From Spirochaetales bacterium (GTDB lineage Bacteria > Spirochaetota > Spirochaetia > Treponematales > UBA12059): 64,000 bases of DNA. Below the pieces are notes generated by a model. It saw nothing but the letters and a program-made list of their open reading frames with translations, was not told the origin of the DNA and ran no database searches. Location of the stretch: contig JAFGNN010000056.1 in NCBI GenBank assembly GCA_016926955.1, forward strand, positions 1-64,000, in the 5' to 3' direction. This document shows, in pieces, positions 1-64,000 of the stretch; position 1 is the stretch's first letter, and the number at the start of each line of letters is the position of its first letter. Both the position numbers and the translations under genes were made by a program.

Positions 1-10
1 CGTGCGCGGC

Positions 11-65
11 CACGCCTGCCGCCATTCCGGAAATGTTAAATCTCTTTCCACCTGCGGCAGGCGTG
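11..65 (-). other. Inverted repeat spanning the end of the leftward oppF-like gene
   Basis: Arms at 11-22 and 54-65 match perfectly over 12 bp with a 31-nt loop that contains the gene's TAA stop (36-38). It could be a 3' stem-loop of the operon mRNA. No T-tract is visible before the window edge, so terminator function is not shown. The G+C richness makes chance matching easier. Confidence 0.3.
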
Positions 66-1052
66 CATGTGGCCGCCGCCTGAATCCTCGAGCTCGGGCT
101 CGGGGAGGGTCTTGCACTCGTCGGTCGCGTAGGGACAGCGGGTGTGGAAGCGGCACCCCGCGGGGATGTTCGCCGGGCTGGGAATCTCGCCCGAGATGGG
201 GAGCTCCTTGATCACGTCGACCTTGCCCGATTCGGGCTCCGGTACCGCCTGGATGAGGGCCTTGGTGTAGGGGTGCAGGGGCTTGTCGATGATCATGTCA
301 GCGGGACCCATCTCCACGATGCGTCCGAGGTACATGACCGCGATCCGGTCCGCGAAGTAGCGCGCCGTGGAAAGGTCGTGCGTGATGTAGAGGTAGGTCA
401 GCCCCAGGTCGCGCTGGACGTCCTTCATCATGTGGAGAATCTCGGCGCGGGTCGAGAGGTCGATCATGGACACGGGCTCGTCCGCCACGAGCATCTTCGG
501 GTTGAGGATCAGCGTGCGCGCGGTTGCGACGCGCTGGCGCTGTCCGCCCGAGAGCATGTGAGGGAAGCGGGTCATGAACTCCTCGGGCGGGGTGATCTTC
601 ACCTCCTCGAGCGCCTTGACGATCATCTCGTCGTGGCGTACCCGGTCGCCTTCGATGCGGTGGATCGAGAGCGGTTCCTCGAGCACGTCGCGGATCTTGA
701 AGCGGGGGTTCATGGAGGCGTAGGGATCCTGGAAGATCATCTGCACCTTTCGGCGATACGCAGCGAGCGCTTCCTTGGAGATGGCGGTCACATCCTCGCC
801 GTCGAAGTGCATCGTGCCTGAGGTGGGCTCGATGAGCTTCATGACGAGTTTTCCGGTGGTGGTCTTGCCGGAGCCCGATTCGCCGATGAGCGCGAAGATC
901 TCGCCCTTTTTGATGTCGAAGCTGATGCCGTCGACGGCCTTGACGACCTTGCGGGCCTTGCCGAGCGAGGCGACCAGGCCCATGTGGGGGATAAAGTGCT
1001 TCTTGAGGTTCTGGACCCGGAGGAGGACCTCGTCGTTCCTGGTCTCGCTCAT
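36..1052 (-). CDS. Oligopeptide/dipeptide-type ABC transporter ATP-binding protein (OppF/DppF-like)
   Basis: Cytoplasmic ATPase that should pair with the upstream OppD-like ATPase to power a peptide- or oligosaccharide-type importer. The 338-aa product has Walker A GESGSGKTT near residues 57-65, a Q-loop FQDPYASMNP, signature LSGGQRQRV, Walker B VADEP and the Opp/Dpp C-terminal region (LHPYTKAL, then PAGCRFHTRCPYA with paired cysteines). The ATG at 1052 overlaps the upstream stop as ATGA, which suggests translational coupling. An upstream in-frame start would add 24 residues inside the neighbouring gene and is rejected. It is the last gene of a five-gene leftward operon. The transported substrate is not readable from the ATPase. 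Confidence 0.93.
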   Translation of the reverse strand: MSETRNDEVLLRVQNLKKHFIPHMGLVASLGKARKVVKAVDGISFDIKKGEIFALIGESGSGKTTTGKLVMKLIEPTSGTMHFDGEDVTAISKEALAAYRRKVQMIFQDPYASMNPRFKIRDVLEEPLSIHRIEGDRVRHDEMIVKALEEVKITPPEEFMTRFPHMLSGGQRQRVATARTLILNPKMLVADEPVSMIDLSTRAEILHMMKDVQRDLGLTYLYITHDLSTARYFADRIAVMYLGRIVEMGPADMIIDKPLHPYTKALIQAVPEPESGKVDVIKELPISGEIPSPANIPAGCRFHTRCPYATDECKTLPEPELEDSGGGHMHACRRWKEI

Positions 1053-2017
1053 TTCACGTGCCTCCAGCAGGCCACCTGGTGGCCGGGTTCGATCTCGACG
1101 AGCGGCGGCTCCTCCGTGTAGCACTTGTCCATGACCTGGTGGCAGCGCGGATTGAAGCGGCAGCCTTTCGGCGGGTCGATCAGGTCGGGCGGCGTTCCGG
1201 GTATGAACGACAGGCTCTCGACCTTCTTGTGGAGGCGCGGCGTCGCCGCCATGAGCTTCTCGGTGTACGGATGCATCGGGCCCTGCTTGCCGAAGATCTG
1301 CTCGTTGGTGCCGAGCTCCGCGATCTTTCCGGCGTACATGACGCAGATGCGGTCCGCCACCTCGGCCTCGAGCGCGAGGTCGTGGGTGATGAAGATGAAC
1401 GAAAGGTCGAAGGTCTGCTTGAGCTTCTTCAACAGGTTGATGATCTGCGCCTGCACGATCACGTCAAGCGCCGTGGTCGGCTCGTCGAGAATGACGAATT
1501 TGGGCTTGAGGAAGAGGGCGGTCGCGATGACGACGCGTTGTTTCATGCCGCCGGAGAGCTCGTGCGGATAGCGCTTCATCACCTCGGCGGGAAGGCCCAC
1601 GAGCCCGAGGTACTCGCGGATGAGCTCCTCGGCGTGTTCCTTCTCCATGTCGCGATGCTCCTGGAGCGTTTCGAGCATCTGCTTGCCGATGGTGTAGACG
1701 GGCGTGAGGCAGTTCATGGCGCCCTGGAACACCATGGCGACCTCTTCCCAGCGTACGTTCTTGCGGACTTCCTTCTCGGGGAGGGGAATGATGTCCCTTC
1801 CGTCGATCAGGATCTGCCCGCCGTCGTAGCGACCGGGTGAGGTCGGCATGCGCAACAGGGCGGTGCCGGTGGTGGTCTTGCCGCAACCGGACTCGCCCAC
1901 CAGACCCAGGGTCTCGCCCTTGTAGAGGTCGAAGGTCACGTCGTCGAGCGCTTTGACGACGCCCTTGGACGTGTGGTAGTAGAGTTTCAGGTTCTTGACT
2001 TCGAGGATCTTGTCCAT
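1049..2017 (-). CDS. Oligopeptide/dipeptide-type ABC transporter ATP-binding protein (OppD/DppD-like)
   Basis: First of two ATPases in the leftward Opp-type operon, 322 aa. Visible motifs are Walker A GESGCGKTT, Q-loop VFQGAMNCLTP, signature LSGGMKQRV, Walker B ILDEPTTALD and the H-loop THDLALEAEVADRI. The C-terminal Opp/Dpp extension (MHPYTEKL, PPKGCRFNPRCHQV) is present. The gene starts 3 bp after the DppC-like permease stop and overlaps the OppF-like gene by 4 bp, so all three should be co-transcribed. The alanine in the Q-loop segment (FQGAMN, often FQDPM/FQEAMN in this family) is a common OppD variant. Confidence 0.93.
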   Translation of the reverse strand: MDKILEVKNLKLYYHTSKGVVKALDDVTFDLYKGETLGLVGESGCGKTTTGTALLRMPTSPGRYDGGQILIDGRDIIPLPEKEVRKNVRWEEVAMVFQGAMNCLTPVYTIGKQMLETLQEHRDMEKEHAEELIREYLGLVGLPAEVMKRYPHELSGGMKQRVVIATALFLKPKFVILDEPTTALDVIVQAQIINLLKKLKQTFDLSFIFITHDLALEAEVADRICVMYAGKIAELGTNEQIFGKQGPMHPYTEKLMAATPRLHKKVESLSFIPGTPPDLIDPPKGCRFNPRCHQVMDKCYTEEPPLVEIEPGHQVACWRHVK

Positions 2018-2020
2018 CGC

Positions 2021-3424
2021 TTACCTCGTCCTGAGTTTCGGGTGCAGGATCTTGTCCATCGCGGAGCCGATGAAGGCGAAGGACATGCCCATGATGGCGA
2101 TGCTGAGTCCCGGCGGAACGACCCACCACCACAGCCCGTTGAGCACGGCGCCGCTCGAGAGCGCGTCGTGGAGGATCTGTCCCCAGGTCGTGATGGTCGC
2201 GTCGCCGAGGCCGAGCAGCGAGACCGACGCTTCGTAAAGGATGGCGCCGGGCACCGCCAGGGCCATGCTGGCGAAGGAGTAAGGGATGAGCAGGGGCAGC
2301 ATGTGCCTGAATATGATGCGCCATTTGCCTGCGCCGAGGGCGCGCGCGGCCTCGATGTAGGTCTCTTCCTTGATCTGCATGGCCATCGAGCGCACGGTCT
2401 TGACCGGGCCGGTCCAGGAGAAGATGACCAGGGCGGCGATGATGAACCAGATGCTCGGCTTGAATACCGCGGAGATGACGATCAGGATGGGCAACACCGG
2501 CATCGACACGAAGAGCTCGTAGACGAAGTTCATGGTGGTGTCGATGGCGCCGCCGAAGTAGGCGCTGACGATGCCGTAGAGGACGCCGAGCAGCACGGAG
2601 ATGAAGCTCGTGACGAAGCCGATGAGCAGGGCCCACTTGAGGCCGGCGACGAGGCCCGAGAAGAGGTCCCGCTTGCCGGTGTCGCTGCCGAGCGCGCCGG
2701 AGACCGCGCCGACGACCGTGAAGTGAGGCTTCTCGATGCGGACGTCCTCGCTCATGATCATGGTTTGCACCACGAACTTGTATTCGCCTTCCAGCGGGGT
2801 GGAAGCTGTGGCCATGGTCGGCGTGGCTTCGGCGAACATGATCTGCATCGGCTTGATCGAGTATGAGTCGAAATTGATCATGTCGGCCTCGCTGGCGTTG
2901 GCGGCGAGGAACTGGTAGGCGGCTGACTTGGAGTCGTTGGCGAGCGTCACGCGCAGGTCGTCGCCGTCGAGTCCTTCGGCGACGTACTGGTAGAGGTCGA
3001 TGGTCTGTCCGTCGGGACGTTCGACCGACACCAACAGCGGGAAGGTGCCCCAACCTTCGGCGCGGAAGACCAGGTCGAGCGGCGGCTCGTCATAACGGTA
3101 GTCGTAGCCGAACTCATACCGGAAGATCGAGACGCCGTCGCCCTCGATTTCCTCCACCTTCGGTTTGGACAGGGTCGTCGTGACGGCCTTTTTGGCGGAA
3201 GAGAAGAGGTTGGTCCACGCCGGCGGGGCGCCGGAGGAATTGTCTTCCCAATAGTTGATGTCGCGCCAGCGCGAATTGACTTCGCCGTAGGGGACGATCA
3301 GGGGCTCGAAGATGATCGTGAGAAGGGCGACGGTGAGTATGGCCAGGCCCACGAGCCCGGCCTTGTCGCGCCGGAATTCGTTCCAGAAATCGGAAAGTCC
3401 GGCCAGGAAGTCCTTCATGTTCAT
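2021..3424 (-). CDS. DppC/OppC-like ABC permease with a large extracytoplasmic insert
   Basis: Inner-membrane permease, 467 aa, against about 300 for ordinary DppC. Residues 22-44 form TM1. Residues about 46-245 form a soluble, probably extracytoplasmic domain with beta-rich character (for example FRYEFGYDYRYDEPPLD). The conserved DppC block then resumes with GSDTGKRDLFSGLVAG and the remaining helices, including the EAARALGAGKWRI coupling motif. The ATG at 3424 overlaps the upstream stop as ATGA; a second in-frame ATG lies at 3418. Long inserts at this point are known in Opp-type sugar/peptide systems of Archaea and Thermotogae, so an unusual substrate range is plausible. It pairs with the DppB-like gene just upstream. 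Confidence 0.9.
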   Translation of the reverse strand: MNMKDFLAGLSDFWNEFRRDKAGLVGLAILTVALLTIIFEPLIVPYGEVNSRWRDINYWEDNSSGAPPAWTNLFSSAKKAVTTTLSKPKVEEIEGDGVSIFRYEFGYDYRYDEPPLDLVFRAEGWGTFPLLVSVERPDGQTIDLYQYVAEGLDGDDLRVTLANDSKSAAYQFLAANASEADMINFDSYSIKPMQIMFAEATPTMATASTPLEGEYKFVVQTMIMSEDVRIEKPHFTVVGAVSGALGSDTGKRDLFSGLVAGLKWALLIGFVTSFISVLLGVLYGIVSAYFGGAIDTTMNFVYELFVSMPVLPILIVISAVFKPSIWFIIAALVIFSWTGPVKTVRSMAMQIKEETYIEAARALGAGKWRIIFRHMLPLLIPYSFASMALAVPGAILYEASVSLLGLGDATITTWGQILHDALSSGAVLNGLWWWVVPPGLSIAIMGMSFAFIGSAMDKILHPKLRTR

Positions 3425-4464
3425 GCCTTGCCTCCAACCTTGATGCGCGGGTCGAGGAATCCGTAGATGAGGTCGAGGAAGACGAGTCCGCCGAGGTATA
3501 TCCCGGTCGTGATGGCGAGGTCGCCGAGCAGTACCGGTATGTCGTTCTGCTGGACCGCCACCCAGTACAGGTTGCCGAGGCCGGGCCAGGAGAAGATGCC
3601 TTCGAACAGGATGGCGCCGGAGATGGACGCGAGCAGGGACAGAAGGCCCATGGTCACGAGGGGGGGCGCGGCCGAGCGCAGCGTGTGGCCGAAGAGCACC
3701 TTGTTCTCCGGTACGCCGCGGGCGCGGGCGCTCATGATGTAGTCCTCCTGCAGGATGCCGAGGACGATGTTGCGCACGATGTACGCCAGTCCCCAGAAGC
3801 CGATCAGCAGCAGGGTGATCATCGGGAGGGCCATGTGCCAGAGGACGTCGAGCATGCGGAGCAAGCCGTTCTCGGGCGGCGGCACCGAGAGGATGCCGCC
3901 GGAGGGGAATATTTTGATCGTATAAACGAAAGTCATCATCAACATCATGCCGAGCCACCAGGACGGAAGGCCGTATACCACCATCGTGACGATGCTGGTC
4001 GTGCGGTCGAGGGCGCTGCCTGGTTTCTGCGCCTTCTTGAAGCCGAGCCAGACGCCGATGACCAGCTCTATGGCTATGGCCGAGGTGAACAGGAGTATCG
4101 TCCTCGGCAGAGCTTCGCCAATGATGTCGACCACCAGACGGGATCCCCCCGACGACTTCATGATCGTCGAGTTCCCGAAACGGAAGGTCACCGTGTTGAG
4201 GGCGCGGACCATGATCCGCTCCCAGACCGGGCGGTCGAGGCGGTACATCTTGATCAGACGCTCCGTCTCTTCTGCCCTGAAGATTTCCATCTGCTCGGGC
4301 TTGAGGTCCTTGAGCCGGTTGACCTTCATGGTCACTTCTTCGCGGATCTGGGCACGTTGCGTTTTCTCGCTGACGGTGTTGAACAGCGCGGAGAAGACGA
4401 ACATGAGCAGGGTGAACATTACGACGCCGCGGAATATCCGCTTGAGCGCGAACCAAATATACAT
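3421..4464 (-). CDS. DppB/OppB-like ABC transporter permease
   Basis: Integral inner-membrane permease of 347 aa. The N-terminus (YIWFALKRIFRGVVMFTLLMFVFS) is the usual DppB first helix. A periplasmic segment containing a long charged stretch (residues 30-95) is longer than in typical DppB. Four or five helices follow, with the cytoplasmic coupling region SARARGVPENKVLFGHTLRSA. The end LDLIYGFLDPRIKVGG is the canonical DppB C-terminus. It lies 136 bp downstream of the binding-protein gene, separated from it by a terminator-like hairpin, and overlaps the next permease gene. Confidence 0.92.
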   Translation of the reverse strand: MYIWFALKRIFRGVVMFTLLMFVFSALFNTVSEKTQRAQIREEVTMKVNRLKDLKPEQMEIFRAEETERLIKMYRLDRPVWERIMVRALNTVTFRFGNSTIMKSSGGSRLVVDIIGEALPRTILLFTSAIAIELVIGVWLGFKKAQKPGSALDRTTSIVTMVVYGLPSWWLGMMLMMTFVYTIKIFPSGGILSVPPPENGLLRMLDVLWHMALPMITLLLIGFWGLAYIVRNIVLGILQEDYIMSARARGVPENKVLFGHTLRSAAPPLVTMGLLSLLASISGAILFEGIFSWPGLGNLYWVAVQQNDIPVLLGDLAITTGIYLGGLVFLDLIYGFLDPRIKVGGKA

Positions 4465-4555
4465 GTTGCCACCTGGATTGGGGAGAGTCTCCGATACGGT
4501 ACCGACTTTACAGGACCTTGGCTACCGGGAAGCCGGCGCCGCGTCGGCGACCGCG

Positions 4556-4585
4556 AAAAGGGCGGCGCCCCGAAGGGCGCCGCCC
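4556..4585 (-). terminator. Intercistronic terminator/attenuator between binding protein and permease genes
   Basis: On the minus strand an 11-bp perfect stem (4575-4585 with 4560-4570, loop of 4 nt) is followed directly by TTTT (4559-4556). It follows the binding-protein stop codon and precedes dppB, so it probably stops most transcripts and lowers permease expression relative to the binding protein. Confidence 0.75.
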
Positions 4586-4600
4586 GATTGGACGGTGCGA

Positions 4601-7129
4601 TCAGAAGAGGACGAGGGTCTCCGGGGAGACCGAGGGGGACTCGGTGCCGATCGCGGACTGGATGACGACCGTGTAGGATCCGGCCTTGAGGGCGCCGAGA
4701 TCCTTGGCGGGGATCGTCACGGTGTAAGAGCCGGCGGCGCCGGCCTTGGCGGCGTAGACCTTCTCCGATCCGTCGGGCATCTGGAGGGCGGCCGTCACCT
4801 TACCCTTGGCGAGCGGTGTCTTGGCGATATCGGGGTACATGTAGGAGCTGACCTTGATCGCGATGACCGCGTCCTTGGCGCGCGTGGCGCCGACGGGCAT
4901 GGTCACGGAGTCGATGGTGGACAGCTGCATGCGGAAGGCCTTGGTCCAGTAGTCGCTCTTGTAGGGGTAGCTGTCGCGGAAAGCGGTCAGCTCGACATAG
5001 TTGGCGACCGTGTCGATCTTGTTGATGTAGAAGGGGCCGTTGCCGATGAAGGCGTGGCCGTACTTGTCGATGAATTTGATCGACGCGTCGTAACGGGCTA
5101 CGGCCTCGGCTTCGGTGATGAAGCCCTTGAGCGGGGCGGGGATGAACTTCTTCGCTTTCAGTTCCTCGAGCTTGGCCTTGATGTCCGCCACGCAGGAGGG
5201 AACCTTGACGTCGACCTCGACGATCGAGGCGTCGTCGGAGTACTGGAAGGTGTAGACCGTGCCGGACTTCGAACCCTCGGCGACCATCTGGGCCAGCGCC
5301 TCGTAGACCTGCCAGGGCACCGCGGCATTGTAGCCGGGGTTGGCGGCGACCACGCTGAGCGCGGGGGCGGCGCGGGCGGGTTCCATCGGGAACTGGGCGT
5401 CTACCCAGGACTGGACGGTCTTGCCCTTGTAGTTCCAAACCTGGCCCTTCGTCAGAGCGAGGGCTTCGGCATAGATGGAGCTGAGGGCTTCGTCATAGTA
5501 CTTGTCGCCCTCGCCGTCCTTGGTCGCCCACTCGTAGGCGAACGCGGTGGCATAGAGCATGTCGGCCATGGACTCGCTCTGGCCGTCGTGCCACTTGCCC
5601 CAGAGGTAGCCGGAGCTGCCGGTGGTCCAGGCGGTGACGCCGGAGCCGACGGGTTTCCAGGTCTTGGTCTTGCTGTCGTAGGTGACGGCGGTGGCCGGGA
5701 CCGCGAGCTTTCCTTCGATCTCGCCCTTGGCGTTGAGCGCCACGGAGGTCTGGAGCTTCTTCTCGTCGTATACGGAGCGGAGCTTGGTGGTGAGCGCGGT
5801 GTTCGGCGCCTCGAAGGTGCCGCCGTCGACCACGAGGCCGCGGATGCCGGCCACGTAGCTGTCGGAGAAGCCGTCGCCGCCGACCGGATCCCAGGCGAAC
5901 ATGAAGAGCGAGCCGCGGGCGCTGAACTGCGTGACGCGGAGGACCTTGAGGCCCTTGTTCGGGCCGGAGGTCTCGGGCTTCACGTCTGCGGTGCGGAGCG
6001 ACCACTCGTTCGGGCCGTCGCCGAGGCCGTACGCGAAACGGCTGGCGAAGCGGGCCTTGTTGGCCACGAAGCGGGCTTCGGAAGCGGAGATGTAGATTCG
6101 CACCGCTTCCTCGAGGCCGATCTTCTGGGCCTTGAGTACGCCGTCCCAGTAGTCCTTCTCGGTCAGGAAGGCGTTATTGACGATGGGCTCGAGGATGGTG
6201 TCGAGCTCGTCGTTGGTATAGTTCCACATCTCGGGATCGGTGTAGCCGGGCATGTTTCCGTAGTAGGGGGCGTACATCTGGGCGACGATGTGGGCCCAGT
6301 AGGCGCGGGTGGCGCCTGCGCCCCAGCCTTCGGTGTACATGTGCCACACGCCGTCGATCGGATCGGTGCCGTACACGGTGTTGATGCACTTGACGCGGTC
6401 GAATTCCTGACGCTCGACCTTGATGCCGACCTTCTCGAGCTGGTCCGACACGTAGCGGCCGAGGAGCAGGCGGCCGGTGGGGTCATCGACGCGGATCAGG
6501 AACTTGATGGTGACGGGCTGGCCGTCGAAGGTCCACCAGGCGCCGGACTTGACCAGGCGACCCTTGTTCGCGGGCAGGGCGGCGGCGGCCTTGAGCGCCG
6601 TCTCCATGTCGGTCATGGCCTTCTTCTCGTTGCCGCGGGCGCTCATGCCGAGCTGGCTGGCGACCAGGTTGTACCTATAGGTGCCGGGCTGGCCGGGGGT
6701 GCCCATGGTGAACATCGGGAAGCCCGCGCCCATGAGGATCTCGTTGACGATCTTCTGGCGGTCGATCAGCCAGTTCATCGCGTAGCGGAATTCGCGGATG
6801 GCGAAGGGGTTGAACTGGGTCTTGCCTTCGACGTCCAGGGTGAACGGGGCCTTGTTCGGGGCCGGGTTCATGATGAGCGAGAAGGTCAGGCTGGGAACGG
6901 TGTAGACGTCCAGCTTGGCCTTGTCCGCTGCGCTGAGCTTGTCGAAGTAGACGGCCGGCACTTCACCGAAGAAGATGTCGGTCTTGCCTTCGACGGTGTC
7001 CTTGAGGGCGATGTTCTGGTCCATGCGGACGTCGAAGATCACCTTGTCGACGGCGGGTCCGACCTTGACCTGCGCGAACGCGGTCACGGCACAGAGGACG
7101 AGCGCCAGTACGACTAACCCTTTCTTCAT
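4601..7129 (-). CDS. Very long family-5 extracellular solute-binding protein with rearranged motif order
   Basis: Predicted secreted substrate-binding protein of the leftward Opp-type operon, 842 aa where 500-600 is usual. A signal peptide covers residues 1-20 (cleavage near AFA-Q). Landmarks come in an unusual order. The GKTDIFFGEVPA and RYAMNWLIDRQKI blocks, normally central, are near residues 50 and 116, and DGQPVTIKFLIR is near 203. Blocks normally near the N-terminus appear late: KWHDGQSESMADMLYA near 515 and GNGPFYINKID near 698. A small beta domain (about 750-842) closes the protein. This suggests circular permutation. An AAGGAGG ribosome site lies at 7135-7141. Family membership is firm; the ligand is unknown. 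Confidence 0.85.
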   Translation of the reverse strand: MKKGLVVLALVLCAVTAFAQVKVGPAVDKVIFDVRMDQNIALKDTVEGKTDIFFGEVPAVYFDKLSAADKAKLDVYTVPSLTFSLIMNPAPNKAPFTLDVEGKTQFNPFAIREFRYAMNWLIDRQKIVNEILMGAGFPMFTMGTPGQPGTYRYNLVASQLGMSARGNEKKAMTDMETALKAAAALPANKGRLVKSGAWWTFDGQPVTIKFLIRVDDPTGRLLLGRYVSDQLEKVGIKVERQEFDRVKCINTVYGTDPIDGVWHMYTEGWGAGATRAYWAHIVAQMYAPYYGNMPGYTDPEMWNYTNDELDTILEPIVNNAFLTEKDYWDGVLKAQKIGLEEAVRIYISASEARFVANKARFASRFAYGLGDGPNEWSLRTADVKPETSGPNKGLKVLRVTQFSARGSLFMFAWDPVGGDGFSDSYVAGIRGLVVDGGTFEAPNTALTTKLRSVYDEKKLQTSVALNAKGEIEGKLAVPATAVTYDSKTKTWKPVGSGVTAWTTGSSGYLWGKWHDGQSESMADMLYATAFAYEWATKDGEGDKYYDEALSSIYAEALALTKGQVWNYKGKTVQSWVDAQFPMEPARAAPALSVVAANPGYNAAVPWQVYEALAQMVAEGSKSGTVYTFQYSDDASIVEVDVKVPSCVADIKAKLEELKAKKFIPAPLKGFITEAEAVARYDASIKFIDKYGHAFIGNGPFYINKIDTVANYVELTAFRDSYPYKSDYWTKAFRMQLSTIDSVTMPVGATRAKDAVIAIKVSSYMYPDIAKTPLAKGKVTAALQMPDGSEKVYAAKAGAAGSYTVTIPAKDLGALKAGSYTVVIQSAIGTESPSVSPETLVLF

Positions 7130-7331
7130 GGAAGCCTCCTTGGAAAGGTGTGGAAGTTGCCGGTATTCTGAACCATGGAAAAGTATTTGTAAAGGTAATT
7201 TGCGGTCCGCGAACCCCGCAGGGCCCGGCGCTTGGAGCGAATCCTTCCTTAATTACGTCTGGGCGCGGGTCCGATCGCGCCCCGCCTTCGGACAGGCCGT
7301 GAGGCGGATCGACGGGCTCCAGAAAAAATGG

Positions 7332-7359
7332 TTGCATCGGTCGCGAGGTGTGCTATGCT
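7332..7359 (+). promoter_or_regulatory. Candidate promoter of the rightward Opp operon
   Basis: TTGCAT at 7332-7337 is separated by 16 bp from TATGCT at 7354-7359, with an AGGAGG ribosome site at 7425-7430 before the gene. It lies in the 309-bp divergent spacer 7130-7438, which holds no gene. A weaker leftward candidate (TTTACA near 7180) may serve the 842-aa binding protein. Box matching only. Confidence 0.45.
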
Positions 7360-7438
7360 AGGGGCCGCGAATCCGGTCGGACGCTCGCCGCGAAGCGCGG
7401 TCCAGCCGGACGCCCCACATTCCCAGGAGGTTTCCCGC

Positions 7439-9028
7439 ATGGCAAAGAAAGTCGCGTTGTTCGCCGTCGTCTTGATGGCGCTTCTCGCGTCCTGCTCGAA
7501 CGTTGGCGGTCCCGCCGTCAACCTGAACATCAATCTCGGCAATGAGCCGCCGAACCTCGACCAGCACACCACCACCGACACCATCTCCATCCAGCTGCTC
7601 AGCCTGGTCGTCGAAGGTCTCGTGCGCTACGACGACAAGGGCGGCTACATGCCCGGCATGGCCGAGAAGTGGGAAGTTTCCCCCGACGGCACGGTCTACA
7701 CCTTCACGCTGCGCAAGGGCGCCCAGTGGTCCAACGGCGAGCCGGTCAAGGCCGAGGACTTCGTCTACGGTCTCCGCCGTGCGCTCGACCCGGTCACCGC
7801 TTCCGAGTACGCTTACATCCTGTACCCGATCAAGAACGCGCAGGCTGTCAACGAAGGCACCCTGCCCGTCGACCAGGTCGGAGTCGCCGCCGACGGCAAC
7901 AAGGTCATCTACACCCTCGAGCGCCCGACCCCGTATATCCTCTCCATCCTGAACTTCCCGACCGCCATGCCCGGCAACCAGGCCTTCATCGAGGCCCAGG
8001 GCGCCGAGTACGCTTCCGAGGCGGACAAGCACCTCTACAACGGCCCCTACACGATCAAGGAGTGGCTGCACTCCGACAAGATCGTCCTCGCGAAGAACCC
8101 GAAGTACTGGAACGCGAAGAACATCGCCCTCGACACCATCACGGGCTACATGATCGCCGACTCCAACACCTCGATCACCATGTTCTTCAACAAGGAACTT
8201 GACCTTGTCGGCGTCCCCGGCACCCGCCTCCAGGACTTCACCGACAAGGGCTACGCCACCCCGACCTACTCGGACGGCGCCGTCTTCTACCTCGAGTTCA
8301 ACACCCTTGACCCGGTCCTGGCCAACGCCAAGATCCGCAAGGCCATCTCCTTCGCCGTGGACCGCGCCGGATTCACCCGGAACGTGCTCATGGACCAGTC
8401 CCAGCCCGCCATGTCCATCGTCGCCCCCTACATCAGCTCGGGCGCCGGCAGCATCTTCCGCGACGTGGTTCCCCAGTACTTCAACGACCATGACGTCGCC
8501 GCCGCGAAGGCCATGCTCGCCGAAGGCATGGAGGAACTCGGCCTGACCGAACTCCCCTCGTTCTCGATGATCTCCGACGACGGTGACCGCGCCAAGAGCA
8601 TGGCCGCCGCCATCCAGGACATGGTCCGCACCGCCCTCGGCGTCGAGTTCACCGTCGACCCGATGCCCTTCAAGGCGCGCCTCCAGAAGATGACCGACAA
8701 GGACTTCCAGATCGTCTTCGCCGGCTGGGGCCCCGACTACAACGACCCGATGACCTTCCTCGACATGTGGACCACCGGCAACGGCAACAACCACACCTCG
8801 TACGCCAGCCCCGCTTTCGACGACCTCATCCTCAAGGCCACCAACGAGACCGATCTCGCTGCCCGCCTCGAGATCCTCAAGGCCGCCGAGAAGATGCTCA
8901 TGGACGACATGCCGATCGCTCCCGTGTACTTCCGCATGCGCAACTGGGCCTTCCAGGAGAACATCTCCGGCGTCGTGCGCCGCAACGTCGGCCCCGATCC
9001 CGACCTCTACTGGACCGTCAAGAAGTAA
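7439..9028 (+). CDS. Oligopeptide-binding lipoprotein (OppA-like, SBP family 5)
   Basis: Binding protein of the rightward Opp operon, 529 aa. The N-terminus is a lipoprotein signal with lipobox LLASC, so Cys at about residue 19 should be lipidated and the protein anchored at the membrane. Canonical family-5 blocks appear in normal order: EPPNLDQHTTTD, YTFTLRKGAQWSNGEPVKAEDFVYGLRRALDP, NGPYTIKEWLHSDKIVLAKNPKYW, RKAISFAVDRAGF and GWGPDYNDPMTFLDMW. The ATG at 7439 is chosen because AGGAGG stands 8 bp upstream and the signal peptide starts there; an in-frame extension to 7328 has neither. The block order and PDYNDP motif match peptide-binding OppA proteins. A close paralogue lies at 13224-14825. 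Confidence 0.93.
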   Translation: MAKKVALFAVVLMALLASCSNVGGPAVNLNINLGNEPPNLDQHTTTDTISIQLLSLVVEGLVRYDDKGGYMPGMAEKWEVSPDGTVYTFTLRKGAQWSNGEPVKAEDFVYGLRRALDPVTASEYAYILYPIKNAQAVNEGTLPVDQVGVAADGNKVIYTLERPTPYILSILNFPTAMPGNQAFIEAQGAEYASEADKHLYNGPYTIKEWLHSDKIVLAKNPKYWNAKNIALDTITGYMIADSNTSITMFFNKELDLVGVPGTRLQDFTDKGYATPTYSDGAVFYLEFNTLDPVLANAKIRKAISFAVDRAGFTRNVLMDQSQPAMSIVAPYISSGAGSIFRDVVPQYFNDHDVAAAKAMLAEGMEELGLTELPSFSMISDDGDRAKSMAAAIQDMVRTALGVEFTVDPMPFKARLQKMTDKDFQIVFAGWGPDYNDPMTFLDMWTTGNGNNHTSYASPAFDDLILKATNETDLAARLEILKAAEKMLMDDMPIAPVYFRMRNWAFQENISGVVRRNVGPDPDLYWTVKK

Positions 9029-9035
9029 GCCCTCC

Positions 9036-9113
9036 GCGCGGCGGCTGCCCGCCGCCGCGCTCCTTATTCCCCTCGAATGGGCTCCGGGCCTCGTCAACGA
9101 CGAGGCCCGGAGC
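9036..9113 (+). terminator. Two strong stem-loops between oppA-like and oppB-like genes
   Basis: The first stem pairs 9036-9045 with 9051-9060 (10 bp, 5-nt loop) and is followed by TCCTTATT. The second pairs 9081-9095 with 9099-9113 (15 bp perfect, 3-nt loop) and ends 6 bp before the oppB ribosome site. They probably act as a partial terminator or mRNA 3'-end stabiliser that gives more binding protein than permease. Confidence 0.65.
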
Positions 9114-9130
9114 GTAAGCAGGAGACCTCC

Positions 9131-10102
9131 GTGTCGCTATTCAGCTACATCATGAGAAGAGTGCTCATCTCCCTCCTGACCGTCTTCGTGGTCGTGAGCA
9201 TCACCTTCTTCCTCATGAACCTCATGCCGGGCGATCCCTTCATTGGCAACAAGGCCGTGCCGAAGGCGATCAAGGACAACCTCTACGCGAAGTACGGGCT
9301 CGACAAGCCGCTCTTCGAACGGTACCTCATGTACCTCGGCAATCTGGCCAAGGGCGACCTCGGAATGTCGATGACCTACAAGAACCAGAAGGTCATCAAC
9401 GTCATCAAACAGGCCTTCCCCGTCTCGGCGGACCTCGGCATCCGATCGCTGATATTCGGCGTCATCGGAGGCCTGCTCCTCGGAGTGATAGCCGCCTTGC
9501 ACCACAACGGGCCATGGGACACGACAGCAACATTGCTGGCCATCATAGGAGTGTCCATCCCGGGCTTCCTGATAGGCACATTGGTGCAGTACATTTTCGG
9601 GTTCCTCTTCTCAAACGTCATCAAGGACGTATTCAACACGACATACCAGCTCATCCCGATCGCCCGATGGGAAGGCTTCCGCTATACCCTGCTCCCCTCG
9701 TTCGCGCTCGGGTTCTCGTCGCTGGCCCTCACCTCGCGCATGATGCGCACCTCGATGCTCGACGTGCTCCATCAGGACTACATCAAGACCGCCAAGTCGA
9801 AGGGCCTGACGCCCTTGCAGGTCACCTGGCGGCATACGATCCGCAACGCGATCCTGCCGGTCATCACCGTGCTCGGCCCCATGACGGCCGCCATCATGAC
9901 GGGCACTTTCGTCATCGAGAAGATCTTCGCCATCCCGGGACTCGGGAAATTCTTCGTGCAGAGCGTGCAGATGTACGACTACACGATGATCCTCGGCCTG
10001 ACCCTGTTCTTCTCGACCTTTCTCATCTTCATGAACCTGGTAGTCGACATCGCCTACGGCTTCATCGACCCGCGAATCCGCCTCGCGAAAGGCAAGGCAT
10101 GA
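9131..10102 (+). CDS. Oligopeptide ABC transporter permease (OppB-like)
   Basis: Inner-membrane permease of 323 aa. TM1 is RRVLISLLTVFVVVSITFFLMNLMPGDPF, typical of OppB/DppB. The family coupling segment is seen at SMLDVLHQDYIKTAKSKGLTP, and the protein ends AYGFIDPRIRLAKG. The GTG at 9131 is chosen because AGGAG lies at 9120-9124 and the extension upstream to 9077 would run through the hairpin. The stop overlaps the next gene's ATG (ATGA), so oppB and oppC should be translationally coupled. Confidence 0.92.
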   Translation: MSLFSYIMRRVLISLLTVFVVVSITFFLMNLMPGDPFIGNKAVPKAIKDNLYAKYGLDKPLFERYLMYLGNLAKGDLGMSMTYKNQKVINVIKQAFPVSADLGIRSLIFGVIGGLLLGVIAALHHNGPWDTTATLLAIIGVSIPGFLIGTLVQYIFGFLFSNVIKDVFNTTYQLIPIARWEGFRYTLLPSFALGFSSLALTSRMMRTSMLDVLHQDYIKTAKSKGLTPLQVTWRHTIRNAILPVITVLGPMTAAIMTGTFVIEKIFAIPGLGKFFVQSVQMYDYTMILGLTLFFSTFLIFMNLVVDIAYGFIDPRIRLAKGKA

Positions 10103-11028
10103 TCATGGAAGCAAACCTCAAGCTCGCCGCGGACGCCTTCGAACGCGTCCCCAAGGACATAGCCCAGAGCCAGGCGCTCGTGCGGCCCTCGCTCACCTAT
10201 TGGAAAGACGCCTGGCGGCGACTCAAAAAGAACAAGGTCGCCATGGTCTGCCTCGTGTTCATCGGCCTCATCGCCGTGATCGCGATAGCGGGACCGATCG
10301 CCTTCCCGAACTACCGCGCGAACAACCTCGAGAAGACCTTCGCCGAGCCCGACTCGGTGAACTGGTTCGGCACCGACGACCTCGGCCGCGACCAGTTCGC
10401 CCGCGTGCTCCGGGGCGGCCGCGTCTCGCTCTTCATCGGCGTGACCGTATCGCTCATCTCGCTGACCATCGGCATCATCTACGGCGGCCTGTCCGGCTAC
10501 CTGGGCGGATGGGTCGATGACCTGATGATGCGCATAGTCGACATCCTGATCACGATTCCCGACATGGTCATCCTGATCCTGTTGCTCGTCGTGCTCGATC
10601 CGGGCATAGGCACGCTGATTCTCGCCATGTCGGTGACTGGCTGGACGGGAATGGCGCGGCTTGTCCGCGGACAGGTCCTCCAGATCAAGGAAGCGGACTT
10701 CGTGCTCGTCTCGAAGGTGCTCGGAGCCGGAACCTTCCGCATCATCACCAGGCACCTGGTTCCCAACGCCATCGGCATCATCATCGTGCGCCTCATGATG
10801 AGCATCCCGGGCGTGATCTTCAGCGAGGCCTTCCTGAGCTACATCGGCCTTGGCGTGCGGGTCCCGGAAGCCAGCTGGGGCAACCTGGCCGAGGCCGGAG
10901 CCCAGCAGTTCCCCAACCACCTGTACATGTTCTTCATCCCGGCCGCGTTCATCATGTTCACGATGCTCGCGTTCAACCTCTTCGGCGACGGGCTCCGAGA
11001 CGCCCTCGATCCGAAGATGAGGAAGTAG
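10099..11028 (+). CDS. Oligopeptide ABC transporter permease (OppC-like)
   Basis: Inner-membrane permease of 309 aa that forms the channel with OppB. It carries the OppC N-terminal region (YWKDAWRRLKKNKVAMVCLVFIG), the conserved block FGTDDLGRDQFARVLRGGRVSL and the coupling segment KVLGAGTFRIITRHLVPNA. The C-terminus NLFGDGLRDALDPKMRK is canonical. Unlike its counterpart at 2021-3424 it has no long extracytoplasmic insert. The start at 10099 overlaps the oppB stop; reading frame continues far upstream inside oppB but no start there is credible. Confidence 0.93.
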   Translation: MIMEANLKLAADAFERVPKDIAQSQALVRPSLTYWKDAWRRLKKNKVAMVCLVFIGLIAVIAIAGPIAFPNYRANNLEKTFAEPDSVNWFGTDDLGRDQFARVLRGGRVSLFIGVTVSLISLTIGIIYGGLSGYLGGWVDDLMMRIVDILITIPDMVILILLLVVLDPGIGTLILAMSVTGWTGMARLVRGQVLQIKEADFVLVSKVLGAGTFRIITRHLVPNAIGIIIVRLMMSIPGVIFSEAFLSYIGLGVRVPEASWGNLAEAGAQQFPNHLYMFFIPAAFIMFTMLAFNLFGDGLRDALDPKMRK

Positions 11029-11034
11029 GTTCAT

Positions 11035-12078
11035 ATGTTGCTGGAACTCAAGGACCTCAAGGTCTCATTCGATACCTACGCCGGCGAGGTCCAGGCGGTA
11101 CGCGGGGTATCGTTCAGCCTCGACAAAGGCGAAGTCGTCGCTCTCGTCGGCGAGTCGGGCTGCGGCAAGTCCGTCACCGCGCAGTCGGTGATGGGTCTGC
11201 TCGCGAAGCCCGCCGGACGCATCAAGTCCGGCTCGATCAAGATCGAGGGCGTTGAAGCCTCGGGCTTCTCGGAAAAACAGTGGGAAGGCATAAGGGGCAA
11301 GAAGATCGGCATGATCTTCCAGGATCCGATGACCTCGCTCAACCCGACCATGACCATCGGCGCACAGATTTCCGAAGGCCTGATCCGCCACCAGGGCATG
11401 AACAAGAAGCAGGCCCTCGAGCGCGCCGAGGAAATGCTAAAACTGGTGGAAATCCCGAACGTGCAGGAGCGGATCCACCAGTATCCGCACGAGTTCTCGG
11501 GCGGCATGCGTCAGCGGGCGATGATCGCCATCGCGCTCGCCTGCAACCCGGAGCTGGTCATCGCGGACGAGCCGACCACGGCTCTCGACGTGACCATCCA
11601 GGCACAGGTGCTCGACCTTCTCAAGAACCTCCAGCAGAAGTTGGAGACGGCGGTCATCATCATCACCCACGACCTCGGCGTCGTGGCCAGCATCGCCCAG
11701 CGCGTCATGGTCATGTACGGCGGCATCATCGTCGAAGCGGGCAACCTGAAGGACATCTATTACGAAGGGAAGCATCCGTACACCTGGGGATTGATGAAAT
11801 CGATTCCCCGGCTGGACCGGACCAAGGCGGACGAGCTTTCGCCCATCGAAGGCACGCCCCCCGACCTGTTCGCCCCGCCCGCCGGCTGTCCGTTCGCGGA
11901 TCGTTGCGATTGGTGCATGAAGGTGTGCAAGACCGACATGCCTCCGCTCCACAAGGTCAGCGAAACCCATTCGGTCGCCTGCTGGCTTCTCCACGATGGC
12001 GCTCCGAAGGTGGAGTCGCCGCTCGTTCCTCATGGCGCGACCGGGGCACGCAAGTCCAAAGGAGCCCGCCATGTCTGA
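11035..12078 (+). CDS. Oligopeptide ABC transporter ATP-binding protein (OppD-like)
   Basis: Cytoplasmic ATPase, 347 aa. Motifs are Walker A GESGCGKS, Q-loop IFQDPMTSLNP, signature FSGGMRQRAMIA, Walker B VIADEPTTALD and H-loop THDLGVVASI. The Opp/Dpp C-terminal segment (KHPYTWGLMKSIPRLD, PPAGCPFADRCDWC with several cysteines) is present. It starts 6 bp after oppC and its last 8 bp overlap the oppF start. A Gly-Ala/Lys-rich tail after residue 325 is extra to the family core. Confidence 0.94.
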   Translation: MLLELKDLKVSFDTYAGEVQAVRGVSFSLDKGEVVALVGESGCGKSVTAQSVMGLLAKPAGRIKSGSIKIEGVEASGFSEKQWEGIRGKKIGMIFQDPMTSLNPTMTIGAQISEGLIRHQGMNKKQALERAEEMLKLVEIPNVQERIHQYPHEFSGGMRQRAMIAIALACNPELVIADEPTTALDVTIQAQVLDLLKNLQQKLETAVIIITHDLGVVASIAQRVMVMYGGIIVEAGNLKDIYYEGKHPYTWGLMKSIPRLDRTKADELSPIEGTPPDLFAPPAGCPFADRCDWCMKVCKTDMPPLHKVSETHSVACWLLHDGAPKVESPLVPHGATGARKSKGARHV

Positions 12079-13030
12079 GCTCATCCAGATCCAGGATCTC
12101 AAGAAGAATTTCCACGTGGGCTCCGGCCGCGTGCTCAAGGCTATCGACGGCGTTTCCTTCTCGATCCGCGAAGGCGAGACCTTCGGCCTGGTGGGCGAGT
12201 CCGGTTGCGGCAAGACGACCACGGGCCGCGTGCTCGTGCGGCTGTACGAACCCTCGGGCGGTAAGATCATCTACAAAGGCCGGGACACCTCGACCTTGAA
12301 CAAGAACGAGTCGAAGGAATTCTGCCGTGACGTGCAGATGATCTTCCAGGATCCCTATGCCTCGCTTAATCCGCGCATGTCCGTCGAGGACATAGTCGCG
12401 GAGGGGCTGGATATCCACATGCAGCTCACCCGCTCGGCGCGACGCGCGGCGGTCCATGAGCTCCTCGAGCTCGTCGGCCTCAACAAGGAGCACGCCGGAC
12501 GCTTCCCGCACGAGTTCTCGGGCGGACAGCGCCAGCGCATCGGCATCGCCCGCGCGCTCGCGAGCAAGCCCCGCTTCCTCATCTGCGACGAGCCGATCTC
12601 CGCCCTCGACGTTTCGATCCAGGCCCAGATCGTGAACCTGCTCATGCGCATCCAGAAGGAGCTCGGGCTCACCTACCTCTTCATCGCCCACGACCTGTCG
12701 ATGGTGAAGTACATTTCGGACCGCGTCGGCGTGATGTACCTCGGCTCGCTCGTGGAGGTGGCGGATTCGAACGAGCTCTACGCGAACCCCATGCACCCCT
12801 ACACCAAGGCGCTCCTGTCCGCGATACCGATCCCGGATCCGGACCTAGAGGCCACCCGCCAGCGCGAGAAGCTGCAGGGCGAGATTCCCAGCCCCATCAA
12901 CGCCCCGCCCGGCTGCAAATTTTCAAAGCGCTGCCCGCACGTCATGGACGTCTGCACCAAGGTGATGCCTCCGATGATCGAGGTGGCGCCCGGACACACC
13001 TGCGCCTGCCACCTCTACACCAAGAAGTAG
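12071..13030 (+). CDS. Oligopeptide ABC transporter ATP-binding protein (OppF-like)
   Basis: Second ATPase of the rightward Opp operon, 319 aa. It shows Walker A GESGCGKTTTGR, Q-loop IFQDPYASLNPRMS, signature FSGGQRQRIGIARAL, Walker B ICDEPISALDVS and the C-terminal block MHPYTKALLSAIPIPDP with PPGCKFSKRCP. The ATG at 12071 has an AGGAG site (12060-12064) 6 bp upstream inside the oppD end; a longer in-frame start at 11996 would lie fully within oppD. A strong terminator follows the stop, closing the oppABCDF unit. Confidence 0.94.
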   Translation: MSELIQIQDLKKNFHVGSGRVLKAIDGVSFSIREGETFGLVGESGCGKTTTGRVLVRLYEPSGGKIIYKGRDTSTLNKNESKEFCRDVQMIFQDPYASLNPRMSVEDIVAEGLDIHMQLTRSARRAAVHELLELVGLNKEHAGRFPHEFSGGQRQRIGIARALASKPRFLICDEPISALDVSIQAQIVNLLMRIQKELGLTYLFIAHDLSMVKYISDRVGVMYLGSLVEVADSNELYANPMHPYTKALLSAIPIPDPDLEATRQREKLQGEIPSPINAPPGCKFSKRCPHVMDVCTKVMPPMIEVAPGHTCACHLYTKK

Positions 13031-13051
13031 TCGAGCGCTTCCGCGAGCGCG

Positions 13052-13090
13052 AACGGGACGGCCGGAACGATCGGCCGTCCCGTTTTATTT
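13052..13090 (+). terminator. Rho-independent terminator of the rightward Opp operon
   Basis: A perfect 13-bp stem (13052-13064 with 13072-13084, 7-nt loop) runs into TTTTATTTT. It lies 21 bp after the oppF-like stop and is one of the clearest terminators in the window. Confidence 0.85.
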
Positions 13091-13223
13091 TCGCCCCGCT
13101 CACGGGGCCGGCAGTTTTCCCGGATCCGCGACCAGGTGTAAACTGCACGAGATCGAAGGCGCGCCCGCCGGCTGGAGGGGGGCGGGGCCAATCGACGGAT
13201 CATGAGGATTAAGGAGCTTTGCC

Positions 13224-14825
13224 GTGAATTTCAGGCAATCGTTGCTCATGTTCTGCATCGCGGTCGCGGTCGCGGTCGCGGTCGTCCCGGTCTTCGCCGC
13301 GGATCCCGCCAACCTGAACATCCACATCGGAATCGAACCGCCGAACCTCGACCAGCACTCCATCTTCCGCGACGAAACGATCCCCTTGATGAACCTGCTT
13401 TTCGAGGGACTCGTGCGCTCCGACGGAAAGGGCGGGTACGTGCCGGGCATGGCCGAGAAATGGGAAGCATCCGCCGACGGCCTCGAGTACACCTTCACCA
13501 TCCGCAAGGGCGCCACCTGGTCCAACGGCGATCCGGTCACGGCTGCGGATTTCGTGTACGGACTCCGCCGCGCCCTCGACCCGGCAACCGCGTCGATGTA
13601 CTCGTACATCCTTTACCCGTTCAGGAACGCCCAGGCCGTCAACGAAGGCGAGCTGCCTGCCGAGATGGTAGGCGTCCGCGCCGAGGGCGACAAGGTCACC
13701 TATACCCTCGAGCACCCGACTTCGTACATCCTCTCCATACTGGCCATGCCGTTCGCAATGCCGGGAAACCGGGACTTCATCGAACCGCTCGGGGGGGACT
13801 ACGCGTCCGACGCGAACCTGCTCGTATCCAATGGCCCCTACACCCTCAAGGAATGGCGGCATTCGGACAGGCTCGTCCTCGCGAAAAACCCTCGATACTG
13901 GAACGCCGAGGACATCAAGCTCGACACCATCACGGTCTACGTGATTTCCGACTCCGACGACGCGGTCGACCTGTTCCTCGAGAAGGAGCTCGACCTGGTC
14001 GACGTCCCGGACCACTACCTCGGCGACTTCGAGGCGAGGGGACTGGCCGGCCCGGCGTATTCCGATGGCGCCGTGTTCTACCTCGAGTTCAACATCCGCG
14101 ACCCCGTCCTGTCCAATTCCAAGATAAGGAAAGCCATCGCCTACGCTCTCGACCGGGAAGCCTTGGTCCGAGACGTTCTGGCGAACGGGTCGTTGCCGGC
14201 GATGTCGGTCGTGGCCCCTTCCATCAGTTCCGGTGCCGGCGGTTTCTACCGCGACCTGGTGCCACAGCATTTCAACGACCATGATGTCGCAGCCGCGAAA
14301 GCCCTGCTCGCCGAGGCGATGCTGGAGCTCGGCGTCGAGCGGCTGCCGCCGCTCACGTTGATATCCGACGACGGCGACCGGATGAAGAATATAAGCACTT
14401 TAATACAGAGGATGGTGCGATCCTCGCTCGGCATCGACGTAAGGATCCAGTCCCTGCCCTTCAGGGAACGCCTCGAAAGGATGTACGACGGCGATTTCCA
14501 GATCATTCTGGCAGGCCTGGGGCCCGATTACGATGACCCGATGACCTATCTCGAACAGTGGAGCACGGGCGGCCTGTTCAATTTCTCGGGTTACGTAAGC
14601 GCGGAGTACGACAGACTGATAGGCCTGGCCAGTGCGGAGGCCGATCCGGAAGAGCGGCTCGCGCACCTGGAGGCGGCGGAGTCCCTGCTCATGGAGGACA
14701 TGCCGATAGCGCCGGTATACTTCCGGATGCGCAACTGGGCGCATCAGGCAGATGTCACCGGCATCGTCCGCCGCTCCTTATGGCCTGATCCCGATCTCTA
14801 CCGGGCCGAAAAAACCAGGAAGTGA
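13224..14825 (+). CDS. Second oligopeptide-binding protein (OppA-like, SBP family 5)
   Basis: Secreted binding protein, 533 aa, closely related along its length to the lipoprotein at 7439-9028 (shared IEPPNLDQH, GGYVPGMAEKWE, SNGPYTLKEWRHSDRLVLAKNP, PMTYLEQWSTGG). It has an ordinary signal peptide (residues 1-25, cleavage near VFA-A) and no lipobox, so it may be periplasmic rather than lipid-anchored. The GTG start at 13224 is supported by AAGGAG at 13211-13216. It follows the Opp operon terminator and has its own leader, so it likely supplies an alternative specificity to the same permease. Its signal peptide is encoded by a perfect hexanucleotide tandem repeat (13260-13283). Confidence 0.9.
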   Translation: MNFRQSLLMFCIAVAVAVAVVPVFAADPANLNIHIGIEPPNLDQHSIFRDETIPLMNLLFEGLVRSDGKGGYVPGMAEKWEASADGLEYTFTIRKGATWSNGDPVTAADFVYGLRRALDPATASMYSYILYPFRNAQAVNEGELPAEMVGVRAEGDKVTYTLEHPTSYILSILAMPFAMPGNRDFIEPLGGDYASDANLLVSNGPYTLKEWRHSDRLVLAKNPRYWNAEDIKLDTITVYVISDSDDAVDLFLEKELDLVDVPDHYLGDFEARGLAGPAYSDGAVFYLEFNIRDPVLSNSKIRKAIAYALDREALVRDVLANGSLPAMSVVAPSISSGAGGFYRDLVPQHFNDHDVAAAKALLAEAMLELGVERLPPLTLISDDGDRMKNISTLIQRMVRSSLGIDVRIQSLPFRERLERMYDGDFQIILAGLGPDYDDPMTYLEQWSTGGLFNFSGYVSAEYDRLIGLASAEADPEERLAHLEAAESLLMEDMPIAPVYFRMRNWAHQADVTGIVRRSLWPDPDLYRAEKTRK

Positions 14826-14846
14826 TTCCTTCACGCCGATGACGGA

Positions 14847-14875
14847 GCCGCCGGAACCATCCGGCGGCCCGTATT
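14847..14875 (+). terminator. Hairpin between convergent genes, probable terminator
   Basis: A 9-bp perfect stem (14847-14855 with 14860-14868, 4-nt loop) is followed by CCGTATTTC. It lies between the binding-protein stop (14825) and the convergent kinase stop (14892). The T-tract is weak. Confidence 0.5.
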
Positions 14876-14891
14876 TCACCGAAGGTCGGGA

Positions 14892-16547
14892 TCAATATTT
14901 GAACTCGCTTTCTCCTATGAACTCCCTGAGTATCGAGTCGCGCGGCACCAGGTGGGTCGGGATCGGCGCGATATTGCCGAGGAAGGCGAGCATGCGCGAG
15001 GCTTCGGCGTACTCCGGCGATACGGGCTTGACCGTGCGAAGCAAGGGCTCGGCGTAGACGTCCAGGACGCCGAGCTCGTAGTCGAGGGCCGAGTTGAAGG
15101 CCGCGTCGGCGAGGTTCTGGAAGGGGAAGATGTGGAGGCGCTCGCCGCGCTGGACGCTCGGCCACATGCGGAGCGTGTCGAGCGCGGAGTGTCCGCGGAA
15201 TTGCCAGTCGCGCACCATGCGCCGGATCAGGCGGTTGTCGGTGGTCGACACGCGGTTGTGGTCGTCGAGGTTGAGCTGGGTCAGGGCCGATACATAGATC
15301 TTGAATTTCTGCTCTTTCGGGATGCGCGGCGTCAGGCGGTCGTTCAGCCCGTGGATGCCCTCCATGACGAGGATGTCTCGCGGGCCGAGCCTGAGCTTTT
15401 TCCCCGAGGGCTTGCGGGCGCCGAGCTTGAAATCGAAGGTGGGCAGCTCGATTTCCCTGCCCGCGAAAAGTTCCACCAGCTGATCGTTGAGATATTCGAC
15501 GTCGAGCGCCTCGAGGCACTCGAAATCGTATTGGCCGTTCGCATCCTTCGGGGTGCGCTCGCGGTCGACAAAGTAGTCGTCGAGGGCGATGATGACGGGC
15601 CGGAACCCGAGCACGGTAAGCTGCACCGCGAGCTTTTTGGAGGTCGTGGTCTTGCCGGAGCTCGATGGACCGGCGATCAGGACGACCTTTACCTTGTCGG
15701 AACGCTCGGCGATGCGGTCGGCGATCTCCGCGATCTTCTTGTTCTGGAGAGCCTCGGCAACGCGGATGAACTCCCGCATCTTCTGAGGGGTCGAGAGGCG
15801 GTTGAGAGCTCCGATCGAGCGCACGCCGTGGATCTTGCCGCGCTTGCGGTATTCGTCGGCGATGGCGTAGAGGGTCGGATCGTCCTCGAAAGGCTCGAGC
15901 CGGTCGGGGGTTTCCTTGTGCGGGTAGCGGAGGAGGAACCCGTCATGGTAGGGGCGGAGCTCGAAGGTGCGGAGTATGCCGGTGGAAGGCACGAGCGGTG
16001 TGATGAAAAGGTCGCGGTAGCCGTCGCACTCGTTCAGGGGGATGCGCGCGTCGTTGCGGTGCTCGAGGAGGAGCAAGGTGTCCAGCTGCTTCCTGTCCTC
16101 GAAATACCGAGCGGCGTCGGCCCATCCTGACCACTCGTGCGTTATCGGGATGTCCTTTTCGACCAGGGCGCGCATGCGCGACTCGAGCGCGCGGAGCTCC
16201 GCCTGGGTGGGACGTTCCTCGTCCTCGAAGAAATGGTAGAAACCGTTGCTGATGGCCATGCCGGCAATCAGGCGCCGGTCGGGGTGGAGTTCGCGCGCGG
16301 CCATGGACAGGAGGAAGCAGAGGCTCTTCCGGTAGATGAACGCGCCCCTCGAGTCCGTCACCGGCAAGGGTTCCACCGCGCAGTCGATTATGATGCGCTC
16401 GTCGAGGGCGGCGGCCTCGTTGTTCACCAGTAGCGCGGCGAGCGGAGGCTCGGAAGGCGCGAGCGCCTGGGCTACGACCGAAGCCTTGATGCCGAAGGGG
16501 TAATTGCGAACCTCTCCGCTGGGGAAAGTGACTCGGATCTCTTTCAT
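14892..16547 (-). CDS. TGS domain / uridine kinase-like fusion (phosphoribulokinase-uridine kinase family)
   Basis: 551-aa cytoplasmic protein. An N-terminal TGS-like domain (residues about 1-60) and a ThrRS-like second additional domain (about 60-250) precede a P-loop kinase domain with Walker A AGPSSSGKTTTS near residue 298 and the uridine-kinase block ALDDYFVDRERTP. Proteins of this architecture are common in spirochaetes, clostridia and Thermotogae and are annotated as nucleoside (uridine) kinases; the true substrate is rarely tested. The ATG at 16547 has GGAGG 8 bp upstream; a GTG three codons earlier overlaps that site. It is a single-gene unit on the minus strand. Confidence 0.85.
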   Translation of the reverse strand: MKEIRVTFPSGEVRNYPFGIKASVVAQALAPSEPPLAALLVNNEAAALDERIIIDCAVEPLPVTDSRGAFIYRKSLCFLLSMAARELHPDRRLIAGMAISNGFYHFFEDEERPTQAELRALESRMRALVEKDIPITHEWSGWADAARYFEDRKQLDTLLLLEHRNDARIPLNECDGYRDLFITPLVPSTGILRTFELRPYHDGFLLRYPHKETPDRLEPFEDDPTLYAIADEYRKRGKIHGVRSIGALNRLSTPQKMREFIRVAEALQNKKIAEIADRIAERSDKVKVVLIAGPSSSGKTTTSKKLAVQLTVLGFRPVIIALDDYFVDRERTPKDANGQYDFECLEALDVEYLNDQLVELFAGREIELPTFDFKLGARKPSGKKLRLGPRDILVMEGIHGLNDRLTPRIPKEQKFKIYVSALTQLNLDDHNRVSTTDNRLIRRMVRDWQFRGHSALDTLRMWPSVQRGERLHIFPFQNLADAAFNSALDYELGVLDVYAEPLLRTVKPVSPEYAEASRMLAFLGNIAPIPTHLVPRDSILREFIGESEFKY

Positions 16548-16721
16548 GGGGCGCACCTCCAGTCGCGACCGGATCGAAGGACTGCGCGCGCGTTCCGGGC
16601 GGATCGGCGCGAATGCGGGAGCGGGGCGACTTGAATCACTTGAAACATCCTAACGCAGCGCGGGGACGAAAGGTAGGGCGAACGGCGCGCTTCGGGACTC
16701 GCGAAGCGTGGACGGCGGGCA

Positions 16722-18722
16722 TCAGGAGTCATCGAGTCTCGCGTCGCCTAAGAGTTCGATCCATGCCAGGCCGTAAGGACCGAGTTCGATATGTCCGTCC
16801 CCGGGTGCGGCGTACGGCCGTCGCGGGGAAAGATCGGGGTCCAGGAGGTCTCGCGCGGGGCTGCCGATACGGGAAGGCAGGGCCTGGAAGGAGACGCTGA
16901 GCGGTTCGGCGCTGAAATTGCCCGCGACGAGGACGGGCCGGACCGCGCCTCCCGTCCTCGAACCGCGCACGCAGAGGACGACGCGTTCGTCGGGGGAATG
17001 GAGGACCTCGAAGGGCGCGTCGGGCGCGAAGGACGGTATGTCCTTCCTCAGGCGCAGGAAGCGCGCTATGGAGGACATGACCTGCGACTCGACGGTCCCC
17101 TCGACGGAGGCACGCGCAAGGACCTCCGCTCCGACGCGCGGCCGGTGCATCCAGCGGTTGTCGTCGGCCAGGGCGGGGTCGTCCTGCCAGGAGAAGTCGT
17201 TGGTCAGGCCGAGTTCATCGCCGGAGTACACGAGGGGAAGCCCCGTGAGCGAGGCGGCGAGGCCGTGGAGCAGGCAGATCCGCGCGACCGCGAGCGCTGC
17301 CGCCGCTTCGTCTCCTTCCTCGATGGCTTTTTCCAGGCCACAGAGCGACGCGCAAGTGCCGGAAATGCGCGCGTCGCCGGTCCGCGGATCCTCCATGAAC
17401 AGGCGGCCCCGCGCGAAGGAGCCCGGGTAGCGCCCGGAGTAGAAGTCGAGGAGGAAGCGGCGGTGGGCCCTCGGGGTGAAGCCGGCGCGGAGTATCTTCT
17501 CCTCGTCGTAACCGAGCCCGATGTCGTCGTGGCAACGGGCGTAGCTGATCCATCCGGTTCCGGGGGCCAGGCGGGTCTCCTCGCCAAACGAGCGGGAGAG
17601 CACCGTCGTCTTGCCTGTCGCGAGAGCGTCCCAGAGGAGGACCATCAGCGATGCGTGATAGGCGAGCTGGCACTCGCCGCGGCCGCCTGAGTCGAGGTAG
17701 CGCACGATCTCGGAAGGTTGGACGATGGCCTCGGCGAGGAAGGCGAGGCCCGGCGCGGCGACGTCGGCGCAGGCCTTCAGCAGGCGCACAATGTCGTGGG
17801 CTTCGTCAAGGTTCCGGCACTCGGTACCCACGCGCTTCCAGAGATAGGGCACCGCGTCCAGCCTGAGGAGATCGATGCCCCGATTGGCCAGGACGAGCAT
17901 TGCGCGCAGCATCTCGACGAAGACCTCGGGGTTGGACCAGTCGAGGTCCCACTGGAAGCGATGGAAGACCGTCATGACCCATCCGCCCGCCTCGGGCACC
18001 CACGTGAAGTTGCCGGGAGCCGTTTCGGGAAAGACTTCGGGCATGGAGCGCTCGTAGCGGTCCGGCTCCGAGCGGTCGGGGAAAATGTGGAAAAAGGCCC
18101 GGTGGCGTCCGTCACCGCGTTTGGCGGCGAGGGCCCAGGGGTGTTCGTCCGAGCAGTGGTTGAGCACGAAATCCGCGGCCAGGTACATGCCCCTCCGGTG
18201 GAGCTCGGCCGCGGTTTCCACGAGGTCCGATACCTCGCCGAGCCCGGGATGGACGCCGAGGTAGTCGGAGACCGCGTAGCCGCCGTCGTTGTTGCCCTCG
18301 GGCGCGGGGAAGAAGGGCATGAGGTGGAGGAGGCGGACCCCGAGCCTTTCGAGGTGGGGCAAGCGCTCCTTGAGACCGCGGAAGTCACCCGCGAAGCGGT
18401 CCAGGTAGGCCATGTAGACCGCGAGACCGGGTTCGAGGTACCAGGGGCTCCCGCCCAAAGCGATCCGCGCCTCCCGCTCGGCGTCGGCGGAACGGAGTTC
18501 GGCCGGACGGGACGCGTGTGCCTCCGCGAGCAGGTCGGCGATGCGGAGCATGAAGGCATCACGGTCATCGAGACGGGGGCCGTAGAGGCGGAGCGCCAGT
18601 TCGGCGATGGCCTCGAAACGAAAACCGAGCCTGGAGAGGAAGCCCGGATCGGCGTGCGCCGAAGCGCTCCGGGATCCGAGCCAGAATGCCAGGGTGGCTC
18701 GCGGTGATTTGGACTGGACCAT
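16722..18722 (-). CDS. Amylosucrase-like glucosyltransferase (GH13)
   Basis: 666 aa, close to the 636 aa of Neisseria amylosucrase. That family moves glucose from sucrose onto alpha-1,4-glucan and releases fructose. Its hallmark blocks are visible: LDRFAGDFRGLKERLPHLERLGV, the nucleophile region LLRLDAVPYLWKRVGTECRNLDEAH (Asp near 284), acid/base FLAEAIV (Glu near 329) and RCHDDIG (Asp near 397). No signal peptide is seen, so it is probably cytoplasmic. The ATG at 18722 has GAGGA 8 bp upstream; a GTG at 18785 lacks one. It is divergent from the MalEFG-type importer, so sucrose or a related sugar may enter by that route. A hydrolase or phosphorylase activity in the same clan remains possible. 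Confidence 0.83.
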   Translation of the reverse strand: MVQSKSPRATLAFWLGSRSASAHADPGFLSRLGFRFEAIAELALRLYGPRLDDRDAFMLRIADLLAEAHASRPAELRSADAEREARIALGGSPWYLEPGLAVYMAYLDRFAGDFRGLKERLPHLERLGVRLLHLMPFFPAPEGNNDGGYAVSDYLGVHPGLGEVSDLVETAAELHRRGMYLAADFVLNHCSDEHPWALAAKRGDGRHRAFFHIFPDRSEPDRYERSMPEVFPETAPGNFTWVPEAGGWVMTVFHRFQWDLDWSNPEVFVEMLRAMLVLANRGIDLLRLDAVPYLWKRVGTECRNLDEAHDIVRLLKACADVAAPGLAFLAEAIVQPSEIVRYLDSGGRGECQLAYHASLMVLLWDALATGKTTVLSRSFGEETRLAPGTGWISYARCHDDIGLGYDEEKILRAGFTPRAHRRFLLDFYSGRYPGSFARGRLFMEDPRTGDARISGTCASLCGLEKAIEEGDEAAAALAVARICLLHGLAASLTGLPLVYSGDELGLTNDFSWQDDPALADDNRWMHRPRVGAEVLARASVEGTVESQVMSSIARFLRLRKDIPSFAPDAPFEVLHSPDERVVLCVRGSRTGGAVRPVLVAGNFSAEPLSVSFQALPSRIGSPARDLLDPDLSPRRPYAAPGDGHIELGPYGLAWIELLGDARLDDS

Positions 18723-18787
18723 GGCGGGAATCCTCGATTCGGAGACTGGGGATTTGCGAAACCCGCGCGCTTTTGCGCTCTCCACGC

Positions 18788-18835
18788 TTGCATTTCAAGG
18801 CGAATCCGGTATAGTACGAGATATAAACCGGTTTA
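18788..18835 (+). promoter_or_regulatory. Promoter with LacI-type operator (sugar importer operon)
   Basis: TTGCAT (18788-18793), a 16-bp spacer and TATAGT (18810-18815) form a good promoter. The perfect palindrome TAAACCGGTTTA at 18824-18835 begins 8 bp after the -10 box, over the expected start of transcription, where a LacI-family repressor would block initiation. It lies in the spacer shared with the divergent amylosucrase-like gene. The same motif and spacing recur at 35647 and 57717. Confidence 0.75.
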
Positions 18836-18940
18836 GCCCGCAGGGCTGAACGATATCACGCAAAGTATGCCGCGCCGGAGATGGTAGATCAAACCCCCTT
18901 ATCCGGTCGTCGTACCCTCATTCCACAAGGAGGAATGGAC

Positions 18941-20185
18941 ATGAAGAAGACGTACACCGTCCTCGCCACGCTCGCGCTCGTCGCGATGCTCATGCTCGGA
19001 TGCAAGGCCGCTCCCGCGACGCTCACGCTCGCGCAGGGCAAGCCCGAGATCGACGCCATGCTCAAGGCCTACGCCGCCGCGTGGGGCGAAGCCAACGGCA
19101 TCGAGGTGACGATCAAGTCGATCGGCGGCTCGAGCAACATCAGCCTCGGCCAGCAGCTCAAGGCCGACTACGCCGCCGGCGACATGCCCGACATCTTCGG
19201 CATCAACGGTCCCGAGGACTACAAGGAGTGGCAGGCCATCGTCGCCGACCTCTCCGCCGAGAAGTGGGTCGCCAAGACCTCCGTGGCCTTCACCTACGAG
19301 GGCAAGGTCTACGGCTTCCCGGTCGCGGTCGAAGGCTGGGGCATGGCCTACAACAAGGACCTCCTCGACAAGGCCGGCATCGATCCCGCCACGCTCAACA
19401 GCTTCGGTGCCTACGAGGCCGCCTTCGCCAAGCTCGACGGCATGAAGGCCGAGCTCGGCGTCGACTCCGTGGTGTCCATGGCCGCCGCCGCCGACATGGG
19501 CTGGGTCACCGCCCACCACAACTTCAACTCGCTGCTCTCGAACGGCCTGCCCTACGGCGACACCTCGGTTGCCGACGCGCTCCTCGCGGGCGAGGTCGAC
19601 GCGACCCGCCTGGCCGAGTATGCCGACTGGGTCGAGCTCCTGTTCAAGTACGCCGACCAGAAGGTCCTGACCACCGGCAACTACGACTCGCAGGTCGGCG
19701 CCTTCGCCACCGGCAAGGCCGTGTTCCTCCACCAGGGCAACTGGACCGATCCCAACATGGCCCAGGCTAACGCCACCTTCGCGATGGGCTTCGCGCCCCA
19801 CGGCTCGATGAAGGCCGCCACCGACGGCATATTCGTCTCCGCCCCCTCGTTCTACGTCGTCAACAGCGAGTCGAAGAACAAGAAGGCCGCGCTCAAGTTC
19901 CTCGAGGACCTGGCCATGACCGAAGCCGGCGCCAAGTACATGGTGCAGGAAGCCGGCATGATTCCGGCCTTCTCCGGCATCAGCCTGAACCCTGCCGGCC
20001 AGCTCTCGAAGTCCGTCCAGGAGTGGTCCGCCGCCGGCAAGGTCTACAGCTGGAACCAGTACCTGTTCTCCGGCGATTTCCGCGACAAGACCCTCGCGCC
20101 CATCTATAATCAGTTCGCGAACGGCGCCATCGACAAGGCGAAGTTCGTCGAGCTGCTGACGGACGCCTTCGTCAGCCGCAAGTAA
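18941..20185 (+). CDS. Sugar-binding lipoprotein of a MalEFG-type ABC importer (SBP family 1)
   Basis: 414-aa extracellular sugar-binding protein. The lipoprotein signal has lipobox MLGC, so it is membrane-anchored. Family-1 features include LKADYAAGDMPDIFGINGPEDY, a ligand-site segment YGFPVAVEGWGMAYNKDLLDKAGID and the C-terminal FLEDLAMTEAGAKYM block. The ATG at 18941 is chosen because AAGGAGG (18927-18933) is 7 bp away; an ATG two codons earlier is only 1 bp from it. It leads the operon with the two permeases below and lies behind a LacI-type operator. No ATPase gene is present, as is usual for systems sharing a MalK/MsmX ATPase. Confidence 0.93.
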   Translation: MKKTYTVLATLALVAMLMLGCKAAPATLTLAQGKPEIDAMLKAYAAAWGEANGIEVTIKSIGGSSNISLGQQLKADYAAGDMPDIFGINGPEDYKEWQAIVADLSAEKWVAKTSVAFTYEGKVYGFPVAVEGWGMAYNKDLLDKAGIDPATLNSFGAYEAAFAKLDGMKAELGVDSVVSMAAAADMGWVTAHHNFNSLLSNGLPYGDTSVADALLAGEVDATRLAEYADWVELLFKYADQKVLTTGNYDSQVGAFATGKAVFLHQGNWTDPNMAQANATFAMGFAPHGSMKAATDGIFVSAPSFYVVNSESKNKKAALKFLEDLAMTEAGAKYMVQEAGMIPAFSGISLNPAGQLSKSVQEWSAAGKVYSWNQYLFSGDFRDKTLAPIYNQFANGAIDKAKFVELLTDAFVSRK

Positions 20186-20195
20186 GCACGGTCGC

Positions 20196-20276
20196 GCGCC
20201 GGCCGCGCCAGCGCGGCCGGCGCAGTTTCGGCGGACCCGCGCGCGGGTCCGCCGAAACGCGGGCCGATCCGGCCCG
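20196..20276. repeat. Three consecutive intercistronic stem-loops
   Basis: Stems pair 20196-20208 with 20211-20223, 20225-20241 with 20242-20258 (a perfect 34-bp palindrome), and 20260-20266 with 20270-20276. They fill the gap between the binding-protein stop and the permease ribosome site. No T-tract follows, which favours mRNA 3'-end protection over termination. Confidence 0.7.
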
Positions 20277-20302
20277 CCGACGCAACAGGGAGGAAGAAGC
20301 CG

Positions 20303-21220
20303 ATGAGAGCGCATACCGAAAAAAGGCTGGTCTTCTGGCTCTTCCTCGCGCCCGCCTTGTTCGCCTTCGTCATGGTGATACTGGTGCCGTTCGGACTCGG
20401 CGTCTGGTATTCGTTCACGAACTGGTCGTCCTCGCCGCGCACCGGAGCCGGCATCGCGTTCGTGGGCCTCGACAACTTCGTCCGGAGCTTCCGCGACCCC
20501 TCGTTCCTCTATTCCTTCACGATTACCACCGCGTACACGATCGTGAACGTGGCCCTCGTCAACGTCGTCGCCTTCGCCCTCGCGCTGCTCGTGACGAGCG
20601 CCATACGCTTCCGGAATTTCTACCGCGCGGGCTTTTTCGTGCCGAACCTGATCGGCGGACTGATTCTCGGCTACATCTGGCAATTCATCTTCAACAACGC
20701 GATTCCCTCGCTCGGCGAGCTCCTGGGCATCGCGGCCTGGTCCGAACCCGCGAACCTTCTGCTCGCCCGTAGCCCCACCGCCCTCCTGGCCATCGTGATC
20801 GCCGGCACCTGGCAGTACGCGGGCTATATCATGGTCATCTACGTGGCTGCCCTCGAGAACGTGCCGGTAGAGCTGCACGAGGCGGCCCAGATCGACGGCG
20901 CGAGCCCCTGGCAACGGCTCCGCGCGGTGACCCTGCCCATGGTCTCGCAGGCGTTCACCATCACGCTCTTCCTCACCCTGGTCAATTCCTTCAAGCAGTT
21001 CGACACCAACACCTCGCTCACGAACGGCGGCCCTTCGGCCATGTTCATGGGCAAGCCGATCTTCGGCACCGAACTGCTCGCGATGAACATATACAACACG
21101 GCCTTCATCTCGAACGACCTCGCGATGGGGCAGGCGAGGGCGGTGATCTTCTTCCTGGTCATCGCGCTCATTTCCACCGCGCAGGTCCGCGCCAACAAGA
21201 AGCGGGAGGTCGAACTGTGA
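20303..21220 (+). CDS. MalF/UgpA-like sugar ABC transporter permease
   Basis: Inner-membrane permease of 305 aa with six predicted helices. The N-terminus LVFWLFLAPALFAFVMVILVPFGLGVWYSFTNW is typical of the sugar-permease family. The EAA coupling motif is seen as ELHEAAQIDGASPWQRLRAVTLP. A GGGAGGAAG ribosome site precedes the ATG. The stop overlaps the GTG of the MalG-like gene, indicating coupled translation. Confidence 0.93.
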   Translation: MRAHTEKRLVFWLFLAPALFAFVMVILVPFGLGVWYSFTNWSSSPRTGAGIAFVGLDNFVRSFRDPSFLYSFTITTAYTIVNVALVNVVAFALALLVTSAIRFRNFYRAGFFVPNLIGGLILGYIWQFIFNNAIPSLGELLGIAAWSEPANLLLARSPTALLAIVIAGTWQYAGYIMVIYVAALENVPVELHEAAQIDGASPWQRLRAVTLPMVSQAFTITLFLTLVNSFKQFDTNTSLTNGGPSAMFMGKPIFGTELLAMNIYNTAFISNDLAMGQARAVIFFLVIALISTAQVRANKKREVEL

Positions 21221-22074
21221 ACGCCAAGCGCCTCCGCGCGTTGCCGCTCGAGTTCGCGGCTGTCACGCTGTTTGCCGTCTTTTTCGCCCCCTTCGTGCTT
21301 GTGCTGATCAACTCGGCCAAGGGCGCTTTCCAGATCACCAACGCCCCCCTCGCCTTGCCCGAGGACTGGGGCCAGCTCTTCCGGAACATCGCCACCATCT
21401 GGACGAGCGACAACATCCGTTACGGCTCCTCGTTCGCCTCGTCGGTGTTCATAACCGCGGGCTCGCTGGTTCTCATCGACCTCGTGGCCTCGCAGGCCGC
21501 CTGGGCGCTTGTAAGGACCAAGACTCGCGTTTCGTCGACGGTGTTCATCGTGTTCGTCGCGGCCATGGTGGTGCCCTTCCAGATCGTCATGTTCCCGCTC
21601 CTCTCCTGGTTCCGCAAGGTCACCGAGCTCACCGGGGTTCCCCTGCTCAGGAACTACTCGGGCATCTTCCTGGCCTATGTCGGCTTCGGCATGGCACAGT
21701 CGATCTTCATGTTCCATGGCTTCATCAAGAGCATACCTCTCGAGCTGGAGGAAGCCGCCACCATCGACGGTTGCCGGCGGCACGAGATCTTCTACCGCAT
21801 CATCTTCCCCATCCTGAAGCCAATCCACGCGACAGTCCTCGTGCTCAACGGCATCTGGATATGGAACGACTATCTCCTGCCGGTGCTGGTCCTCGGCAAG
21901 GGGAACAGGGTGATGACCCTGCCGCTGGCCGTCTCGAATTTCGCGGGCGCCTTCGTCAAGCAGTGGGACCTGATCATGACGGCCATACTCATGGCGATGA
22001 TTCCTGTCGTGATTTTCTTCCTTTTCGCGCAGAAATCGATCATCAAGGGGATGGTCGCCGGATCGATAAAGTGA
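21217..22074 (+). CDS. MalG/UgpE-like sugar ABC transporter permease
   Basis: Partner permease of 285 aa. The EAA motif is ELEEAATIDGCRRHEIFYRIIFPILKP, and the end FAQKSIIKGMVAGSIK is characteristic of MalG-type permeases. The GTG start at 21217 overlaps the preceding stop (GTGA) and is served by GGGAGG at 21204-21209. The operon then reaches the regulator gene after a 154-bp gap with no clear terminator. Confidence 0.93.
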   Translation: MNAKRLRALPLEFAAVTLFAVFFAPFVLVLINSAKGAFQITNAPLALPEDWGQLFRNIATIWTSDNIRYGSSFASSVFITAGSLVLIDLVASQAAWALVRTKTRVSSTVFIVFVAAMVVPFQIVMFPLLSWFRKVTELTGVPLLRNYSGIFLAYVGFGMAQSIFMFHGFIKSIPLELEEAATIDGCRRHEIFYRIIFPILKPIHATVLVLNGIWIWNDYLLPVLVLGKGNRVMTLPLAVSNFAGAFVKQWDLIMTAILMAMIPVVIFFLFAQKSIIKGMVAGSIK

Positions 22075-22228
22075 TGATGCCTTCGGCGTCCCTTTTCGCC
22101 GCGGCCCTCGCCGCGGACGCGGCGCCCGTGCTACACTCGCCTTCCGCCGGCGTACGTCGGCCAGCCTTCAAGGACCCAGGATCGGGCTCCGCGACGCCCC
22201 GAGGCGGCGCGGACCGAAAGACTGTCAA

Positions 22229-23263
22229 ATGAGAATAACAATCAAGGATATCGCGGAGCGCGCGGGAGTCTCGAAGACGACCGTCTCGTTCGCCTTCAAC
22301 GAACCGGGCAAGATTTCGAAGGACACCTACGAGCGCGTAATGGCCATAGCCGGCGAGCTCGGTTACGTGCCCGACCCGGTCGCCCGCACCCTGACCACCA
22401 AGCGGATCGGCGCCATCGGCCTGCTCCTGCCGCAGCCCATTCCCGAGGCGCTGCGCAACCCCTACCTGCACGAGCTCATGCAGGGCATCGGCGCGGCTTG
22501 CCACGAGCACGATTTCGCGCTGACCGTCATCCCTCCGGTTAAGGGCCGCATCGTCGAGGCCGCGCGCCGCGCTGCGGTGGACGCCATCCTGACCATCGGC
22601 GTCGGTCCGGAGGGCAGCATCGTCGACCTGCTCCAGAAGCGGCACGTACCCTTCGTCACCATCGACGGAAGACCGACGGACGCCACCCTGAACGTCGGCA
22701 TCGACGACCGGGCGGCCGCCCGATCCTTGATGGAGTATGTCCTCGGGCTCGGGCATCGGCGGATAGCCATCGTCGAACTCCAGAGCGAGACGGTGAACGA
22801 ACCTGAGGAGCGCTCGTCGCTCGTGCGCGACGCGCGCATGAGCGGCTTCCGCGACGCGCTCGCCGTGGCCGGCATCGACCTCGAGCGCGATGTCCGCATC
22901 CACCTGGCGGAATGTTCGATCGAAGGCGGCCGCGCCTCCGGGCACGAGCTCCTTTCGCGCGACGATCCGCGTCCCACGGTGGCGGTGTGCATGTCGGACG
23001 TCGTGGCTTACGGATTCTACGCCGCCTGCCGCGAACGCGGCGTGCGCATTCCCGAGGACCTTTCCGTGACTGGCTTCGACGACGTGCCGTATTCGAGCCT
23101 GCTCACGCCGCCCCTCACGACCGTTCGCCAGCCTGGCTACCTCAAGGGCTACGAAGCGGCGCGGATCGTGCTCGAACGGCTGGCCGGCGGGAAGCCGGGA
23201 CACATCGTCATGGAAACCGAGCTCGTCACGCGCGCGAGCGCGGCCGCCCCCGCGGGAGCCTAG
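22229..23263 (+). CDS. LacI-family transcriptional regulator
   Basis: 344-aa DNA-binding repressor. The N-terminal helix-turn-helix ([24 protein letters not shown], residues 4-27) and hinge ([16 protein letters not shown]) are clear, followed by a periplasmic-binding-protein-like effector domain ending with the usual [15 protein letters not shown] block. It is the only LacI-family gene seen in the window and lies directly downstream of a sugar importer, so it is the prime candidate to bind the repeated AAACCGGTTTA palindromes at 18824, 35647, 42279, 42397-42434 and 57717. The effector is likely a sugar or its phosphate. Start ATG 22229 matches the family N-terminus. Confidence 0.93.
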
Positions 23264-23265
23264 AC

Positions 23266-24177
23266 GTGGAGCCGGCCTGGGATCCGGCGGAACTCGAAAG
23301 CTTCCTCGATCTCCGCGCGGACCGGATGGCGGCGCTCGAAAAGATGCTCGACGGAACCGGAGCGCGGACGCGGCGCGTCCGTCTCGCCGACTGCGATCAC
23401 CTCGTGACGCGCTTCAACGGATCGGTCGATCCGGCCGTGCGAAAGCGCATCCTCGTGGCCCATTGGGACCGCGCTCCGGACACTCCCGGAGCCCTCGACA
23501 ATTCCGCCGCCTGCCTGCAACTGGTCGCGCTCGTTCGGCGTGTCGCGGCGCGCGGCGGCGATCCGGGTCTTCTCGTGTTGTTCACGGGTGCGGAGGAGCG
23601 GGCCGCGGGCGGGGCAAAGGACCAGGGCGCATTCGCCCTCGGCCGCGCCCTGGCATCGCTCGCCGGTCCTCGCCCCGCGGTTTTCGCTTTCGACGTGACC
23701 GGTCGCGGCGACGTGCCCATCGTCTCTCAGAGCCCCGGCGAGCTGCTCGGCCGAGGAGGCCTCGGAGCCGGGCGTCAGGCCCGCGAATTCAGCCTGCTCC
23801 GCGACGCGGCGTGGGGCGTCGCGCGCGAAGCTTCGGGCGGCGCGGCCCGCAAGTTGACGGCGCCCTGGAGCGACGACCTCGGCTTCACCCTCGGGGGGCT
23901 CCCGGCCGTGGCGCTTACGCTCCTGCCCCGTGACGAGGCCGACAGGCTCGAAACGGGCATCGAGGCCGCGCGCGAGGCGGGGCGCGACGTGGGCCTGTCC
24001 GCGTATCCTGGCGACAGTCATGTCTCCGGCGCCGCCGTCCTCGGCGACGCCTGGCCCGCGACCTGGCGCCTGCTCCACGGAGCGGGCGACGACGCTTCGG
24101 CGCTCGAGCCCTCCGCCTTCGCCCTGATGGCGCGGATCATGGACGGACTCGCCGCCCTCCGCCTGCCCCGCCGCTGA
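23266..24177 (+). CDS. M28-like zinc peptidase domain protein
   Basis: 303-aa protein, probably cytoplasmic since no signal peptide is seen. Residues look like an M28/aminopeptidase-type metal site: AHWDRAPDTPGALDNSAA (His, then bridging Asp), FTGAEERAAGG (Glu pair), FAFDVTG (Asp) and a C-terminal DSHVSGA (His). The spacing fits the co-catalytic zinc pattern, but overall similarity is modest. The GTG at 23266 lies 2 bp after the lacI stop with GGGAG at 23253-23257, so it is probably co-transcribed with lacI. Its substrate and link to the sugar genes are unknown. Confidence 0.7.
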   Translation: MEPAWDPAELESFLDLRADRMAALEKMLDGTGARTRRVRLADCDHLVTRFNGSVDPAVRKRILVAHWDRAPDTPGALDNSAACLQLVALVRRVAARGGDPGLLVLFTGAEERAAGGAKDQGAFALGRALASLAGPRPAVFAFDVTGRGDVPIVSQSPGELLGRGGLGAGRQAREFSLLRDAAWGVAREASGGAARKLTAPWSDDLGFTLGGLPAVALTLLPRDEADRLETGIEAAREAGRDVGLSAYPGDSHVSGAAVLGDAWPATWRLLHGAGDDASALEPSAFALMARIMDGLAALRLPRR

Positions 24178-24185
24178 GCTCCCTG

Positions 24186-24357
24186 AGAAACCGCGGAGGC
24201 ACGGAGTCAGGGAGGAAAGAGGGAGGGAAAGTGAAGAGAAGGGAAGAAAAGAAAAGAAAAGGTAAGGAACGGGGAGACGAGGATTCTGACTCGATCCGTT
24301 CTTTGCAGCTCCCGTCCTGTCTCCGTGTCTCCGTGTCTCCGTGGTGGAAATTTTCAG
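24186..24357. repeat. Dispersed imperfect-palindrome element, copy A
   Basis: The left arm (CCGCGGAGGCACGGAGTCAGG, from 24191) and right arm (CCTGTCTCCGTGTCTCCGTG, from 24316) are imperfect inverted repeats built from reiterated ACGGAG/CTCCGT units. A purine-rich spacer separates them, and the ends read CTGA and TTTTCAG. It fills the gap between the peptidase gene and pepF. Related copies lie at 26231, 27149, 31294 and 39235. Confidence 0.75.
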
Positions 24358-24418
24358 TGCGGGCATAGCGGGAAAGGCGTGTATACTGTCGGGCGAAATT
24401 AACCGGAGGTGACAGTAC

Positions 24419-26224
24419 ATGGCCAATTCCGATTCGATTCCCGCCCGCAAGGACGTCCCGGCGGAGCATCGCTGGAACCTTTCGAAGCTCGCGAAGGACG
24501 AGGCAAGCTGGGACGCGGAGCTCGCGAAGTTCGAGGCGATGATACCCGGCATCGAGAAGTTCCGCGGCAAGCTGGCCGACTCGAAGGAAGATTTCTTCGC
24601 GGCGCTCTCCTACAACCGCGAGATGGGCCTCCTGGGCGAGCGGCTCGGCTATTACGCCCAGCTCCGCGTGTCCGAGGACGAGGGCGATTCCGCGAGCCGC
24701 GGCCGCGCCGGCCGCTTCATGATGGCCATGACCAAGGCCGAGGGCGCCGCCGCCTGGCTCCTGCCCGAGTTGCAGCGCGTGCCGGACGACAAGGTCGACG
24801 CCTGGCTCGCCGATCCCGCCGCCGACGAGTACCGCGTGTTCGTGCGGAAGCTGCTGCGCCTCAAGCCCCACGTCCTCTCCGAGGCCGAGGAGCGCCTGCT
24901 CGCGCTGCAGGCCGAGGCTAACGAGACCGCGTCCGACGCCTTCTCCGTGCTGACCAACGTCGACATCGACTTCGGCACGGTGGACACCCCCGAGGGTTCG
25001 AAGCCGCTTTCGCAGTCGGCCTACTCGAGCTTCATGCAGAACCCCGACCGCGCCGTCCGCGAGGCCGCATACCGCAAGTTCTACGCCGCCTTCGACGGGC
25101 ACAGGAACACGATCGCCACGCTCTACTCGGGCAGCTGCAAGCTCGACAAGTACCGGGCGACGGTGCGCAAGTACCCGTCGGCGCGCGCCGCGGCCCTCTT
25201 CCCCGACGACGTCTCGGAGGCGGTGTACGACAACCTCGTGAAGACCGTCAACGCCAACCTGCCCACGCTCCACAAGTACTACGAGATCCGCCGCAAGGCC
25301 ATGAAGCTCCCGGAGCTTCGCCATTGGGACGTCTACGTGCCCCTCGTGCCGGCCGCCAAGTCGAAGTACAGCTACGAGGAGGCGGTGGCGCACATCGAGA
25401 AGGCGCTCGCGCCGCTCGGCACCGAGTACGTGTCGACCATCAAGGCCGGACTTCTCGGCGGCTGGGTGGACCGCTACGAGAACAAGGGCAAACGCTCCGG
25501 CGCGTTCAGCGCCGGCTCCTTCTCGGGCGATCCCTACATCCTCATGAACTACAAGGATGACGTCATCCGTGACATGTTCACGCTGGCGCACGAGGGCGGC
25601 CACTCGATGCACTCGTGGTACGCGGCGCGGAACAATCCCTTCCTGTCATACAACTACACCATCTTCGAGGCCGAGGTGGCCAGCACCTTCAACGAGGCGC
25701 TGCTCTTCGACCACATGTACCGCGAGGCGAAGGACCAGTCGCTCCGGACCTACCTGCTCAACAGCCGCGTCGACGACCTGCTCGCGACCCTGTTCCGGCA
25801 GACCATGTTCGCCGAGTTCGAGATGGTCGCGCACGCCGCGCTCGAGGGCGGAACGCCGCTCACCGTGGACTTCTTCCGCGCGGAGTACCGCAAGCTGCTC
25901 GAAAAGTACTTCGGCCCGTCGATGAAGTTCGAGGACGTGTCGGACCTCGAGGGCCTGCGCATCCCGCACTTCTACGGCGCGTTCTACGTCTACAAGTACT
26001 CCACCGGCATCTCCGCCAGCATCGCGCTCGCGAAGCGCGTGCTCTCCGGAGGGGAGAAGGAACGCGAGGACTACTTCAAGTTCCTCAAGTCGGGCGGCTC
26101 GCGCTACCCGATCGAGGCGCTCAAGGTGGCGGGCGTCGACATGTCCACGCCGCAGCCGATCGAAGCCGCCTGCGCCGAGTTCGGCCGCCTGGTAGACGAG
26201 CTCGGCAAGTCCCTGGGAGTGTAG
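24419..26224 (+). CDS. pepF: Oligoendopeptidase F (M3 family metallopeptidase)
   Basis: Cytoplasmic zinc endopeptidase of 601 aa, the usual length for PepF, which cleaves medium-length peptides. The catalytic motif HEGGH is at about residues 391-395 within FTLAHEGGHSMHSWYA. The downstream zinc-ligand Glu lies in FEAEVASTFNEALL. The C-terminal YKYSTGISASIALAKRVLSGG block is typical of the family. A strong GGAGGTGA ribosome site sits at 24405-24412, just before the ATG. It is monocistronic, with repeat elements on both sides. Peptides delivered by the Opp systems could be its substrates, which is inference. Confidence 0.95.
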   Translation: MANSDSIPARKDVPAEHRWNLSKLAKDEASWDAELAKFEAMIPGIEKFRGKLADSKEDFFAALSYNREMGLLGERLGYYAQLRVSEDEGDSASRGRAGRFMMAMTKAEGAAAWLLPELQRVPDDKVDAWLADPAADEYRVFVRKLLRLKPHVLSEAEERLLALQAEANETASDAFSVLTNVDIDFGTVDTPEGSKPLSQSAYSSFMQNPDRAVREAAYRKFYAAFDGHRNTIATLYSGSCKLDKYRATVRKYPSARAAALFPDDVSEAVYDNLVKTVNANLPTLHKYYEIRRKAMKLPELRHWDVYVPLVPAAKSKYSYEEAVAHIEKALAPLGTEYVSTIKAGLLGGWVDRYENKGKRSGAFSAGSFSGDPYILMNYKDDVIRDMFTLAHEGGHSMHSWYAARNNPFLSYNYTIFEAEVASTFNEALLFDHMYREAKDQSLRTYLLNSRVDDLLATLFRQTMFAEFEMVAHAALEGGTPLTVDFFRAEYRKLLEKYFGPSMKFEDVSDLEGLRIPHFYGAFYVYKYSTGISASIALAKRVLSGGEKEREDYFKFLKSGGSRYPIEALKVAGVDMSTPQPIEAACAEFGRLVDELGKSLGV

Positions 26225-26230
26225 TTATTC

Positions 26231-26360
26231 CCTGAATTGAACCACGGAGACACGGAGTCAGGATGGGAGGAATGCGAGGATTGAGGAAGGAATTCCTACT
26301 CACTCTACGTATTCTCCCTCTTTCCTCTGTGCCTCCGTGCCTCTGTGGTCTTCTTTTCAG
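26231..26360. repeat. Dispersed imperfect-palindrome element, copy B
   Basis: The left arm (ACCACGGAGACACGGAGTCAGG, from 26241) pairs imperfectly with the right arm (CCTCTGTGCCTCCGTGCCTCTGTGGT, ending 26349), and the ends are CCTGAA and TTTTCAG. It lies between convergent pepF and rsmE. Its right terminus (26357-26359) supplies the TGA stop codon of the leftward rsmE gene. Confidence 0.8.
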
Positions 26361-27097
26361 AGGAAGCCCAGGCGGGAGAGGACGATGGCGGCGGCGGCTA
26401 CGGCCGCCGTCTCCGTTTTCAGGATCCGGTCACCGAGGTCGCGGCACCCGAAGCGCGCGCCTTCGAGCTCGTCGAGCTCGTACGTCGTCCAGCCTCGCTC
26501 CGAGCCGATGGCGAGCAGGGCCGAGTTGTCGCCGGGTTCGGGCAACCAGGCGCCGAGCGGCCCTGCCGAACGATATGGATCGAGTGCGATACGCGCGCCC
26601 GGAAAGCCGGCGAGCTCGCGCAGGGCCGCCTTGAGCGAGGGACTCGTGGATACCTCGGGAAGCCGCGGGTTGCCCGCCTGCTCCGCGCCCTCGAGGAGGG
26701 GGCGGCGGAAGTCGCCCTTCAGGTAGAGATCCGAGTTCGCGTAGCTTTTTTCCCCGAGCTCGGTTCCGCAGAGGACGATGCGCGCGAGGCCGAGGCTCGA
26801 GAGGTCCTTGAGGATTCGGTTGGCCTGGATGGGCCGCGGCAGGCCGAGAAGGAGGACGAGGGGGCGGAGCGGCGGGGCCTCTCGTTCCGGCGTGAACGAG
26901 AAGCGCGCGCCTTTTTCGTCGAGCTCCTCCACCGTCGCGGACCCGAGCGGCGCGGGGCCGTCGGGGCCGCCCGAGATTCCCGCGGCCAGCAGGTCTCCAG
27001 CCTTTTTCCTCAGGATCTTCCGCACGTGCTCAACGCGCCGGTCCGAGCGCGGCAGCCGCTCGCCGACTTCGTCCGGCTCCAGCACCAGAAGGTTCAT
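26357..27097 (-). CDS. rsmE: 16S rRNA (uracil-1498-N3)-methyltransferase RsmE
   Basis: Cytoplasmic SAM-dependent methyltransferase of the SPOUT (trefoil-knot) class, 246 aa, matching the family length. The N-terminal PUA-like region is followed by the knot: LLAIGSERGWTTYELDELEG and LGDRILKTETAAVAAAAIVL, equivalent to IGPEGG...LGxRILRxETA. The usual IGPEGG reads IGSERG here, a mild deviation. The ATG at 27097 begins the conserved MNLLVLEPDE; a TTG 14 codons earlier is possible. The final codons and stop fall in repeat copy B, so the C-terminus may have been altered by that element. Confidence 0.87.
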   Translation of the reverse strand: MNLLVLEPDEVGERLPRSDRRVEHVRKILRKKAGDLLAAGISGGPDGPAPLGSATVEELDEKGARFSFTPEREAPPLRPLVLLLGLPRPIQANRILKDLSSLGLARIVLCGTELGEKSYANSDLYLKGDFRRPLLEGAEQAGNPRLPEVSTSPSLKAALRELAGFPGARIALDPYRSAGPLGAWLPEPGDNSALLAIGSERGWTTYELDELEGARFGCRDLGDRILKTETAAVAAAAIVLSRLGFL

Positions 27098-27148
27098 GGA
27101 AGCAGTATGCCGGAGCCGCCGCCAAAAAGGAACAGCCAATCACGGGAG

Positions 27149-27260
27149 TAACCACAGAGGAACAGGGGCACTGAGGAAAGAGGACGTGGAAGGGAGATGA
27201 AGGAAATCCGGTTTCCTTGTCCCTCCCGCTTAGCTCTGTGCCTCCGTGCCTCCGTGGTGG
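27149..27260. repeat. Dispersed imperfect-palindrome element, copy C
   Basis: The left arm TAACCACAGAGGAACAGGGG starts at 27149. The right arm from about 27235 reads CTGTGCCTCCGTGCCTCCGT and ends GGTGG at 27260. It separates the rsmE start (27097) from the fabV end (27270) and ends 9 bp from the fabV stop. It is shorter than copies A and B. Confidence 0.72.
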
Positions 27261-27269
27261 ATGTTCGGG

Positions 27270-28469
27270 CTAGATCTCCCGGGGGTCGGGTTCGCCTTCG
27301 TAGTCGACGCCGGGGACGGCGAAGCCGTGGGCCTGGAGGAAGTCGAGCTTGAAGCCTTCGAGGTCGGCGAGCGCCGCGACGTTGGAGGCGTCGACGGCCT
27401 CGAGGCGACGGCTGACCTCGGCCTGCACGTCGGCGCGCATCTCGAGCTCGTCGAGTCGGATGCGGCCCGCGGAATCGACCGGCACGGGATTGGCCGCGAG
27501 GCGGTCCTTGAAGAGGCGCAACGCCTGGTCGAGGCAGTCCTCGTGGACGCCCTTTTCCTTCATCACCTTGTAGAGGGTCGAGACGTAGAGCGGGATGACG
27601 GGGATGACCGCGCTCGCGCGCGTCACCAGGGCTTTGTTGACCGACACCCAGGCGTGGCCGCCCGTGGCGGCCAGCGCGCGGTCGAGTTCCTTCGCGGTGG
27701 CTTCAAGGTGCTCCTTGGCGCGGCCGATGGTGCCGTTGCGGTAGATGGCGTGCGAATGCTCGGGGCCGATGTAGCTGAAGGCCACGGTGCGCGCGCCGCG
27801 GGCGAGGACCCCGCCCTTCGCGAGCGCGTCAATCCAGAGCGCCCAGTCCTCGCCTCCCATGACCTTGACGGCGCCCGCTTCCTCTTCGGCCGTGGCGGGC
27901 TCCGCCGAGGCGATCGAGAAAGTACCCGAGAAAACGTCGACGTGTTTGCCGGAGTAGGGCGCGCCGATCGGCTTGATGGCCGAGCGGTGCATGACGCCCG
28001 TCTTCGGATCGGTGCGCACGGGGCTAGCGAGCGAATAGACGACGAGGTCGAACTCGAGGCCCTTCTCCTTCGCGAGGGCGACCACCGCGTCGCGGGTGGC
28101 GTCGGCGAAGGCGTCCATATTGAGGCTGGCCGCGAAGACGCCCTCGCGCGCGGCGGCGCGGTCGAAGGCCGCGTTGTCGTACCAGCCGGGGCTGCCGACC
28201 TTTTTGTCTGAGGGTTCGCGCTCGAAGGAGACGCAGACCGTGGCGGCGCGGTAGCCGAAGCCGGCAACCACACGGCTCGCAAGCCCGTAACCCGTGGAGC
28301 CGCCGAGCACGAGCGCGGCCTTGGGCGGCGGGTTCCAGGCCGTGCGGCCGGACAGGTCGAGCAATGGTCGCGCGTTCTTCGCGCGGGCGACCCAGGACTC
28401 GACCAGGGCCGCACAACCCTTCGGGTGGGCATTGAGGCAGATGTTGTTGCGGATCATGGGGGAACTCAT
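27270..28469 (-). CDS. fabV: Enoyl-[acyl-carrier-protein]/trans-2-enoyl-CoA reductase FabV
   Basis: NADH-dependent reductase of the last step in the elongation cycle, 399 aa (FabV is normally about 400). The nucleotide-binding loop GGSTGYGLASR is near residue 56. The Y-X8-K catalytic signature YRNGTIGRAK is near residue 243. The C-terminal extension (GFAVPGVDYEGEPDPREI) is typical. ATG 28469 has GGAGA 6 bp upstream and overlaps the fabZ stop as ATGA. Spirochaete homologues are described as trans-2-enoyl-CoA reductases, but its place at the end of a fabH-fabF-fabZ operon argues for an enoyl-ACP reductase role in type II fatty acid synthesis. Confidence 0.95.
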   Translation of the reverse strand: MSSPMIRNNICLNAHPKGCAALVESWVARAKNARPLLDLSGRTAWNPPPKAALVLGGSTGYGLASRVVAGFGYRAATVCVSFEREPSDKKVGSPGWYDNAAFDRAAAREGVFAASLNMDAFADATRDAVVALAKEKGLEFDLVVYSLASPVRTDPKTGVMHRSAIKPIGAPYSGKHVDVFSGTFSIASAEPATAEEEAGAVKVMGGEDWALWIDALAKGGVLARGARTVAFSYIGPEHSHAIYRNGTIGRAKEHLEATAKELDRALAATGGHAWVSVNKALVTRASAVIPVIPLYVSTLYKVMKEKGVHEDCLDQALRLFKDRLAANPVPVDSAGRIRLDELEMRADVQAEVSRRLEAVDASNVAALADLEGFKLDFLQAHGFAVPGVDYEGEPDPREI

Positions 28470-28930
28470 GCGTTGTCTCCTATCAGGCAGAGCCATTCGG
28501 CCTCGACGGCCAGCTCGCCCGCGACATAGCCCTTGCCTGCCTGGCGTATCATGCGGGCGGAGACTCGGAGGTTTTCGATCTCCATGTCGAGCGTGTCGCC
28601 GGGTCGGACCTGGCGGCGGAACTTGGCCTTGTCCACGGAGGCCAGGAAGGCGAGGCCGTTCGCCGCCGTTCCCGCGACGCGCGCGCCCGCGCCGCCCGCC
28701 TGTGCCATGGTCTCCACGAGGATGACGCCCGGCACGACGGGGTACTGCGGGAAGTGCCCGCGGAAGAAGAAATCGTCCTCGACGAATTTTCGCGAAGCCC
28801 GGATCTTGCCGTCGGCCGAGGATTCCACCCGGTCGACGAAGAGGAAGGGATCGCGGTGGGGCAGGATGGCCTCCATGGCCGCGCGCCCTTCGACGGATAC
28901 CGGGCCGAGGCTTTTCGCCTTGTCGCTCAC
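28466..28930 (-). CDS. fabZ: 3-hydroxyacyl-ACP dehydratase FabZ
   Basis: Hot-dog-fold dehydratase of 154 aa. The conserved LPHRDPFLFVDRV and GHFPQYPVVPGVILVETMAQAGG blocks hold the catalytic His (near residue 58) and Glu (near 72). The GTG start at 28930 overlaps the fabF stop (GTGA) and is preceded by GGAGG at 28936-28940; the reading frame continues upstream inside fabF without a better start. It is placed between fabF and fabV, so it completes the condense-dehydrate-reduce cycle apart from FabG, which is not in the window. Confidence 0.94.
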   Translation of the reverse strand: MSDKAKSLGPVSVEGRAAMEAILPHRDPFLFVDRVESSADGKIRASRKFVEDDFFFRGHFPQYPVVPGVILVETMAQAGGAGARVAGTAANGLAFLASVDKAKFRRQVRPGDTLDMEIENLRVSARMIRQAGKGYVAGELAVEAEWLCLIGDNA

Positions 28931-30180
28931 GACCACCTCCGGATCGCGACCACCCCGTTGTGGCCGCCGAAGCCGAGGCTGCCCGAGAGCGCCGCGTCTA
29001 TCTTCCCCTTGACGGGCTTGTTGGGCACGTAGTCGAGGTCGCACTCCGGGTCGGGATTTTCGAGGTTGATGGTCGGCGGGAAGACGCCGTCGCGTATGGC
29101 CAGCACGCAGGCGATCGCCTCGACGGCTCCGGCGGCGGCCACGAGGTGGCCGGTCTGTCCCTTGGTCGAGCTGACCTTCATCTTCCGCGCGTGTTCCCCG
29201 AAGGCTTCCTTGATCATACGCGTTTCCGTCGGATCGTTGATCGGGGTCGAGGTGCCGTGCGCGTTGTAGTACTGGACTTCCTCCGGCTTGAGGCCCGCGT
29301 CCGCGAGGCAGAGCTCGATGGCCTTGCGGCCGCCCTTGCCCTCGGGGTCGGGGGCGGTCAGGTGGTAGGCATCGCAACTGGCGCCATAACCCGCGAGCTC
29401 CGCGAGGGGAAGGGCGCCGCGCTTTATCGCGTGCTCCTCGCTCTCGAGGATGACGATGCCCGCGCCCTCGCCGATGACGAAGCCGTCGCGGTCCGCGTCG
29501 AAGGGCCGGCTCGCCTTTTTCGGGTCGTCGTTGCGCTTGGTGGAAAGGGCCTTGAGCATGCAAAAGGCCCCGATCGCGAACTCGGTCAGGGCGGCTTCGG
29601 TGCCGCCCGCGATGACCACGTCGCAGCGGCCCGAGCGGATAAGGTCGAGGCCCGTGCCGAGGGCGTCGGTGCCCGAGGCGCAGGCTGTCGCGACGGTCAG
29701 GGCTGGCCCCGTGACGCCGAGGCGCATGGCGATGTTGCCGGCGGCTTCGTTCATGATCATGAGCGGCACGGTCATTGGAGGCATGCGGCCCGGGCCGGAC
29801 TCGATCAGCTTGAGGTGCGACTCGACGAACACGTCGATGCCGCCGATGCCGTTGCCCAGCGCGATGCCCACGCGGGCCGGATCGACGGAGCCCGAGGCCG
29901 CGGCCTGTTCCATGCCGGCCTGTCGCCAAGCCTGCACTGCGGCGGCGACGGCGTAGAGGGTGAAGGGCGCCATCTTGCGAGAGTCCTTCTTGTCGATGTA
30001 CGGGCTCGCGTCAAGGTCCTTGACCTCGGCCGCCACGCGCGAATCGAGCCTGGACGCGTCGAAGCGGGTGATGGGGCCGACGCCGCTTTCACCCGCGAGC
30101 AGGGCTTCCCAGAAGCTGTCCACGTCGTTGCCTACAGGCGTGACGACGCCCATTCCGGTGATGGCTATCCTCGTCTTCAT
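28927..30180 (-). CDS. fabF: 3-oxoacyl-ACP synthase II (FabF)
   Basis: Condensing enzyme of 417 aa that extends acyl-ACP with malonyl-ACP in the cytoplasm. The Cys-His-His active site is visible: ATACASGTDALG (Cys163), NAHGTSTPINDPTE (His near 306) and KGQTGHLVAAAGA (His near 344). The N-terminus MKTRIAITGMGVVTPVG and end GFGGHNGVVAIRRW are canonical. AAGGAGA precedes the ATG, and the gene follows fabH by 16 bp. Confidence 0.96.
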   Translation of the reverse strand: MKTRIAITGMGVVTPVGNDVDSFWEALLAGESGVGPITRFDASRLDSRVAAEVKDLDASPYIDKKDSRKMAPFTLYAVAAAVQAWRQAGMEQAAASGSVDPARVGIALGNGIGGIDVFVESHLKLIESGPGRMPPMTVPLMIMNEAAGNIAMRLGVTGPALTVATACASGTDALGTGLDLIRSGRCDVVIAGGTEAALTEFAIGAFCMLKALSTKRNDDPKKASRPFDADRDGFVIGEGAGIVILESEEHAIKRGALPLAELAGYGASCDAYHLTAPDPEGKGGRKAIELCLADAGLKPEEVQYYNAHGTSTPINDPTETRMIKEAFGEHARKMKVSSTKGQTGHLVAAAGAVEAIACVLAIRDGVFPPTINLENPDPECDLDYVPNKPVKGKIDAALSGSLGFGGHNGVVAIRRWS

Positions 30181-30196
30181 GCTTCGTCTCCTTGTC

Positions 30197-31198
30197 TCAC
30201 ATCCGCACCACGGAACCGCCGTAGGTCAAGCCCGCGCCAAATCCGAGCATCATCACGAGATCGCCTTCGGCCAAAAGGCCCTTCGCGCGCATCTCGTCGA
30301 GCGCGAGCGGGATGGAGGCCGCGCTCGTGTTGGCGTATTCCTCGATGTTCATGTAGAAGCGCGATTCGCTCAAGCCGAAGCGCTTGGCCGCCGCTTGCAC
30401 GATGCGCAGGTTGGCCTGGTGGGGGACTATCCAGCGGAAATCCTCGAGCCTGAAGCCGGAGCCGGCGGAGAGCTGCTCGATCAGCTGGGTGATGACGCGC
30501 ACCGCGAAGGTGTAGACGTTCTTGCCGTTCATCACGATGTTCATCGAGCCTTCGAACGCGGGTCGCTCGAAAGTGCGCGTGCGGTCGGGCTGGGTCAGGT
30601 AGAGATCCTTGGCGCCCGAGCCCTCGGCGCGCAGTATCGACTTGAGGATGCCCCGTCCGGTTCCGTTCGCGCCGCGGCCGTTTCCTTCCGTCTTCTCGAG
30701 CAGGGCGCAACCGGCTCCGTCGCCGAAGAGTACGCAGGTGGCACGGTCGTTCCAGTCGGAGATGCGCGAGAGGGTCTCGGCGCCGACGGCTACGGCGTAG
30801 CGCGCCTCGCCGGTCTCGAGCAGGGAGCGGGCGACCTCGAGGGCGTAGATGAAGCCGGTGCAGCCCGCGTTGACGTCGAAGGCCGCGGCCTCTTTGGCGC
30901 CGAGGCGGTCCTGCAAGATGCACGCGGTCGAGGGAAAGCCGAAAAACTCTGGCGATGCAGACGCCACGACGATGAGGCCGAGCTCAGCCGGGTCGACGCC
31001 CGCGCGCTCGAGGGCTGCGCGTATGGCACGCTCGGCCAGGTCGGTGGTGGTCTCGCCGTCGGCGGCGTAGTGGCGCGCGCCTATGCCGGTATGCGAGCGG
31101 ATCCACTCGTCGTCGGTCTCCACCCGCTTCGCGAGCTCGTCGTTGGTGACGCGGTTTTCCGGAACGAAGGAACCGAGCGATTTTACGATTACAGCCAT
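30197..31198 (-). CDS. fabH: 3-oxoacyl-ACP synthase III (FabH)
   Basis: Initiates fatty acid synthesis by condensing acyl-CoA with malonyl-ACP; 333 aa. The Cys-His-Asn triad is present: DVNAGCTGFIYAL (Cys near 112), IVPHQANLRI (His near 257) and EYANTSAASIPLAL (Asn near 287). The start at 31198 matches the family N-terminus (MAVIVKSLGSFVPE). The 20-residue upstream extension is rejected as it runs through the leader hairpin. First gene of fabH-fabF-fabZ-fabV. Its ribosome site and start codon sit in the 3' arm of an 18-bp hairpin. Confidence 0.95.
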   Translation of the reverse strand: MAVIVKSLGSFVPENRVTNDELAKRVETDDEWIRSHTGIGARHYAADGETTTDLAERAIRAALERAGVDPAELGLIVVASASPEFFGFPSTACILQDRLGAKEAAAFDVNAGCTGFIYALEVARSLLETGEARYAVAVGAETLSRISDWNDRATCVLFGDGAGCALLEKTEGNGRGANGTGRGILKSILRAEGSGAKDLYLTQPDRTRTFERPAFEGSMNIVMNGKNVYTFAVRVITQLIEQLSAGSGFRLEDFRWIVPHQANLRIVQAAAKRFGLSESRFYMNIEEYANTSAASIPLALDEMRAKGLLAEGDLVMMLGFGAGLTYGGSVVRM

Positions 31199-31240
31199 GA
31201 TGCCTCCCGGCCGGCAGGAACCGGCCACGGGAGGCATCAT
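31196..31240 (-). promoter_or_regulatory. fabH leader hairpin covering ribosome site and start codon
   Basis: In the mRNA sense, 31240-31229 pairs with 31208-31197 (12 bp perfect) and 31226-31221 with 31214-31209 (6 bp), with a 2-nt bulge and a 6-nt loop. GGGAGG (31208-31203) and the first two bases of the ATG lie inside the stem, so translation should need unfolding. TTGACA hexamers on the minus strand at 31291-31286 and 31265-31260 are possible -35 boxes, with poor -10 partners. The DNA dyad could alternatively be a repressor operator. Confidence 0.6.
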
Positions 31241-31293
31241 CCGACAAAAGTAGACCAAGTGTCAATATGACGAATATGAAGACACTGTCAAAT

Positions 31294-31513
31294 GCAACCA
31301 CGGATGAGGTCGTGCGCGCGAGCGCACACGACATTCCTTCATATCCGAAAGCGCCGATAGGCGCAGGCACGGAGTTTGGGAGATGGGAGGGAGAAGAGAA
31401 AGGGATAGGAGTAGGGGAAATTCCTGAGTCCTTTTCTCCTCCGACTTCTTGCTTTTCTCTCCCTCTCGACTCCGTACCTCCGTGCCTCTGTGGTTACGTA
31501 TTTTTCAGTGAAG
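31294..31513. repeat. Dispersed imperfect-palindrome element, copy D, with internal insertion
   Basis: The left arm starts AACCACGGA at 31296 and resumes GGCACGGAG at 31366 after about 60 bp of unrelated sequence holding small hairpins (31309-31332, 31351-31364). The right arm CTCCGTACCTCCGTGCCTCTGTGGT ends at 31494, with terminus TTTTTCAG (to 31507). It lies between fabH and the symporter gene and overlaps the last codons and stop of the latter. Confidence 0.68.
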
Positions 31514-32837
31514 GCTTTACGTACGCGGCGGCGAGGGCCAGGGCGGCGGAGGCGGCCAGGCCCAGCATGGGGAAGAGCTTGGCCCAGGGGCTCGCGGCGG
31601 CCTGGAAGCTGCCCGCGGTGCCGAGCGCGTAGCCGATCGCGATGCCCGCGAAGGCGAGCGCGGGATTCATCTTCCTTCCCTTGCCGACAACGAGCGCCAC
31701 GAAGAGCACCGGCACGATGCCCGCGGTGTAGCCGTTGTAGGTCTTGAGGATGAGGCCGATGATGTCGGTGCTGAACAGCGCCACGAACGCTGCCACGAAA
31801 CCCACCGCCACTATCCAGAAGCGGACGCCGCCCACGCGGTCGCGCTTGAGCACGTCGTGCTCGAAGACCGAGGCGGCGGTCATGAGTACGGTGTCGCCGG
31901 TGGACAGGATGGCTGCGAGGAGCCCCATCACCAACGCGACGCCGAGGGCCGATGGCAGCACGTTCGCGGCGATGGCGTTGAGCGGGTCGAGACCGCCCGC
32001 TTCGAGGCCGCTCGCCCTGGCCCAGAGTCCCACGAAGGTGATGGCGAAGGCGAAGACGAACATGCCCGCGCCGGAGATGAAGCTCGAGCGGCGGGCGTTG
32101 GCCGGGCTGTCGGAACTGAGCACGCGGCTGAACATCATCGGGCAGATGAGGTAGGAGCCGCCCACGACGACGACGTAATAAACGAGGTCGAGGGGCTGGA
32201 AGCTCGCGTTGAACAGCTCGATCTCGAGGGCGCCGGGAGCCGGGGGCCTGGCCAGGAAGAGCCACGCGAGGGAGGCGATCAAGGCCAGGGCGAGGAGGCC
32301 GAACTGGAAGAGGTCGGTGCGGAGCACGGATTTCTGGCCGCCGATCAGGGTGTAAATGATGAGGAAGCCGGCCGCTATGGCCACTGCGTCCTGGTGCCCG
32401 AGTCCGGTCAGGGTCGTGATGACCTTGGCCGCCGCGACGAACTGCGCCGCCGCCAGGCCCGTCCAGGTGATGACGATGATAACCGAAACCAGGAGACGGT
32501 TCCGGGGACCGAGGAAGCCGCCGGCCAGGTCGGGCATGGTCAGGGCCTCGGATTCGCGGACCTTGCGCGAGAGGAAGATTCCCTGAAGGAAGTGCGCGAT
32601 GCCGCCCGCGGCCACGAACCAGAAGGCCGGGAAACCCATGTTCACGGCCTTCGAGACCGTGCCTATGGTGATGCCGCCGCCTATGGTGCTGGCCAGCATC
32701 GACGCGACGACGAAGAGCTTGCGCTGCTTGCGGCCAGCCACCAGGAAGTTCTCGATGGAGTGCGAGTACTTGAGGCTCGCGAGCGCTATGCCGATGAGGA
32801 CCGCGCCGTACGCGGCCAAAAGGATGGTGGGAATCAT
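31494..32837 (-). CDS. Sodium/solute symporter (SSS family)
   Basis: Inner-membrane transporter of 447 aa with about 12-13 predicted helices. Family signs are the N-terminal helix with SIENFLVAGRKQRKL, ASTIGGGITIGTVSKA on the second helix, the IGGQKSVLRTDLFQ motif and STGDTVLMTAASVFEHD. The substrate (sugar, amino acid, proline or pantothenate-like) cannot be told from sequence alone. An AAGGAGCGG ribosome site precedes the ATG at 32837. The last few codons (SLKNT and stop) fall in repeat copy D. It lies downstream of ftsH behind a hairpin, so independent transcription is likely. Confidence 0.88.
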   Translation of the reverse strand: MIPTILLAAYGAVLIGIALASLKYSHSIENFLVAGRKQRKLFVVASMLASTIGGGITIGTVSKAVNMGFPAFWFVAAGGIAHFLQGIFLSRKVRESEALTMPDLAGGFLGPRNRLLVSVIIVITWTGLAAAQFVAAAKVITTLTGLGHQDAVAIAAGFLIIYTLIGGQKSVLRTDLFQFGLLALALIASLAWLFLARPPAPGALEIELFNASFQPLDLVYYVVVVGGSYLICPMMFSRVLSSDSPANARRSSFISGAGMFVFAFAITFVGLWARASGLEAGGLDPLNAIAANVLPSALGVALVMGLLAAILSTGDTVLMTAASVFEHDVLKRDRVGGVRFWIVAVGFVAAFVALFSTDIIGLILKTYNGYTAGIVPVLFVALVVGKGRKMNPALAFAGIAIGYALGTAGSFQAAASPWAKLFPMLGLAASAALALAAAYVKPSLKNT

Positions 32838-32929
32838 GCTCCGCTCCTTGGAATCTCGGTCGGGGCCGCGGGACGGCTCCCTCGGTCGTGGAGCATAGCC
32901 AGGTCGGATCCGCCCGTCTTCTGAAGGAA

Positions 32930-32967
32930 GGCCGACCGTATCGTTAAGCGTACCGATACGGTCGGCC
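32930..32967 (-). terminator. Perfect 14-bp hairpin downstream of ftsH
   Basis: 32954-32967 pairs with 32930-32943 around a 10-nt loop. It lies 30 bp after the ftsH stop and is followed on the minus strand by TTCCTTC, a weak T-tract. Probable ftsH terminator. Confidence 0.6.
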
Positions 32968-32996
32968 GAGCCCTTGAGCGGCGGAGCGGGTGCGGC

Positions 32997-34919
32997 TCAG
33001 GAGGCGGCCAGTTCCTTGAACTCGGCGGCTCCGATGGTCTCCACCTCGAGCAGGCGCGCGGCGAGCTTCTCGAGCACCTCGCGGCGCCCCTCGAGGGTGC
33101 GGGCGGCCAGCTCGTAGCGCGCGCCGATGACGCGGGCTATCTCCTCGTCCACGTAGCGCTGCGTTTCCTCCGAGTACTCGCGCGCCAGGAAAGCCTCCTC
33201 GCGACCGCCGAGCGAGCCGCCGCGCCTTGTCAGCGCCACGTTGCGGAAGCGGCCCGACATGCCGAACTCGGTGATCATGCGTCGGGCTATGTCGGTGGCC
33301 TTGACGATGTCGGAAGCCGCGCCCGTAGAGATGCGCCCGAACACGAGCTCCTCGGCCGCGCGGCCGCCCATCAGCACGTCGATCTGCCCGAGCAGCTGCT
33401 CCTCGGTCACCACGTAGCGATCCTCGGTCGGCAGCTGCAGGGTGAAACCGAGGGTGCCGTAGCCCCTCGGCACTATGGTCACCTTCTGCACCGGGTCGGC
33501 GCCCTTGGTCGACGCGGCAACCAGGGCGTGCCCCGCCTCGTGGTAGGCGATGACCTTTCGCTCCTCGGGGTTCATGGCGCGGCTCTTCTTCTCGAGGCCG
33601 GCGACGATCTTTTCGATGGCTGCCTCGAAGTCGCCCTGCGCCACCTTCTTCCGCCCGCCGCGCACGGCGAGCAGGGCCGCCTCGTTGACGATGTTGGCCA
33701 GGTCCGCGCCCACGAAGCCCGGCGTCGAGCGGGCGACATCCTTGAGCTCCACGCCGGTCTCCAGCTTCACCGCCTTGGCGTGGATGGAAAGGATGGCCTC
33801 GCGGCCGACGATGTCCGGGCGATCCACCGACACCTGCCGGTCGAAACGGCCGGGGCGGAGCAGGGCGGGGTCGAGCACGTCGGGGCGATTGGTGGCGGCC
33901 AGGATGATGAGGCCGCTGGTGGCGTCGAAGCCGTCCATCTCGACGAGCAACTGGTTCAGGGTCTGCTCGCGCTCGTCGTTGCCGCCGACGGGGCCGGAGT
34001 TGCGGCTCTTGCCGATGGCGTCCAGCTCGTCGATGAAGACGATGCAGGGCGCCTTCTCGCGGGCCTGCTTGAACAGGTCACGCACGCGGGCCGCGCCGAC
34101 TCCGACGAACATCTCCACGAACTCGGCGCCGCTCATGCGGAAGAAGGGCACGCCCGCCTCGCCTGCGACCGCGCGGGCCAAAAGGGTCTTGCCAGTGCCG
34201 GGCGGGCCGACCAGGAGGACGCCCTTCGGGATCTTTCCGCCTATGTCCGTGTACTTCCGGGGGCTTTTCAGGAAGTCGACCACCTCGACGAGCTCCTCGC
34301 GCGCCTCGTCGACGCCGGCCACGTCGGTAAAGCGGGTTTTCACGTCGCCCTCGGCCACGATCATGGCCTTGTTCTGCCCGAAGGCCAGCACGTTGCCGCC
34401 CATGCTCGACATGCGCTTCTGGATCATGCGCCAGAGGAGGAAGAGGAGGCCGAAAGGTAGTACCCAGTTGAGCACGACCGAGATGATGGCGTTTCCCTCG
34501 CGCGAGACGGCGTAGTAGACCACGCCCTTCTCATCGAGCAAGCCCACCAGGTCCGGGTCGCCTACGGGAACGGCGCGCCAGACTCCAGTCGGAGCCGTGC
34601 GTGAAGCGGGGTCGATGCCGCGAACGACGCTCACGCCCCGCGGCGGTTCCGCGCTGGCGTACCCGGTCAGGTAATCCGAATCTATCTCGACACGCCTGAT
34701 CTCGCCCGACTCGACGCGGGCCTTGAACTGGCTGTAGGGCACGAGGCTCTCGTCGTTCGAGAACAGGTACCAGTTGAAAACGGCTATGAGCGCGAACGCG
34801 CTGAGCAGCGGGACCATCGAGACGCGCCACTGGCCGAAAGGCGGCAGCTTCGGGTCCGGGCCGGCGGGGCTCTTGCGGGAGGGCTTCTTGCGGTTCCAGT
34901 CGGGTCTTCGCTCGGGCAT
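32997..34919 (-). CDS. ftsH: ATP-dependent zinc metalloprotease FtsH
   Basis: Membrane-anchored AAA+ protease of 640 aa that degrades misfolded and regulatory proteins. TM1 is near residues 36-54 and TM2 near 140-160, flanking an extracytoplasmic domain. The AAA module has Walker A GPPGTGKT, Walker [12 protein letters not shown] and second region of homology [18 protein letters not shown]. The protease zinc site is HEAGH, with [12 protein letters not shown] further on. ATG 34919 has AAGGA upstream; an extra 11 residues from a farther start are unlikely. A basic, Pro/Lys-rich N-terminal tail of about 30 residues is longer than usual. Divergent from groES. Confidence 0.96.
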
Positions 34920-35100
34920 CGGGTGTCCTTCCAGAAAATTGCTGAGCTTCAAGGTACTGCCAAGGGGACTCCGGCGGCCAGATCGACGGCTTCATTCACC
35001 ATTTCGATCTTTCGCGGCCGCTTGACCCCGGGCGCTTCCCGTTCGTATATTCTCCCGCGAGCCTTCAAACCCTCACAACCAGATTCAGGAGGATATCCGC

Positions 35101-35367
35101 ATGAACGTGAAGCCCCTGCTCGACCGTGTGCTCATCAAGATCCAGGAGTCGGAGGCCAAAAGCGCCGGCGGCATCATCATCCCGCAGACCGCCCAAGAGA
35201 AGACCCAGACCGGTGCCGTCGTCGCCATCGGCACCGACACCGACGTCATCAAGGTAAAGGTCGGCGACAAGGTCATGTACGACAAGTACGCCGGCACCCA
35301 GGTCAAGATCGACGGCGCCGAGCACCTGATCGTCAAGATGTCGGACATCATCGCCGTCATCGAGTGA
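35101..35367 (+). CDS. groES: Co-chaperonin GroES
   Basis: 88-aa subunit of the heptameric lid for GroEL. The N-terminus MNVKPLLDRVLIKIQESEAKSAGGIIIP, the mobile loop and the C-terminal EHLIVKMSDIIAVIE are canonical, though shorter than the usual 95-97 aa. AGGAGG precedes the ATG. No groEL follows: the next 356 bp hold a terminator and the promoter of an unrelated operon. Split groES and groEL loci are known in spirochaetes such as Treponema. Confidence 0.96.
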   Translation: MNVKPLLDRVLIKIQESEAKSAGGIIIPQTAQEKTQTGAVVAIGTDTDVIKVKVGDKVMYDKYAGTQVKIDGAEHLIVKMSDIIAVIE

Positions 35368-35493
35368 GGAACCGACGGTTCCTGTTCCCGTGACGAGTCA
35401 TCGAGCCGCGAAGCGACGCTTTCGCGGACGTTGACGATACGGCGTCCGACGCGCGCCTGAGGTTCCTCGGGAACCGGCCGTCGTCCGTCGCGT

Positions 35494-35527
35494 GAAGCCG
35501 CCCTCCGGGGCGGCTTTCATTTTTTTT
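35494..35527 (+). terminator. Rho-independent terminator downstream of groES
   Basis: A 9-bp stem (35495-35503 with 35508-35516, 4-nt loop) is followed by TTCATTTTTTT. It lies 127 bp after the groES stop in the gene-free interval 35368-35723. A perfect 20-bp palindrome centred on CTTTCGAAAG (35559-35578) is found further on, before the next promoter. Confidence 0.8.
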
Positions 35528-35610
35528 AGCGGCCAGACTCTCCGCGGCCGGTCCCGGGCGGAGCTTTCGAAAGCTCCGGGCAACACGGCCGCGAGCCGCG
35601 CCGATCGAGC

Positions 35611-35660
35611 TTGCGCGCACGGGCGGCGTACTGTATGCTGGCGCTCGTAAACCGGTTTAC
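35611..35660 (+). promoter_or_regulatory. Promoter with LacI-type operator (ABC-2/kinase operon)
   Basis: TTGCGC (35611-35616), a 17-bp spacer and TATGCT (35634-35639) form a promoter. The perfect 14-bp palindrome GTAAACCGGTTTAC at 35647-35660 starts 7 bp after the -10 box. The arrangement matches that at 18788-18835, implying control by the same LacI-family repressor. Confidence 0.75.
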
Positions 35661-35723
35661 GCCCGGGGGAAGACCGGATGCCCTCCCCGGAGCGAATGAC
35701 GAGGCATCCCGGAGCCGCGTTCG

Positions 35724-36734
35724 ATGATCCGTGTCCGCAACCTGAGCAAGACCTTCGTCACGCAGAAACGATATCCGGGCTTCCTCGGGTCGCTCAAGGG
35801 CCTTGTGACCCGCGAGAAAGTCCGCACCGTCGCCGTGGACGATGTCTCGTTCGACATAGACGCAGGCGAGATCGTCGGCTACATCGGCGCCAACGGAGCG
35901 GGCAAGAGCACCACCATCAAGATGATGACGGGCATCCTCACGCCTTCATCCGGCCGCGTGACGGTGGACGGTGTGGTGCCCTGGGAGCGGCGCATGGCCA
36001 ACGCTGCCAACATAGGCGTCGTGTTCGGCCAGCGGACCCAGCTTTGGTGGGACCTTCCGGTAACCGAGAGCCTGACCCTGCTCCGCGACGTCTACGGCGT
36101 TCCGAAGGGCGAGTACGAAAAGCGCATCGCCTTCCTCGACGAGGTGCTCGGCTTGTCGGAGTTCTCCGGCAGCCCGGTGCGCACGCTCTCGCTCGGGCAG
36201 CGCATGCGGGCGGACCTGGCCGCGAGCCTGCTCCACCGGCCCAAGGTGCTCTACCTCGATGAACCCACCATCGGCCTCGACCTCATCGTCAAGGAAAAAG
36301 TCCGCAAGGCCATCAAGGAACTGAACCGCGAATTCGGAACCACCATCATCCTGACTACACACGACCTCGCGGACATCGAGGAGCTCTGTCGGCGCATCAT
36401 CGTCATCGATTCTGGCCGCCTGGTCTATGACGGCAGCCTCGACGAGCTCCGCGCCAAGTACGGCCGCGCCCGTACGGTACGCTTCCACCTGGCGCCCGGC
36501 GCCGAGCTTGACCTCGCGCCTCTGTCCGCGGAGATTGCCGCCCTCGATCCATCCTCTCGTACCGTTATGGAGGATGGCGAGCTCGCGGTCACCTTCGACC
36601 GCGCCAAGGCCGGCGTCGGCGCCGTGGTCCAGAAAGTGCTCGCCCGGCACGAGGTGCTCGATTACGCCATAAGCGAGACGAAGATCGAGGAGATCGTGAA
36701 GCGGATTTACCTCGAGGCGGAGGCCGGCCGATGA
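35724..36734 (+). CDS. ABC-2-type transporter ATP-binding protein
   Basis: Cytoplasmic ATPase of 336 aa for an export-type transporter. Walker A is GANGAGKSTT, the Q-loop VVFGQRTQLWWDLPVTES, the signature LSLGQRMRADLA and Walker B VLYLDEPTIGLD, with the H-loop THDLADIEEL. A C-terminal extension of about 80 residues follows the nucleotide-binding domain. The FGQRTQLWWDLP Q-loop and the following pair of permeases are typical of a conserved three-gene family of unknown cargo. The gene sits behind a LacI-type operator, so its cargo may be linked to glycan metabolism, which is inference. Confidence 0.92.
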   Translation: MIRVRNLSKTFVTQKRYPGFLGSLKGLVTREKVRTVAVDDVSFDIDAGEIVGYIGANGAGKSTTIKMMTGILTPSSGRVTVDGVVPWERRMANAANIGVVFGQRTQLWWDLPVTESLTLLRDVYGVPKGEYEKRIAFLDEVLGLSEFSGSPVRTLSLGQRMRADLAASLLHRPKVLYLDEPTIGLDLIVKEKVRKAIKELNREFGTTIILTTHDLADIEELCRRIIVIDSGRLVYDGSLDELRAKYGRARTVRFHLAPGAELDLAPLSAEIAALDPSSRTVMEDGELAVTFDRAKAGVGAVVQKVLARHEVLDYAISETKIEEIVKRIYLEAEAGR

Positions 36735-37531
36735 AGGCGGCCCGCTATCTCCGCTTCACGCGGAACTCGGTGCAGACCATGCTCGCGTACCGCGCCAACG
36801 TCCTCTTCTACATCTTCGGGAACATCGTGCAGACCCTGGTGCTCTGGTACCTGTGGCGCGCCATCTTCGCGGGAGCCGGAAGCGGGCGCGTCAACGGCTT
36901 CACGCTCGGCGAGATGGCCGCTTATCTGCTGGCGGCAGTCGCCGCGCAGTCGGCGATAGGGGGGAACGCCGAGGATGTCATCTCCGAAGAGATCATGGAA
37001 GGAAGCATAGCCGTCAACCTGGCGCGCCCGCTCGACTACCGCACCCGGATCTTCTTCGGCCACCTCGGGGCAAGCCTCTACAACTGCGTGGTCGTGAGCC
37101 TGCCCGCGCTCGCCATCGGGCTCGTCGCGAGCGCGGAGCTGGGAGGCGCCGGCGTCCGCCTCGCCGCGTTCGCCGCCTCGCTGATCCTCGGCTTCGCGCT
37201 CCATTTCTTCTATAAATTCATGCTCGGGCTCACCGCCATCCTGACCACCAACGTTTGGGGCGTCTTCAACGTCGAGGCCGTCGTGTCGGGCTTCCTCTCC
37301 GGAGCCCTGGTGCCCTTGGCCTTCTTTCCGGACTGGGCGCGGACCGTGACAGGACTCCTGCCCTTCGCGTCGATGGTATCGGCCCCGGCCCTGGCCTTCG
37401 CGGGCAAGCTCACGGGAGCAGACCTGGTCCGCACCCTGACGGTACAGGGCTTCTGGGTCGTCGCGTTGGCGCTCCTCTCCTCATGGGCGTGGAACTCGCT
37501 CGTGTCGCGCGTCTCGGTGAACGGGGGCTGA
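36731..37531 (+). CDS. ABC-2-type transporter permease, first subunit
   Basis: Integral membrane protein of 266 aa with about six helices. It begins ARYLRFTRNSVQTMLAYRANVLFYIFGNIV, the usual start of this ABC-2 permease family. Its ATG overlaps the ATPase stop (ATGA). It is related in layout to the following gene, and the two probably form a heterodimeric channel. Cargo unknown. Confidence 0.88.
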   Translation: MKAARYLRFTRNSVQTMLAYRANVLFYIFGNIVQTLVLWYLWRAIFAGAGSGRVNGFTLGEMAAYLLAAVAAQSAIGGNAEDVISEEIMEGSIAVNLARPLDYRTRIFFGHLGASLYNCVVVSLPALAIGLVASAELGGAGVRLAAFAASLILGFALHFFYKFMLGLTAILTTNVWGVFNVEAVVSGFLSGALVPLAFFPDWARTVTGLLPFASMVSAPALAFAGKLTGADLVRTLTVQGFWVVALALLSSWAWNSLVSRVSVNGG

Positions 37532-37537
37532 AGCACG

Positions 37538-38329
37538 ATGGCGCGCTACCTGCGGCTCTACCTGCGGTATTTCGGACAGAACATCAAGAGCCTCATGTCG
37601 TACCGGCTGAGCTTCCTCGTCGGACTCGCGGCCTTCATGGCCCGGCAGTTTCTCGGCGTGGCTTTCGTCGGCCTTGTGTTCGCCGCCATTCCGGACCTGG
37701 CCGGCTGGAGCAGGGATGAGGTGCTCTTCGTCTACGGCTTCGCGCAGCTCGGGCGCGGCTTCGACCACATGTTCACCGACAATCTCTGGATACTCGCGTG
37801 GCGCATGGTGGCCCGCGGCGAATTCGACCGCATCCTGGTGCGCCCATTGCCGCCGCTCTTCCAGCTGCTGGCCGAGCGCTTCCAGACCGACGGCATCGGG
37901 GAGCTCGTGGCGGGCATCGCGGTCACCGCCTGGACCGCTCCGCGCCTCGACTTTCCCGCCGGGCCCTGGTCGTGGGCGCTCGGCGCGATCGCTGTCGTGG
38001 CGTCCTTCCTGATCTACACGGCGGTCAAGCTGGCGCTCGCGAGCCTGGCGTTCTGGATCAAGTTCAGCCAGGCCTACCTCTTCGCGGCCTACAAGATGGC
38101 TGATTTCGCCATGTATCCCATGAACATCTACCCGAAGGCCCTACGCTTCGTCCTGTCATGGGCGCTGCCCTTCGCCTTCACCGCCTACTATCCGGCCGCG
38201 GCCCTGCTCGGTCGCGAAAGCGTCGCCTTCGGCATCGGCCTGGCGCTCGCGGTCGGACTCGTCGCCACGGCCCTGTCCCTGGCGGTCTGGCGGGCGGGCC
38301 TCAGGGCCTACGAAAGCGCGGGGAGCTAG
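37538..38329 (+). CDS. ABC-2-type transporter permease, second subunit
   Basis: Integral membrane protein of 263 aa with about six helices. It opens ARYLRLYLRYFGQNIKSLMSYRLSFLVG and has the family block FILVRPLPPLFQLLAERFQ-like region (seen as RILVRPLPPLFQLLAERFQ). It starts 6 bp after the first permease and ends 2 bp before the kinase gene, so all four genes form one operon. Confidence 0.88.
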   Translation: MARYLRLYLRYFGQNIKSLMSYRLSFLVGLAAFMARQFLGVAFVGLVFAAIPDLAGWSRDEVLFVYGFAQLGRGFDHMFTDNLWILAWRMVARGEFDRILVRPLPPLFQLLAERFQTDGIGELVAGIAVTAWTAPRLDFPAGPWSWALGAIAVVASFLIYTAVKLALASLAFWIKFSQAYLFAAYKMADFAMYPMNIYPKALRFVLSWALPFAFTAYYPAAALLGRESVAFGIGLALAVGLVATALSLAVWRAGLRAYESAGS

Positions 38330-38331
38330 CG

Positions 38332-39231
38332 ATGCGCGTCCTCGTTTCCGGCCTTGTCAACATCGAGACCACGCTCAGGGTCGACGGTTTTCCGATCGAG
38401 TACCGGCCCGTTCTCTACCCCTTCGGCGGCGTGTCCTCGAGCGTCTCGGGCGTCGGCGTCAACGTGGCCGCGGCCCTGAAGCGGCTTGGAGACGAGGTGG
38501 CCTTCCTTTCGCTTGTCGGAGCCGACGCCGCTGGCGACCTGGCCCTCGAGGGCCTTTCGCGGCTCGGGGTGCCGACGGACGGGGTGCTGCGCGACCTGGA
38601 TGCCACCGCACAGTCGGTCATCCTCTACGACGGGGACGGGCGAAGGCAGATCAACGTCGACCTGAAGGACATCCAGGAGCGGCGTTATCCCGCCGGGCGC
38701 TTCCGCGCCGCCGCCGCGGGCGCCGACGCCTTCGTCCTGTGCAACATCAACTTCAACCGCGAGCTGCTTCCGCTCGCGCGGGAATCGGGTAAGCCGGTCT
38801 TCACCGACGTGCACACGCTTTCCGATCCGGCGGACGATTACAACGAGGATTTCATGGCCGCGGCCGAGGTCCTCTTTGTTTCCGACGAACGCCTCTGGGC
38901 GCCTCCGGCGGAAGCCGCGCGCGAGCTCATGGACAGGTACGGGTGCCGTATCGTCGTGGTCGGACTCGGGGCGAAGGGCGCGTTGCTCCTCGAAACGGGG
39001 AGTCCTGCGCTGGCGGTTTCCGCGGTGCGCGCGCGTAAAGTCATTTCGACCATCGGGGCGGGCGACGCGCTCTTCTCGGCCTTCGCGCATTTCCTGCTCG
39101 CGGGACGGCGCGCGCCAGAGGCGCTGGAACTGGCGACGCGCTTCGCCTCGTGGAAGATCGGCGAGACCGGGGCGGCCGCTGGCTTCCTGACCGAGAAGGA
39201 GACATTGGAGCTGAAGGTCGGGCAACTTTAA
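38332..39231 (+). CDS. PfkB-family carbohydrate kinase
   Basis: Cytoplasmic ribokinase-type sugar kinase of 299 aa. Family marks are the N-terminal GGVSSSVSGVGVNVAAALKRLGDEVAFLSLVG and the C-terminal anion-hole signature STIGAGDALFSAFAHFLL with the catalytic Asp. The ATG at 38332 is 2 bp after the permease stop. It is the last clear gene of the operon behind the operator at 35647; the pullulanase gene follows 135 bp later and may be co-transcribed. The sugar substrate is unknown. Confidence 0.9.
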   Translation: MRVLVSGLVNIETTLRVDGFPIEYRPVLYPFGGVSSSVSGVGVNVAAALKRLGDEVAFLSLVGADAAGDLALEGLSRLGVPTDGVLRDLDATAQSVILYDGDGRRQINVDLKDIQERRYPAGRFRAAAAGADAFVLCNINFNRELLPLARESGKPVFTDVHTLSDPADDYNEDFMAAAEVLFVSDERLWAPPAEAARELMDRYGCRIVVVGLGAKGALLLETGSPALAVSAVRARKVISTIGAGDALFSAFAHFLLAGRRAPEALELATRFASWKIGETGAAAGFLTEKETLELKVGQL

Positions 39232-39234
39232 GGA

Positions 39235-39286
39235 AGAGAACCGCAGAGACGCAGAGACGCAGAGACGCAGAGGAAAGAAGAAGAAG
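39235..39286. repeat. Dispersed repeat element, truncated copy E (one arm)
   Basis: AGAACCGCAGAGACGCAGAG at 39237-39256, continuing as three GACGCAGA units, then AGAAG triplets. It is the left arm of the element seen at 24186, 26231, 27149 and 31294; no right arm is visible before the pullulanase ribosome site (39355-39360). The remaining spacer to 39366 has no other recognised feature. Confidence 0.6.
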
Positions 39287-39366
39287 AAGAGGGAAACGGG
39301 ATAACGGAAGCAGGAATACGGGAACGGGAAATCGACAGGAATGGGTTTTCATACAGGAGGGAAGAG

Positions 39367-42162
39367 ATGAAGAAGCGAACTTGGTTCGCGGCCGCGATCG
39401 CGGCCATGGTAATTGCGGCGCTGCTCGGTGCCTGCGCTGGCGCGCCGGACGCGGAGGACGTGTTCTCGGCGGGGCCCGCTTTCGAGACGGTCGAACCCGG
39501 CACGGTCGAGGACAAGGGCCACCCGCTCATGAACCGCGTGGTCGCGGCGCACGACGAGCTCAAGCCCGCCGCCGACGAGGTGGTGGTCTACTACGTGCGC
39601 AACGACAAGGACTACGCCAGCTGGGGCTTCTGGCTCTGGGCCGTGCCCGGCGGCGACGGCTCCCTCGCCTGGGACAAGACCCAGCACCTCGGCGTCGCGG
39701 CCGACGTGGGTTACCTGCGCTTCAAGAAGGACGGCTCGACCCTGGGCGTAAACACAATCGGAGCGGACGGCCTCTTCGGCCTCATCGCCCGCCGCGATTC
39801 CGGCTGGGACAAGGACGGGGACAACGACCGCATCCTCGACGCGAACGTGACGAACGAATGGGTCATCTTCGAGAAGGACGGCAAGACTTACGCCTACGGA
39901 CCATACGTGCCCACCATCGACAACGCCAGGCTCGCGAGCGGCACCGAGATCGTGCTCGACCTGTCCGGCCGCTTCGGCCTGCCGACCGAAGCCGGAAATG
40001 GCGGCTTCACCGTGAGCCGCGCGGACGGCTCGGGCGAGCTGGCCATAGTCGACGTGGTCAACAACGCCGACCCCGCGAACAAGGCCAACAACTACGCGCG
40101 CCGCGTCCTCGTCAAGCTCGCCGCGGAAGCGCCCCTCGACGCCCCGCTCGTCGTGTCGCACCCGGCCTTCCTCGCGCCGGTCGCGGTGGATTCGGCCGCG
40201 CTCGCCGCTTCGCTGGCCGACAAGCTGGTGCCGCCCGAGGGCTACAAGCTCGGCGCCATTTACGACACGACGCGCAAGTCGGTCGAGTTCCGCCTCTGGA
40301 GCCCCTTCGCCAGCAAGGTCGTGGTCCGGCTCTACAAGGCCAGCCAGGCAGCCAAGGCCGACTACAGCCTCGAGCTCTCGAAGGACGCCGCGACCGGCGT
40401 GTGGTCGGGACGCTTTTCGACCGTCGATCCGGACGGATTCTTCTACGAATACGGCGTTTTCGCCGGTGCCAAGGAGCGCATCGCGCTCGACCCGTACGCC
40501 TGGTCAATGGACGCCTTCACCGGCACGGGCATCGGCCGCGGCGCCGTGGTGAATCCCGCCAGGGCCCTGCCCGCGGGCGGCTGGGAAGGCTACGAGGACG
40601 TGGTTCTCGCCCGGCGCGAGGACGCGGTCATCTACGAGGTCTCGGTCCGCGACTTCACCATCGCCAGGGACTCGGGCGTCAAGGCGAGGCCCGGCTCGTA
40701 CCTGGCCTTCATCGAGAAAATCCCCTATCTGAAGGCGCTCGGCGTCACCCATGTCCAGCTCATGCCGGTGCTGAACTTCTACTACACCGACGAGACCAAG
40801 ACCGCCTACGAGGCCACGGGCCGTGCGAGCGACAACAACTACAACTGGGGCTACGACCCGCACTCGTACTTCACGCCCGAGGGCTGGTACGCGAGCGACG
40901 CGCGCGATCCCTACGCTCGCATGGTCGAGCTCAAGACCCTGGTCAAGGAGCTGCACAAGGCCGGCCTCGGCGTCCTGTTGGACGTGGTCTACAACCACAC
41001 GGCCAACACCGAGATCTTCGAGCCCGTCGTGCCAGGCTACTTCTACCGCCGCGACGCGCGCGGCGCGCTCACGAGCCAGTCCGGCTGCGGCAACGACGTC
41101 GCCACCGAGCGCGCCATGGCCGCCCGCCTGATGCGCGATTCGCTCGAATACTGGGTGCGCGAGTACAAGGTCGACGGCTTCCGCTTCGACCTCATGGGCC
41201 TGATCGCGGCCGACCCCATCCTGAAGGCGCGCGATGCCATCGCGAAGATTCCCGGAAAGGACGACATCCTCTTCCAGGGCGAGGGCTGGAAGATGTACTC
41301 CGGGCCGACTCTCGCGGTCATGGACCAGAACTACATGACCCGCACCGACCAGGTCGCCGTCTTCAACGACGAGATCCGCGACATCCTCAAGGCCGGCGGC
41401 ATGAACGACCGGCAGAAGGGCTTCGTCACGGGCAAGCCGGTCAACACGGCCATGATCTTCAACAACATCTCGGGCCGGCCCATGCTCAACTTCAAGGCGG
41501 ACGACCCGGGCGACGCGATGATCTACGTCTCGGCCCACGACAACCTGACCCTGGCCGACAACATCGCCTTCAACACCGGGCTCATGGCGCGCTACGCCGA
41601 CGAGCGCGCGGAGATCGCCGCCCGCGTCAAGCTGGCCAACTTCTTCGTGCTGACCGGGCAGGGCATCGCGTTCCTGCACGGCGGCGACGAGCGCGGCCGC
41701 ACGAAGCCGAAACTCTCGAGCACCACCGAGGTGACCGGCGACTACGTCCACAACAGCTACGACGCCTCCGACGACATCAACCAATTCCCCTGGACCGTGG
41801 AGGAGGAGTTCTCGGAGAGCGCCGAGTGGGTGAAGGGGCTCATCGCCATCCGCAAGGCCAACACCGCCTTCCGCCTCGGCGACGCCGCGAAGGTGGCCGC
41901 CGCCCAGAAGCAGCTGGCCCACGGCGACCAGCTCTCGATGGGCTGGACCCTGGCCTCGGAGGGACAGACCTTCGTCCTCCTCGTGAACGCGAACTTCGAC
42001 CTTCCGCAGACCTTCGAGGTCGGCATGCCGCTTTCGGGCGCGCGCGCCCTGGTGGATTCCGACGAGGCTGACCCCGACGGGGTATCGGAGCCCAGCGGCT
42101 ACGGGGTCGATGGTACCACGATCACCGTAGAGCCCCTGACCGCGATCATGCTGAAGCTGTAA
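39367..42162 (+). CDS. Lipoprotein pullulanase, type I (GH13)
   Basis: Debranching enzyme of 931 aa that hydrolyses alpha-1,6 links in pullulan and starch. Lipobox LLGAC (Cys23) predicts a lipid anchor. A CBM41-like domain (about 60-165) and a CBM48-like domain (FRLWSPFASKVVVRLYKAS, about 305) precede the catalytic barrel. The pullulanase signature YNWGYDPHSYFTPEG is near 491; catalytic residues are in GFRFDLMGL (Asp near 606), LFQGEGWKM (Glu near 636) and SAHDNLTL (Asp near 723). AGGAGG at 39355-39360 fixes the ATG. Its anchor and the following outer-membrane cluster suggest surface degradation of alpha-glucan. Surface rather than periplasmic placement is inference. Confidence 0.93.
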   Translation: MKKRTWFAAAIAAMVIAALLGACAGAPDAEDVFSAGPAFETVEPGTVEDKGHPLMNRVVAAHDELKPAADEVVVYYVRNDKDYASWGFWLWAVPGGDGSLAWDKTQHLGVAADVGYLRFKKDGSTLGVNTIGADGLFGLIARRDSGWDKDGDNDRILDANVTNEWVIFEKDGKTYAYGPYVPTIDNARLASGTEIVLDLSGRFGLPTEAGNGGFTVSRADGSGELAIVDVVNNADPANKANNYARRVLVKLAAEAPLDAPLVVSHPAFLAPVAVDSAALAASLADKLVPPEGYKLGAIYDTTRKSVEFRLWSPFASKVVVRLYKASQAAKADYSLELSKDAATGVWSGRFSTVDPDGFFYEYGVFAGAKERIALDPYAWSMDAFTGTGIGRGAVVNPARALPAGGWEGYEDVVLARREDAVIYEVSVRDFTIARDSGVKARPGSYLAFIEKIPYLKALGVTHVQLMPVLNFYYTDETKTAYEATGRASDNNYNWGYDPHSYFTPEGWYASDARDPYARMVELKTLVKELHKAGLGVLLDVVYNHTANTEIFEPVVPGYFYRRDARGALTSQSGCGNDVATERAMAARLMRDSLEYWVREYKVDGFRFDLMGLIAADPILKARDAIAKIPGKDDILFQGEGWKMYSGPTLAVMDQNYMTRTDQVAVFNDEIRDILKAGGMNDRQKGFVTGKPVNTAMIFNNISGRPMLNFKADDPGDAMIYVSAHDNLTLADNIAFNTGLMARYADERAEIAARVKLANFFVLTGQGIAFLHGGDERGRTKPKLSSTTEVTGDYVHNSYDASDDINQFPWTVEEEFSESAEWVKGLIAIRKANTAFRLGDAAKVAAAQKQLAHGDQLSMGWTLASEGQTFVLLVNANFDLPQTFEVGMPLSGARALVDSDEADPDGVSEPSGYGVDGTTITVEPLTAIMLKL

Positions 42163-42181
42163 CGCAGACCAGGTGGAATGG

Positions 42182-42216
42182 AGAGGCGCCCGCCTTGCGT
42201 GGGCGCCTCTTTTGCA
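42182..42216 (+). terminator. Rho-independent terminator of the pullulanase gene
   Basis: A perfect 10-bp stem (42182-42191 with 42201-42210, 9-nt loop) is followed by TTTGCATTTTT. It ends the pullulanase unit 20 bp after the stop codon and opens the 392-bp regulatory interval 42163-42554, which has no gene. Confidence 0.85.
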
Positions 42217-42278
42217 TTTTTCCAGCCAAGGGTCCATTTGCGAAACTGTCAAGAGCGAAAACTACCAATTTTCCTTAT

Positions 42279-42290
42279 TAAATCGGTTTA
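42279..42290. promoter_or_regulatory. Upstream LacI-type operator of the outer-membrane cluster
   Basis: TAAATCGGTTTA differs by one base from the perfect palindrome at 18824. It lies about 110 bp upstream of the tandem operator array and no convincing promoter box is in register with it, so it may be an auxiliary site for repressor looping. The surrounding DNA (42235-42360) is noticeably A+T-richer than the rest of the window. Confidence 0.6.
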
Positions 42291-42383
42291 GAGCTAAACA
42301 CGCGATAAGCAAAAATACCATGGACTGGCGTTTTTTCCACCTTCGACAGCAATTTCAGTGGCTCGGTGCGAAAGGTTCGGGAT

Positions 42384-42434
42384 TACACTCACCCGTCAAA
42401 CCGGTTTAGAAAATCGGTTTAGCAAAGCGGTTTA
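42384..42434 (+). promoter_or_regulatory. -10 box followed by three tandem LacI-type operators
   Basis: TACACT at 42384-42389 is a possible -10 box. It is followed, 7 bp later, by CAAACCGGTTTA (42397-42408), AAAATCGGTTTA (42410-42421) and CAAAGCGGTTTA (42423-42434), a direct repeat with exact 13-bp period, and then a degenerate fourth CAAAACCGCC from 42436. No good -35 box is seen. The array lies 120 bp before the first barrel gene and should give tight or graded repression. Confidence 0.72.
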
Positions 42435-42554
42435 GCAAAACCGCCGCTTGCCGGATTCGCGGCAGCCACTTCGATTCCGGGGCTCGCTCCACGAGCCATG
42501 GAAGGCGCCGGGGATCCCGCGCCGCATGCGGCGGAACGGATGAGGGAGGAGTAT

Positions 42555-44549
42555 GTGATCAAACGCACGATACTGACGCTGGCCCTGGCCTTGCTCGTGG
42601 CCGGGATGTCGGTCGCGGAGGTCCGCGTGAAGGCGCTCGACGATGTCAACGTCGAGATCATCTTCACATGGAAGGACGACGCGGCGACCGAAATGGCGGT
42701 CATCGGAACCTTCAACAATTGGGTCGAACCCGGCGTCCCCATGACCCGGAACGCGGACGGCCTGTGGGAATACACCCTCAAGGGCACGGTGACGGACGAG
42801 ATCGCCTACAAGATCTTCAACAAGGGCACCTACATTTTCGACGCTGGCGCCCCGGACAAGAAGGACGACGGCTTCGGCGGCAACAACGGCCTCATCATCG
42901 TGGCCGACGTGCTGGCGGGTATCGCGCCCGGGCAGCTGGCGGCCTCGGGCGCCGCGGGCGGCTCGACGGGTTTCGTCAACACCTACCCGAGCAAGTTCAA
43001 CTTCGGCATGTATACCGTCCTCGGCTCGAAGTCTACCTTCGTCACCCAGGGCCTCGTGGACAAGACCGTCAAGGGGCTCGAGACCGACTCGACCGGCCTC
43101 TACGGCAAGTCCTACTGGAAGGTCGGCGGCACCCTCTGGCCGAGCGTCACCGCCTGGTTCGAGATGAAGGTTTTCGACGGCTACCAGGCCATCTGGGCCC
43201 AGGACGCCACGGGCCTGGTGAGTCCCGAACTCGACGCGGGACTCGCTGGACTCTTCTCGGGCCTGCTCTTCAATCCGGTCAACTGGCTCGGCGGCGCGAA
43301 TCCCGTGCTCAACTCCATCAAGACCGGCCTCGAGACGCCCTTCCTCGTCTGGGAGACCGGCTACGGCTACGCCAAGCCCACCAAGCGCACGGCCGTGCTC
43401 TGGGAAACCCTGAACGAGCGCGACGGCAACGACGGTTACATGCGCTTCGACCTGGGGCCCGAGCTCCGCAAGATCGGCGGCCTCGCGATCGAGGCGACCA
43501 TCGCTCCCAACAAGATGTCCGGCAACTACGGCTTCTTCGGCTGGTTCGGCGCCTCGCTCGGAGATCTCAAGCTGGACTTCCAGTACGACTTCAAGAGCGC
43601 CGCCACCGACGACCTGTCCGCCATCTTCGACAAGCTCTACCACCAGGACCTGCTTTTCGGCGCCAAGTACAAGCTCGCGGGCGTGAACCTGGCGGCCCAG
43701 GGCCTCGTGAACCTCTACAGCGAGGAACCCTTCGGCATCGACAGCCACACGGCGGCCGAGCTCAAGGCCGACTGGGCCCTGCCCGCCGACGCGTTCGGGC
43801 TGGCCGCGAGCTACCGCTATACGGGCTCGATGGCCGAGCTGCTCTTCGGCAACGCCGATTCCCTCGGCACCAAGGGCACGCAGCGCGTCTACCTCAACCT
43901 CTGGGGCAAGCCGCTTCCGGCCCTCAAGCTCGGTCTCGATTCGAGCGCCGTGCTCGAGTCGGCGAAAATCGCCGACGCCGCGATCGAGTTCGACGCCAAG
44001 CCCTACGCCGAGTACGCGCTCGACGCCCTGCTCGGCAAAAAGAGCTCGGTGAACGCCTACGCCAAGCTCAAGTACGACCTTGAGACGGGCGCCGCCTACG
44101 AGGCGAGCGGCTCGGCCTTCCAGTTCGGCGAAGCCGGCGCGAAGTTCTACCTCGATGCCCCCGTGCCTTCGGTCGTCAACTCGATGGACCTTTATTGGGG
44201 CTTCAACAACTGGGACGCGGACAAGGTCTTCAACACCCTGATCGCCTCGTTCCGCATGCCGAAGGACCTTTCGGCGGAACTCGGCCTCGGCCTGCGCACC
44301 CCGCGCGCCTCGGCTTCGAGCGAGGTCAAGGCCGAGAACAACCTGCTCGGCGCCTCCATCGGCGCCTCGTGGAAGGTGCCCAAGCCCGCCCTCAAGAGCC
44401 CGCTCATCTACGGCGCCTTCGCCTGGAACATGGACCCTTACGATTCGGACGGAAACACGCTCGCGATGGACGGCTACACCACCGCGGACGGCGCGGCCAA
44501 GAACGACGGCTACGCCACCTTCCGGCTCATGATGAAGTGGGATTTCTAG
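42555..44549 (+). CDS. Predicted outer-membrane barrel with N-terminal glycogen-binding (CBM48/E-set) domain, paralogue 1
   Basis: 664 aa. A signal peptide (residues 1-22) leads to an AMPK/CBM48-like domain (about 25-115) with IGTFNNW, MTRNADGLWEYTL, YKIFNKGTYIFD and GGNNGLIIV, the pattern used to bind alpha-glucans. A Gly/Ala-rich linker follows. The rest (about 145-664) is rich in alternating amphipathic strands and ends KWDF with a terminal Phe, as in outer-membrane barrels. The GTG at 42555 fits the signal peptide with GGGAGG at 42544-42549. A paralogue lies at 45061. I know no named family with this layout; a porin for maltodextrins is the likeliest role. Confidence 0.75.
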   Translation: MIKRTILTLALALLVAGMSVAEVRVKALDDVNVEIIFTWKDDAATEMAVIGTFNNWVEPGVPMTRNADGLWEYTLKGTVTDEIAYKIFNKGTYIFDAGAPDKKDDGFGGNNGLIIVADVLAGIAPGQLAASGAAGGSTGFVNTYPSKFNFGMYTVLGSKSTFVTQGLVDKTVKGLETDSTGLYGKSYWKVGGTLWPSVTAWFEMKVFDGYQAIWAQDATGLVSPELDAGLAGLFSGLLFNPVNWLGGANPVLNSIKTGLETPFLVWETGYGYAKPTKRTAVLWETLNERDGNDGYMRFDLGPELRKIGGLAIEATIAPNKMSGNYGFFGWFGASLGDLKLDFQYDFKSAATDDLSAIFDKLYHQDLLFGAKYKLAGVNLAAQGLVNLYSEEPFGIDSHTAAELKADWALPADAFGLAASYRYTGSMAELLFGNADSLGTKGTQRVYLNLWGKPLPALKLGLDSSAVLESAKIADAAIEFDAKPYAEYALDALLGKKSSVNAYAKLKYDLETGAAYEASGSAFQFGEAGAKFYLDAPVPSVVNSMDLYWGFNNWDADKVFNTLIASFRMPKDLSAELGLGLRTPRASASSEVKAENNLLGASIGASWKVPKPALKSPLIYGAFAWNMDPYDSDGNTLAMDGYTTADGAAKNDGYATFRLMMKWDF

Positions 44550-44565
44550 CATGAGGAACGCGAAC

Positions 44566-45048
44566 ATGAAGCATACGACAATATTCGCCGCCCTGCTCCT
44601 CGTCGCCGTCGCCGTCCTTTCGGGCTGCGGCAGCGTGCTCCACAACGGCACGGAGATGGCGATCGAGCGGGTGACCCTGACCGGCCTGCCTTCGGCGGTC
44701 TACGCGGAAGGCCAGGAGATGGTCTTCTCCTACAACATGGGAGACGCTGGCTGGATCCATGACGACGCGAACGCCGCCCTTTTCGCTATGCCCAAGTATC
44801 GCGCCAGCGTGGCCGCCGACGGCTCGCTGGTCTTCAACTTCGGTTCGCCGATCGAGATCGTCACGCCGACCTTGACCTTCCTGCTGATCGATCCGGACAA
44901 GACCTGGGCGACGCTTAAGATCGACCTCAAGCACTCGGGCAAGTCGGGCGGCGACGTGGTGCTCGACAACACCTGGGCCGGCGCCGCCGCGCCCGAGCGC
45001 GTCCTCGGCGTCGTCTCCGGCGACGACGTTGCCTGGGACTACGAGTAA
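44566..45048 (+). CDS. Small lipoprotein of the glycan-binding barrel cluster
   Basis: About 160 aa. The lipobox VLSGC follows a hydrophobic signal helix, so it should be anchored to a membrane. The mature part is beta-rich with aromatic residues (NMGDAGWIHDDANAALF, LLIDPDKTWATLKIDL). No family is recognised. It lies between the two paralogous barrel genes, 16 bp after the first and 12 bp before the second, so it is probably a subunit of the same surface complex. The ATG at 44566 has AGGAA upstream; an in-frame ATG at 44551 is the alternative. Confidence 0.7.
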   Translation: MKHTTIFAALLLVAVAVLSGCGSVLHNGTEMAIERVTLTGLPSAVYAEGQEMVFSYNMGDAGWIHDDANAALFAMPKYRASVAADGSLVFNFGSPIEIVTPTLTFLLIDPDKTWATLKIDLKHSGKSGGDVVLDNTWAGAAAPERVLGVVSGDDVAWDYE

Positions 45049-45060
45049 GGAGTGGACGGC

Positions 45061-47022
45061 ATGAACCTCAAGAAATTGCTCGCCGCCGTCGCGGTACTCT
45101 TCCTGCTCGGAAGCGCGGCCTTCGCGGACGTACGGATCAAGGACGAAGGGAGCGGCAAGGTCGCCATCACCTTCACGCACAAGGACGACGCGGCCACCGA
45201 GATGGCGGTCATCGGTTCCTTCAACAGCTGGGTCGAGCCGGGCGAGCCCATGGCGCGCAACGCCGACGGGCTCTGGGAGCTGACCATCGAGGCGAGCGTC
45301 GAAGACGAGATCGTCTACAAGTTCTTCTCGAAGGGCAGCTACATCTTCGACTTCAAGGCGCCCGACAAGAAGGACGACGGCTTCGGGGGCAACAACGGCC
45401 TCATCGTCGTGGCCGACGTGCTGGCCATGCAGGCCGCCGGCGTCTCGAGCGCCTCGGGCGGCTCTGCCGCCGCGGTTGTCCCGCTCCTCCCCGGAGCGCG
45501 CAAGAAACTGGCCTTCGGCACCTTCGCCTTCGTCGAGAGCGACACCCGCTTCGACACCACCGACGGCTTCGACGCCGTCCAGTCGACGGTGGACGCGAAG
45601 AGCGTCTGGAAGCTCGAGGGCGACGTGGTCGGCAAGATGCCGGCCTTCTTCGAGATCACCTTCTTCGACGGCTCGACGCCCGTCTGGGAGGACGGCGTCA
45701 CCCCGCTCGGCGACGGCCTCGAGTCGCTCGCCTCGGGCTTCGTCTTCAATCCGGCCTTCTGGCTCGGCGCGGAAGCGCGCCCAAGCCTCGACAAGTTCCG
45801 TTTCGGCTTCGACACGAAGTACGTGGCCTACGAAACCGGCTACGGCGAAACCTGGCTCCCCGGCCGCGAGTCCGTGCTCTGGGAGACGGTCGAGGTCGAA
45901 GGCACGTCCGCCGGTCTCGGCTACTCGTCGTTCCGGCTCGGCTCCGAGCTCCGCGAGATCGGCGACTTCAGCTTCGACGCCGCCCTGGTGCCGAACCGGA
46001 GCCTGAACGACTTCTACGGCCTCTACGCCTGGGCGAAGGCCGCCTACGGCGACTACGAGCTCGACTTCCAGTACGACCTGCGCTCGCTGACCAAGACCGA
46101 GCCGCTCGAGATCTTCGAGGTCCTGACGCGCCAGGACTACATAGTCGGCGCACGCGGCTACATCGGCATGCTCGGGCTTTCGGGGCAGTTCCTGCTCTCG
46201 CGCTTCACCCCGGGCGGCACGGCCGAGGCGCTCCCCTTCACAGACAAGATGGCCGCGGCGCTCAAAATTGACTACGCGGACTTCTTCGAGCTCTGGGACG
46301 GCTACGTCGAAGCCCGCTACCGCGGCTCGGCTGCGCAGCTGCTCTACCTGGACGCGGACGGCAACGCCGAAGAGCTCGGCGACCCCGAGACCCTCGGCCT
46401 CGACCTGGGCGGCTCCATCCGCCTCGGCCACTGGCTGCGCGGCAAGCTCGACGCGGGCGCCACGCTCTCGAGCGTGGACCTCTTCGCCGGCAACATCGCC
46501 GTCGCGGCGCGCCCCGGCCTCACCGTCGACGTGAGCCTGCTCGCCAAGCGGCCGCTCACGGCGGAACTCTACGCCGACCTCTCCTACGACACCGTGCCCG
46601 ACGCCGGCAAGGACGCGTTCAACTTCATCCAGGCAGGGCTCGCGGCCCACGCGGGCGACCTGTTGCCCGGCTTGCTCGAGACGGTGGACCTCTGGTACGG
46701 CCTTTCGAACGGCGCCACGATGTGGAACTCCCTGCTCGCGGAGCTCGGCTTCGCGCACGGCATCAGCGCCCAGATCGGCGGCGGCTTCCGCTCGGGCGGC
46801 GCGGTGACGAACCCGATGGGCGCCCTTCTCGGCGCGGCGTGGGTCGTGCCCGCGCCGCAAGCCAAGAGCCCGACCGTGTACGCGCAGTTCGTCTGGAACA
46901 TGGACCCCTACGACGCCGAGGACATCACGGCCTTCGACCTCACCGACGACCTGCCCAGCTCGGGCGTCGCGGCCTCGGAGACCGAAGCCGCCCTGCGCTT
47001 CGGCATCACCTGGAATTTCTAG
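45061..47022 (+). CDS. Predicted outer-membrane barrel with N-terminal glycogen-binding (CBM48/E-set) domain, paralogue 2
   Basis: 653 aa, same layout as the product of 42555-44549: signal peptide (1-20), CBM48-like domain (about 22-115) with IGSFNSW, MARNADGLWELTI, YKFFSKGSYIFD and GGNNGLIVV, a linker and a long strand-rich region ending TWNF. The N-terminal domains of the two paralogues are nearly identical over long runs (for example KDDAATEMAVIG), whereas the barrels have diverged apart from the WNMDPYD block near the end. That pattern suggests duplication with barrel specialisation. The ATG at 45061 has AAGGAG 8 bp upstream. Confidence 0.75.
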   Translation: MNLKKLLAAVAVLFLLGSAAFADVRIKDEGSGKVAITFTHKDDAATEMAVIGSFNSWVEPGEPMARNADGLWELTIEASVEDEIVYKFFSKGSYIFDFKAPDKKDDGFGGNNGLIVVADVLAMQAAGVSSASGGSAAAVVPLLPGARKKLAFGTFAFVESDTRFDTTDGFDAVQSTVDAKSVWKLEGDVVGKMPAFFEITFFDGSTPVWEDGVTPLGDGLESLASGFVFNPAFWLGAEARPSLDKFRFGFDTKYVAYETGYGETWLPGRESVLWETVEVEGTSAGLGYSSFRLGSELREIGDFSFDAALVPNRSLNDFYGLYAWAKAAYGDYELDFQYDLRSLTKTEPLEIFEVLTRQDYIVGARGYIGMLGLSGQFLLSRFTPGGTAEALPFTDKMAAALKIDYADFFELWDGYVEARYRGSAAQLLYLDADGNAEELGDPETLGLDLGGSIRLGHWLRGKLDAGATLSSVDLFAGNIAVAARPGLTVDVSLLAKRPLTAELYADLSYDTVPDAGKDAFNFIQAGLAAHAGDLLPGLLETVDLWYGLSNGATMWNSLLAELGFAHGISAQIGGGFRSGGAVTNPMGALLGAAWVVPAPQAKSPTVYAQFVWNMDPYDAEDITAFDLTDDLPSSGVAASETEAALRFGITWNF

Positions 47023-47039
47023 CGAGTGGTTTCCAATGA

Positions 47040-47104
47040 CCGGGGATCCGTCGGGCGTAGGCCCGGCTCCCCGGCATTCCCATCCAATGCCTGCGGCATT
47101 GGAT
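47040..47104 (+). repeat. Two leader hairpins before the SusE/F-like lipoprotein gene
   Basis: The first stem pairs 47040-47046 with 47068-47074 and encloses a second complementary stretch (GTCGGGC with GCCCGGC). The second pairs 47082-47091 with 47095-47104 (10 bp perfect, 3-nt loop). They precede the AAGGAG ribosome site at 47108-47113 and may stabilise the upstream mRNA or set lipoprotein dosage. Confidence 0.6.
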
Positions 47105-47119
47105 TACAAGGAGAGCGAC

Positions 47120-48313
47120 ATGAAGAAGGCTATGCTTCTTCTCCTGGCCGCCGTGACCCTGCTCGGGTTCGTGGCGTGCCCCAGCCCGACCGGTAGCGAC
47201 CCCGTCGACCTGACCTCGGACTGGAAGATCAAGGGCAGCTTCGACAGCTGGGCCACGCACAACTTCACCATGGATGAGCTCGACAACAACATCCTGACCT
47301 ACACGTACTCAAGCCTTCGCGCGATCGACTATGAATTCGTGCTCATGAACGCCGCCGGCGGCGAGCTCAAGTACAGCACCGAGACCAACGTCGCCGTGGA
47401 CACACCGTTCACTATGGGCTCAGGCGCTATCAATGCGAGCTTCACGGCCACCACCGTCGAAGTCACCGTGACTGTCGACATCAGCGTCCCCGCGTCCCCC
47501 GTGGTAACCCTCGTGACGAGCGGCGCCGCTGCCACTCCGTATAACGTCGCCGAATTGGCCGAAGGCCTCTTCATCAAGGGCGACATGTTCACCATCGGCT
47601 GGACCAACACCGCCGGCACCCTTGTCGACAACGCCGACGGCACCGGCACCGTTACCTTCGCCGGCCTGACGGCTGCCAGCAAGACCGGCAGCTTCGGCTT
47701 CGACTCCCGTGACGGGTTCCTCAAGGGCGTATCCGTCGTTTCCCCGACGGTCGCTGACAGCTCCACCGCTCCGGTCGGCCTCCAGACCTCGGGCGACAAC
47801 TGCGTCATCACCGACATCCCCAACTCGGACTCCGTCTACACCATCGTCATCACGATCGACGAGGACGGCGCCACCATCGCCGACAAGTACTCGATGGTCG
47901 TTACCCTGACCTCCGTCGGCACAACCGCGTGGGCTTTCGATCCGCCGGTTTCCATCTGGCTCGTCGGCGACCTTAAGGGCGCCACTGATATGACCACGTG
48001 GTCGACGACCGACGATGGCCGCGCCCAGGTAGATCTCGTCAGCGATGTCGCGACTTACGCTTTCACCGCGGACACCACCTACGATGCCGCCTTCAAGTAC
48101 GCGACCGCGGCGGACTCGGGCTGGGACAATCTGGTCGGCTTCACCGGCGTCGACTCCTCCACGTCGCCCGTGACGGTCGTGAATCCGGGTGGTGGCGGGA
48201 ACATCGGGTTCGCCGCGACTTCCGGCAACACCTACACGATCGTCATCGATTTCTCCACCGATTATGCAGTGACCGGCATTCCGGTTCTCACGATCACCGA
48301 GACCACTCCCTGA
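47120..48313 (+). CDS. Multi-domain lipoprotein with three SusE/F-like starch-binding modules
   Basis: 397 aa. The lipoprotein signal ends in FVAC, a relaxed lipobox of spirochaete type. Three beta-sandwich modules of about 100-125 residues follow: the first opens WKIKGSFDSWATHNFTMDE, the second LFIKGDMFTIGWTNTAG, the third IWLVGDLKGATDMTTW. The G-D/S and W placements recall the starch-binding domains of Bacteroides SusE/SusF. Thr/Val-rich composition is typical of exposed lipoproteins. The ATG at 47120 has AAGGAG 6 bp upstream; an earlier in-frame start lacks a signal. Last gene of the cluster. Assignment to SusE/F type rests on pattern, not alignment. Confidence 0.72.
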   Translation: MKKAMLLLLAAVTLLGFVACPSPTGSDPVDLTSDWKIKGSFDSWATHNFTMDELDNNILTYTYSSLRAIDYEFVLMNAAGGELKYSTETNVAVDTPFTMGSGAINASFTATTVEVTVTVDISVPASPVVTLVTSGAAATPYNVAELAEGLFIKGDMFTIGWTNTAGTLVDNADGTGTVTFAGLTAASKTGSFGFDSRDGFLKGVSVVSPTVADSSTAPVGLQTSGDNCVITDIPNSDSVYTIVITIDEDGATIADKYSMVVTLTSVGTTAWAFDPPVSIWLVGDLKGATDMTTWSTTDDGRAQVDLVSDVATYAFTADTTYDAAFKYATAADSGWDNLVGFTGVDSSTSPVTVVNPGGGGNIGFAATSGNTYTIVIDFSTDYAVTGIPVLTITETTP

Positions 48314-48324
48314 TTTATTTCCGC

Positions 48325-48440
48325 CGCGAAGTCACCGACTTCGCGACGGCGCGTCCCGCGTTCCCGTGCCGCGGGACGCGGCCTGAATCATCTCCTTCCG
48401 CTCCGCCGCCCGGGCCACTCGCCCGGGCGGCGGCTTTTCC
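48325..48440 (+). terminator. Hairpin series ending in the terminator of the barrel cluster
   Basis: Stems pair 48325-48333 with 48337-48345, 48350-48359 with 48371-48380, and 48403-48415 with 48421-48433 (13 bp perfect, 5-nt loop). The last is followed by CTTTTCC and is the likely terminator. These hairpins begin 12 bp after the lipoprotein stop. Confidence 0.72.
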
Positions 48441-48525
48441 ATTCTTCCGTAGCAGCTCGACAAGCAAGGACGCGCGCAGCAAGGTCCGCAATTCGAGCCG
48501 CGACGTCGAGACGCTCCGGTAGCTT

Positions 48526-48643
48526 GCCGGAATACCCGAAGCATTCCGGCACGCTGCTTGGCAATTACTCGACAAGCTGGCACTTGTCTCCGTAATTGCG
48601 GAAGTCATGGTACTGTTCAAATGGGCTCGGTGCCGATTTGAAC
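48526..48643 (+). other. Hairpin-rich non-coding segment (candidate structured RNA)
   Basis: Three stems follow each other: 48526-48533 with 48543-48550 (8 bp, 9-nt loop); 48561-48568 with 48592-48599 enclosing 48571-48576 with 48583-48588 (8 plus 6 bp, hexaloop); and 48615-48622 with 48636-48643 (8 bp, 13-nt loop). It lies in the 612-bp gene-free interval 48314-48925. A short open frame (48523-48756) crosses it but resembles nothing I recognise. It could be a small RNA, a mobile-element end or decayed coding DNA. Confidence 0.4.
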
Positions 48644-48748
48644 ATCCGGTTTGGCGCGCGCTCGAGGAAGGCCTTCCGTACCGGTCGCCCGTGACGAGCA
48701 TCCTCCACAAGTACGTGACCGGGCGCCTCGTGGAGCGGACGGGGGAAA

Positions 48749-48832
48749 ATGCGTAGAGGGCACCGCGCCTTCGTCATCACCCACGACGCGAATTTCAAGG
48801 GACTGAGCGGGGTTGAGTACTGGCCGAAGTGA
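48749..48832 (+). pseudogene. Possible C-terminal remnant of a PIN-domain (VapC-like) gene
   Basis: A 27-codon frame ends FVITHDANFKGLSGVEYWPK. That resembles the last strand and helix of VapC-type PIN ribonucleases, where a T-x-(D/N)-x-x-F-x-x-(I/L)-x-G-(L/V)-x-x-x-x-W pattern is common. No N-terminal PIN acidic residues are found upstream. The similarity is short and the call is tentative. Confidence 0.28.
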
Positions 48833-48890
48833 GTGGTCTGGTTATGATTGCGTTTATTCCCGGAACAGGAAGAAAAATAGGCCATTGTTC

Positions 48891-48919
48891 TTGACACAGA
48901 AACAATAGCTATCGATACT
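48891..48919 (+). promoter_or_regulatory. Promoter of the AAA ATPase gene, predicted leaderless transcript
   Basis: A consensus TTGACA at 48891-48896, 17-bp spacer and GATACT at 48914-48919 lie directly before the ATG at 48926. The expected transcription start coincides with the start codon, and no Shine-Dalgarno is seen. The box overlaps the dyad GATACTGTATC, and the stretch is A+T-rich compared with its surroundings. Confidence 0.5.
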
Positions 48920-48925
48920 GTATCC

Positions 48926-50107
48926 ATGAGCGATGTCCCGCTTGCCGAGCTCGAAGCCGCCATGCAGCGGCGCGTGCAGGCCATGCCCGCGCGCCTCCGG
49001 CCATTCACGACCGAGCGTGGCGGGTTGCCGCGCGCCTTTGTCCTTTCCGGAGCGCGAGGTGTCGGAAAGACCACCTTCCTGCTGCACGGCGCGAGCGCGA
49101 CAAGTGTCCTCCACGTCTCCGTCGACAATCCGCTTCTCACGAACATACCGCTCTACGAGCTCGGCAGGGCGGCCTTCATGGCGGGCTACCGCGGAGTCGC
49201 ATTTGACGAAGTGCATTTCGCGAAGGATTGGGGCGCGCATCTCAAGGCCCTGTACGATGACTTTCCCGAGCACTCGGTTTGGGCAAGCGACTCTTCCTCG
49301 CTCGCGCTCCGCGGCGGCATCGCCGACCTGTCGCGGCGCTACGTGCCCATCCACATGCCGCTCATGAGCTTCCGCGAGTTTCTTTATCTGGAATCGGGGA
49401 CCCTCCCGCCGACGGTCGATCCTTTTCCGGGGGGGATGGGCGGAAGCTTGCCGCGGATCGACGCCTCCCTACTCGAAGCGTTCCGCCGCTACCGCTCGGG
49501 CGGCACGCGGCCTTTCCATGCCGAGGGCGATTTCCGGGAACGCATGCTCGCCGTGCTGGAAAAGTCGCTCTACGCCGATGTGCCCTTCTTCCTTCCCAAC
49601 GTGGGAGAATCGAACCTCAGGCTCATGAACGCGATTGTGGCCACGCTCGCCCGCTCGGCCGTCCCGCGCCTCCAGGTGCGCTCGCTCTGCGCCGACTGGA
49701 ACGTAGGGGCCGACCGCTTGTATGCCCTAATCGAAGTCATGGAAGCGATAGGCCTGCTCCGCGTCGTGCGCTTCGAGAACGACGCCAAAGCCCGCTCGAT
49801 CGGCGCGAAGCTGTTCTTCGCCGATCCGGCCTTCTACGGCGTCCTCGGGGGAAATGCCGGGACGATGCGAGAAGCCTTGGTCACCATGCTTTGCGCGGAA
49901 TCCGGCTGGCTCGTCGAGGCCGCGCGCGAAGAGACCACGGGCGATTTCGTCATTACACGGCGCGATGGCGCCTCGCCGCGGCGTTTCGCGCTCGAGGTGG
50001 GCGGCGCGTCGAAGCGCCGGAAGGGCTCCGATTTCGTGATCCGCGACGACCTCGATTTCCCGACCGCCGCCGCGCTGCCGCTCTGGACGCTCGGCATGAT
50101 GTATTGA
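48926..50107 (+). CDS. AAA-type ATPase (AAA_14/DUF4143-like)
   Basis: 393-aa cytoplasmic protein. Walker A is SGARGVGKTTFL near residues 41-52, and Walker B-like AFDEVHFAKDW follows. The segment SLALRGGIADLSRRYVPIHMPLMSFREFL matches the sensor/arginine region of AAA_14 proteins. A winged-helix-like middle and a nuclease-like C-terminal domain (FVITRRDG, RRFALEVGGASKRRKGSDFVIRDD) complete the usual architecture. These ATPases are patchily distributed, often horizontally transferred and of unknown function. Neighbouring decayed sequence and A+T-rich promoter fit recent acquisition. Confidence 0.82.
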   Translation: MSDVPLAELEAAMQRRVQAMPARLRPFTTERGGLPRAFVLSGARGVGKTTFLLHGASATSVLHVSVDNPLLTNIPLYELGRAAFMAGYRGVAFDEVHFAKDWGAHLKALYDDFPEHSVWASDSSSLALRGGIADLSRRYVPIHMPLMSFREFLYLESGTLPPTVDPFPGGMGGSLPRIDASLLEAFRRYRSGGTRPFHAEGDFRERMLAVLEKSLYADVPFFLPNVGESNLRLMNAIVATLARSAVPRLQVRSLCADWNVGADRLYALIEVMEAIGLLRVVRFENDAKARSIGAKLFFADPAFYGVLGGNAGTMREALVTMLCAESGWLVEAAREETTGDFVITRRDGASPRRFALEVGGASKRRKGSDFVIRDDLDFPTAAALPLWTLGMMY

Positions 50108-50133
50108 ACCTGCGCTCTGCCCAAGGAACAACC

Positions 50134-52524
50134 ATGAATTACCGCAAGATCGACACGCCGGAGAATTACCGTTTCGCCCCCGCGGCGGCCGATCCAGGCG
50201 CCGCGGCCCTGCCGGGCGGAAACGCTCACGCCCTGCTTGCGGGCGGTCCGCATCCGGACGTGGAGCTCGTCCTCGAGGATATGGGCTCCGACGTCTACCG
50301 CCTGAGGGGAAGGTCCGCGCGCTGGCCGTGCGGAATGGGGAGCCTGGCCGGGCTCGACGCTTCGTCCTTCGCCCAGCGGCCCTCGGAGGCCGCGTGCCGG
50401 CTTTCGGCCGACGGCGGCGTGTCGCTGTCGCTGGACGGCGCGACCCTGCTCTCGGGCGCGGGCTTCGGACTGTGCGGGGCGAAGTGGATGCTGCGTTTCG
50501 AGCCCGACGAGGCCTTGCGCTTCCATGGGCTCGGAGGAAAGAACCTCGGCTTCGAGCTTTCACTCAAGCGCACCATCTTCTGGAACACCGACCTCTTCGC
50601 CGACTTCGAGTGGAGCGCGGTCTCGGAATCGCGCGCCGATCCGCTCTACGCGTCCTTCCCGGTGCTGATCGGGCGGAAATCTGGCTCGGCCTCCGGCGGG
50701 CCCTGGTTCGCCCTCGTCATGGACGCGCCGTACCCGGGCTTCGCGAATCTCGGCGCGGGGGAGGGGATTTTCGCCGCGGGCTCGACGCCCTTCGAGCGCT
50801 GGCTTTACCTGGGCGCCCGCGACGGGGCGCCGGACCTGTGGATCATGGCGGACCGCTCGGGCGCGGGCCTCGTGCGGAAGATCCAGGCCCTGCAGGGCAG
50901 GGCGGAGCTGCCTCCGCTCTGGGCCCTCGGCCACCACCAGTGCCGCTGGGGCTACAAGGACTACGCCGACCTGGACCGCGTCGCGACGGAGTACGAACGG
51001 CGCGGCATCCCCAACGACGGGCTCTGGCTCGACATCGACTACATGGACGGCTTCCGCGTCTTCACCATCGACAGGCGGCATTTCGACGCGCCCGCCGCGC
51101 AACTCGAAGAGCTGGCCGAGCGCGGCTGCCGCGTCGTGCCCATCCTCGACCCGGGGCTCCGGCGCGACCCGAATTTTCCCGCGTACACGAAGGCGAAGGA
51201 AGGGGACCTGCTCTGCCGCAATCCCGAGGGCGGCGACTACATCGGCTTCGTGTGGCCGGGCTACACGGCCTTCCCGGATTTCTCGCTGCCCGAGGCGCGC
51301 GCGTGGTGGGCGTCGGAAGTCGAGCGCTTCGCGAAGCTCGGCTTTTCCGGTTTCTGGATCGACATGAACGATCCGTCCACGGGCAGCGCGCCGCTTTCGG
51401 ATCTGCGCTTCGGCCGCGGCGAGCTTCCGCATGAAGCCTTCCACAACCAGTACGCGCTCGGCATGGCCATGGCGACGCGCGAGGGCTTAGGGCGCGCGCG
51501 ACCGGGGCTCCGGCAATTCCTCATCAGCCGTTCCGCGTACCTCGGCATGGCGAAGCACGCGGGCATGTGGACGGGCGACAACGTGTCGAACGTCCACCAC
51601 CTGCGCGCGTCCGTCGCGTTCAGCTTGAATCTTTCGGTGTCGGGCATGCCCTTCAACGGCCCCGACGTGCCGGGCTTCGCGGGCGACGCGTCGGCGGCGC
51701 TCATGGAAGCCTGGTACAAGGCGGGCTTCCTTTTCCCCTTCCTGCGCAACCATTCCGTGGCCGGCTCGCGCGACCAGGAGCCCTGGACGCGCGGGCGGCG
51801 CACGGAGCGAATCGTCGCGGAATGCATCCGCTCGCGCTACAAGCTCATCCTCTACCTCTACCAGGCTTGGATCGAGGCCGCCGAGAACGGGGACCCCGTC
51901 ATGCGGCCGCTCTGGTACCAGTATCCGGAAGAAGCATGGACGAGCGAGGCCGAGGCGGGCGACGAATTCCTTGCCGGGCCGGACCTGCTCCACGCGCCGG
52001 TGCTGGACGAACGCGCCGCATCGCGCCTCGTGCGACTGCCGCGCGGCCGCTGGTTCGACTGGGCCTCGGGCCGCTTCGTGGAGGGGGGCAGGGTGGTCCG
52101 CGCGGCTCCGGGGCGATACGGCACGCCGCTCTTCGTCCGTTCCGGCGCCGTCGTGCCGATGCTGCCGGGCACGCGCGACACGAACCACAAGGACTTGCGG
52201 CTCGTGGACTTCGTCCTCTTCGTGGAAGAGGGCGGCACGGCGGTTTTCCGCTACCGCGCGGACGACGGCGAGACGCTTGCGTACCGCGACGGAGCGCGCA
52301 GCGTGCTGGACCTCAAGGTCCGCGTGGAGGGCGGGACCGCCTTCGTCGAGACCGCGCTCCCCGAATCGGGCTACGGGACCGTCGTCTACCGTATCGTCGC
52401 GCCGAAGGCGTCAGGCATCCGGGCCATCGAGCTGAACGGCGAGCGCATGGAACTCTCGCGCGAGAGGCTCGCCCTGGCGGGCCGACGGCACCGGGCGCTC
52501 GCGACGGAGACGCGAACGGCCTAG
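50134..52524 (+). CDS. Alpha-glucosidase, glycoside hydrolase family 31
   Basis: 796 aa without a signal peptide, so cytoplasmic. It should release glucose from the non-reducing ends of malto-oligosaccharides, although GH31 also contains alpha-xylosidases and transglucosidases. The nucleophile block is GFWIDMNDPS (Asp near 409) and the acid/base block MWTGDNVSNVHHLR (Asp near 482). The common WxDMNE signature has Asp instead of its last Glu here. The LPPLWALGHHQCRWGYKD and NDGLWLDIDYMDGFRVFTID stretches are canonical. ATG 50134 has AAGGAA upstream and is 26 bp after the ATPase stop; the longer frame back to 49279 lies inside that gene. Confidence 0.93.
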   Translation: MNYRKIDTPENYRFAPAAADPGAAALPGGNAHALLAGGPHPDVELVLEDMGSDVYRLRGRSARWPCGMGSLAGLDASSFAQRPSEAACRLSADGGVSLSLDGATLLSGAGFGLCGAKWMLRFEPDEALRFHGLGGKNLGFELSLKRTIFWNTDLFADFEWSAVSESRADPLYASFPVLIGRKSGSASGGPWFALVMDAPYPGFANLGAGEGIFAAGSTPFERWLYLGARDGAPDLWIMADRSGAGLVRKIQALQGRAELPPLWALGHHQCRWGYKDYADLDRVATEYERRGIPNDGLWLDIDYMDGFRVFTIDRRHFDAPAAQLEELAERGCRVVPILDPGLRRDPNFPAYTKAKEGDLLCRNPEGGDYIGFVWPGYTAFPDFSLPEARAWWASEVERFAKLGFSGFWIDMNDPSTGSAPLSDLRFGRGELPHEAFHNQYALGMAMATREGLGRARPGLRQFLISRSAYLGMAKHAGMWTGDNVSNVHHLRASVAFSLNLSVSGMPFNGPDVPGFAGDASAALMEAWYKAGFLFPFLRNHSVAGSRDQEPWTRGRRTERIVAECIRSRYKLILYLYQAWIEAAENGDPVMRPLWYQYPEEAWTSEAEAGDEFLAGPDLLHAPVLDERAASRLVRLPRGRWFDWASGRFVEGGRVVRAAPGRYGTPLFVRSGAVVPMLPGTRDTNHKDLRLVDFVLFVEEGGTAVFRYRADDGETLAYRDGARSVLDLKVRVEGGTAFVETALPESGYGTVVYRIVAPKASGIRAIELNGERMELSRERLALAGRRHRALATETRTA

Positions 52525-52543
52525 GAAAAGCGCGCGATTTGGC

Positions 52544-52571
52544 TTGTCGTCCGGTTATACCGTAGTTATAC
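52544..52571 (+). promoter_or_regulatory. Promoter with direct repeats before the toxin-antitoxin pair
   Basis: TTGTCG (52544-52549), a 16-bp spacer and TTATAC (52566-52571) form a promoter 8 bp before the antitoxin ATG. GTTATAC is repeated at 52554-52560 and 52565-52571, one helical turn apart, which is a plausible site for autoregulation by the antitoxin. Confidence 0.5.
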
Positions 52572-52579
52572 TCAGTCTT

Positions 52580-52837
52580 ATGAAGACCGCAATATCGGTG
52601 CCCGACTCGGTATACGCCGAGGCGGAAGAAGTCGCGGAAGCCCTGGGCATCCCCCGGAGCCAGCTCTACGCGCGGGCGCTCGAGGAATTCGTGCGGAAGC
52701 ATCGCGTCGACGCGGTGACCGAGCGGCTCGACGCGGTTTACGGGCCGGGCGGCACCGCCCCTGCCGCGGAAACGCCGCCGGAAGACGGGGCCGCGGTAGA
52801 ATCGATCCGCACGCTGACGCGCCATGACTCGTGGTGA
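52580..52837 (+). CDS. MazE/ChpI-like ribbon-helix-helix antitoxin
   Basis: 85 aa. The N-terminal MKTAISVPDSVYAEAEEVAEALGIPRSQLYARALEEF is a ribbon-helix-helix DNA-binding fold, and the acidic, disordered-looking C-terminus is the usual toxin-binding part. It overlaps the toxin gene by 14 bp. It is close in layout to ChpI of Leptospira. The ATG at 52580 begins the fold; a longer frame from 52544 runs through the promoter. Confidence 0.87.
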   Translation: MKTAISVPDSVYAEAEEVAEALGIPRSQLYARALEEFVRKHRVDAVTERLDAVYGPGGTAPAAETPPEDGAAVESIRTLTRHDSW

Positions 52838-53165
52838 GGTTTTCTGGGCGGACTTCGGCCTGCCTTTCGGCAGCGAAACGGGTTTCCGGCGTCCCGTCGT
52901 CGTCCTGCAGTCGGACGCGTTCAACGCCAGCCGGATCGGAACCGTCCTTGTCGTGCCGCTCACGACGAACCTCGCGCTCGCCGACGCGCCGGGCAACGTT
53001 TTCGTCGAAGCCCGCGAATCCGGGCTCTCCAAGGATTCGGTGGCCGTCGTTTCGCAGCTGGCGGCCATCGACCGGCGGCGACTTCTCGAGCGGGCCGGGG
53101 CGCTCGGCCAGGCGACGCTGGCGCGACTCGAGCTCGGCCTCAAGCTGGTTCTCGATCTGACCTGA
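52824..53165 (+). CDS. MazF/ChpK-like endoribonuclease toxin
   Basis: 113 aa of the PemK/MazF family, which cleaves mRNA at short sequences. Motifs are RGEVFWADFGLPFGSETGFRRPVVVLQSD and VVPLTTNLALADAPGNVFV, with the VVSQLAAIDRRRL block near the C-terminus. Overlap with the antitoxin gene ensures coupled production. It is next to the ATPase/GH31 segment and ends 61 bp from the convergent debranching gene. Confidence 0.92.
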   Translation: MTRGEVFWADFGLPFGSETGFRRPVVVLQSDAFNASRIGTVLVVPLTTNLALADAPGNVFVEARESGLSKDSVAVVSQLAAIDRRRLLERAGALGQATLARLELGLKLVLDLT

Positions 53166-53226
53166 CCTGGCCCCCTCATGCCCCCCGATCTGCCTCGACT
53201 TGACCCTGGGTGTGCGTCGCTCCCGT

Positions 53227-56200
53227 TCACGCCTCCGTGAACAAGAACAAGCTCTTGCCCGGCAGGTCGAAGGCGCCTTCGCGGGGCGCGTCGAGCGGAC
53301 GGATCGAGGCGCGCGCGCTGCCGGAATCGGCGATCAAGGCCCAGCGACCGCGCGGCAGGCGGACGCGGCAGGGCGCTTCGTTCGAGTTGGCGGCGACGAA
53401 GATCGAGCCCTCACCGTCGCGGGCGCGGCCGCCGTCGATGCGCCAGGCGAGGACGCCCCCCGAATCTGCGGTGAAGCGGAGCGCGGCGCGGATGTCGGAT
53501 CCCCGGACCATGCGCAGGCAGGGACGCGTCTTGCGGAGCTCGATCAGCCGGCGCAGGTACTCGACGGTGGCCTGATTTGACGCGGCGCGACGCCAGTCGA
53601 GTCCGTTGAGCAGCCTCCCGGCCTTGTACGAATCGTGGCAGAAAAAGCGCCTGAGGTCGGGCGTGGCGACGCACTTGTCGATGCCGCCGGCGACGAGCCA
53701 CTCGGCGGGCACTTCCTTCGAGCGGAGGAACTCCGAGCCCGCGTGCAGTATGACCGTGCCCTGGGCACCCAACACGAGCGAGAGCGCCAGGCGCTGGAGC
53801 CGGGCGTAGCGCGACTCGTCCATGCCGGGCTCCACGAGGAGGAGCTTGTCGTGGAGGGTCAGGTTGTCGTGGACCTCGACGTAGGCCAGGCTCGAGGACG
53901 CGCTGTTTCCCCAGGGTTTCGGGTTGGCGCTGCCTTCCACCCTGCGCGAACGAACCTGCCGGTGGCGGACCGCGCCCGCGAGGCCGAACTTCACCGATTC
54001 GACGCGCGAGCCGTCGTGGATCCAGCCCTTTCCCGCCGCGTCGAACACCGAGCCCTTGACTCCGTCGCGGAAGGCGTCGTTGAACATGCCGAAGCCCGGC
54101 AGTTCGCGGATATTGGCCTGGCTGGCCGGGACCATGCGCCCGCCGCGATAGAGGTCCCAACCCTCGCCCCAGAGGAGGACATCAGGCCTGAGCATCCGGA
54201 GACGCCGTTCGACGCGGCGCATGGTTTCCGCGTCGTGGAGGCCCATGAGATCGAAGCGGAAGCCCGAAAGCTTGTACGCCTCGAGCCACCAGGCGAGCGA
54301 ATCCGCCATGAAACGGGCGAACATGAAGCGCTCGCTGGCCGTGTCGTCGCCGGCGCCCGAATCTCGCCTGTCGCGGAAATAGTAGCCGGGCACGCAGGCC
54401 TCGAGCGGCGAGCGGCGCCGATCGGGAACGTGGTTGTACACGACGTCCATGACCACGCCCATGCCCGCCTCGCCGGCCGCCTTGACGAGCGTCCGGAGCT
54501 CGCGCACGCGCGCCTCGCCGTCGGCCGGGTCGCCCGAGTAGGAGCCCTCGGGCGCGTTCCAGTTGCCGGGATCGTAGCCCCAGTTGAAGGCGCCGCCTTC
54601 TCGCCGCGCGGCGTAGTCCGGAGCGCCGACCCGTGCCTCGTCGACCGAGACGAAGTCGAAGACGGGCAGGAGCTGGAGGTGGGTGACGCCGAGCGAGCGG
54701 ACGTGGTCGAAGCCGGTGGGAAGCTCGACGCCGTCGGGGCTCCGGTAGCGGGTGCCCCCGAGCGCGGCGCCCGCGTAGGTGTCACGAAGCTTCGGGTCGC
54801 CGCCCCAGGAATCCCTGCTCGTGAGGTCGTCGACATGGACTTCGTAGACCACGGCGTCGCAGGGGGAGGCGCACTCCGGCGGCCGGAACCCGCTCCAGCC
54901 CTCCGGCGCGGCGCGCGCGGGGTCGAGTACCATGCCGCGATGGCCGTTCAGACCCGCGGAGCGCGCGTAGGGATCGATCGTCTCGCGCGCGAGGCCGTGT
55001 ACCCGCAGGCGCCAGGCGTAGTAACTGCCGTGCAGGTCGCCGGAAACGCGGGTTTCCCACACGCCCTTGCGCTCCGCGGACATCGGGTGGAGCTGCGGTT
55101 CCTCTCCGGCGTCGCCGCTTCGGTACAACGCGAGCGTCACGTGGGTCGCGGTGGGAGCCCAGACGCGGAAGGTGGTGGATCCGGGCGACCAGAGGGCGCC
55201 GAGCGCCGCGTCCGCATCGCAGGCCGCAGTGAATTCCGGCGAGTCGAACCACGACTTCAGCGTCGCGATCTCGCCCGAATCAGCGGCACCGGAGCTCACG
55301 AGCTTTTCGAGCCAGTCCTTTTCTCTCGACGGACCGTTCCAGGGCGGCAGGCGCGGCGTTGCGAAAGCGAGACCCCGGAGCGCGGCGAAGCGCAGGCGCG
55401 CGGGCGAACCCGGACCCGGCGGATCGGCCTCGACCGCGCCCCCGGCAAGGCGCGCGAGCTTGCCGCCCGCTTCGTCGAAGCGGAGGGTGAGCGGAGCGCC
55501 GGAGACAAGGGTGAAATCCCAGGCGCGGTCGCCTTCGGGGCAGGCAAGCTCGAGCCGTAAGCCGAGTTCGCGCGGCGTCGCTCCGTGGTCGCCGGAGGAC
55601 CAGTCGAGTTCGAGCTCGAGGGGGCCCGCGTCGCACCGTTCCCAGGAGAGCGAAAGCGAGCCCGTCGAGGCGAGGCGCGTTACGAGGCTGCCGGAGCGGG
55701 CGTTCTCGGGCACGCGCGGCGCGAGCGCGACGCGGGAATGGAGCAGGTCGGGGCGCAAACCGAGCCAGTCCTCGGCCGCGTTGCGGACGAACTCGGAGAC
55801 GCTCCAGGCTTGCGCGAAGGTGCCGGAATGCGCCGGAAGCCCGTCCGGCCCCGGGAGGGCGTCGAGGTTTTCGGACAATGCGCCGACCGCGCCGTCGTCG
55901 AGGATCTGGCGGGCCAATTCGTCGCGCAGGGCGCGCGCCAGCTCGACCTGGCCGTGCCTGAGCAGGGCCGAGACGGCAAAGCCCGAGTTCCAGGCCCAGA
56001 TCGTGCCGTTGTGGTAGGCCGCGTCCTTCTGCCAGAGCGCCGAACCGGAATGCCTCGGATGGAAGCGAGGATCTTCCTGCGAAAGGCTCGCGACGCCGTA
56101 GGGGTAGACGAGCTCGGGGACGAGGTCCGCGAGCAGCGCGGCTTCCTCCCCGGGTTCGAGCAGAGCCTCTTCGTCCTCGAAGACGGCGGGAACGGTGATG

Positions 56201-57705
56201 GCCATGAAGGCGTTCGGCCGCGCGCTCCAGTCGGGCTCGCCGGGCGTTCCGTCCGGAGCGTCTGGGCGCAGACGGTCGGCCAGCCGCACGATGCCGGCTT
56301 CGCGACGGATGAAGCGTTCGCGGAAGGAAGCGCGGAGCAAGGCCGCGGCATCGCGGTAGCGCGCTTCGCGTGCGGAGTCGCCCGCGAGCGCGGCGACGCG
56401 CGCGCCGACGAGGAGGGCAGTGTAGTGCAAGGCCTGCACTTCGACGGCGCGGTCGCCGCGCGGGCTCCAGGGCTCGGCTCCCTGGAGCCGGGCGTCCATC
56501 CAGGTGTCGGCGTCCCCGTGGCGCAGGAAGCCCGCGGCGTCGCAGCGGGCCTGGTCCGCGTCCAGGGCGCGGTCCACGAAGGGCTTCATGCGGAGCAGGA
56601 ACTCGCGGTCGCCGGTCCGGCGCGCCAGATCCCAGATCTCGCGGACCAGCCAGGGCGTGCCGTCGGCGGTGTTGTAGATGACATCATCGGGCCCGCGCCA
56701 GCGGTTCGGCACGCGGCCGCAGTCGGGGCTCGCGGGATCGAGGTTCTGCCGCGCGGCGAAGGTCTCGATGACCTCGCGAGCCTCCTCGAAGCGGCCCGTC
56801 GCCAGCAGGATGCCCGGCAGGGCTATGAAGGTGTCGCGCCCCCAGTTGTCGCGGAACCAGGGCAGTCCGGCCCATACGCCGAGCCCGTGGGCGTCGCGCG
56901 TCACGAGGCTCCAGCCCGAAAAGGCGGCCCAGGCCAGGGCCTTGTCGGCGCGCTCGCCGCCCGTCCGGATCCGGAGGCCCTCCAGGAATGCGGCCACGGT
57001 CTTTTCGTGGGCGGCCAGGGCGTTCCGGCGGGCGAGGTCCGCGGCCCGCTCCGCGGCTTCATCAGGGGTCGGGGCCGTGGCGACGTAGAGCACGAACTCC
57101 CTGTCCGTCTCGAGCGAGTCCGCTCTCGGCGTAGCGGCGAAGCCCATGCCAACGAGCTCGAAACCCGTGGGGATGACGAGGCCGCGGCCCGCTCGCGCGC
57201 GGACATGGCGGAAGGGCGTAACCGAGGCGAGGGCGAGCGCCCCGGTCGGTCCCGGGACGGCGCGCGCGCACGTGAAGATGCCTTCATGCCCGGAGATCGA
57301 CCACGCCGCGTCGGAACGCGGCAGGACGAGGGCGACGCCGTCGTTCTTTCGCGCGGCATGGGGCTTGCGCGTCCCGGAACCCGCAGTCGCGCCGGAGCCC
57401 TCCAGGGCGAGCGCCAGGGCGTTTTGCTCCATGAGGAGCGCGATCCGGAGCCGGACATCCTCGCCCTCCACCCAAAGGTTGCCGGGCTGGACGCGGATCC
57501 TCCCGGATTCCCGGCCTTGCGCGACGCCGGAGCGGAGCTCGAGCGCGTCGCGGACGGGCGCGGCCTCGCCTGAAACCCAGCCTTCCCCGCGGCAGGAGCG
57601 CGATGAGTCGAGGTCGAGGTAGCCGCCCGCCCGGTCGCCCCAGGCTACGCGGCGGGAGGATCCGGGCTCGAGATCGATGGCGAGGGAAGCGGGAAACTCG
57701 CGCAT
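53227..57705 (-). CDS. Fusion of glycogen debranching enzyme (GH133-like) and type I pullulanase (GH13)
   Basis: 1492 aa in one uninterrupted frame. Residues about 1-245 are a GDE N-terminal domain and about 255-720 the alpha/alpha-barrel amylo-alpha-1,6-glucosidase, with WAGLPWFRDNWGRDTF near 278-293. Residues about 830-925 are CBM48-like (FRVWAPTATHVTLALY). The rest is a pullulanase barrel: FNWGYDPGNWNAPEG near 1038, GFRFDLMGL (Asp near 1148), LLWGEGWDL (Glu near 1177) and EVHDNLTL (Asp near 1275). No signal peptide is seen, so it is cytoplasmic. ATG 57705 has GGAG 6 bp upstream and a LacI-type operator beyond. Both halves keep their catalytic motifs. I know of no characterised enzyme with this pairing. 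Confidence 0.9.
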   Translation of the reverse strand: MREFPASLAIDLEPGSSRRVAWGDRAGGYLDLDSSRSCRGEGWVSGEAAPVRDALELRSGVAQGRESGRIRVQPGNLWVEGEDVRLRIALLMEQNALALALEGSGATAGSGTRKPHAARKNDGVALVLPRSDAAWSISGHEGIFTCARAVPGPTGALALASVTPFRHVRARAGRGLVIPTGFELVGMGFAATPRADSLETDREFVLYVATAPTPDEAAERAADLARRNALAAHEKTVAAFLEGLRIRTGGERADKALAWAAFSGWSLVTRDAHGLGVWAGLPWFRDNWGRDTFIALPGILLATGRFEEAREVIETFAARQNLDPASPDCGRVPNRWRGPDDVIYNTADGTPWLVREIWDLARRTGDREFLLRMKPFVDRALDADQARCDAAGFLRHGDADTWMDARLQGAEPWSPRGDRAVEVQALHYTALLVGARVAALAGDSAREARYRDAAALLRASFRERFIRREAGIVRLADRLRPDAPDGTPGEPDWSARPNAFMAITVPAVFEDEEALLEPGEEAALLADLVPELVYPYGVASLSQEDPRFHPRHSGSALWQKDAAYHNGTIWAWNSGFAVSALLRHGQVELARALRDELARQILDDGAVGALSENLDALPGPDGLPAHSGTFAQAWSVSEFVRNAAEDWLGLRPDLLHSRVALAPRVPENARSGSLVTRLASTGSLSLSWERCDAGPLELELDWSSGDHGATPRELGLRLELACPEGDRAWDFTLVSGAPLTLRFDEAGGKLARLAGGAVEADPPGPGSPARLRFAALRGLAFATPRLPPWNGPSREKDWLEKLVSSGAADSGEIATLKSWFDSPEFTAACDADAALGALWSPGSTTFRVWAPTATHVTLALYRSGDAGEEPQLHPMSAERKGVWETRVSGDLHGSYYAWRLRVHGLARETIDPYARSAGLNGHRGMVLDPARAAPEGWSGFRPPECASPCDAVVYEVHVDDLTSRDSWGGDPKLRDTYAGAALGGTRYRSPDGVELPTGFDHVRSLGVTHLQLLPVFDFVSVDEARVGAPDYAARREGGAFNWGYDPGNWNAPEGSYSGDPADGEARVRELRTLVKAAGEAGMGVVMDVVYNHVPDRRRSPLEACVPGYYFRDRRDSGAGDDTASERFMFARFMADSLAWWLEAYKLSGFRFDLMGLHDAETMRRVERRLRMLRPDVLLWGEGWDLYRGGRMVPASQANIRELPGFGMFNDAFRDGVKGSVFDAAGKGWIHDGSRVESVKFGLAGAVRHRQVRSRRVEGSANPKPWGNSASSSLAYVEVHDNLTLHDKLLLVEPGMDESRYARLQRLALSLVLGAQGTVILHAGSEFLRSKEVPAEWLVAGGIDKCVATPDLRRFFCHDSYKAGRLLNGLDWRRAASNQATVEYLRRLIELRKTRPCLRMVRGSDIRAALRFTADSGGVLAWRIDGGRARDGEGSIFVAANSNEAPCRVRLPRGRWALIADSGSARASIRPLDAPREGAFDLPGKSLFLFTEA

Positions 57706-57716
57706 TGGGGACTCCA

Positions 57717-57767
57717 AAAACCGGTTTACTTCATGGTAGACTAGCCCGACCGCCACCGCGCGGACAA
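57717..57767 (-). promoter_or_regulatory. Promoter with LacI-type operator (debranching fusion; divergent amylase)
   Basis: On the minus strand TTGTCC (57767-57762), an 18-bp spacer and TAGTCT (57743-57738) form a promoter. The operator TAAACCGGTTTT (57728-57717) starts 9 bp after the -10 box and ends 11 bp before the start codon. The geometry repeats that at 18788 and 35611. The divergent alpha-amylase gene starts at 57825, so the same site may influence it. Confidence 0.7.
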
Positions 57768-57824
57768 GGCCGGAAGGCGTCGAGGCGTCGCCCGAGCCGT
57801 CCACCATAATGACCGGAGGTCCCG

Positions 57825-59546
57825 ATGCCCGTCCAGACCAATCGCAGCCACGCCAGCCCTCGCGGAACCGCCTTCGCCTCGATCCTGCTCATCGCCATCA
57901 TGGCGATGCCGCTCTCGGCTCAGGCTGGACGCTGGTGGCTCGACGCGCCGGGACCCGCATACCAGGTCCTCGTCTATTCCTTCGCCGACTCCGACGGCGA
58001 CGGCTGGGGCGACTTCCGCGGACTGACGGACCGGCTCGACTACCTGAACGACGGAAAGCCGGGCGGCGACGACCTCGGCGTCTCGGCGCTCTGGCTTTCG
58101 CCCATCCATCCCGCCTCGAGCTACCACGGATACGACGTCCTCGACTACAAGGCGGTCTCGCCGCGCTTCGGCACCATGGCCGACTTCGAGCGCCTGGTCG
58201 ACGAAGCCCACGCGCGCGGCGTCAGGATCATCCTCGACATGGTCTTCAACCACACGGGCAGCGAGCACCCCTGGTTCCTCGACGCGCGCCGCAGCGCCGC
58301 CAGCCCCTACGCCTCCTGGTACCGGACCGAGACGCTGGGCATGAGCTACGGCGGCGGCGGCATGGGACGCTTCTACGCCGCCCCCCGCCCGGACGGCACC
58401 ACGTTCCGCTACTTTTCGGCCTTCTGGCAGGGCATGCCCGACCTCAACCTGGACAACACCGATGTCGTGAACGAGCTCAAGAGCGTCCTCGCCTTCTGGA
58501 TGGAAAAGGGCGTCGACGGCTTCCGCTTCGACGCCGCCAAGCATGCTTTCGACCCGCACGAGATCCAGGCGGGCATGCCGAGCCTCGCCCTCAACAAGGC
58601 CTTCTGGACCGACCTTCGCCGTTCCGCCCGGCGAGTGGACGCGGACGTCTACTTCATCGGCGAGGTCCTGACCGGCAATGTCGCCGAGGTCGCCGCCTAT
58701 GCCGGCGTTTTCGACGGCCTCTTCGACTTTCCCGCGGCCAACCTGGCCCTCGAGGCCGCCGGCCGCGGCACCTCGGGCGTCTTCGGCGCCGCCTACGAAT
58801 CCATCGCCGCCGCCTACGCGCGCGCCAAAGGGTTCTCGCCGGCGCCGCTCCTGACCAACCACGACCAGGACCGGGCGGCCAGCGTCCTGCTCCGCCGACT
58901 CGGCGCCGACGCGGTGCGAGGCTTCCTGGGCGCCGCGGGCGATGCCGCCGCCGAAGCGGCGGCGAAAGCCCTCGCCTTCGAGCGGACCAAGCTGGCCGCC
59001 TCCATGGTCCAGACCCTTCCGGGCTTGCCCTTCGTCTACTACGGCGAGGAGCTCGGCATGACCGGCCGCCGCTACCGCGACGACGACGTGGCCCGTCGCG
59101 ATGCCTTCCCCTGGAGCGCCGATCGCGCGACGCCCACCGTCTCGTGGATGCCGACGGCCAAGCTCGAAGCCGGGCAGAACACCCTGACCGCCTCCGCCGA
59201 CGCGCAGTCGGGCGATCCGGAATCGATCCTCGCCCACTACCGCCGTCTCGCCGCCCTCCGCGCCGCGAGCCCGGCCGTCCGTTCGGGCACCTTCGCGCGG
59301 GTGCCCTGGTCAGGCTTCGAAACCGCCACCAGCGTTGCCTGGCTCAGGACCTCGACCGCCCAGAAGGTCCTCGTGGTGCACAACCTCGATGTCGCCGCCT
59401 TCGAGATCGCCGTGCCTGCTGGCGTCACCCTGACGGCGCTCTGGACTTCGGAAGCCGGCGTCCTTTCCGGCGCCGCGACGCTCCCTTCCGGGGCCATGCT
59501 CTCCGTGGCGCCTTCGTCCTCCGCGGTTTTCGTCATATCGGAATGA
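57825..59546 (+). CDS. Secreted alpha-amylase family enzyme (GH13)
   Basis: 573 aa. A signal peptide of about 35 residues (cleavage near AQA-G) sends it out of the cytoplasm. The barrel shows YQVLVYSFADSDGDGWGDFRGLTDRLDYL, LDMVFNHTGSEHPWF, nucleophile GFRFDAAKH (Asp near 234), acid/base FIGEVL (Glu near 279) and LTNHDQDR (Asp near 345). The DSDGDGWGDFRG calcium-type loop is typical of GH13 enzymes close to oligo-1,6-glucosidase and periplasmic alpha-amylases. GGAGGT precedes the ATG. It should cut starch or maltodextrins in the periplasm or outside. Confidence 0.92.
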   Translation: MPVQTNRSHASPRGTAFASILLIAIMAMPLSAQAGRWWLDAPGPAYQVLVYSFADSDGDGWGDFRGLTDRLDYLNDGKPGGDDLGVSALWLSPIHPASSYHGYDVLDYKAVSPRFGTMADFERLVDEAHARGVRIILDMVFNHTGSEHPWFLDARRSAASPYASWYRTETLGMSYGGGGMGRFYAAPRPDGTTFRYFSAFWQGMPDLNLDNTDVVNELKSVLAFWMEKGVDGFRFDAAKHAFDPHEIQAGMPSLALNKAFWTDLRRSARRVDADVYFIGEVLTGNVAEVAAYAGVFDGLFDFPAANLALEAAGRGTSGVFGAAYESIAAAYARAKGFSPAPLLTNHDQDRAASVLLRRLGADAVRGFLGAAGDAAAEAAAKALAFERTKLAASMVQTLPGLPFVYYGEELGMTGRRYRDDDVARRDAFPWSADRATPTVSWMPTAKLEAGQNTLTASADAQSGDPESILAHYRRLAALRAASPAVRSGTFARVPWSGFETATSVAWLRTSTAQKVLVVHNLDVAAFEIAVPAGVTLTALWTSEAGVLSGAATLPSGAMLSVAPSSSAVFVISE

Positions 59547-59581
59547 CATTCGGCCCGCCAGAAAGAAGAGCTTCCGATGAC

Positions 59582-59635
59582 CGACGAACGGCCTTGAGCC
59601 GTTCGTCGCCGCGATGGAGCCTTGCGCCATCGCGG
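59582..59635 (+). terminator. Two hairpins after the alpha-amylase gene
   Basis: Stems pair 59582-59592 with 59598-59608 (11 bp, 5-nt loop) and 59609-59617 with 59627-59635 (9 bp, 9-nt loop). No strong T-tract follows. The 222-bp interval 59547-59768 contains nothing else recognised. Confidence 0.5.
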
Positions 59636-59768
59636 CCTTCCCACTCGGGCTCTTCCATCCCCTGAGCCCCGCCACGCACCGAGCCGGCCCCGCGGAAAGC
59701 CTTTCCCGGAAGCTTCGTGACACCGATCGTGCTTGACCGCGCTCGCGCGCGGTCCTACCATCGCGCCC

Positions 59769-61391
59769 ATGGATACCATCCCCGGCGACGAACGAAACTA
59801 CCGTTTCCCCTCGAGGCGCACCGTGGTCTACGGCGCGCGCGGCATGGCCTGCGCCTCGCAACCCCTCGCGGCCCAAGCCGGTCTCGAGGTCCTCAGGCGC
59901 GGCGGAAACGCCGTCGACGCGGCGGTCGCGATGGCCGCGGCCCTGACCGTGGTGGAGCCTACCTCCAACGGCATCGGCGGCGACGCCTTCGCCCTTGTCT
60001 GGGCAGGCGGGCGCCTGTACGCCCTGAACGGTTCGGGACCGGCGCCGCGCTCGCTTTCTCTCGAGTCGCTCGGCCGCGACGAGACGGGACGCCTCCGGAT
60101 CGACCCCCACGGGTGGGAGTCCGTCACGGTGCCGGGCGCGCCGGCAGCCTGGGCGGCGCTCTCGAAGCGTTTCGGCCGCCTGCCCTTCGCGGAGCTCTTC
60201 CGCGAGGCTGTCGCGTACGCCCGCGAGGGCTACCCCGTCTCGCCGGTGGTCGCGCGCTACTGGGACCGCGCGGTGCGCGCCTGGCTCCCGAAGCTTCGTG
60301 ACACCCGCTACGAACGCTGGTTCGAGCTCTTCGCGCCCGGTGGACGGGCGCCGGCCGCGGGCGAGCCCTGGCGTTCCGAAGCCCACGCGCGCACCCTCGA
60401 GGAAATCGCGGCGACCGGCGCCGAATCCTTCTACCGCGGCGCCCTCGCGAAGCGCCTCGTCGCCTTCTCGCGCGCTACGGGTGGCTTTCTGTCCGAATCA
60501 GATCTCGAGGCATTCGAAGCCGAATGGACCGAGCCGGTTTCGGTCGAGTACCGGGGCGTCCGCGTCCACGAGTGTCCCCCGAACGGGCAGGGCCTTGTCG
60601 CCCTCATGGCGCTCGGCATGCTCGCGGCAGACGATTTTTCCGCGATAGATCCGGTCGAGGGGGCGCACCGCCGCATCGAGGCCCTGAAGCTCGCCTTCGC
60701 GGACGCCCGCGCCCGGCTCGCCGACCCCGCGGCCATGGCGCTACCGGCGGAAGCCTTTCTCGATCCCGCCTACCTGTCGTCGCGGCGCGCGCTCATCGGC
60801 GAGCGCGCCTCGCTGCCGGAACCCGGCACGCCGCCGCGCGGCGGCACGGTCTACCTGGCTGCCGCCGACCGGGAGGGCGGCATGGTTTCCTACATCCAGA
60901 GCAACTACATGGGCTTCGGCACGGGGCTCGTGGTGCCGGAAACGGGCATCGCCCTGCACAACCGAGGCTGCAACTTCTCGACCGAGGCAGGGCATCCGAA
61001 CGCGCTCGCGGGCGGGCGGCGGCCCTACCACACCATCATGCCCGGCTTCCTCACGCGGAACGGCGCGGCGCTCGGCCCCTTCGGCGTCATGGGCGGCTTC
61101 ATGCAGCCGCAGGGTCACCTGCAGGTGGTCTCGAACCTCCTCGACGTCGGCATGAACGCGCAGGAAGCGCTCGACGCGCCGCGTTTCCAGTGGCTGGAGG
61201 GACGGCGCGTCGTTTTCGAAGAGGCGTTCGAACCGGAGCGCGTCGAAGCGCTCGCGGCGCGCGGCCACGAGGTCGACCGAGAATCCGACCCGGGCTCCTT
61301 CGGGCGGGGACAGATCATCCTGCGCGACGGCGCCGGCGTCCTGCACGGGGCCACCGAACCCCGCGCGGACGGTTGCGTCGCGGCTTACTGA
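59769..61391 (+). CDS. Gamma-glutamyltransferase family protein
   Basis: 540-aa N-terminal-nucleophile hydrolase family member that would be made as one chain and self-cleave before a Thr. Family marks are RGGNAVDAAVAMAAALTVVEPTSNGIGGDAF, the presumed cleavage site RGGTVYLAAADREGGMVSYIQSNYMGFG with the nucleophile Thr, and the end GPFGVMGGFMQPQGHLQVVSNLLD. No signal peptide is seen, unlike classical periplasmic enzymes, so it may be a cytoplasmic relative with another amide substrate. The ATG at 59769 is preferred over 59733 because the conserved N-terminus starts there. It overlaps the convergent membrane-protein gene by 7 bp. Confidence 0.9.
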   Translation: MDTIPGDERNYRFPSRRTVVYGARGMACASQPLAAQAGLEVLRRGGNAVDAAVAMAAALTVVEPTSNGIGGDAFALVWAGGRLYALNGSGPAPRSLSLESLGRDETGRLRIDPHGWESVTVPGAPAAWAALSKRFGRLPFAELFREAVAYAREGYPVSPVVARYWDRAVRAWLPKLRDTRYERWFELFAPGGRAPAAGEPWRSEAHARTLEEIAATGAESFYRGALAKRLVAFSRATGGFLSESDLEAFEAEWTEPVSVEYRGVRVHECPPNGQGLVALMALGMLAADDFSAIDPVEGAHRRIEALKLAFADARARLADPAAMALPAEAFLDPAYLSSRRALIGERASLPEPGTPPRGGTVYLAAADREGGMVSYIQSNYMGFGTGLVVPETGIALHNRGCNFSTEAGHPNALAGGRRPYHTIMPGFLTRNGAALGPFGVMGGFMQPQGHLQVVSNLLDVGMNAQEALDAPRFQWLEGRRVVFEEAFEPERVEALAARGHEVDRESDPGSFGRGQIILRDGAGVLHGATEPRADGCVAAY

Positions 61392-62260
61392 ACGGCGCCG
61401 TCCTCGGACGCGACGCGGCGGGCGGCGGCGCGGTACCGCGCCGCGTAGACCAGGACGACGCGGACGCCGGCCAGCAGCGAGAAGCCGATCAGGATGAGCG
61501 GCGCCGCGAAGCCCGAAAAGGCGAGCCCTGCGAGCCCCGCCAGGAAGGCGGGCCCGGAGAGGACCGCCGCCGTCACTTTGAAGGCGGCCAGCGGCTTCGG
61601 CCGCTCGCGCGTCCCGTCGTCGGCCGGCTTCCGGCGCAGGGCCGAAAGCGAGAGAAAGAGGCCGAGCACGAGTACGAAGAAGAGGAACTGGACCGCGAAG
61701 AGCGCGACGAGCATGACGAGGTCGGCCGGCAGGCGGGCTGCCGCCGCCGTCCAGAGCACTCCTTCGACCAGCGCGGCCATCTGTGCGCGGTCAGCCGCGG
61801 CCGCGCGCAGCGCATCCGAATCGAGCCCCTCGAAGGGCGCCCAGGACGTGCGGAGCAGCCAGTCATTGGAGGGGTGATAGACCGAGATGGCCTCCGGCGC
61901 GAGGGCGAGCGTCGCCTGGACCGGCCGGCCCTCGGGGATCTCGCCGAAGAGGATGGTCCAGCCCGCGGCCTCGATGCGGTCCGGTCCGCCCGATGCGCGG
62001 AGCAGCGCGCCGTCCCCGACGCGCCACTCGCCGCCCTGTCGGGCCAGGGCCAGGAAGGCCGAGCCGAGTCCCGGATAGCCCGAGCTCGCGCTGAATTCCC
62101 GCGCCTCGCGCCAGCGGCCCGCGGCGAAGGGCAGTGCGAGCGCGAGCGTGGATGCCAGCAGCAGTGCCGCGACAAGGAGCCAGGGCAGGTTCGCGCACTC
62201 CTCCGCCGCCTGGTTGGAGAACCACGACTTTCCGACCGTCGAAAGACCCGCGCGTTTCAT
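61385..62260 (-). CDS. Membrane protein linked to the MalFG importer (DUF1189-like layout)
   Basis: 291 aa. One helix near residues 24-44, an extracytoplasmic region of about 110 residues, and about four helices in the C-terminal half. The short amphipathic N-terminus (STVGKSWFSNQAAEECANLPW) and this layout resemble DUF1189 proteins that accompany maltodextrin transport genes, but the match is by architecture only. It lies downstream of the malFG pair behind a terminator hairpin, which suggests an accessory role in that transporter or separate transcription. ATG 62260 has AAGGTGG upstream. Confidence 0.65.
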   Translation of the reverse strand: MKRAGLSTVGKSWFSNQAAEECANLPWLLVAALLLASTLALALPFAAGRWREAREFSASSGYPGLGSAFLALARQGGEWRVGDGALLRASGGPDRIEAAGWTILFGEIPEGRPVQATLALAPEAISVYHPSNDWLLRTSWAPFEGLDSDALRAAAADRAQMAALVEGVLWTAAAARLPADLVMLVALFAVQFLFFVLVLGLFLSLSALRRKPADDGTRERPKPLAAFKVTAAVLSGPAFLAGLAGLAFSGFAAPLILIGFSLLAGVRVVLVYAARYRAAARRVASEDGAVQ

Positions 62261-62277
62261 GCTGCCACCTTGCCATG

Positions 62278-62306
62278 AAAAAGCGGCGGCCGTCGAGGCC
62301 GCCGCT
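62278..62306 (-). terminator. Terminator of the leftward MalFG operon
   Basis: A 10-bp stem (62297-62306 with 62282-62291, 5-nt loop) is followed on the minus strand by TTTT. It lies after the second permease and before the membrane-protein ribosome site, so it probably reduces expression of that last gene. Confidence 0.7.
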
Positions 62307-62314
62307 GAATGTCC

Positions 62315-62398
62315 GTCAACGGGCGCTACCGCGTCTTCGCCAAATAGTCGACGAGCGCCAGCTCGTCGCCGTGAACAGGCGCTACCGCGCCTGTTCAC
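62315..62398. repeat. Direct repeat and hairpins after the malG-like gene
   Basis: GGCGCTACCGCG occurs at 62322-62333 and 62378-62389 within a longer similar stretch (16 of 19 bases). A perfect 12-bp stem pairs 62371-62382 with 62387-62398, ending next to the permease stop codon, and a smaller one pairs 62349-62356 with 62361-62368. It resembles REP-type intercistronic sequence. Confidence 0.6.
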
Positions 62399-62399
62399 G

Positions 62400-63311
62400 C
62401 TAGCCCTTCGCCGCGCCGGCGGCCATGCCGTAGACGATGAAGCGCTGCATCCAGATCTGCACCAACGTGATCGGGACCGCCAGCATCAAGGCGCCCGCCA
62501 TGAAATTGAGCGGGTTGTAGTGGAGCGTCATCAGCGGGTCGGTCAGGCGGTAGAGGAAGATGGCCACCGTCTGGTTCTGCATGTTTAAAAGCTGGTAAGG
62601 CAGCATGTAATCCATCCACGGGGCCATGAAGGCGTTGACCGCGATGAAGCCGATGATTGGCTTGGCGAGCGGTAGCATAATCCGGAAGAACACCGTGGTC
62701 TTCGAGGCGCCGTCGATGGTGGCAGCCTCGTCGATCGACATCGGGATCGAGCGCATGTAGCCTCGCACCAGGTAGGTATTGTACGGAATCGCCCCCGCCG
62801 CGTAGATGACCACGAGGAAGATCGGCTGGTTGAGCCAGCCGAAGGTCCGGAAGATCATGAAGATGGCGATCATGCCCATGAACGAGGGGAACATCTGCAG
62901 GAGCAGGAAGCTGATGAGCAGGGGCTTCCGGCCCGCGAAGCGGAAGCGGCTGAACACGTAGCCCGTAAGCGTCGTGAGCAGGACCACCGCGCCCGTATTC
63001 ACGACAGCCACCATGAGCGAGCGCAGGAAAGCCGCGATGAAGTCGGGGAAGGCCACGTTCGAGGTGCTTTTGTAGGTAAAAAGGTGTTCGAAGTGCTCGA
63101 ACGAGAACTTCGAGAAGTCGGGTACGAGGGGTACGCCCGAGAGCAGCTTGCCCTTGGTGAAGGCCGCGACGACCATCCAGAGCAGGGGCACCAGGACCAC
63201 CGCGCAGACGATGCTCAGATAGGCATACTGGAGCCCGGCGACCACGCCGCGCCGGACGCGGGCGCGGCCCGAGACGGCGCCCGTGACGAGCTTGGGAACC
63301 GATGCGCTCAT
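62400..63311 (-). CDS. MalG-like sugar ABC transporter permease
   Basis: Inner-membrane permease, 303 aa. The N-terminal LSIVCAVVLVPLLWMVVAAFTKG helix, the EAA coupling motif SIDEAATIDGASKTTVFFRIMLPLAKP and the end WMQRFIVYGMAAGAAKG are those of maltose/maltodextrin MalG proteins. The phrase PLNFMAGALMLAVPI is also close to maltodextrin MalG. The ATG at 63311 overlaps the malF stop (ATGA). A longer frame upstream is inside malF and rejected. Confidence 0.94.
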   Translation of the reverse strand: MSASVPKLVTGAVSGRARVRRGVVAGLQYAYLSIVCAVVLVPLLWMVVAAFTKGKLLSGVPLVPDFSKFSFEHFEHLFTYKSTSNVAFPDFIAAFLRSLMVAVVNTGAVVLLTTLTGYVFSRFRFAGRKPLLISFLLLQMFPSFMGMIAIFMIFRTFGWLNQPIFLVVIYAAGAIPYNTYLVRGYMRSIPMSIDEAATIDGASKTTVFFRIMLPLAKPIIGFIAVNAFMAPWMDYMLPYQLLNMQNQTVAIFLYRLTDPLMTLHYNPLNFMAGALMLAVPITLVQIWMQRFIVYGMAAGAAKG

Positions 63312-64000
63312 TCTCCCGCCTCCTCGGTGAAGGACTTGGACCGGAGCATGTTGAACACAGCGAAGCCGCCCACGATCATGAAGATGATGATGGAGTAGAC
63401 GGCGGCGGTGTTGTACTGCTCGAAGTCCTTGGTGAAGGACAGCTTGTAGATCCACGAGATCAGGATGTCAGTCTGGCCCGGCATGGCCGATCCGACGATG
63501 CGCATGCTGTCGGGCACCTTCGACGGATCCCAGCTCGGTCCGCCGCCCGTCAGGAAGTACACGGCGCCGAAGTTGTTGAAGTTGAAGCTGAAGGTCATGA
63601 TCAAGGCCGGCACGGTCGCCGACAGCACCATGGGCAGGGTGATGTAGCGGAAGCGTTGGTAACTCGTGGCGCCGTCGATGGCGGCAGCCTCGTAGAGCTC
63701 TTTCGGCACCGTGGCCAGCACGCCGATGATCATCATCATGTGGTAGGGCGCGCCGAGCCAGAGGTTCGTCAGCACCACCACGAAGCGCGCCAGGGCCCCG
63801 TTGTAGATGGGCTGGAACCAGAAGATGGGCATGTCGGGCTTGCCCGCGAGGCCTATCTTGTAGAGGAAGTTCGTCACCGGCTCCATCAGTCCCGAGGCGA
63901 AGAGGAACTGGTTCACCAGGCCGTCCTTGTCGAAGGCGTTGCGGAACACCATGAGGCTGACGAGCGAGGGAATCGCCCAGGGCAGGATCATGATGGTGCG
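63308..64000 (-). CDS. MalF-like sugar ABC transporter permease, 5' end beyond the window
   Basis: Partial gene: the visible 230 residues are the C-terminal part of a MalF-type permease, with RTIMILPWAIPSLVSLMVFRNAF, the EAA motif ELYEAAAIDGATSYQRFRYITLPMV and the GGGPSW block typical of maltose MalF. The frame stays open to the window edge at 64000. It pairs with the MalG-like gene below. The binding protein probably lies just outside the window. A second, different MalEFG set is at 18941-22074. Confidence 0.93.
   Translation of the reverse strand, partial: RTIMILPWAIPSLVSLMVFRNAFDKDGLVNQFLFASGLMEPVTNFLYKIGLAGKPDMPIFWFQPIYNGALARFVVVLTNLWLGAPYHMMMIIGVLATVPKELYEAAAIDGATSYQRFRYITLPMVLSATVPALIMTFSFNFNNFGAVYFLTGGGPSWDPSKVPDSMRIVGSAMPGQTDILISWIYKLSFTKDFEQYNTAAVYSIIIFMIVGGFAVFNMLRSKSFTEEAGE

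Follow-up and report, generated by a model that had tools for sequence, protein, structure and literature searches.

How alpha-glucans cross the outer membrane of a Spirochaetales bacterium is the question raised by four genes in the window, i.e., the whole 64,000-nucleotide stretch of contig JAFGNN010000056.1 that was analyzed. The operon probably codes for a single alpha-glucan uptake system that is independent of TonB and has two outer-membrane units; transport itself is predicted.

Operon layout and operators

The four open reading frames are consecutive on the + strand (42498-44549, 44551-45048, 45052-47022, and 47036-48313), as a sequence-only reading had described them; they show the codon-position G+C expected of real genes, and their orthologs in a sister species are 91% identical. 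The first gene, barrel A, most likely starts at the GTG at 42555 (Shine-Dalgarno AGGGAGGAG) rather than at 42498, and the fourth, lipo3, most likely starts at 47120 rather than at 47036 (Table 1). The two long proteins, barrel A and barrel B, are paralogs with 40% identity that share a C-terminal Phe, and each is paired with a lipoprotein, lipoS and lipo3, respectively, whose lipobox was read from the sequence. The lipoprotein pullulanase reported next to the operon is likewise there, as a lipobox-bearing GH13 of the pullulanase type.

Table 1. Coordinates of the barrel operon, its operators, and the alpha-glucan genes around it (positions in the window).
Feature	Position	Strand	Remarks
Operator, then MalE/MalF/MalG-type ABC importer genes	18825..22074	+	operator at 18825; genes at 18881, 20303, 21217
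LacI-family regulator	22229..23263	+	likely reader of the operators
Lipoprotein pullulanase	39367..42162	+	PUD + CBM48 + GH13; lipobox-bearing; upstream neighbor
Single operator AAATCGGTTTAG	42280..42291	+	same motif as regulon sites
Three tandem LacI-type operators (AAACCGGTTTAG / AAATCGGTTTAG / AAAGCGGTTTAG)	42398..42435	+	13-bp period; upstream of barrel A
Barrel A	42555..44549	+	signal peptide, N-terminal CBM48, linker of ~22 residues (family mean), predicted 24-strand barrel, ends WDF; ORF opens at 42498
CBM48 core, barrel A	42681..42824	+	Pfam PF02922 match, then glucan-loop motif PDKKDDGFGGNNG
Predicted 24-strand beta-barrel region, barrel A	42993..44546	+	residues 166-683 of the 683-aa ORF
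lipoS, small lipoprotein paired with barrel A	44551..45048	+	lipobox LSGC, then CGSVLHNGTEM
Barrel B, paralog of barrel A	45052..47022	+	signal peptide, CBM48, predicted barrel ending WNF
CBM48 core, barrel B	45190..45339	+	
lipo3, partner lipoprotein of barrel B	47120..48313	+	lipobox FVAC; three all-beta modules; SusF-like fold (model)
lipo3 modules	about 47210-47533, 47561-47917, 47951-48307	+	
GH31	50140-52524	+	downstream; alpha-glucan gene block 50140..59546
GDE/pullulanase fusion	53227-57807	-	downstream
Alpha-amylase	57825-59546	+	downstream; operator at 57718

The tandem LacI-type operators noted ahead of the operon are real, with AAANCGGTTTAG sites at 42280 and in an array whose members start at 42398, 42411, and 42424. 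In total, ten AAANCGGTTTAG sites occur in the genome, and every one lies beside alpha-glucan genes or the barrel operon: four before barrel A, one each at malE (18825), GH77 (MalQ), and glycogen phosphorylase, and three at GH13 genes. The reversed control pattern had one genome match, and a slightly looser pattern added two sites, at 35649 and next to the alpha-amylase gene at 57825. Tandem 13-bp operator arrays also precede the barrel gene in two related loci (L069, L053), and related operator pairs precede it in two others (L058, L052). Since nearly all recurrences of the operators are next to malE, GH13, GH77, and phosphorylase genes, it is very probable that the barrel operon is part of an alpha-glucan regulon, which supports the substrate link that had been proposed; the LacI gene in the window likely encodes the regulator that reads these sites.

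CBM48 domain and predicted outer-membrane barrel

Both long proteins scored above the Pfam cut-off for CBM48 (26.8 and 24.3 bits versus 22.4), and CBM48 was the only significant domain in either, further matches of barrel A to starch-binding modules falling below their own cut-offs. With a profile of 12 homologs, the AMPK beta-1 glycogen-binding domain (1z0n) was matched at E 3e-7, together with other CBM48 proteins. Among 45 full-length homologs, W75, K105, and W/Y112 were each conserved in 45/45 and N130 in 44/45, positions that we take to correspond to the glucan-contacting W100, K126, W133, and N150 of AMPK-beta1; a family-specific loop, PDxxDDGFGGxNG, was also nearly invariant. The N-terminal domain is strongly supported as a CBM48 of the glucan-binding type, with binding predicted from sequence. 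It resembles the CBM48/AMPK-beta glycogen-binding domains in fold, by profile match, and in the conserved glucan-contacting residues; however, the extended DDGFGG loop sets it apart, and its host is an outer-membrane barrel, whereas the usual hosts are GH13 enzymes or kinase subunits. The modest CBM48 scores, and the existence of related E-set domains that do not bind sugar, could instead point to a non-binding E-set domain on a general porin that lies in the regulon by chance. This reading is decidedly improbable, however, as the four positions that contact glucan hardly vary among the 45 proteins where other positions drift, and members next to amylases have the CBM48, whereas those next to GH53 galactanase lack it.

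For the rest of barrel A, AlphaFold2 predicted that residue 165 is followed by 24 strands (mean pLDDT 72.5, pTM 0.58), in a model built from 12 sequences that is of moderate confidence and in which the CBM48 loop has pLDDT < 50. Foldseek comparison with the PDB gave 158 matches at E<=0.001, and TM-scores were modest (0.37-0.50); the best were PapC and FimD, usher pores of 24 strands, followed by other outer-membrane barrels, AlgE included. Over 42 homologs, odd loops averaged 18.2 residues (sd 5.2) and even turns 4.3 (sd 0.8), the two classes also differed in variability (p 4.6e-5), and indels fell in every second loop. Strand hydrophobicity alternation was 2.79 versus 1.14 +/- 0.17 in shuffled sequences, none of which reached the observed value (0/2000). 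An even number of amphipathic strands, short periplasmic turns, long and variable outer loops, and a C-terminal W-D/N-F or similar thus occur together, and the modeling, together with the sequence tests independent of it, strongly supports a 24-strand outer-membrane barrel as the remainder of each long protein. The fusion of CBM48 to an outer-membrane barrel, which the sequence-only reading had proposed and suggested checking by structure prediction and Foldseek, was supported by these results. The same reading had recognized no named family for the fusion, in agreement with Pfam and NCBIfam, which assigned only CBM48 to the two long proteins and no barrel family.

Membership in the usher or AlgE families was ruled out, at ~10% identity and with no usher domains. 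The spirochaete barrels share a predicted strand number of 24 with the chaperone-usher pores PapC and FimD but have no pilus genes, and because identity is only about 10%, these fold matches reflect barrel size only. This bears on the possibility that the barrels, like AlgE or the ushers found among the Foldseek matches, send out polysaccharide or protein and import no glucan. Such export is highly improbable: the operators and neighbors are catabolic (malE, GH13, GH77, phosphorylase, MalFG, and pullulanase), and no glycosyltransferase or synthase gene was found beside the barrels.

Because the strands are even in number and the even-numbered turns are short, both the N- and C-termini would lie in the periplasm. 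With its terminus there, the CBM48 is probably in the periplasm or the barrel lumen, away from the surface, where it may act as a trap or plug; the 24 strands and the loop pattern run against a CBM48 displayed at the cell surface, as had been suggested.

Partner lipoproteins and the search for known pores

A lipoprotein gene was found <=200 bp after the barrel gene in 55/59 cases, versus 13/144 control ORFs, and many partner lipoproteins carry LHD or LHN a few residues past the lipid-bearing Cys. The unit is the barrel + lipoprotein pair, which occurs twice here and is conserved across Spirochaetia; two units in tandem are also present in L047, L048, L049, and L050, and such an arrangement is begun in L128. 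The sequence-only reading of a small lipoprotein and a three-module, SusE/F-like lipoprotein agrees with what was obtained for lipoS and lipo3. The lipo3 protein was modeled as three all-beta modules behind its lipobox, the layout of SusE/SusF, and published features of SusE fit it (PMC8211771). The lipo3 profile matched no PDB entry by sequence, so fold comparison was needed: SusF of B. thetaiotaomicron (4fe9) was the sole PDB match to the model at E<=0.001 (7e-7), and the AmyP starch-binding domain came next (E 0.035). Whole-chain TM-scores were low (0.17-0.19), which may reflect differing module orientation. Although lipo3 itself did not match PF16411 (SusF_SusE), the partner lipoprotein of L065 passed the cut-off of this family; the L065 contig is binned as Acetatifactor yet falls inside the treponeme branch of the tree, and is thus probably a mis-binned Treponema contig. 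Apart from this protein and an fn3 match in L064, most partner lipoproteins had weak or no Pfam matches, and no fold was recognized for lipoS.

Known uptake systems were sought in the genome, which is 98% complete. ALTERNATIVES was absent. The LamB profile (PF02264) was undetected in this genome, in 58 relatives, and in both long proteins. Of 59 genomes searched, 37 have a TonB-receptor barrel (PF00593), with 0/3 among those of this genus, and neither the plug family (PF07715) nor SusD (PF07980) was found in the genome; the two long proteins matched neither of the TonB-dependent transporter families (PF00593/PF07715). The absence of known outer-membrane starch-uptake alternatives from the genome is strongly supported, and the claim that no SusC/SusD or TonB-dependent receptor lies nearby holds genome-wide, with LamB undetected as well. 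These searches also bear on a role in adhesion, in which the barrels would tether lipoproteins and pullulanase, as a complex at the surface, to starch granules and sugars would enter via other porins. The SusE/F-like modules of the partner lipoproteins are consistent with such a scaffold, as SusE/F themselves bind and do not transport; however, a 24-strand barrel far exceeds the needs of an anchor, the predicted periplasmic position of the CBM48 is a poor place for adhesion, and neither LamB nor a TonB receptor is there in the genome to take over transport, making adhesion alone unlikely.

Distribution and proposed uptake route

Full-length homologs were found in Treponema (T. saccharophilum, T. 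porcinum, T. socranskii, and many MAGs), Gracilinema, Rectinema, Brucepastera, and other Spirochaetia. Alpha-glucan neighbors (GH13, pullulanase, GH31, or MalFG) were present at 16 of the 22 relatives' loci with >=7 kb of flank, family members that are not phylogenetically independent, against a background of just 17 GH13 stretches in the bacterium's own 3.38-Mb genome. L079 adds an amylase neighbor, and the class-level outgroups L162, L163, and L164 have GH57 or GH13 neighbors. No alpha-glucan neighbor was found at L051, L055, L057, L073, and L165, so a strict alpha-glucan neighborhood for every family member does not hold. Seven paralogs that have no CBM48 form one clade (100/100) in a midpoint-rooted tree, on which gain and loss of the CBM48 are not separable. 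A GH53 endo-galactanase was confirmed at four of their loci (L155, L156, L157, and L160) and a GH35 beta-galactosidase at two (L157 and L159). L158 has look-alike neighbors (unscanned), and the L161 locus is cut short. With the CBM48-less paralogs lying beside GH53/GH35 galactan genes, spirochaetes appear to use the barrel + lipoprotein pair as a general module for glycan uptake, in which the CBM48 goes with alpha-glucan.

Uptake of starch fragments would probably run through these units and involve none of the known starch-uptake pores. Each would consist of a 24-strand barrel and its co-encoded lipoprotein, with the N-terminal CBM48 in the periplasm or lumen. Probably at the cell surface, lipo3, lipoS, and the lipoprotein pullulanase would hold and trim starch or glycogen, and the wide barrel would admit maltodextrins or branched limit dextrins. 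At the inner mouth, the CBM48 may bind the incoming chain, as an affinity trap or a ligand-released plug, and deliver it to enzymes of the periplasm and to the MalEFG importer, which would carry dextrins across the inner membrane; the LacI-type regulator would set expression of the operon together with the rest of the regulon. In this scheme we infer pore activity, transport direction, the plug or trap role, and surface display of the lipoproteins. Of the earlier proposal of a TonB-independent Sus analog with a glucan-binding domain fused to the pore, the barrel fusion, the SusF-like lipoprotein, the regulon, and the lack of a TonB receptor stand, whereas surface placement of the CBM48 is not supported.

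Like the Bacteroides Sus system (SusC/SusD/SusE/SusF/SusG), the spirochaete locus co-encodes a predicted outer-membrane barrel with putative starch-binding lipoproteins and a lipoprotein amylase/pullulanase, and the lipo3 fold is SusF-like. However, Sus has a TonB-dependent plug/barrel and SusD, neither of which is in the spirochaete genome, and its barrel has 22 strands versus a predicted 24; in the spirochaete, moreover, the glucan-binding domain is fused to the barrel and the importer genes are of the MalEFG type. In the latter respect the proposed system resembles LamB-MalEFG of the E. coli mal regulon, in which passage across the outer membrane likewise does without TonB and supplies a MalEFG ABC importer from the same maltodextrin regulon, but LamB has 18 strands, and the spirochaete barrel also has a CBM and a lipoprotein partner. 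In LptD-LptE, too, an N-terminal beta-domain in the periplasm is joined to a barrel of very large size that has a lipoprotein as its partner (PMC8407342). LptD-LptE has 26 strands and exports LPS; the likeness is in layout only, with no sequence relation found. No published description of a CBM48-barrel fusion or of a spirochaete starch pore was found, which is weak evidence because the search covered open-access papers only.

More tentatively, and short of even confidence, these genes may represent an undescribed class of TonB-independent glycan transporters, widespread in Spirochaetia, in which a 24-strand barrel and a lipoprotein are combined with a substrate-specific N-terminal binding domain, which is a CBM48 where the substrate is alpha-glucan and is lacking where it is galactan; at the periplasmic end of the pore, this domain would serve as a plug or trap operated by its ligand. 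A carbohydrate-binding module would then be built into the pore, not into an enzyme, and annotators would gain a family name for barrels to which Pfam and NCBIfam assign no barrel family. For the starch- and pectin-using spirochaetes, including treponemes of rumen, gut, oral, and sediment habitats and their relatives, we found no described outer-membrane glycan uptake system; the candidate gene pair occurs in cultured T. saccharophilum and T. porcinum and is therefore testable. If the proposal is true, spirochaetes would have in this pair their own counterpart of SusCD, made of unrelated parts.

CBM48 proteins beyond the barrel family

Longer CBM48 proteins with WDF or WAF C-termini, 884-971 aa in length, are encoded by three spirochaete contigs (L087, L083 and L090), and the L087 protein contains two CBM48-like repeats; these may represent a second CBM48-barrel subfamily. 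The genome of the window also encodes a small CBM48 protein resembling those of its relatives. Outside the spirochaetes, a signal peptide, a CBM48-like domain and a long Phe-ended C-terminal part were combined in proteins from Eisenbacteria, Cloacimonadota, Gemmatimonadota and one unclassified bacterium, and the genes are often adjoined by small CBM48 proteins. These five are possibly fusions independent of the spirochaete one, since they could not be aligned to the spirochaete barrel (predicted 24 strands, N-terminal CBM48) except in CBM48.

Features discussed in the text, by contig or window position
Feature	Location	Description
Spirochaete CBM48 proteins	L087:7839-10751, L083:8016-10820, L090:7866-10517	Longer; WDF/WAF C-termini
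Small CBM48 protein	G000:C75:28408-28584	~166 aa; own genome
CBM48-like proteins beyond spirochaetes	L089:3834-6197, L092:4528-6588, L095:1857-4433, L106:1485-3773, L109:7842-10187	
Interrupted barrel gene	L076:7980-10145	Treponema socranskii
LacI-type operators	42398-42435	13-bp spacing
AAACCGGTTT operator site	35649	Just upstream of ABC-2 type exporter, sugar-kinase, pullulanase gene row

Strain variation and operators

In-frame stops interrupt the barrel gene in one T. socranskii strain (L076); it is intact in another (L074). Contig L065, binned as Acetatifactor (Bacillota), encodes the barrel together with a SusE/F lipoprotein; since it is placed among the treponemes in the tree, it is probably mis-binned Treponema.

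The operator spacing upstream of barrel A, retained in relatives L069 and L053, is apparently too tight for LacI dimers side by side on one helix face. The AAACCGGTTT site is also kept in the sister species.

Galactan locus and partner lipoproteins

In treponeme contigs L155-L161, barrel paralogues lacking CBM48 sit in a galactan locus comprising a GH53 with an Ig-like domain (GH53 confirmed in L155, L156, L157 and L160), the barrel, a small lipoprotein, further lipoproteins, a second GH53 and a GH35 (L157 and L159). The small lipoprotein carries an LHN/LHD motif. Many partner lipoproteins of L052-L079, encoded after the barrel gene, have LHD, LHN or MHD shortly after the lipidated Cys, and this motif may dock the partner lipoprotein onto the barrel.
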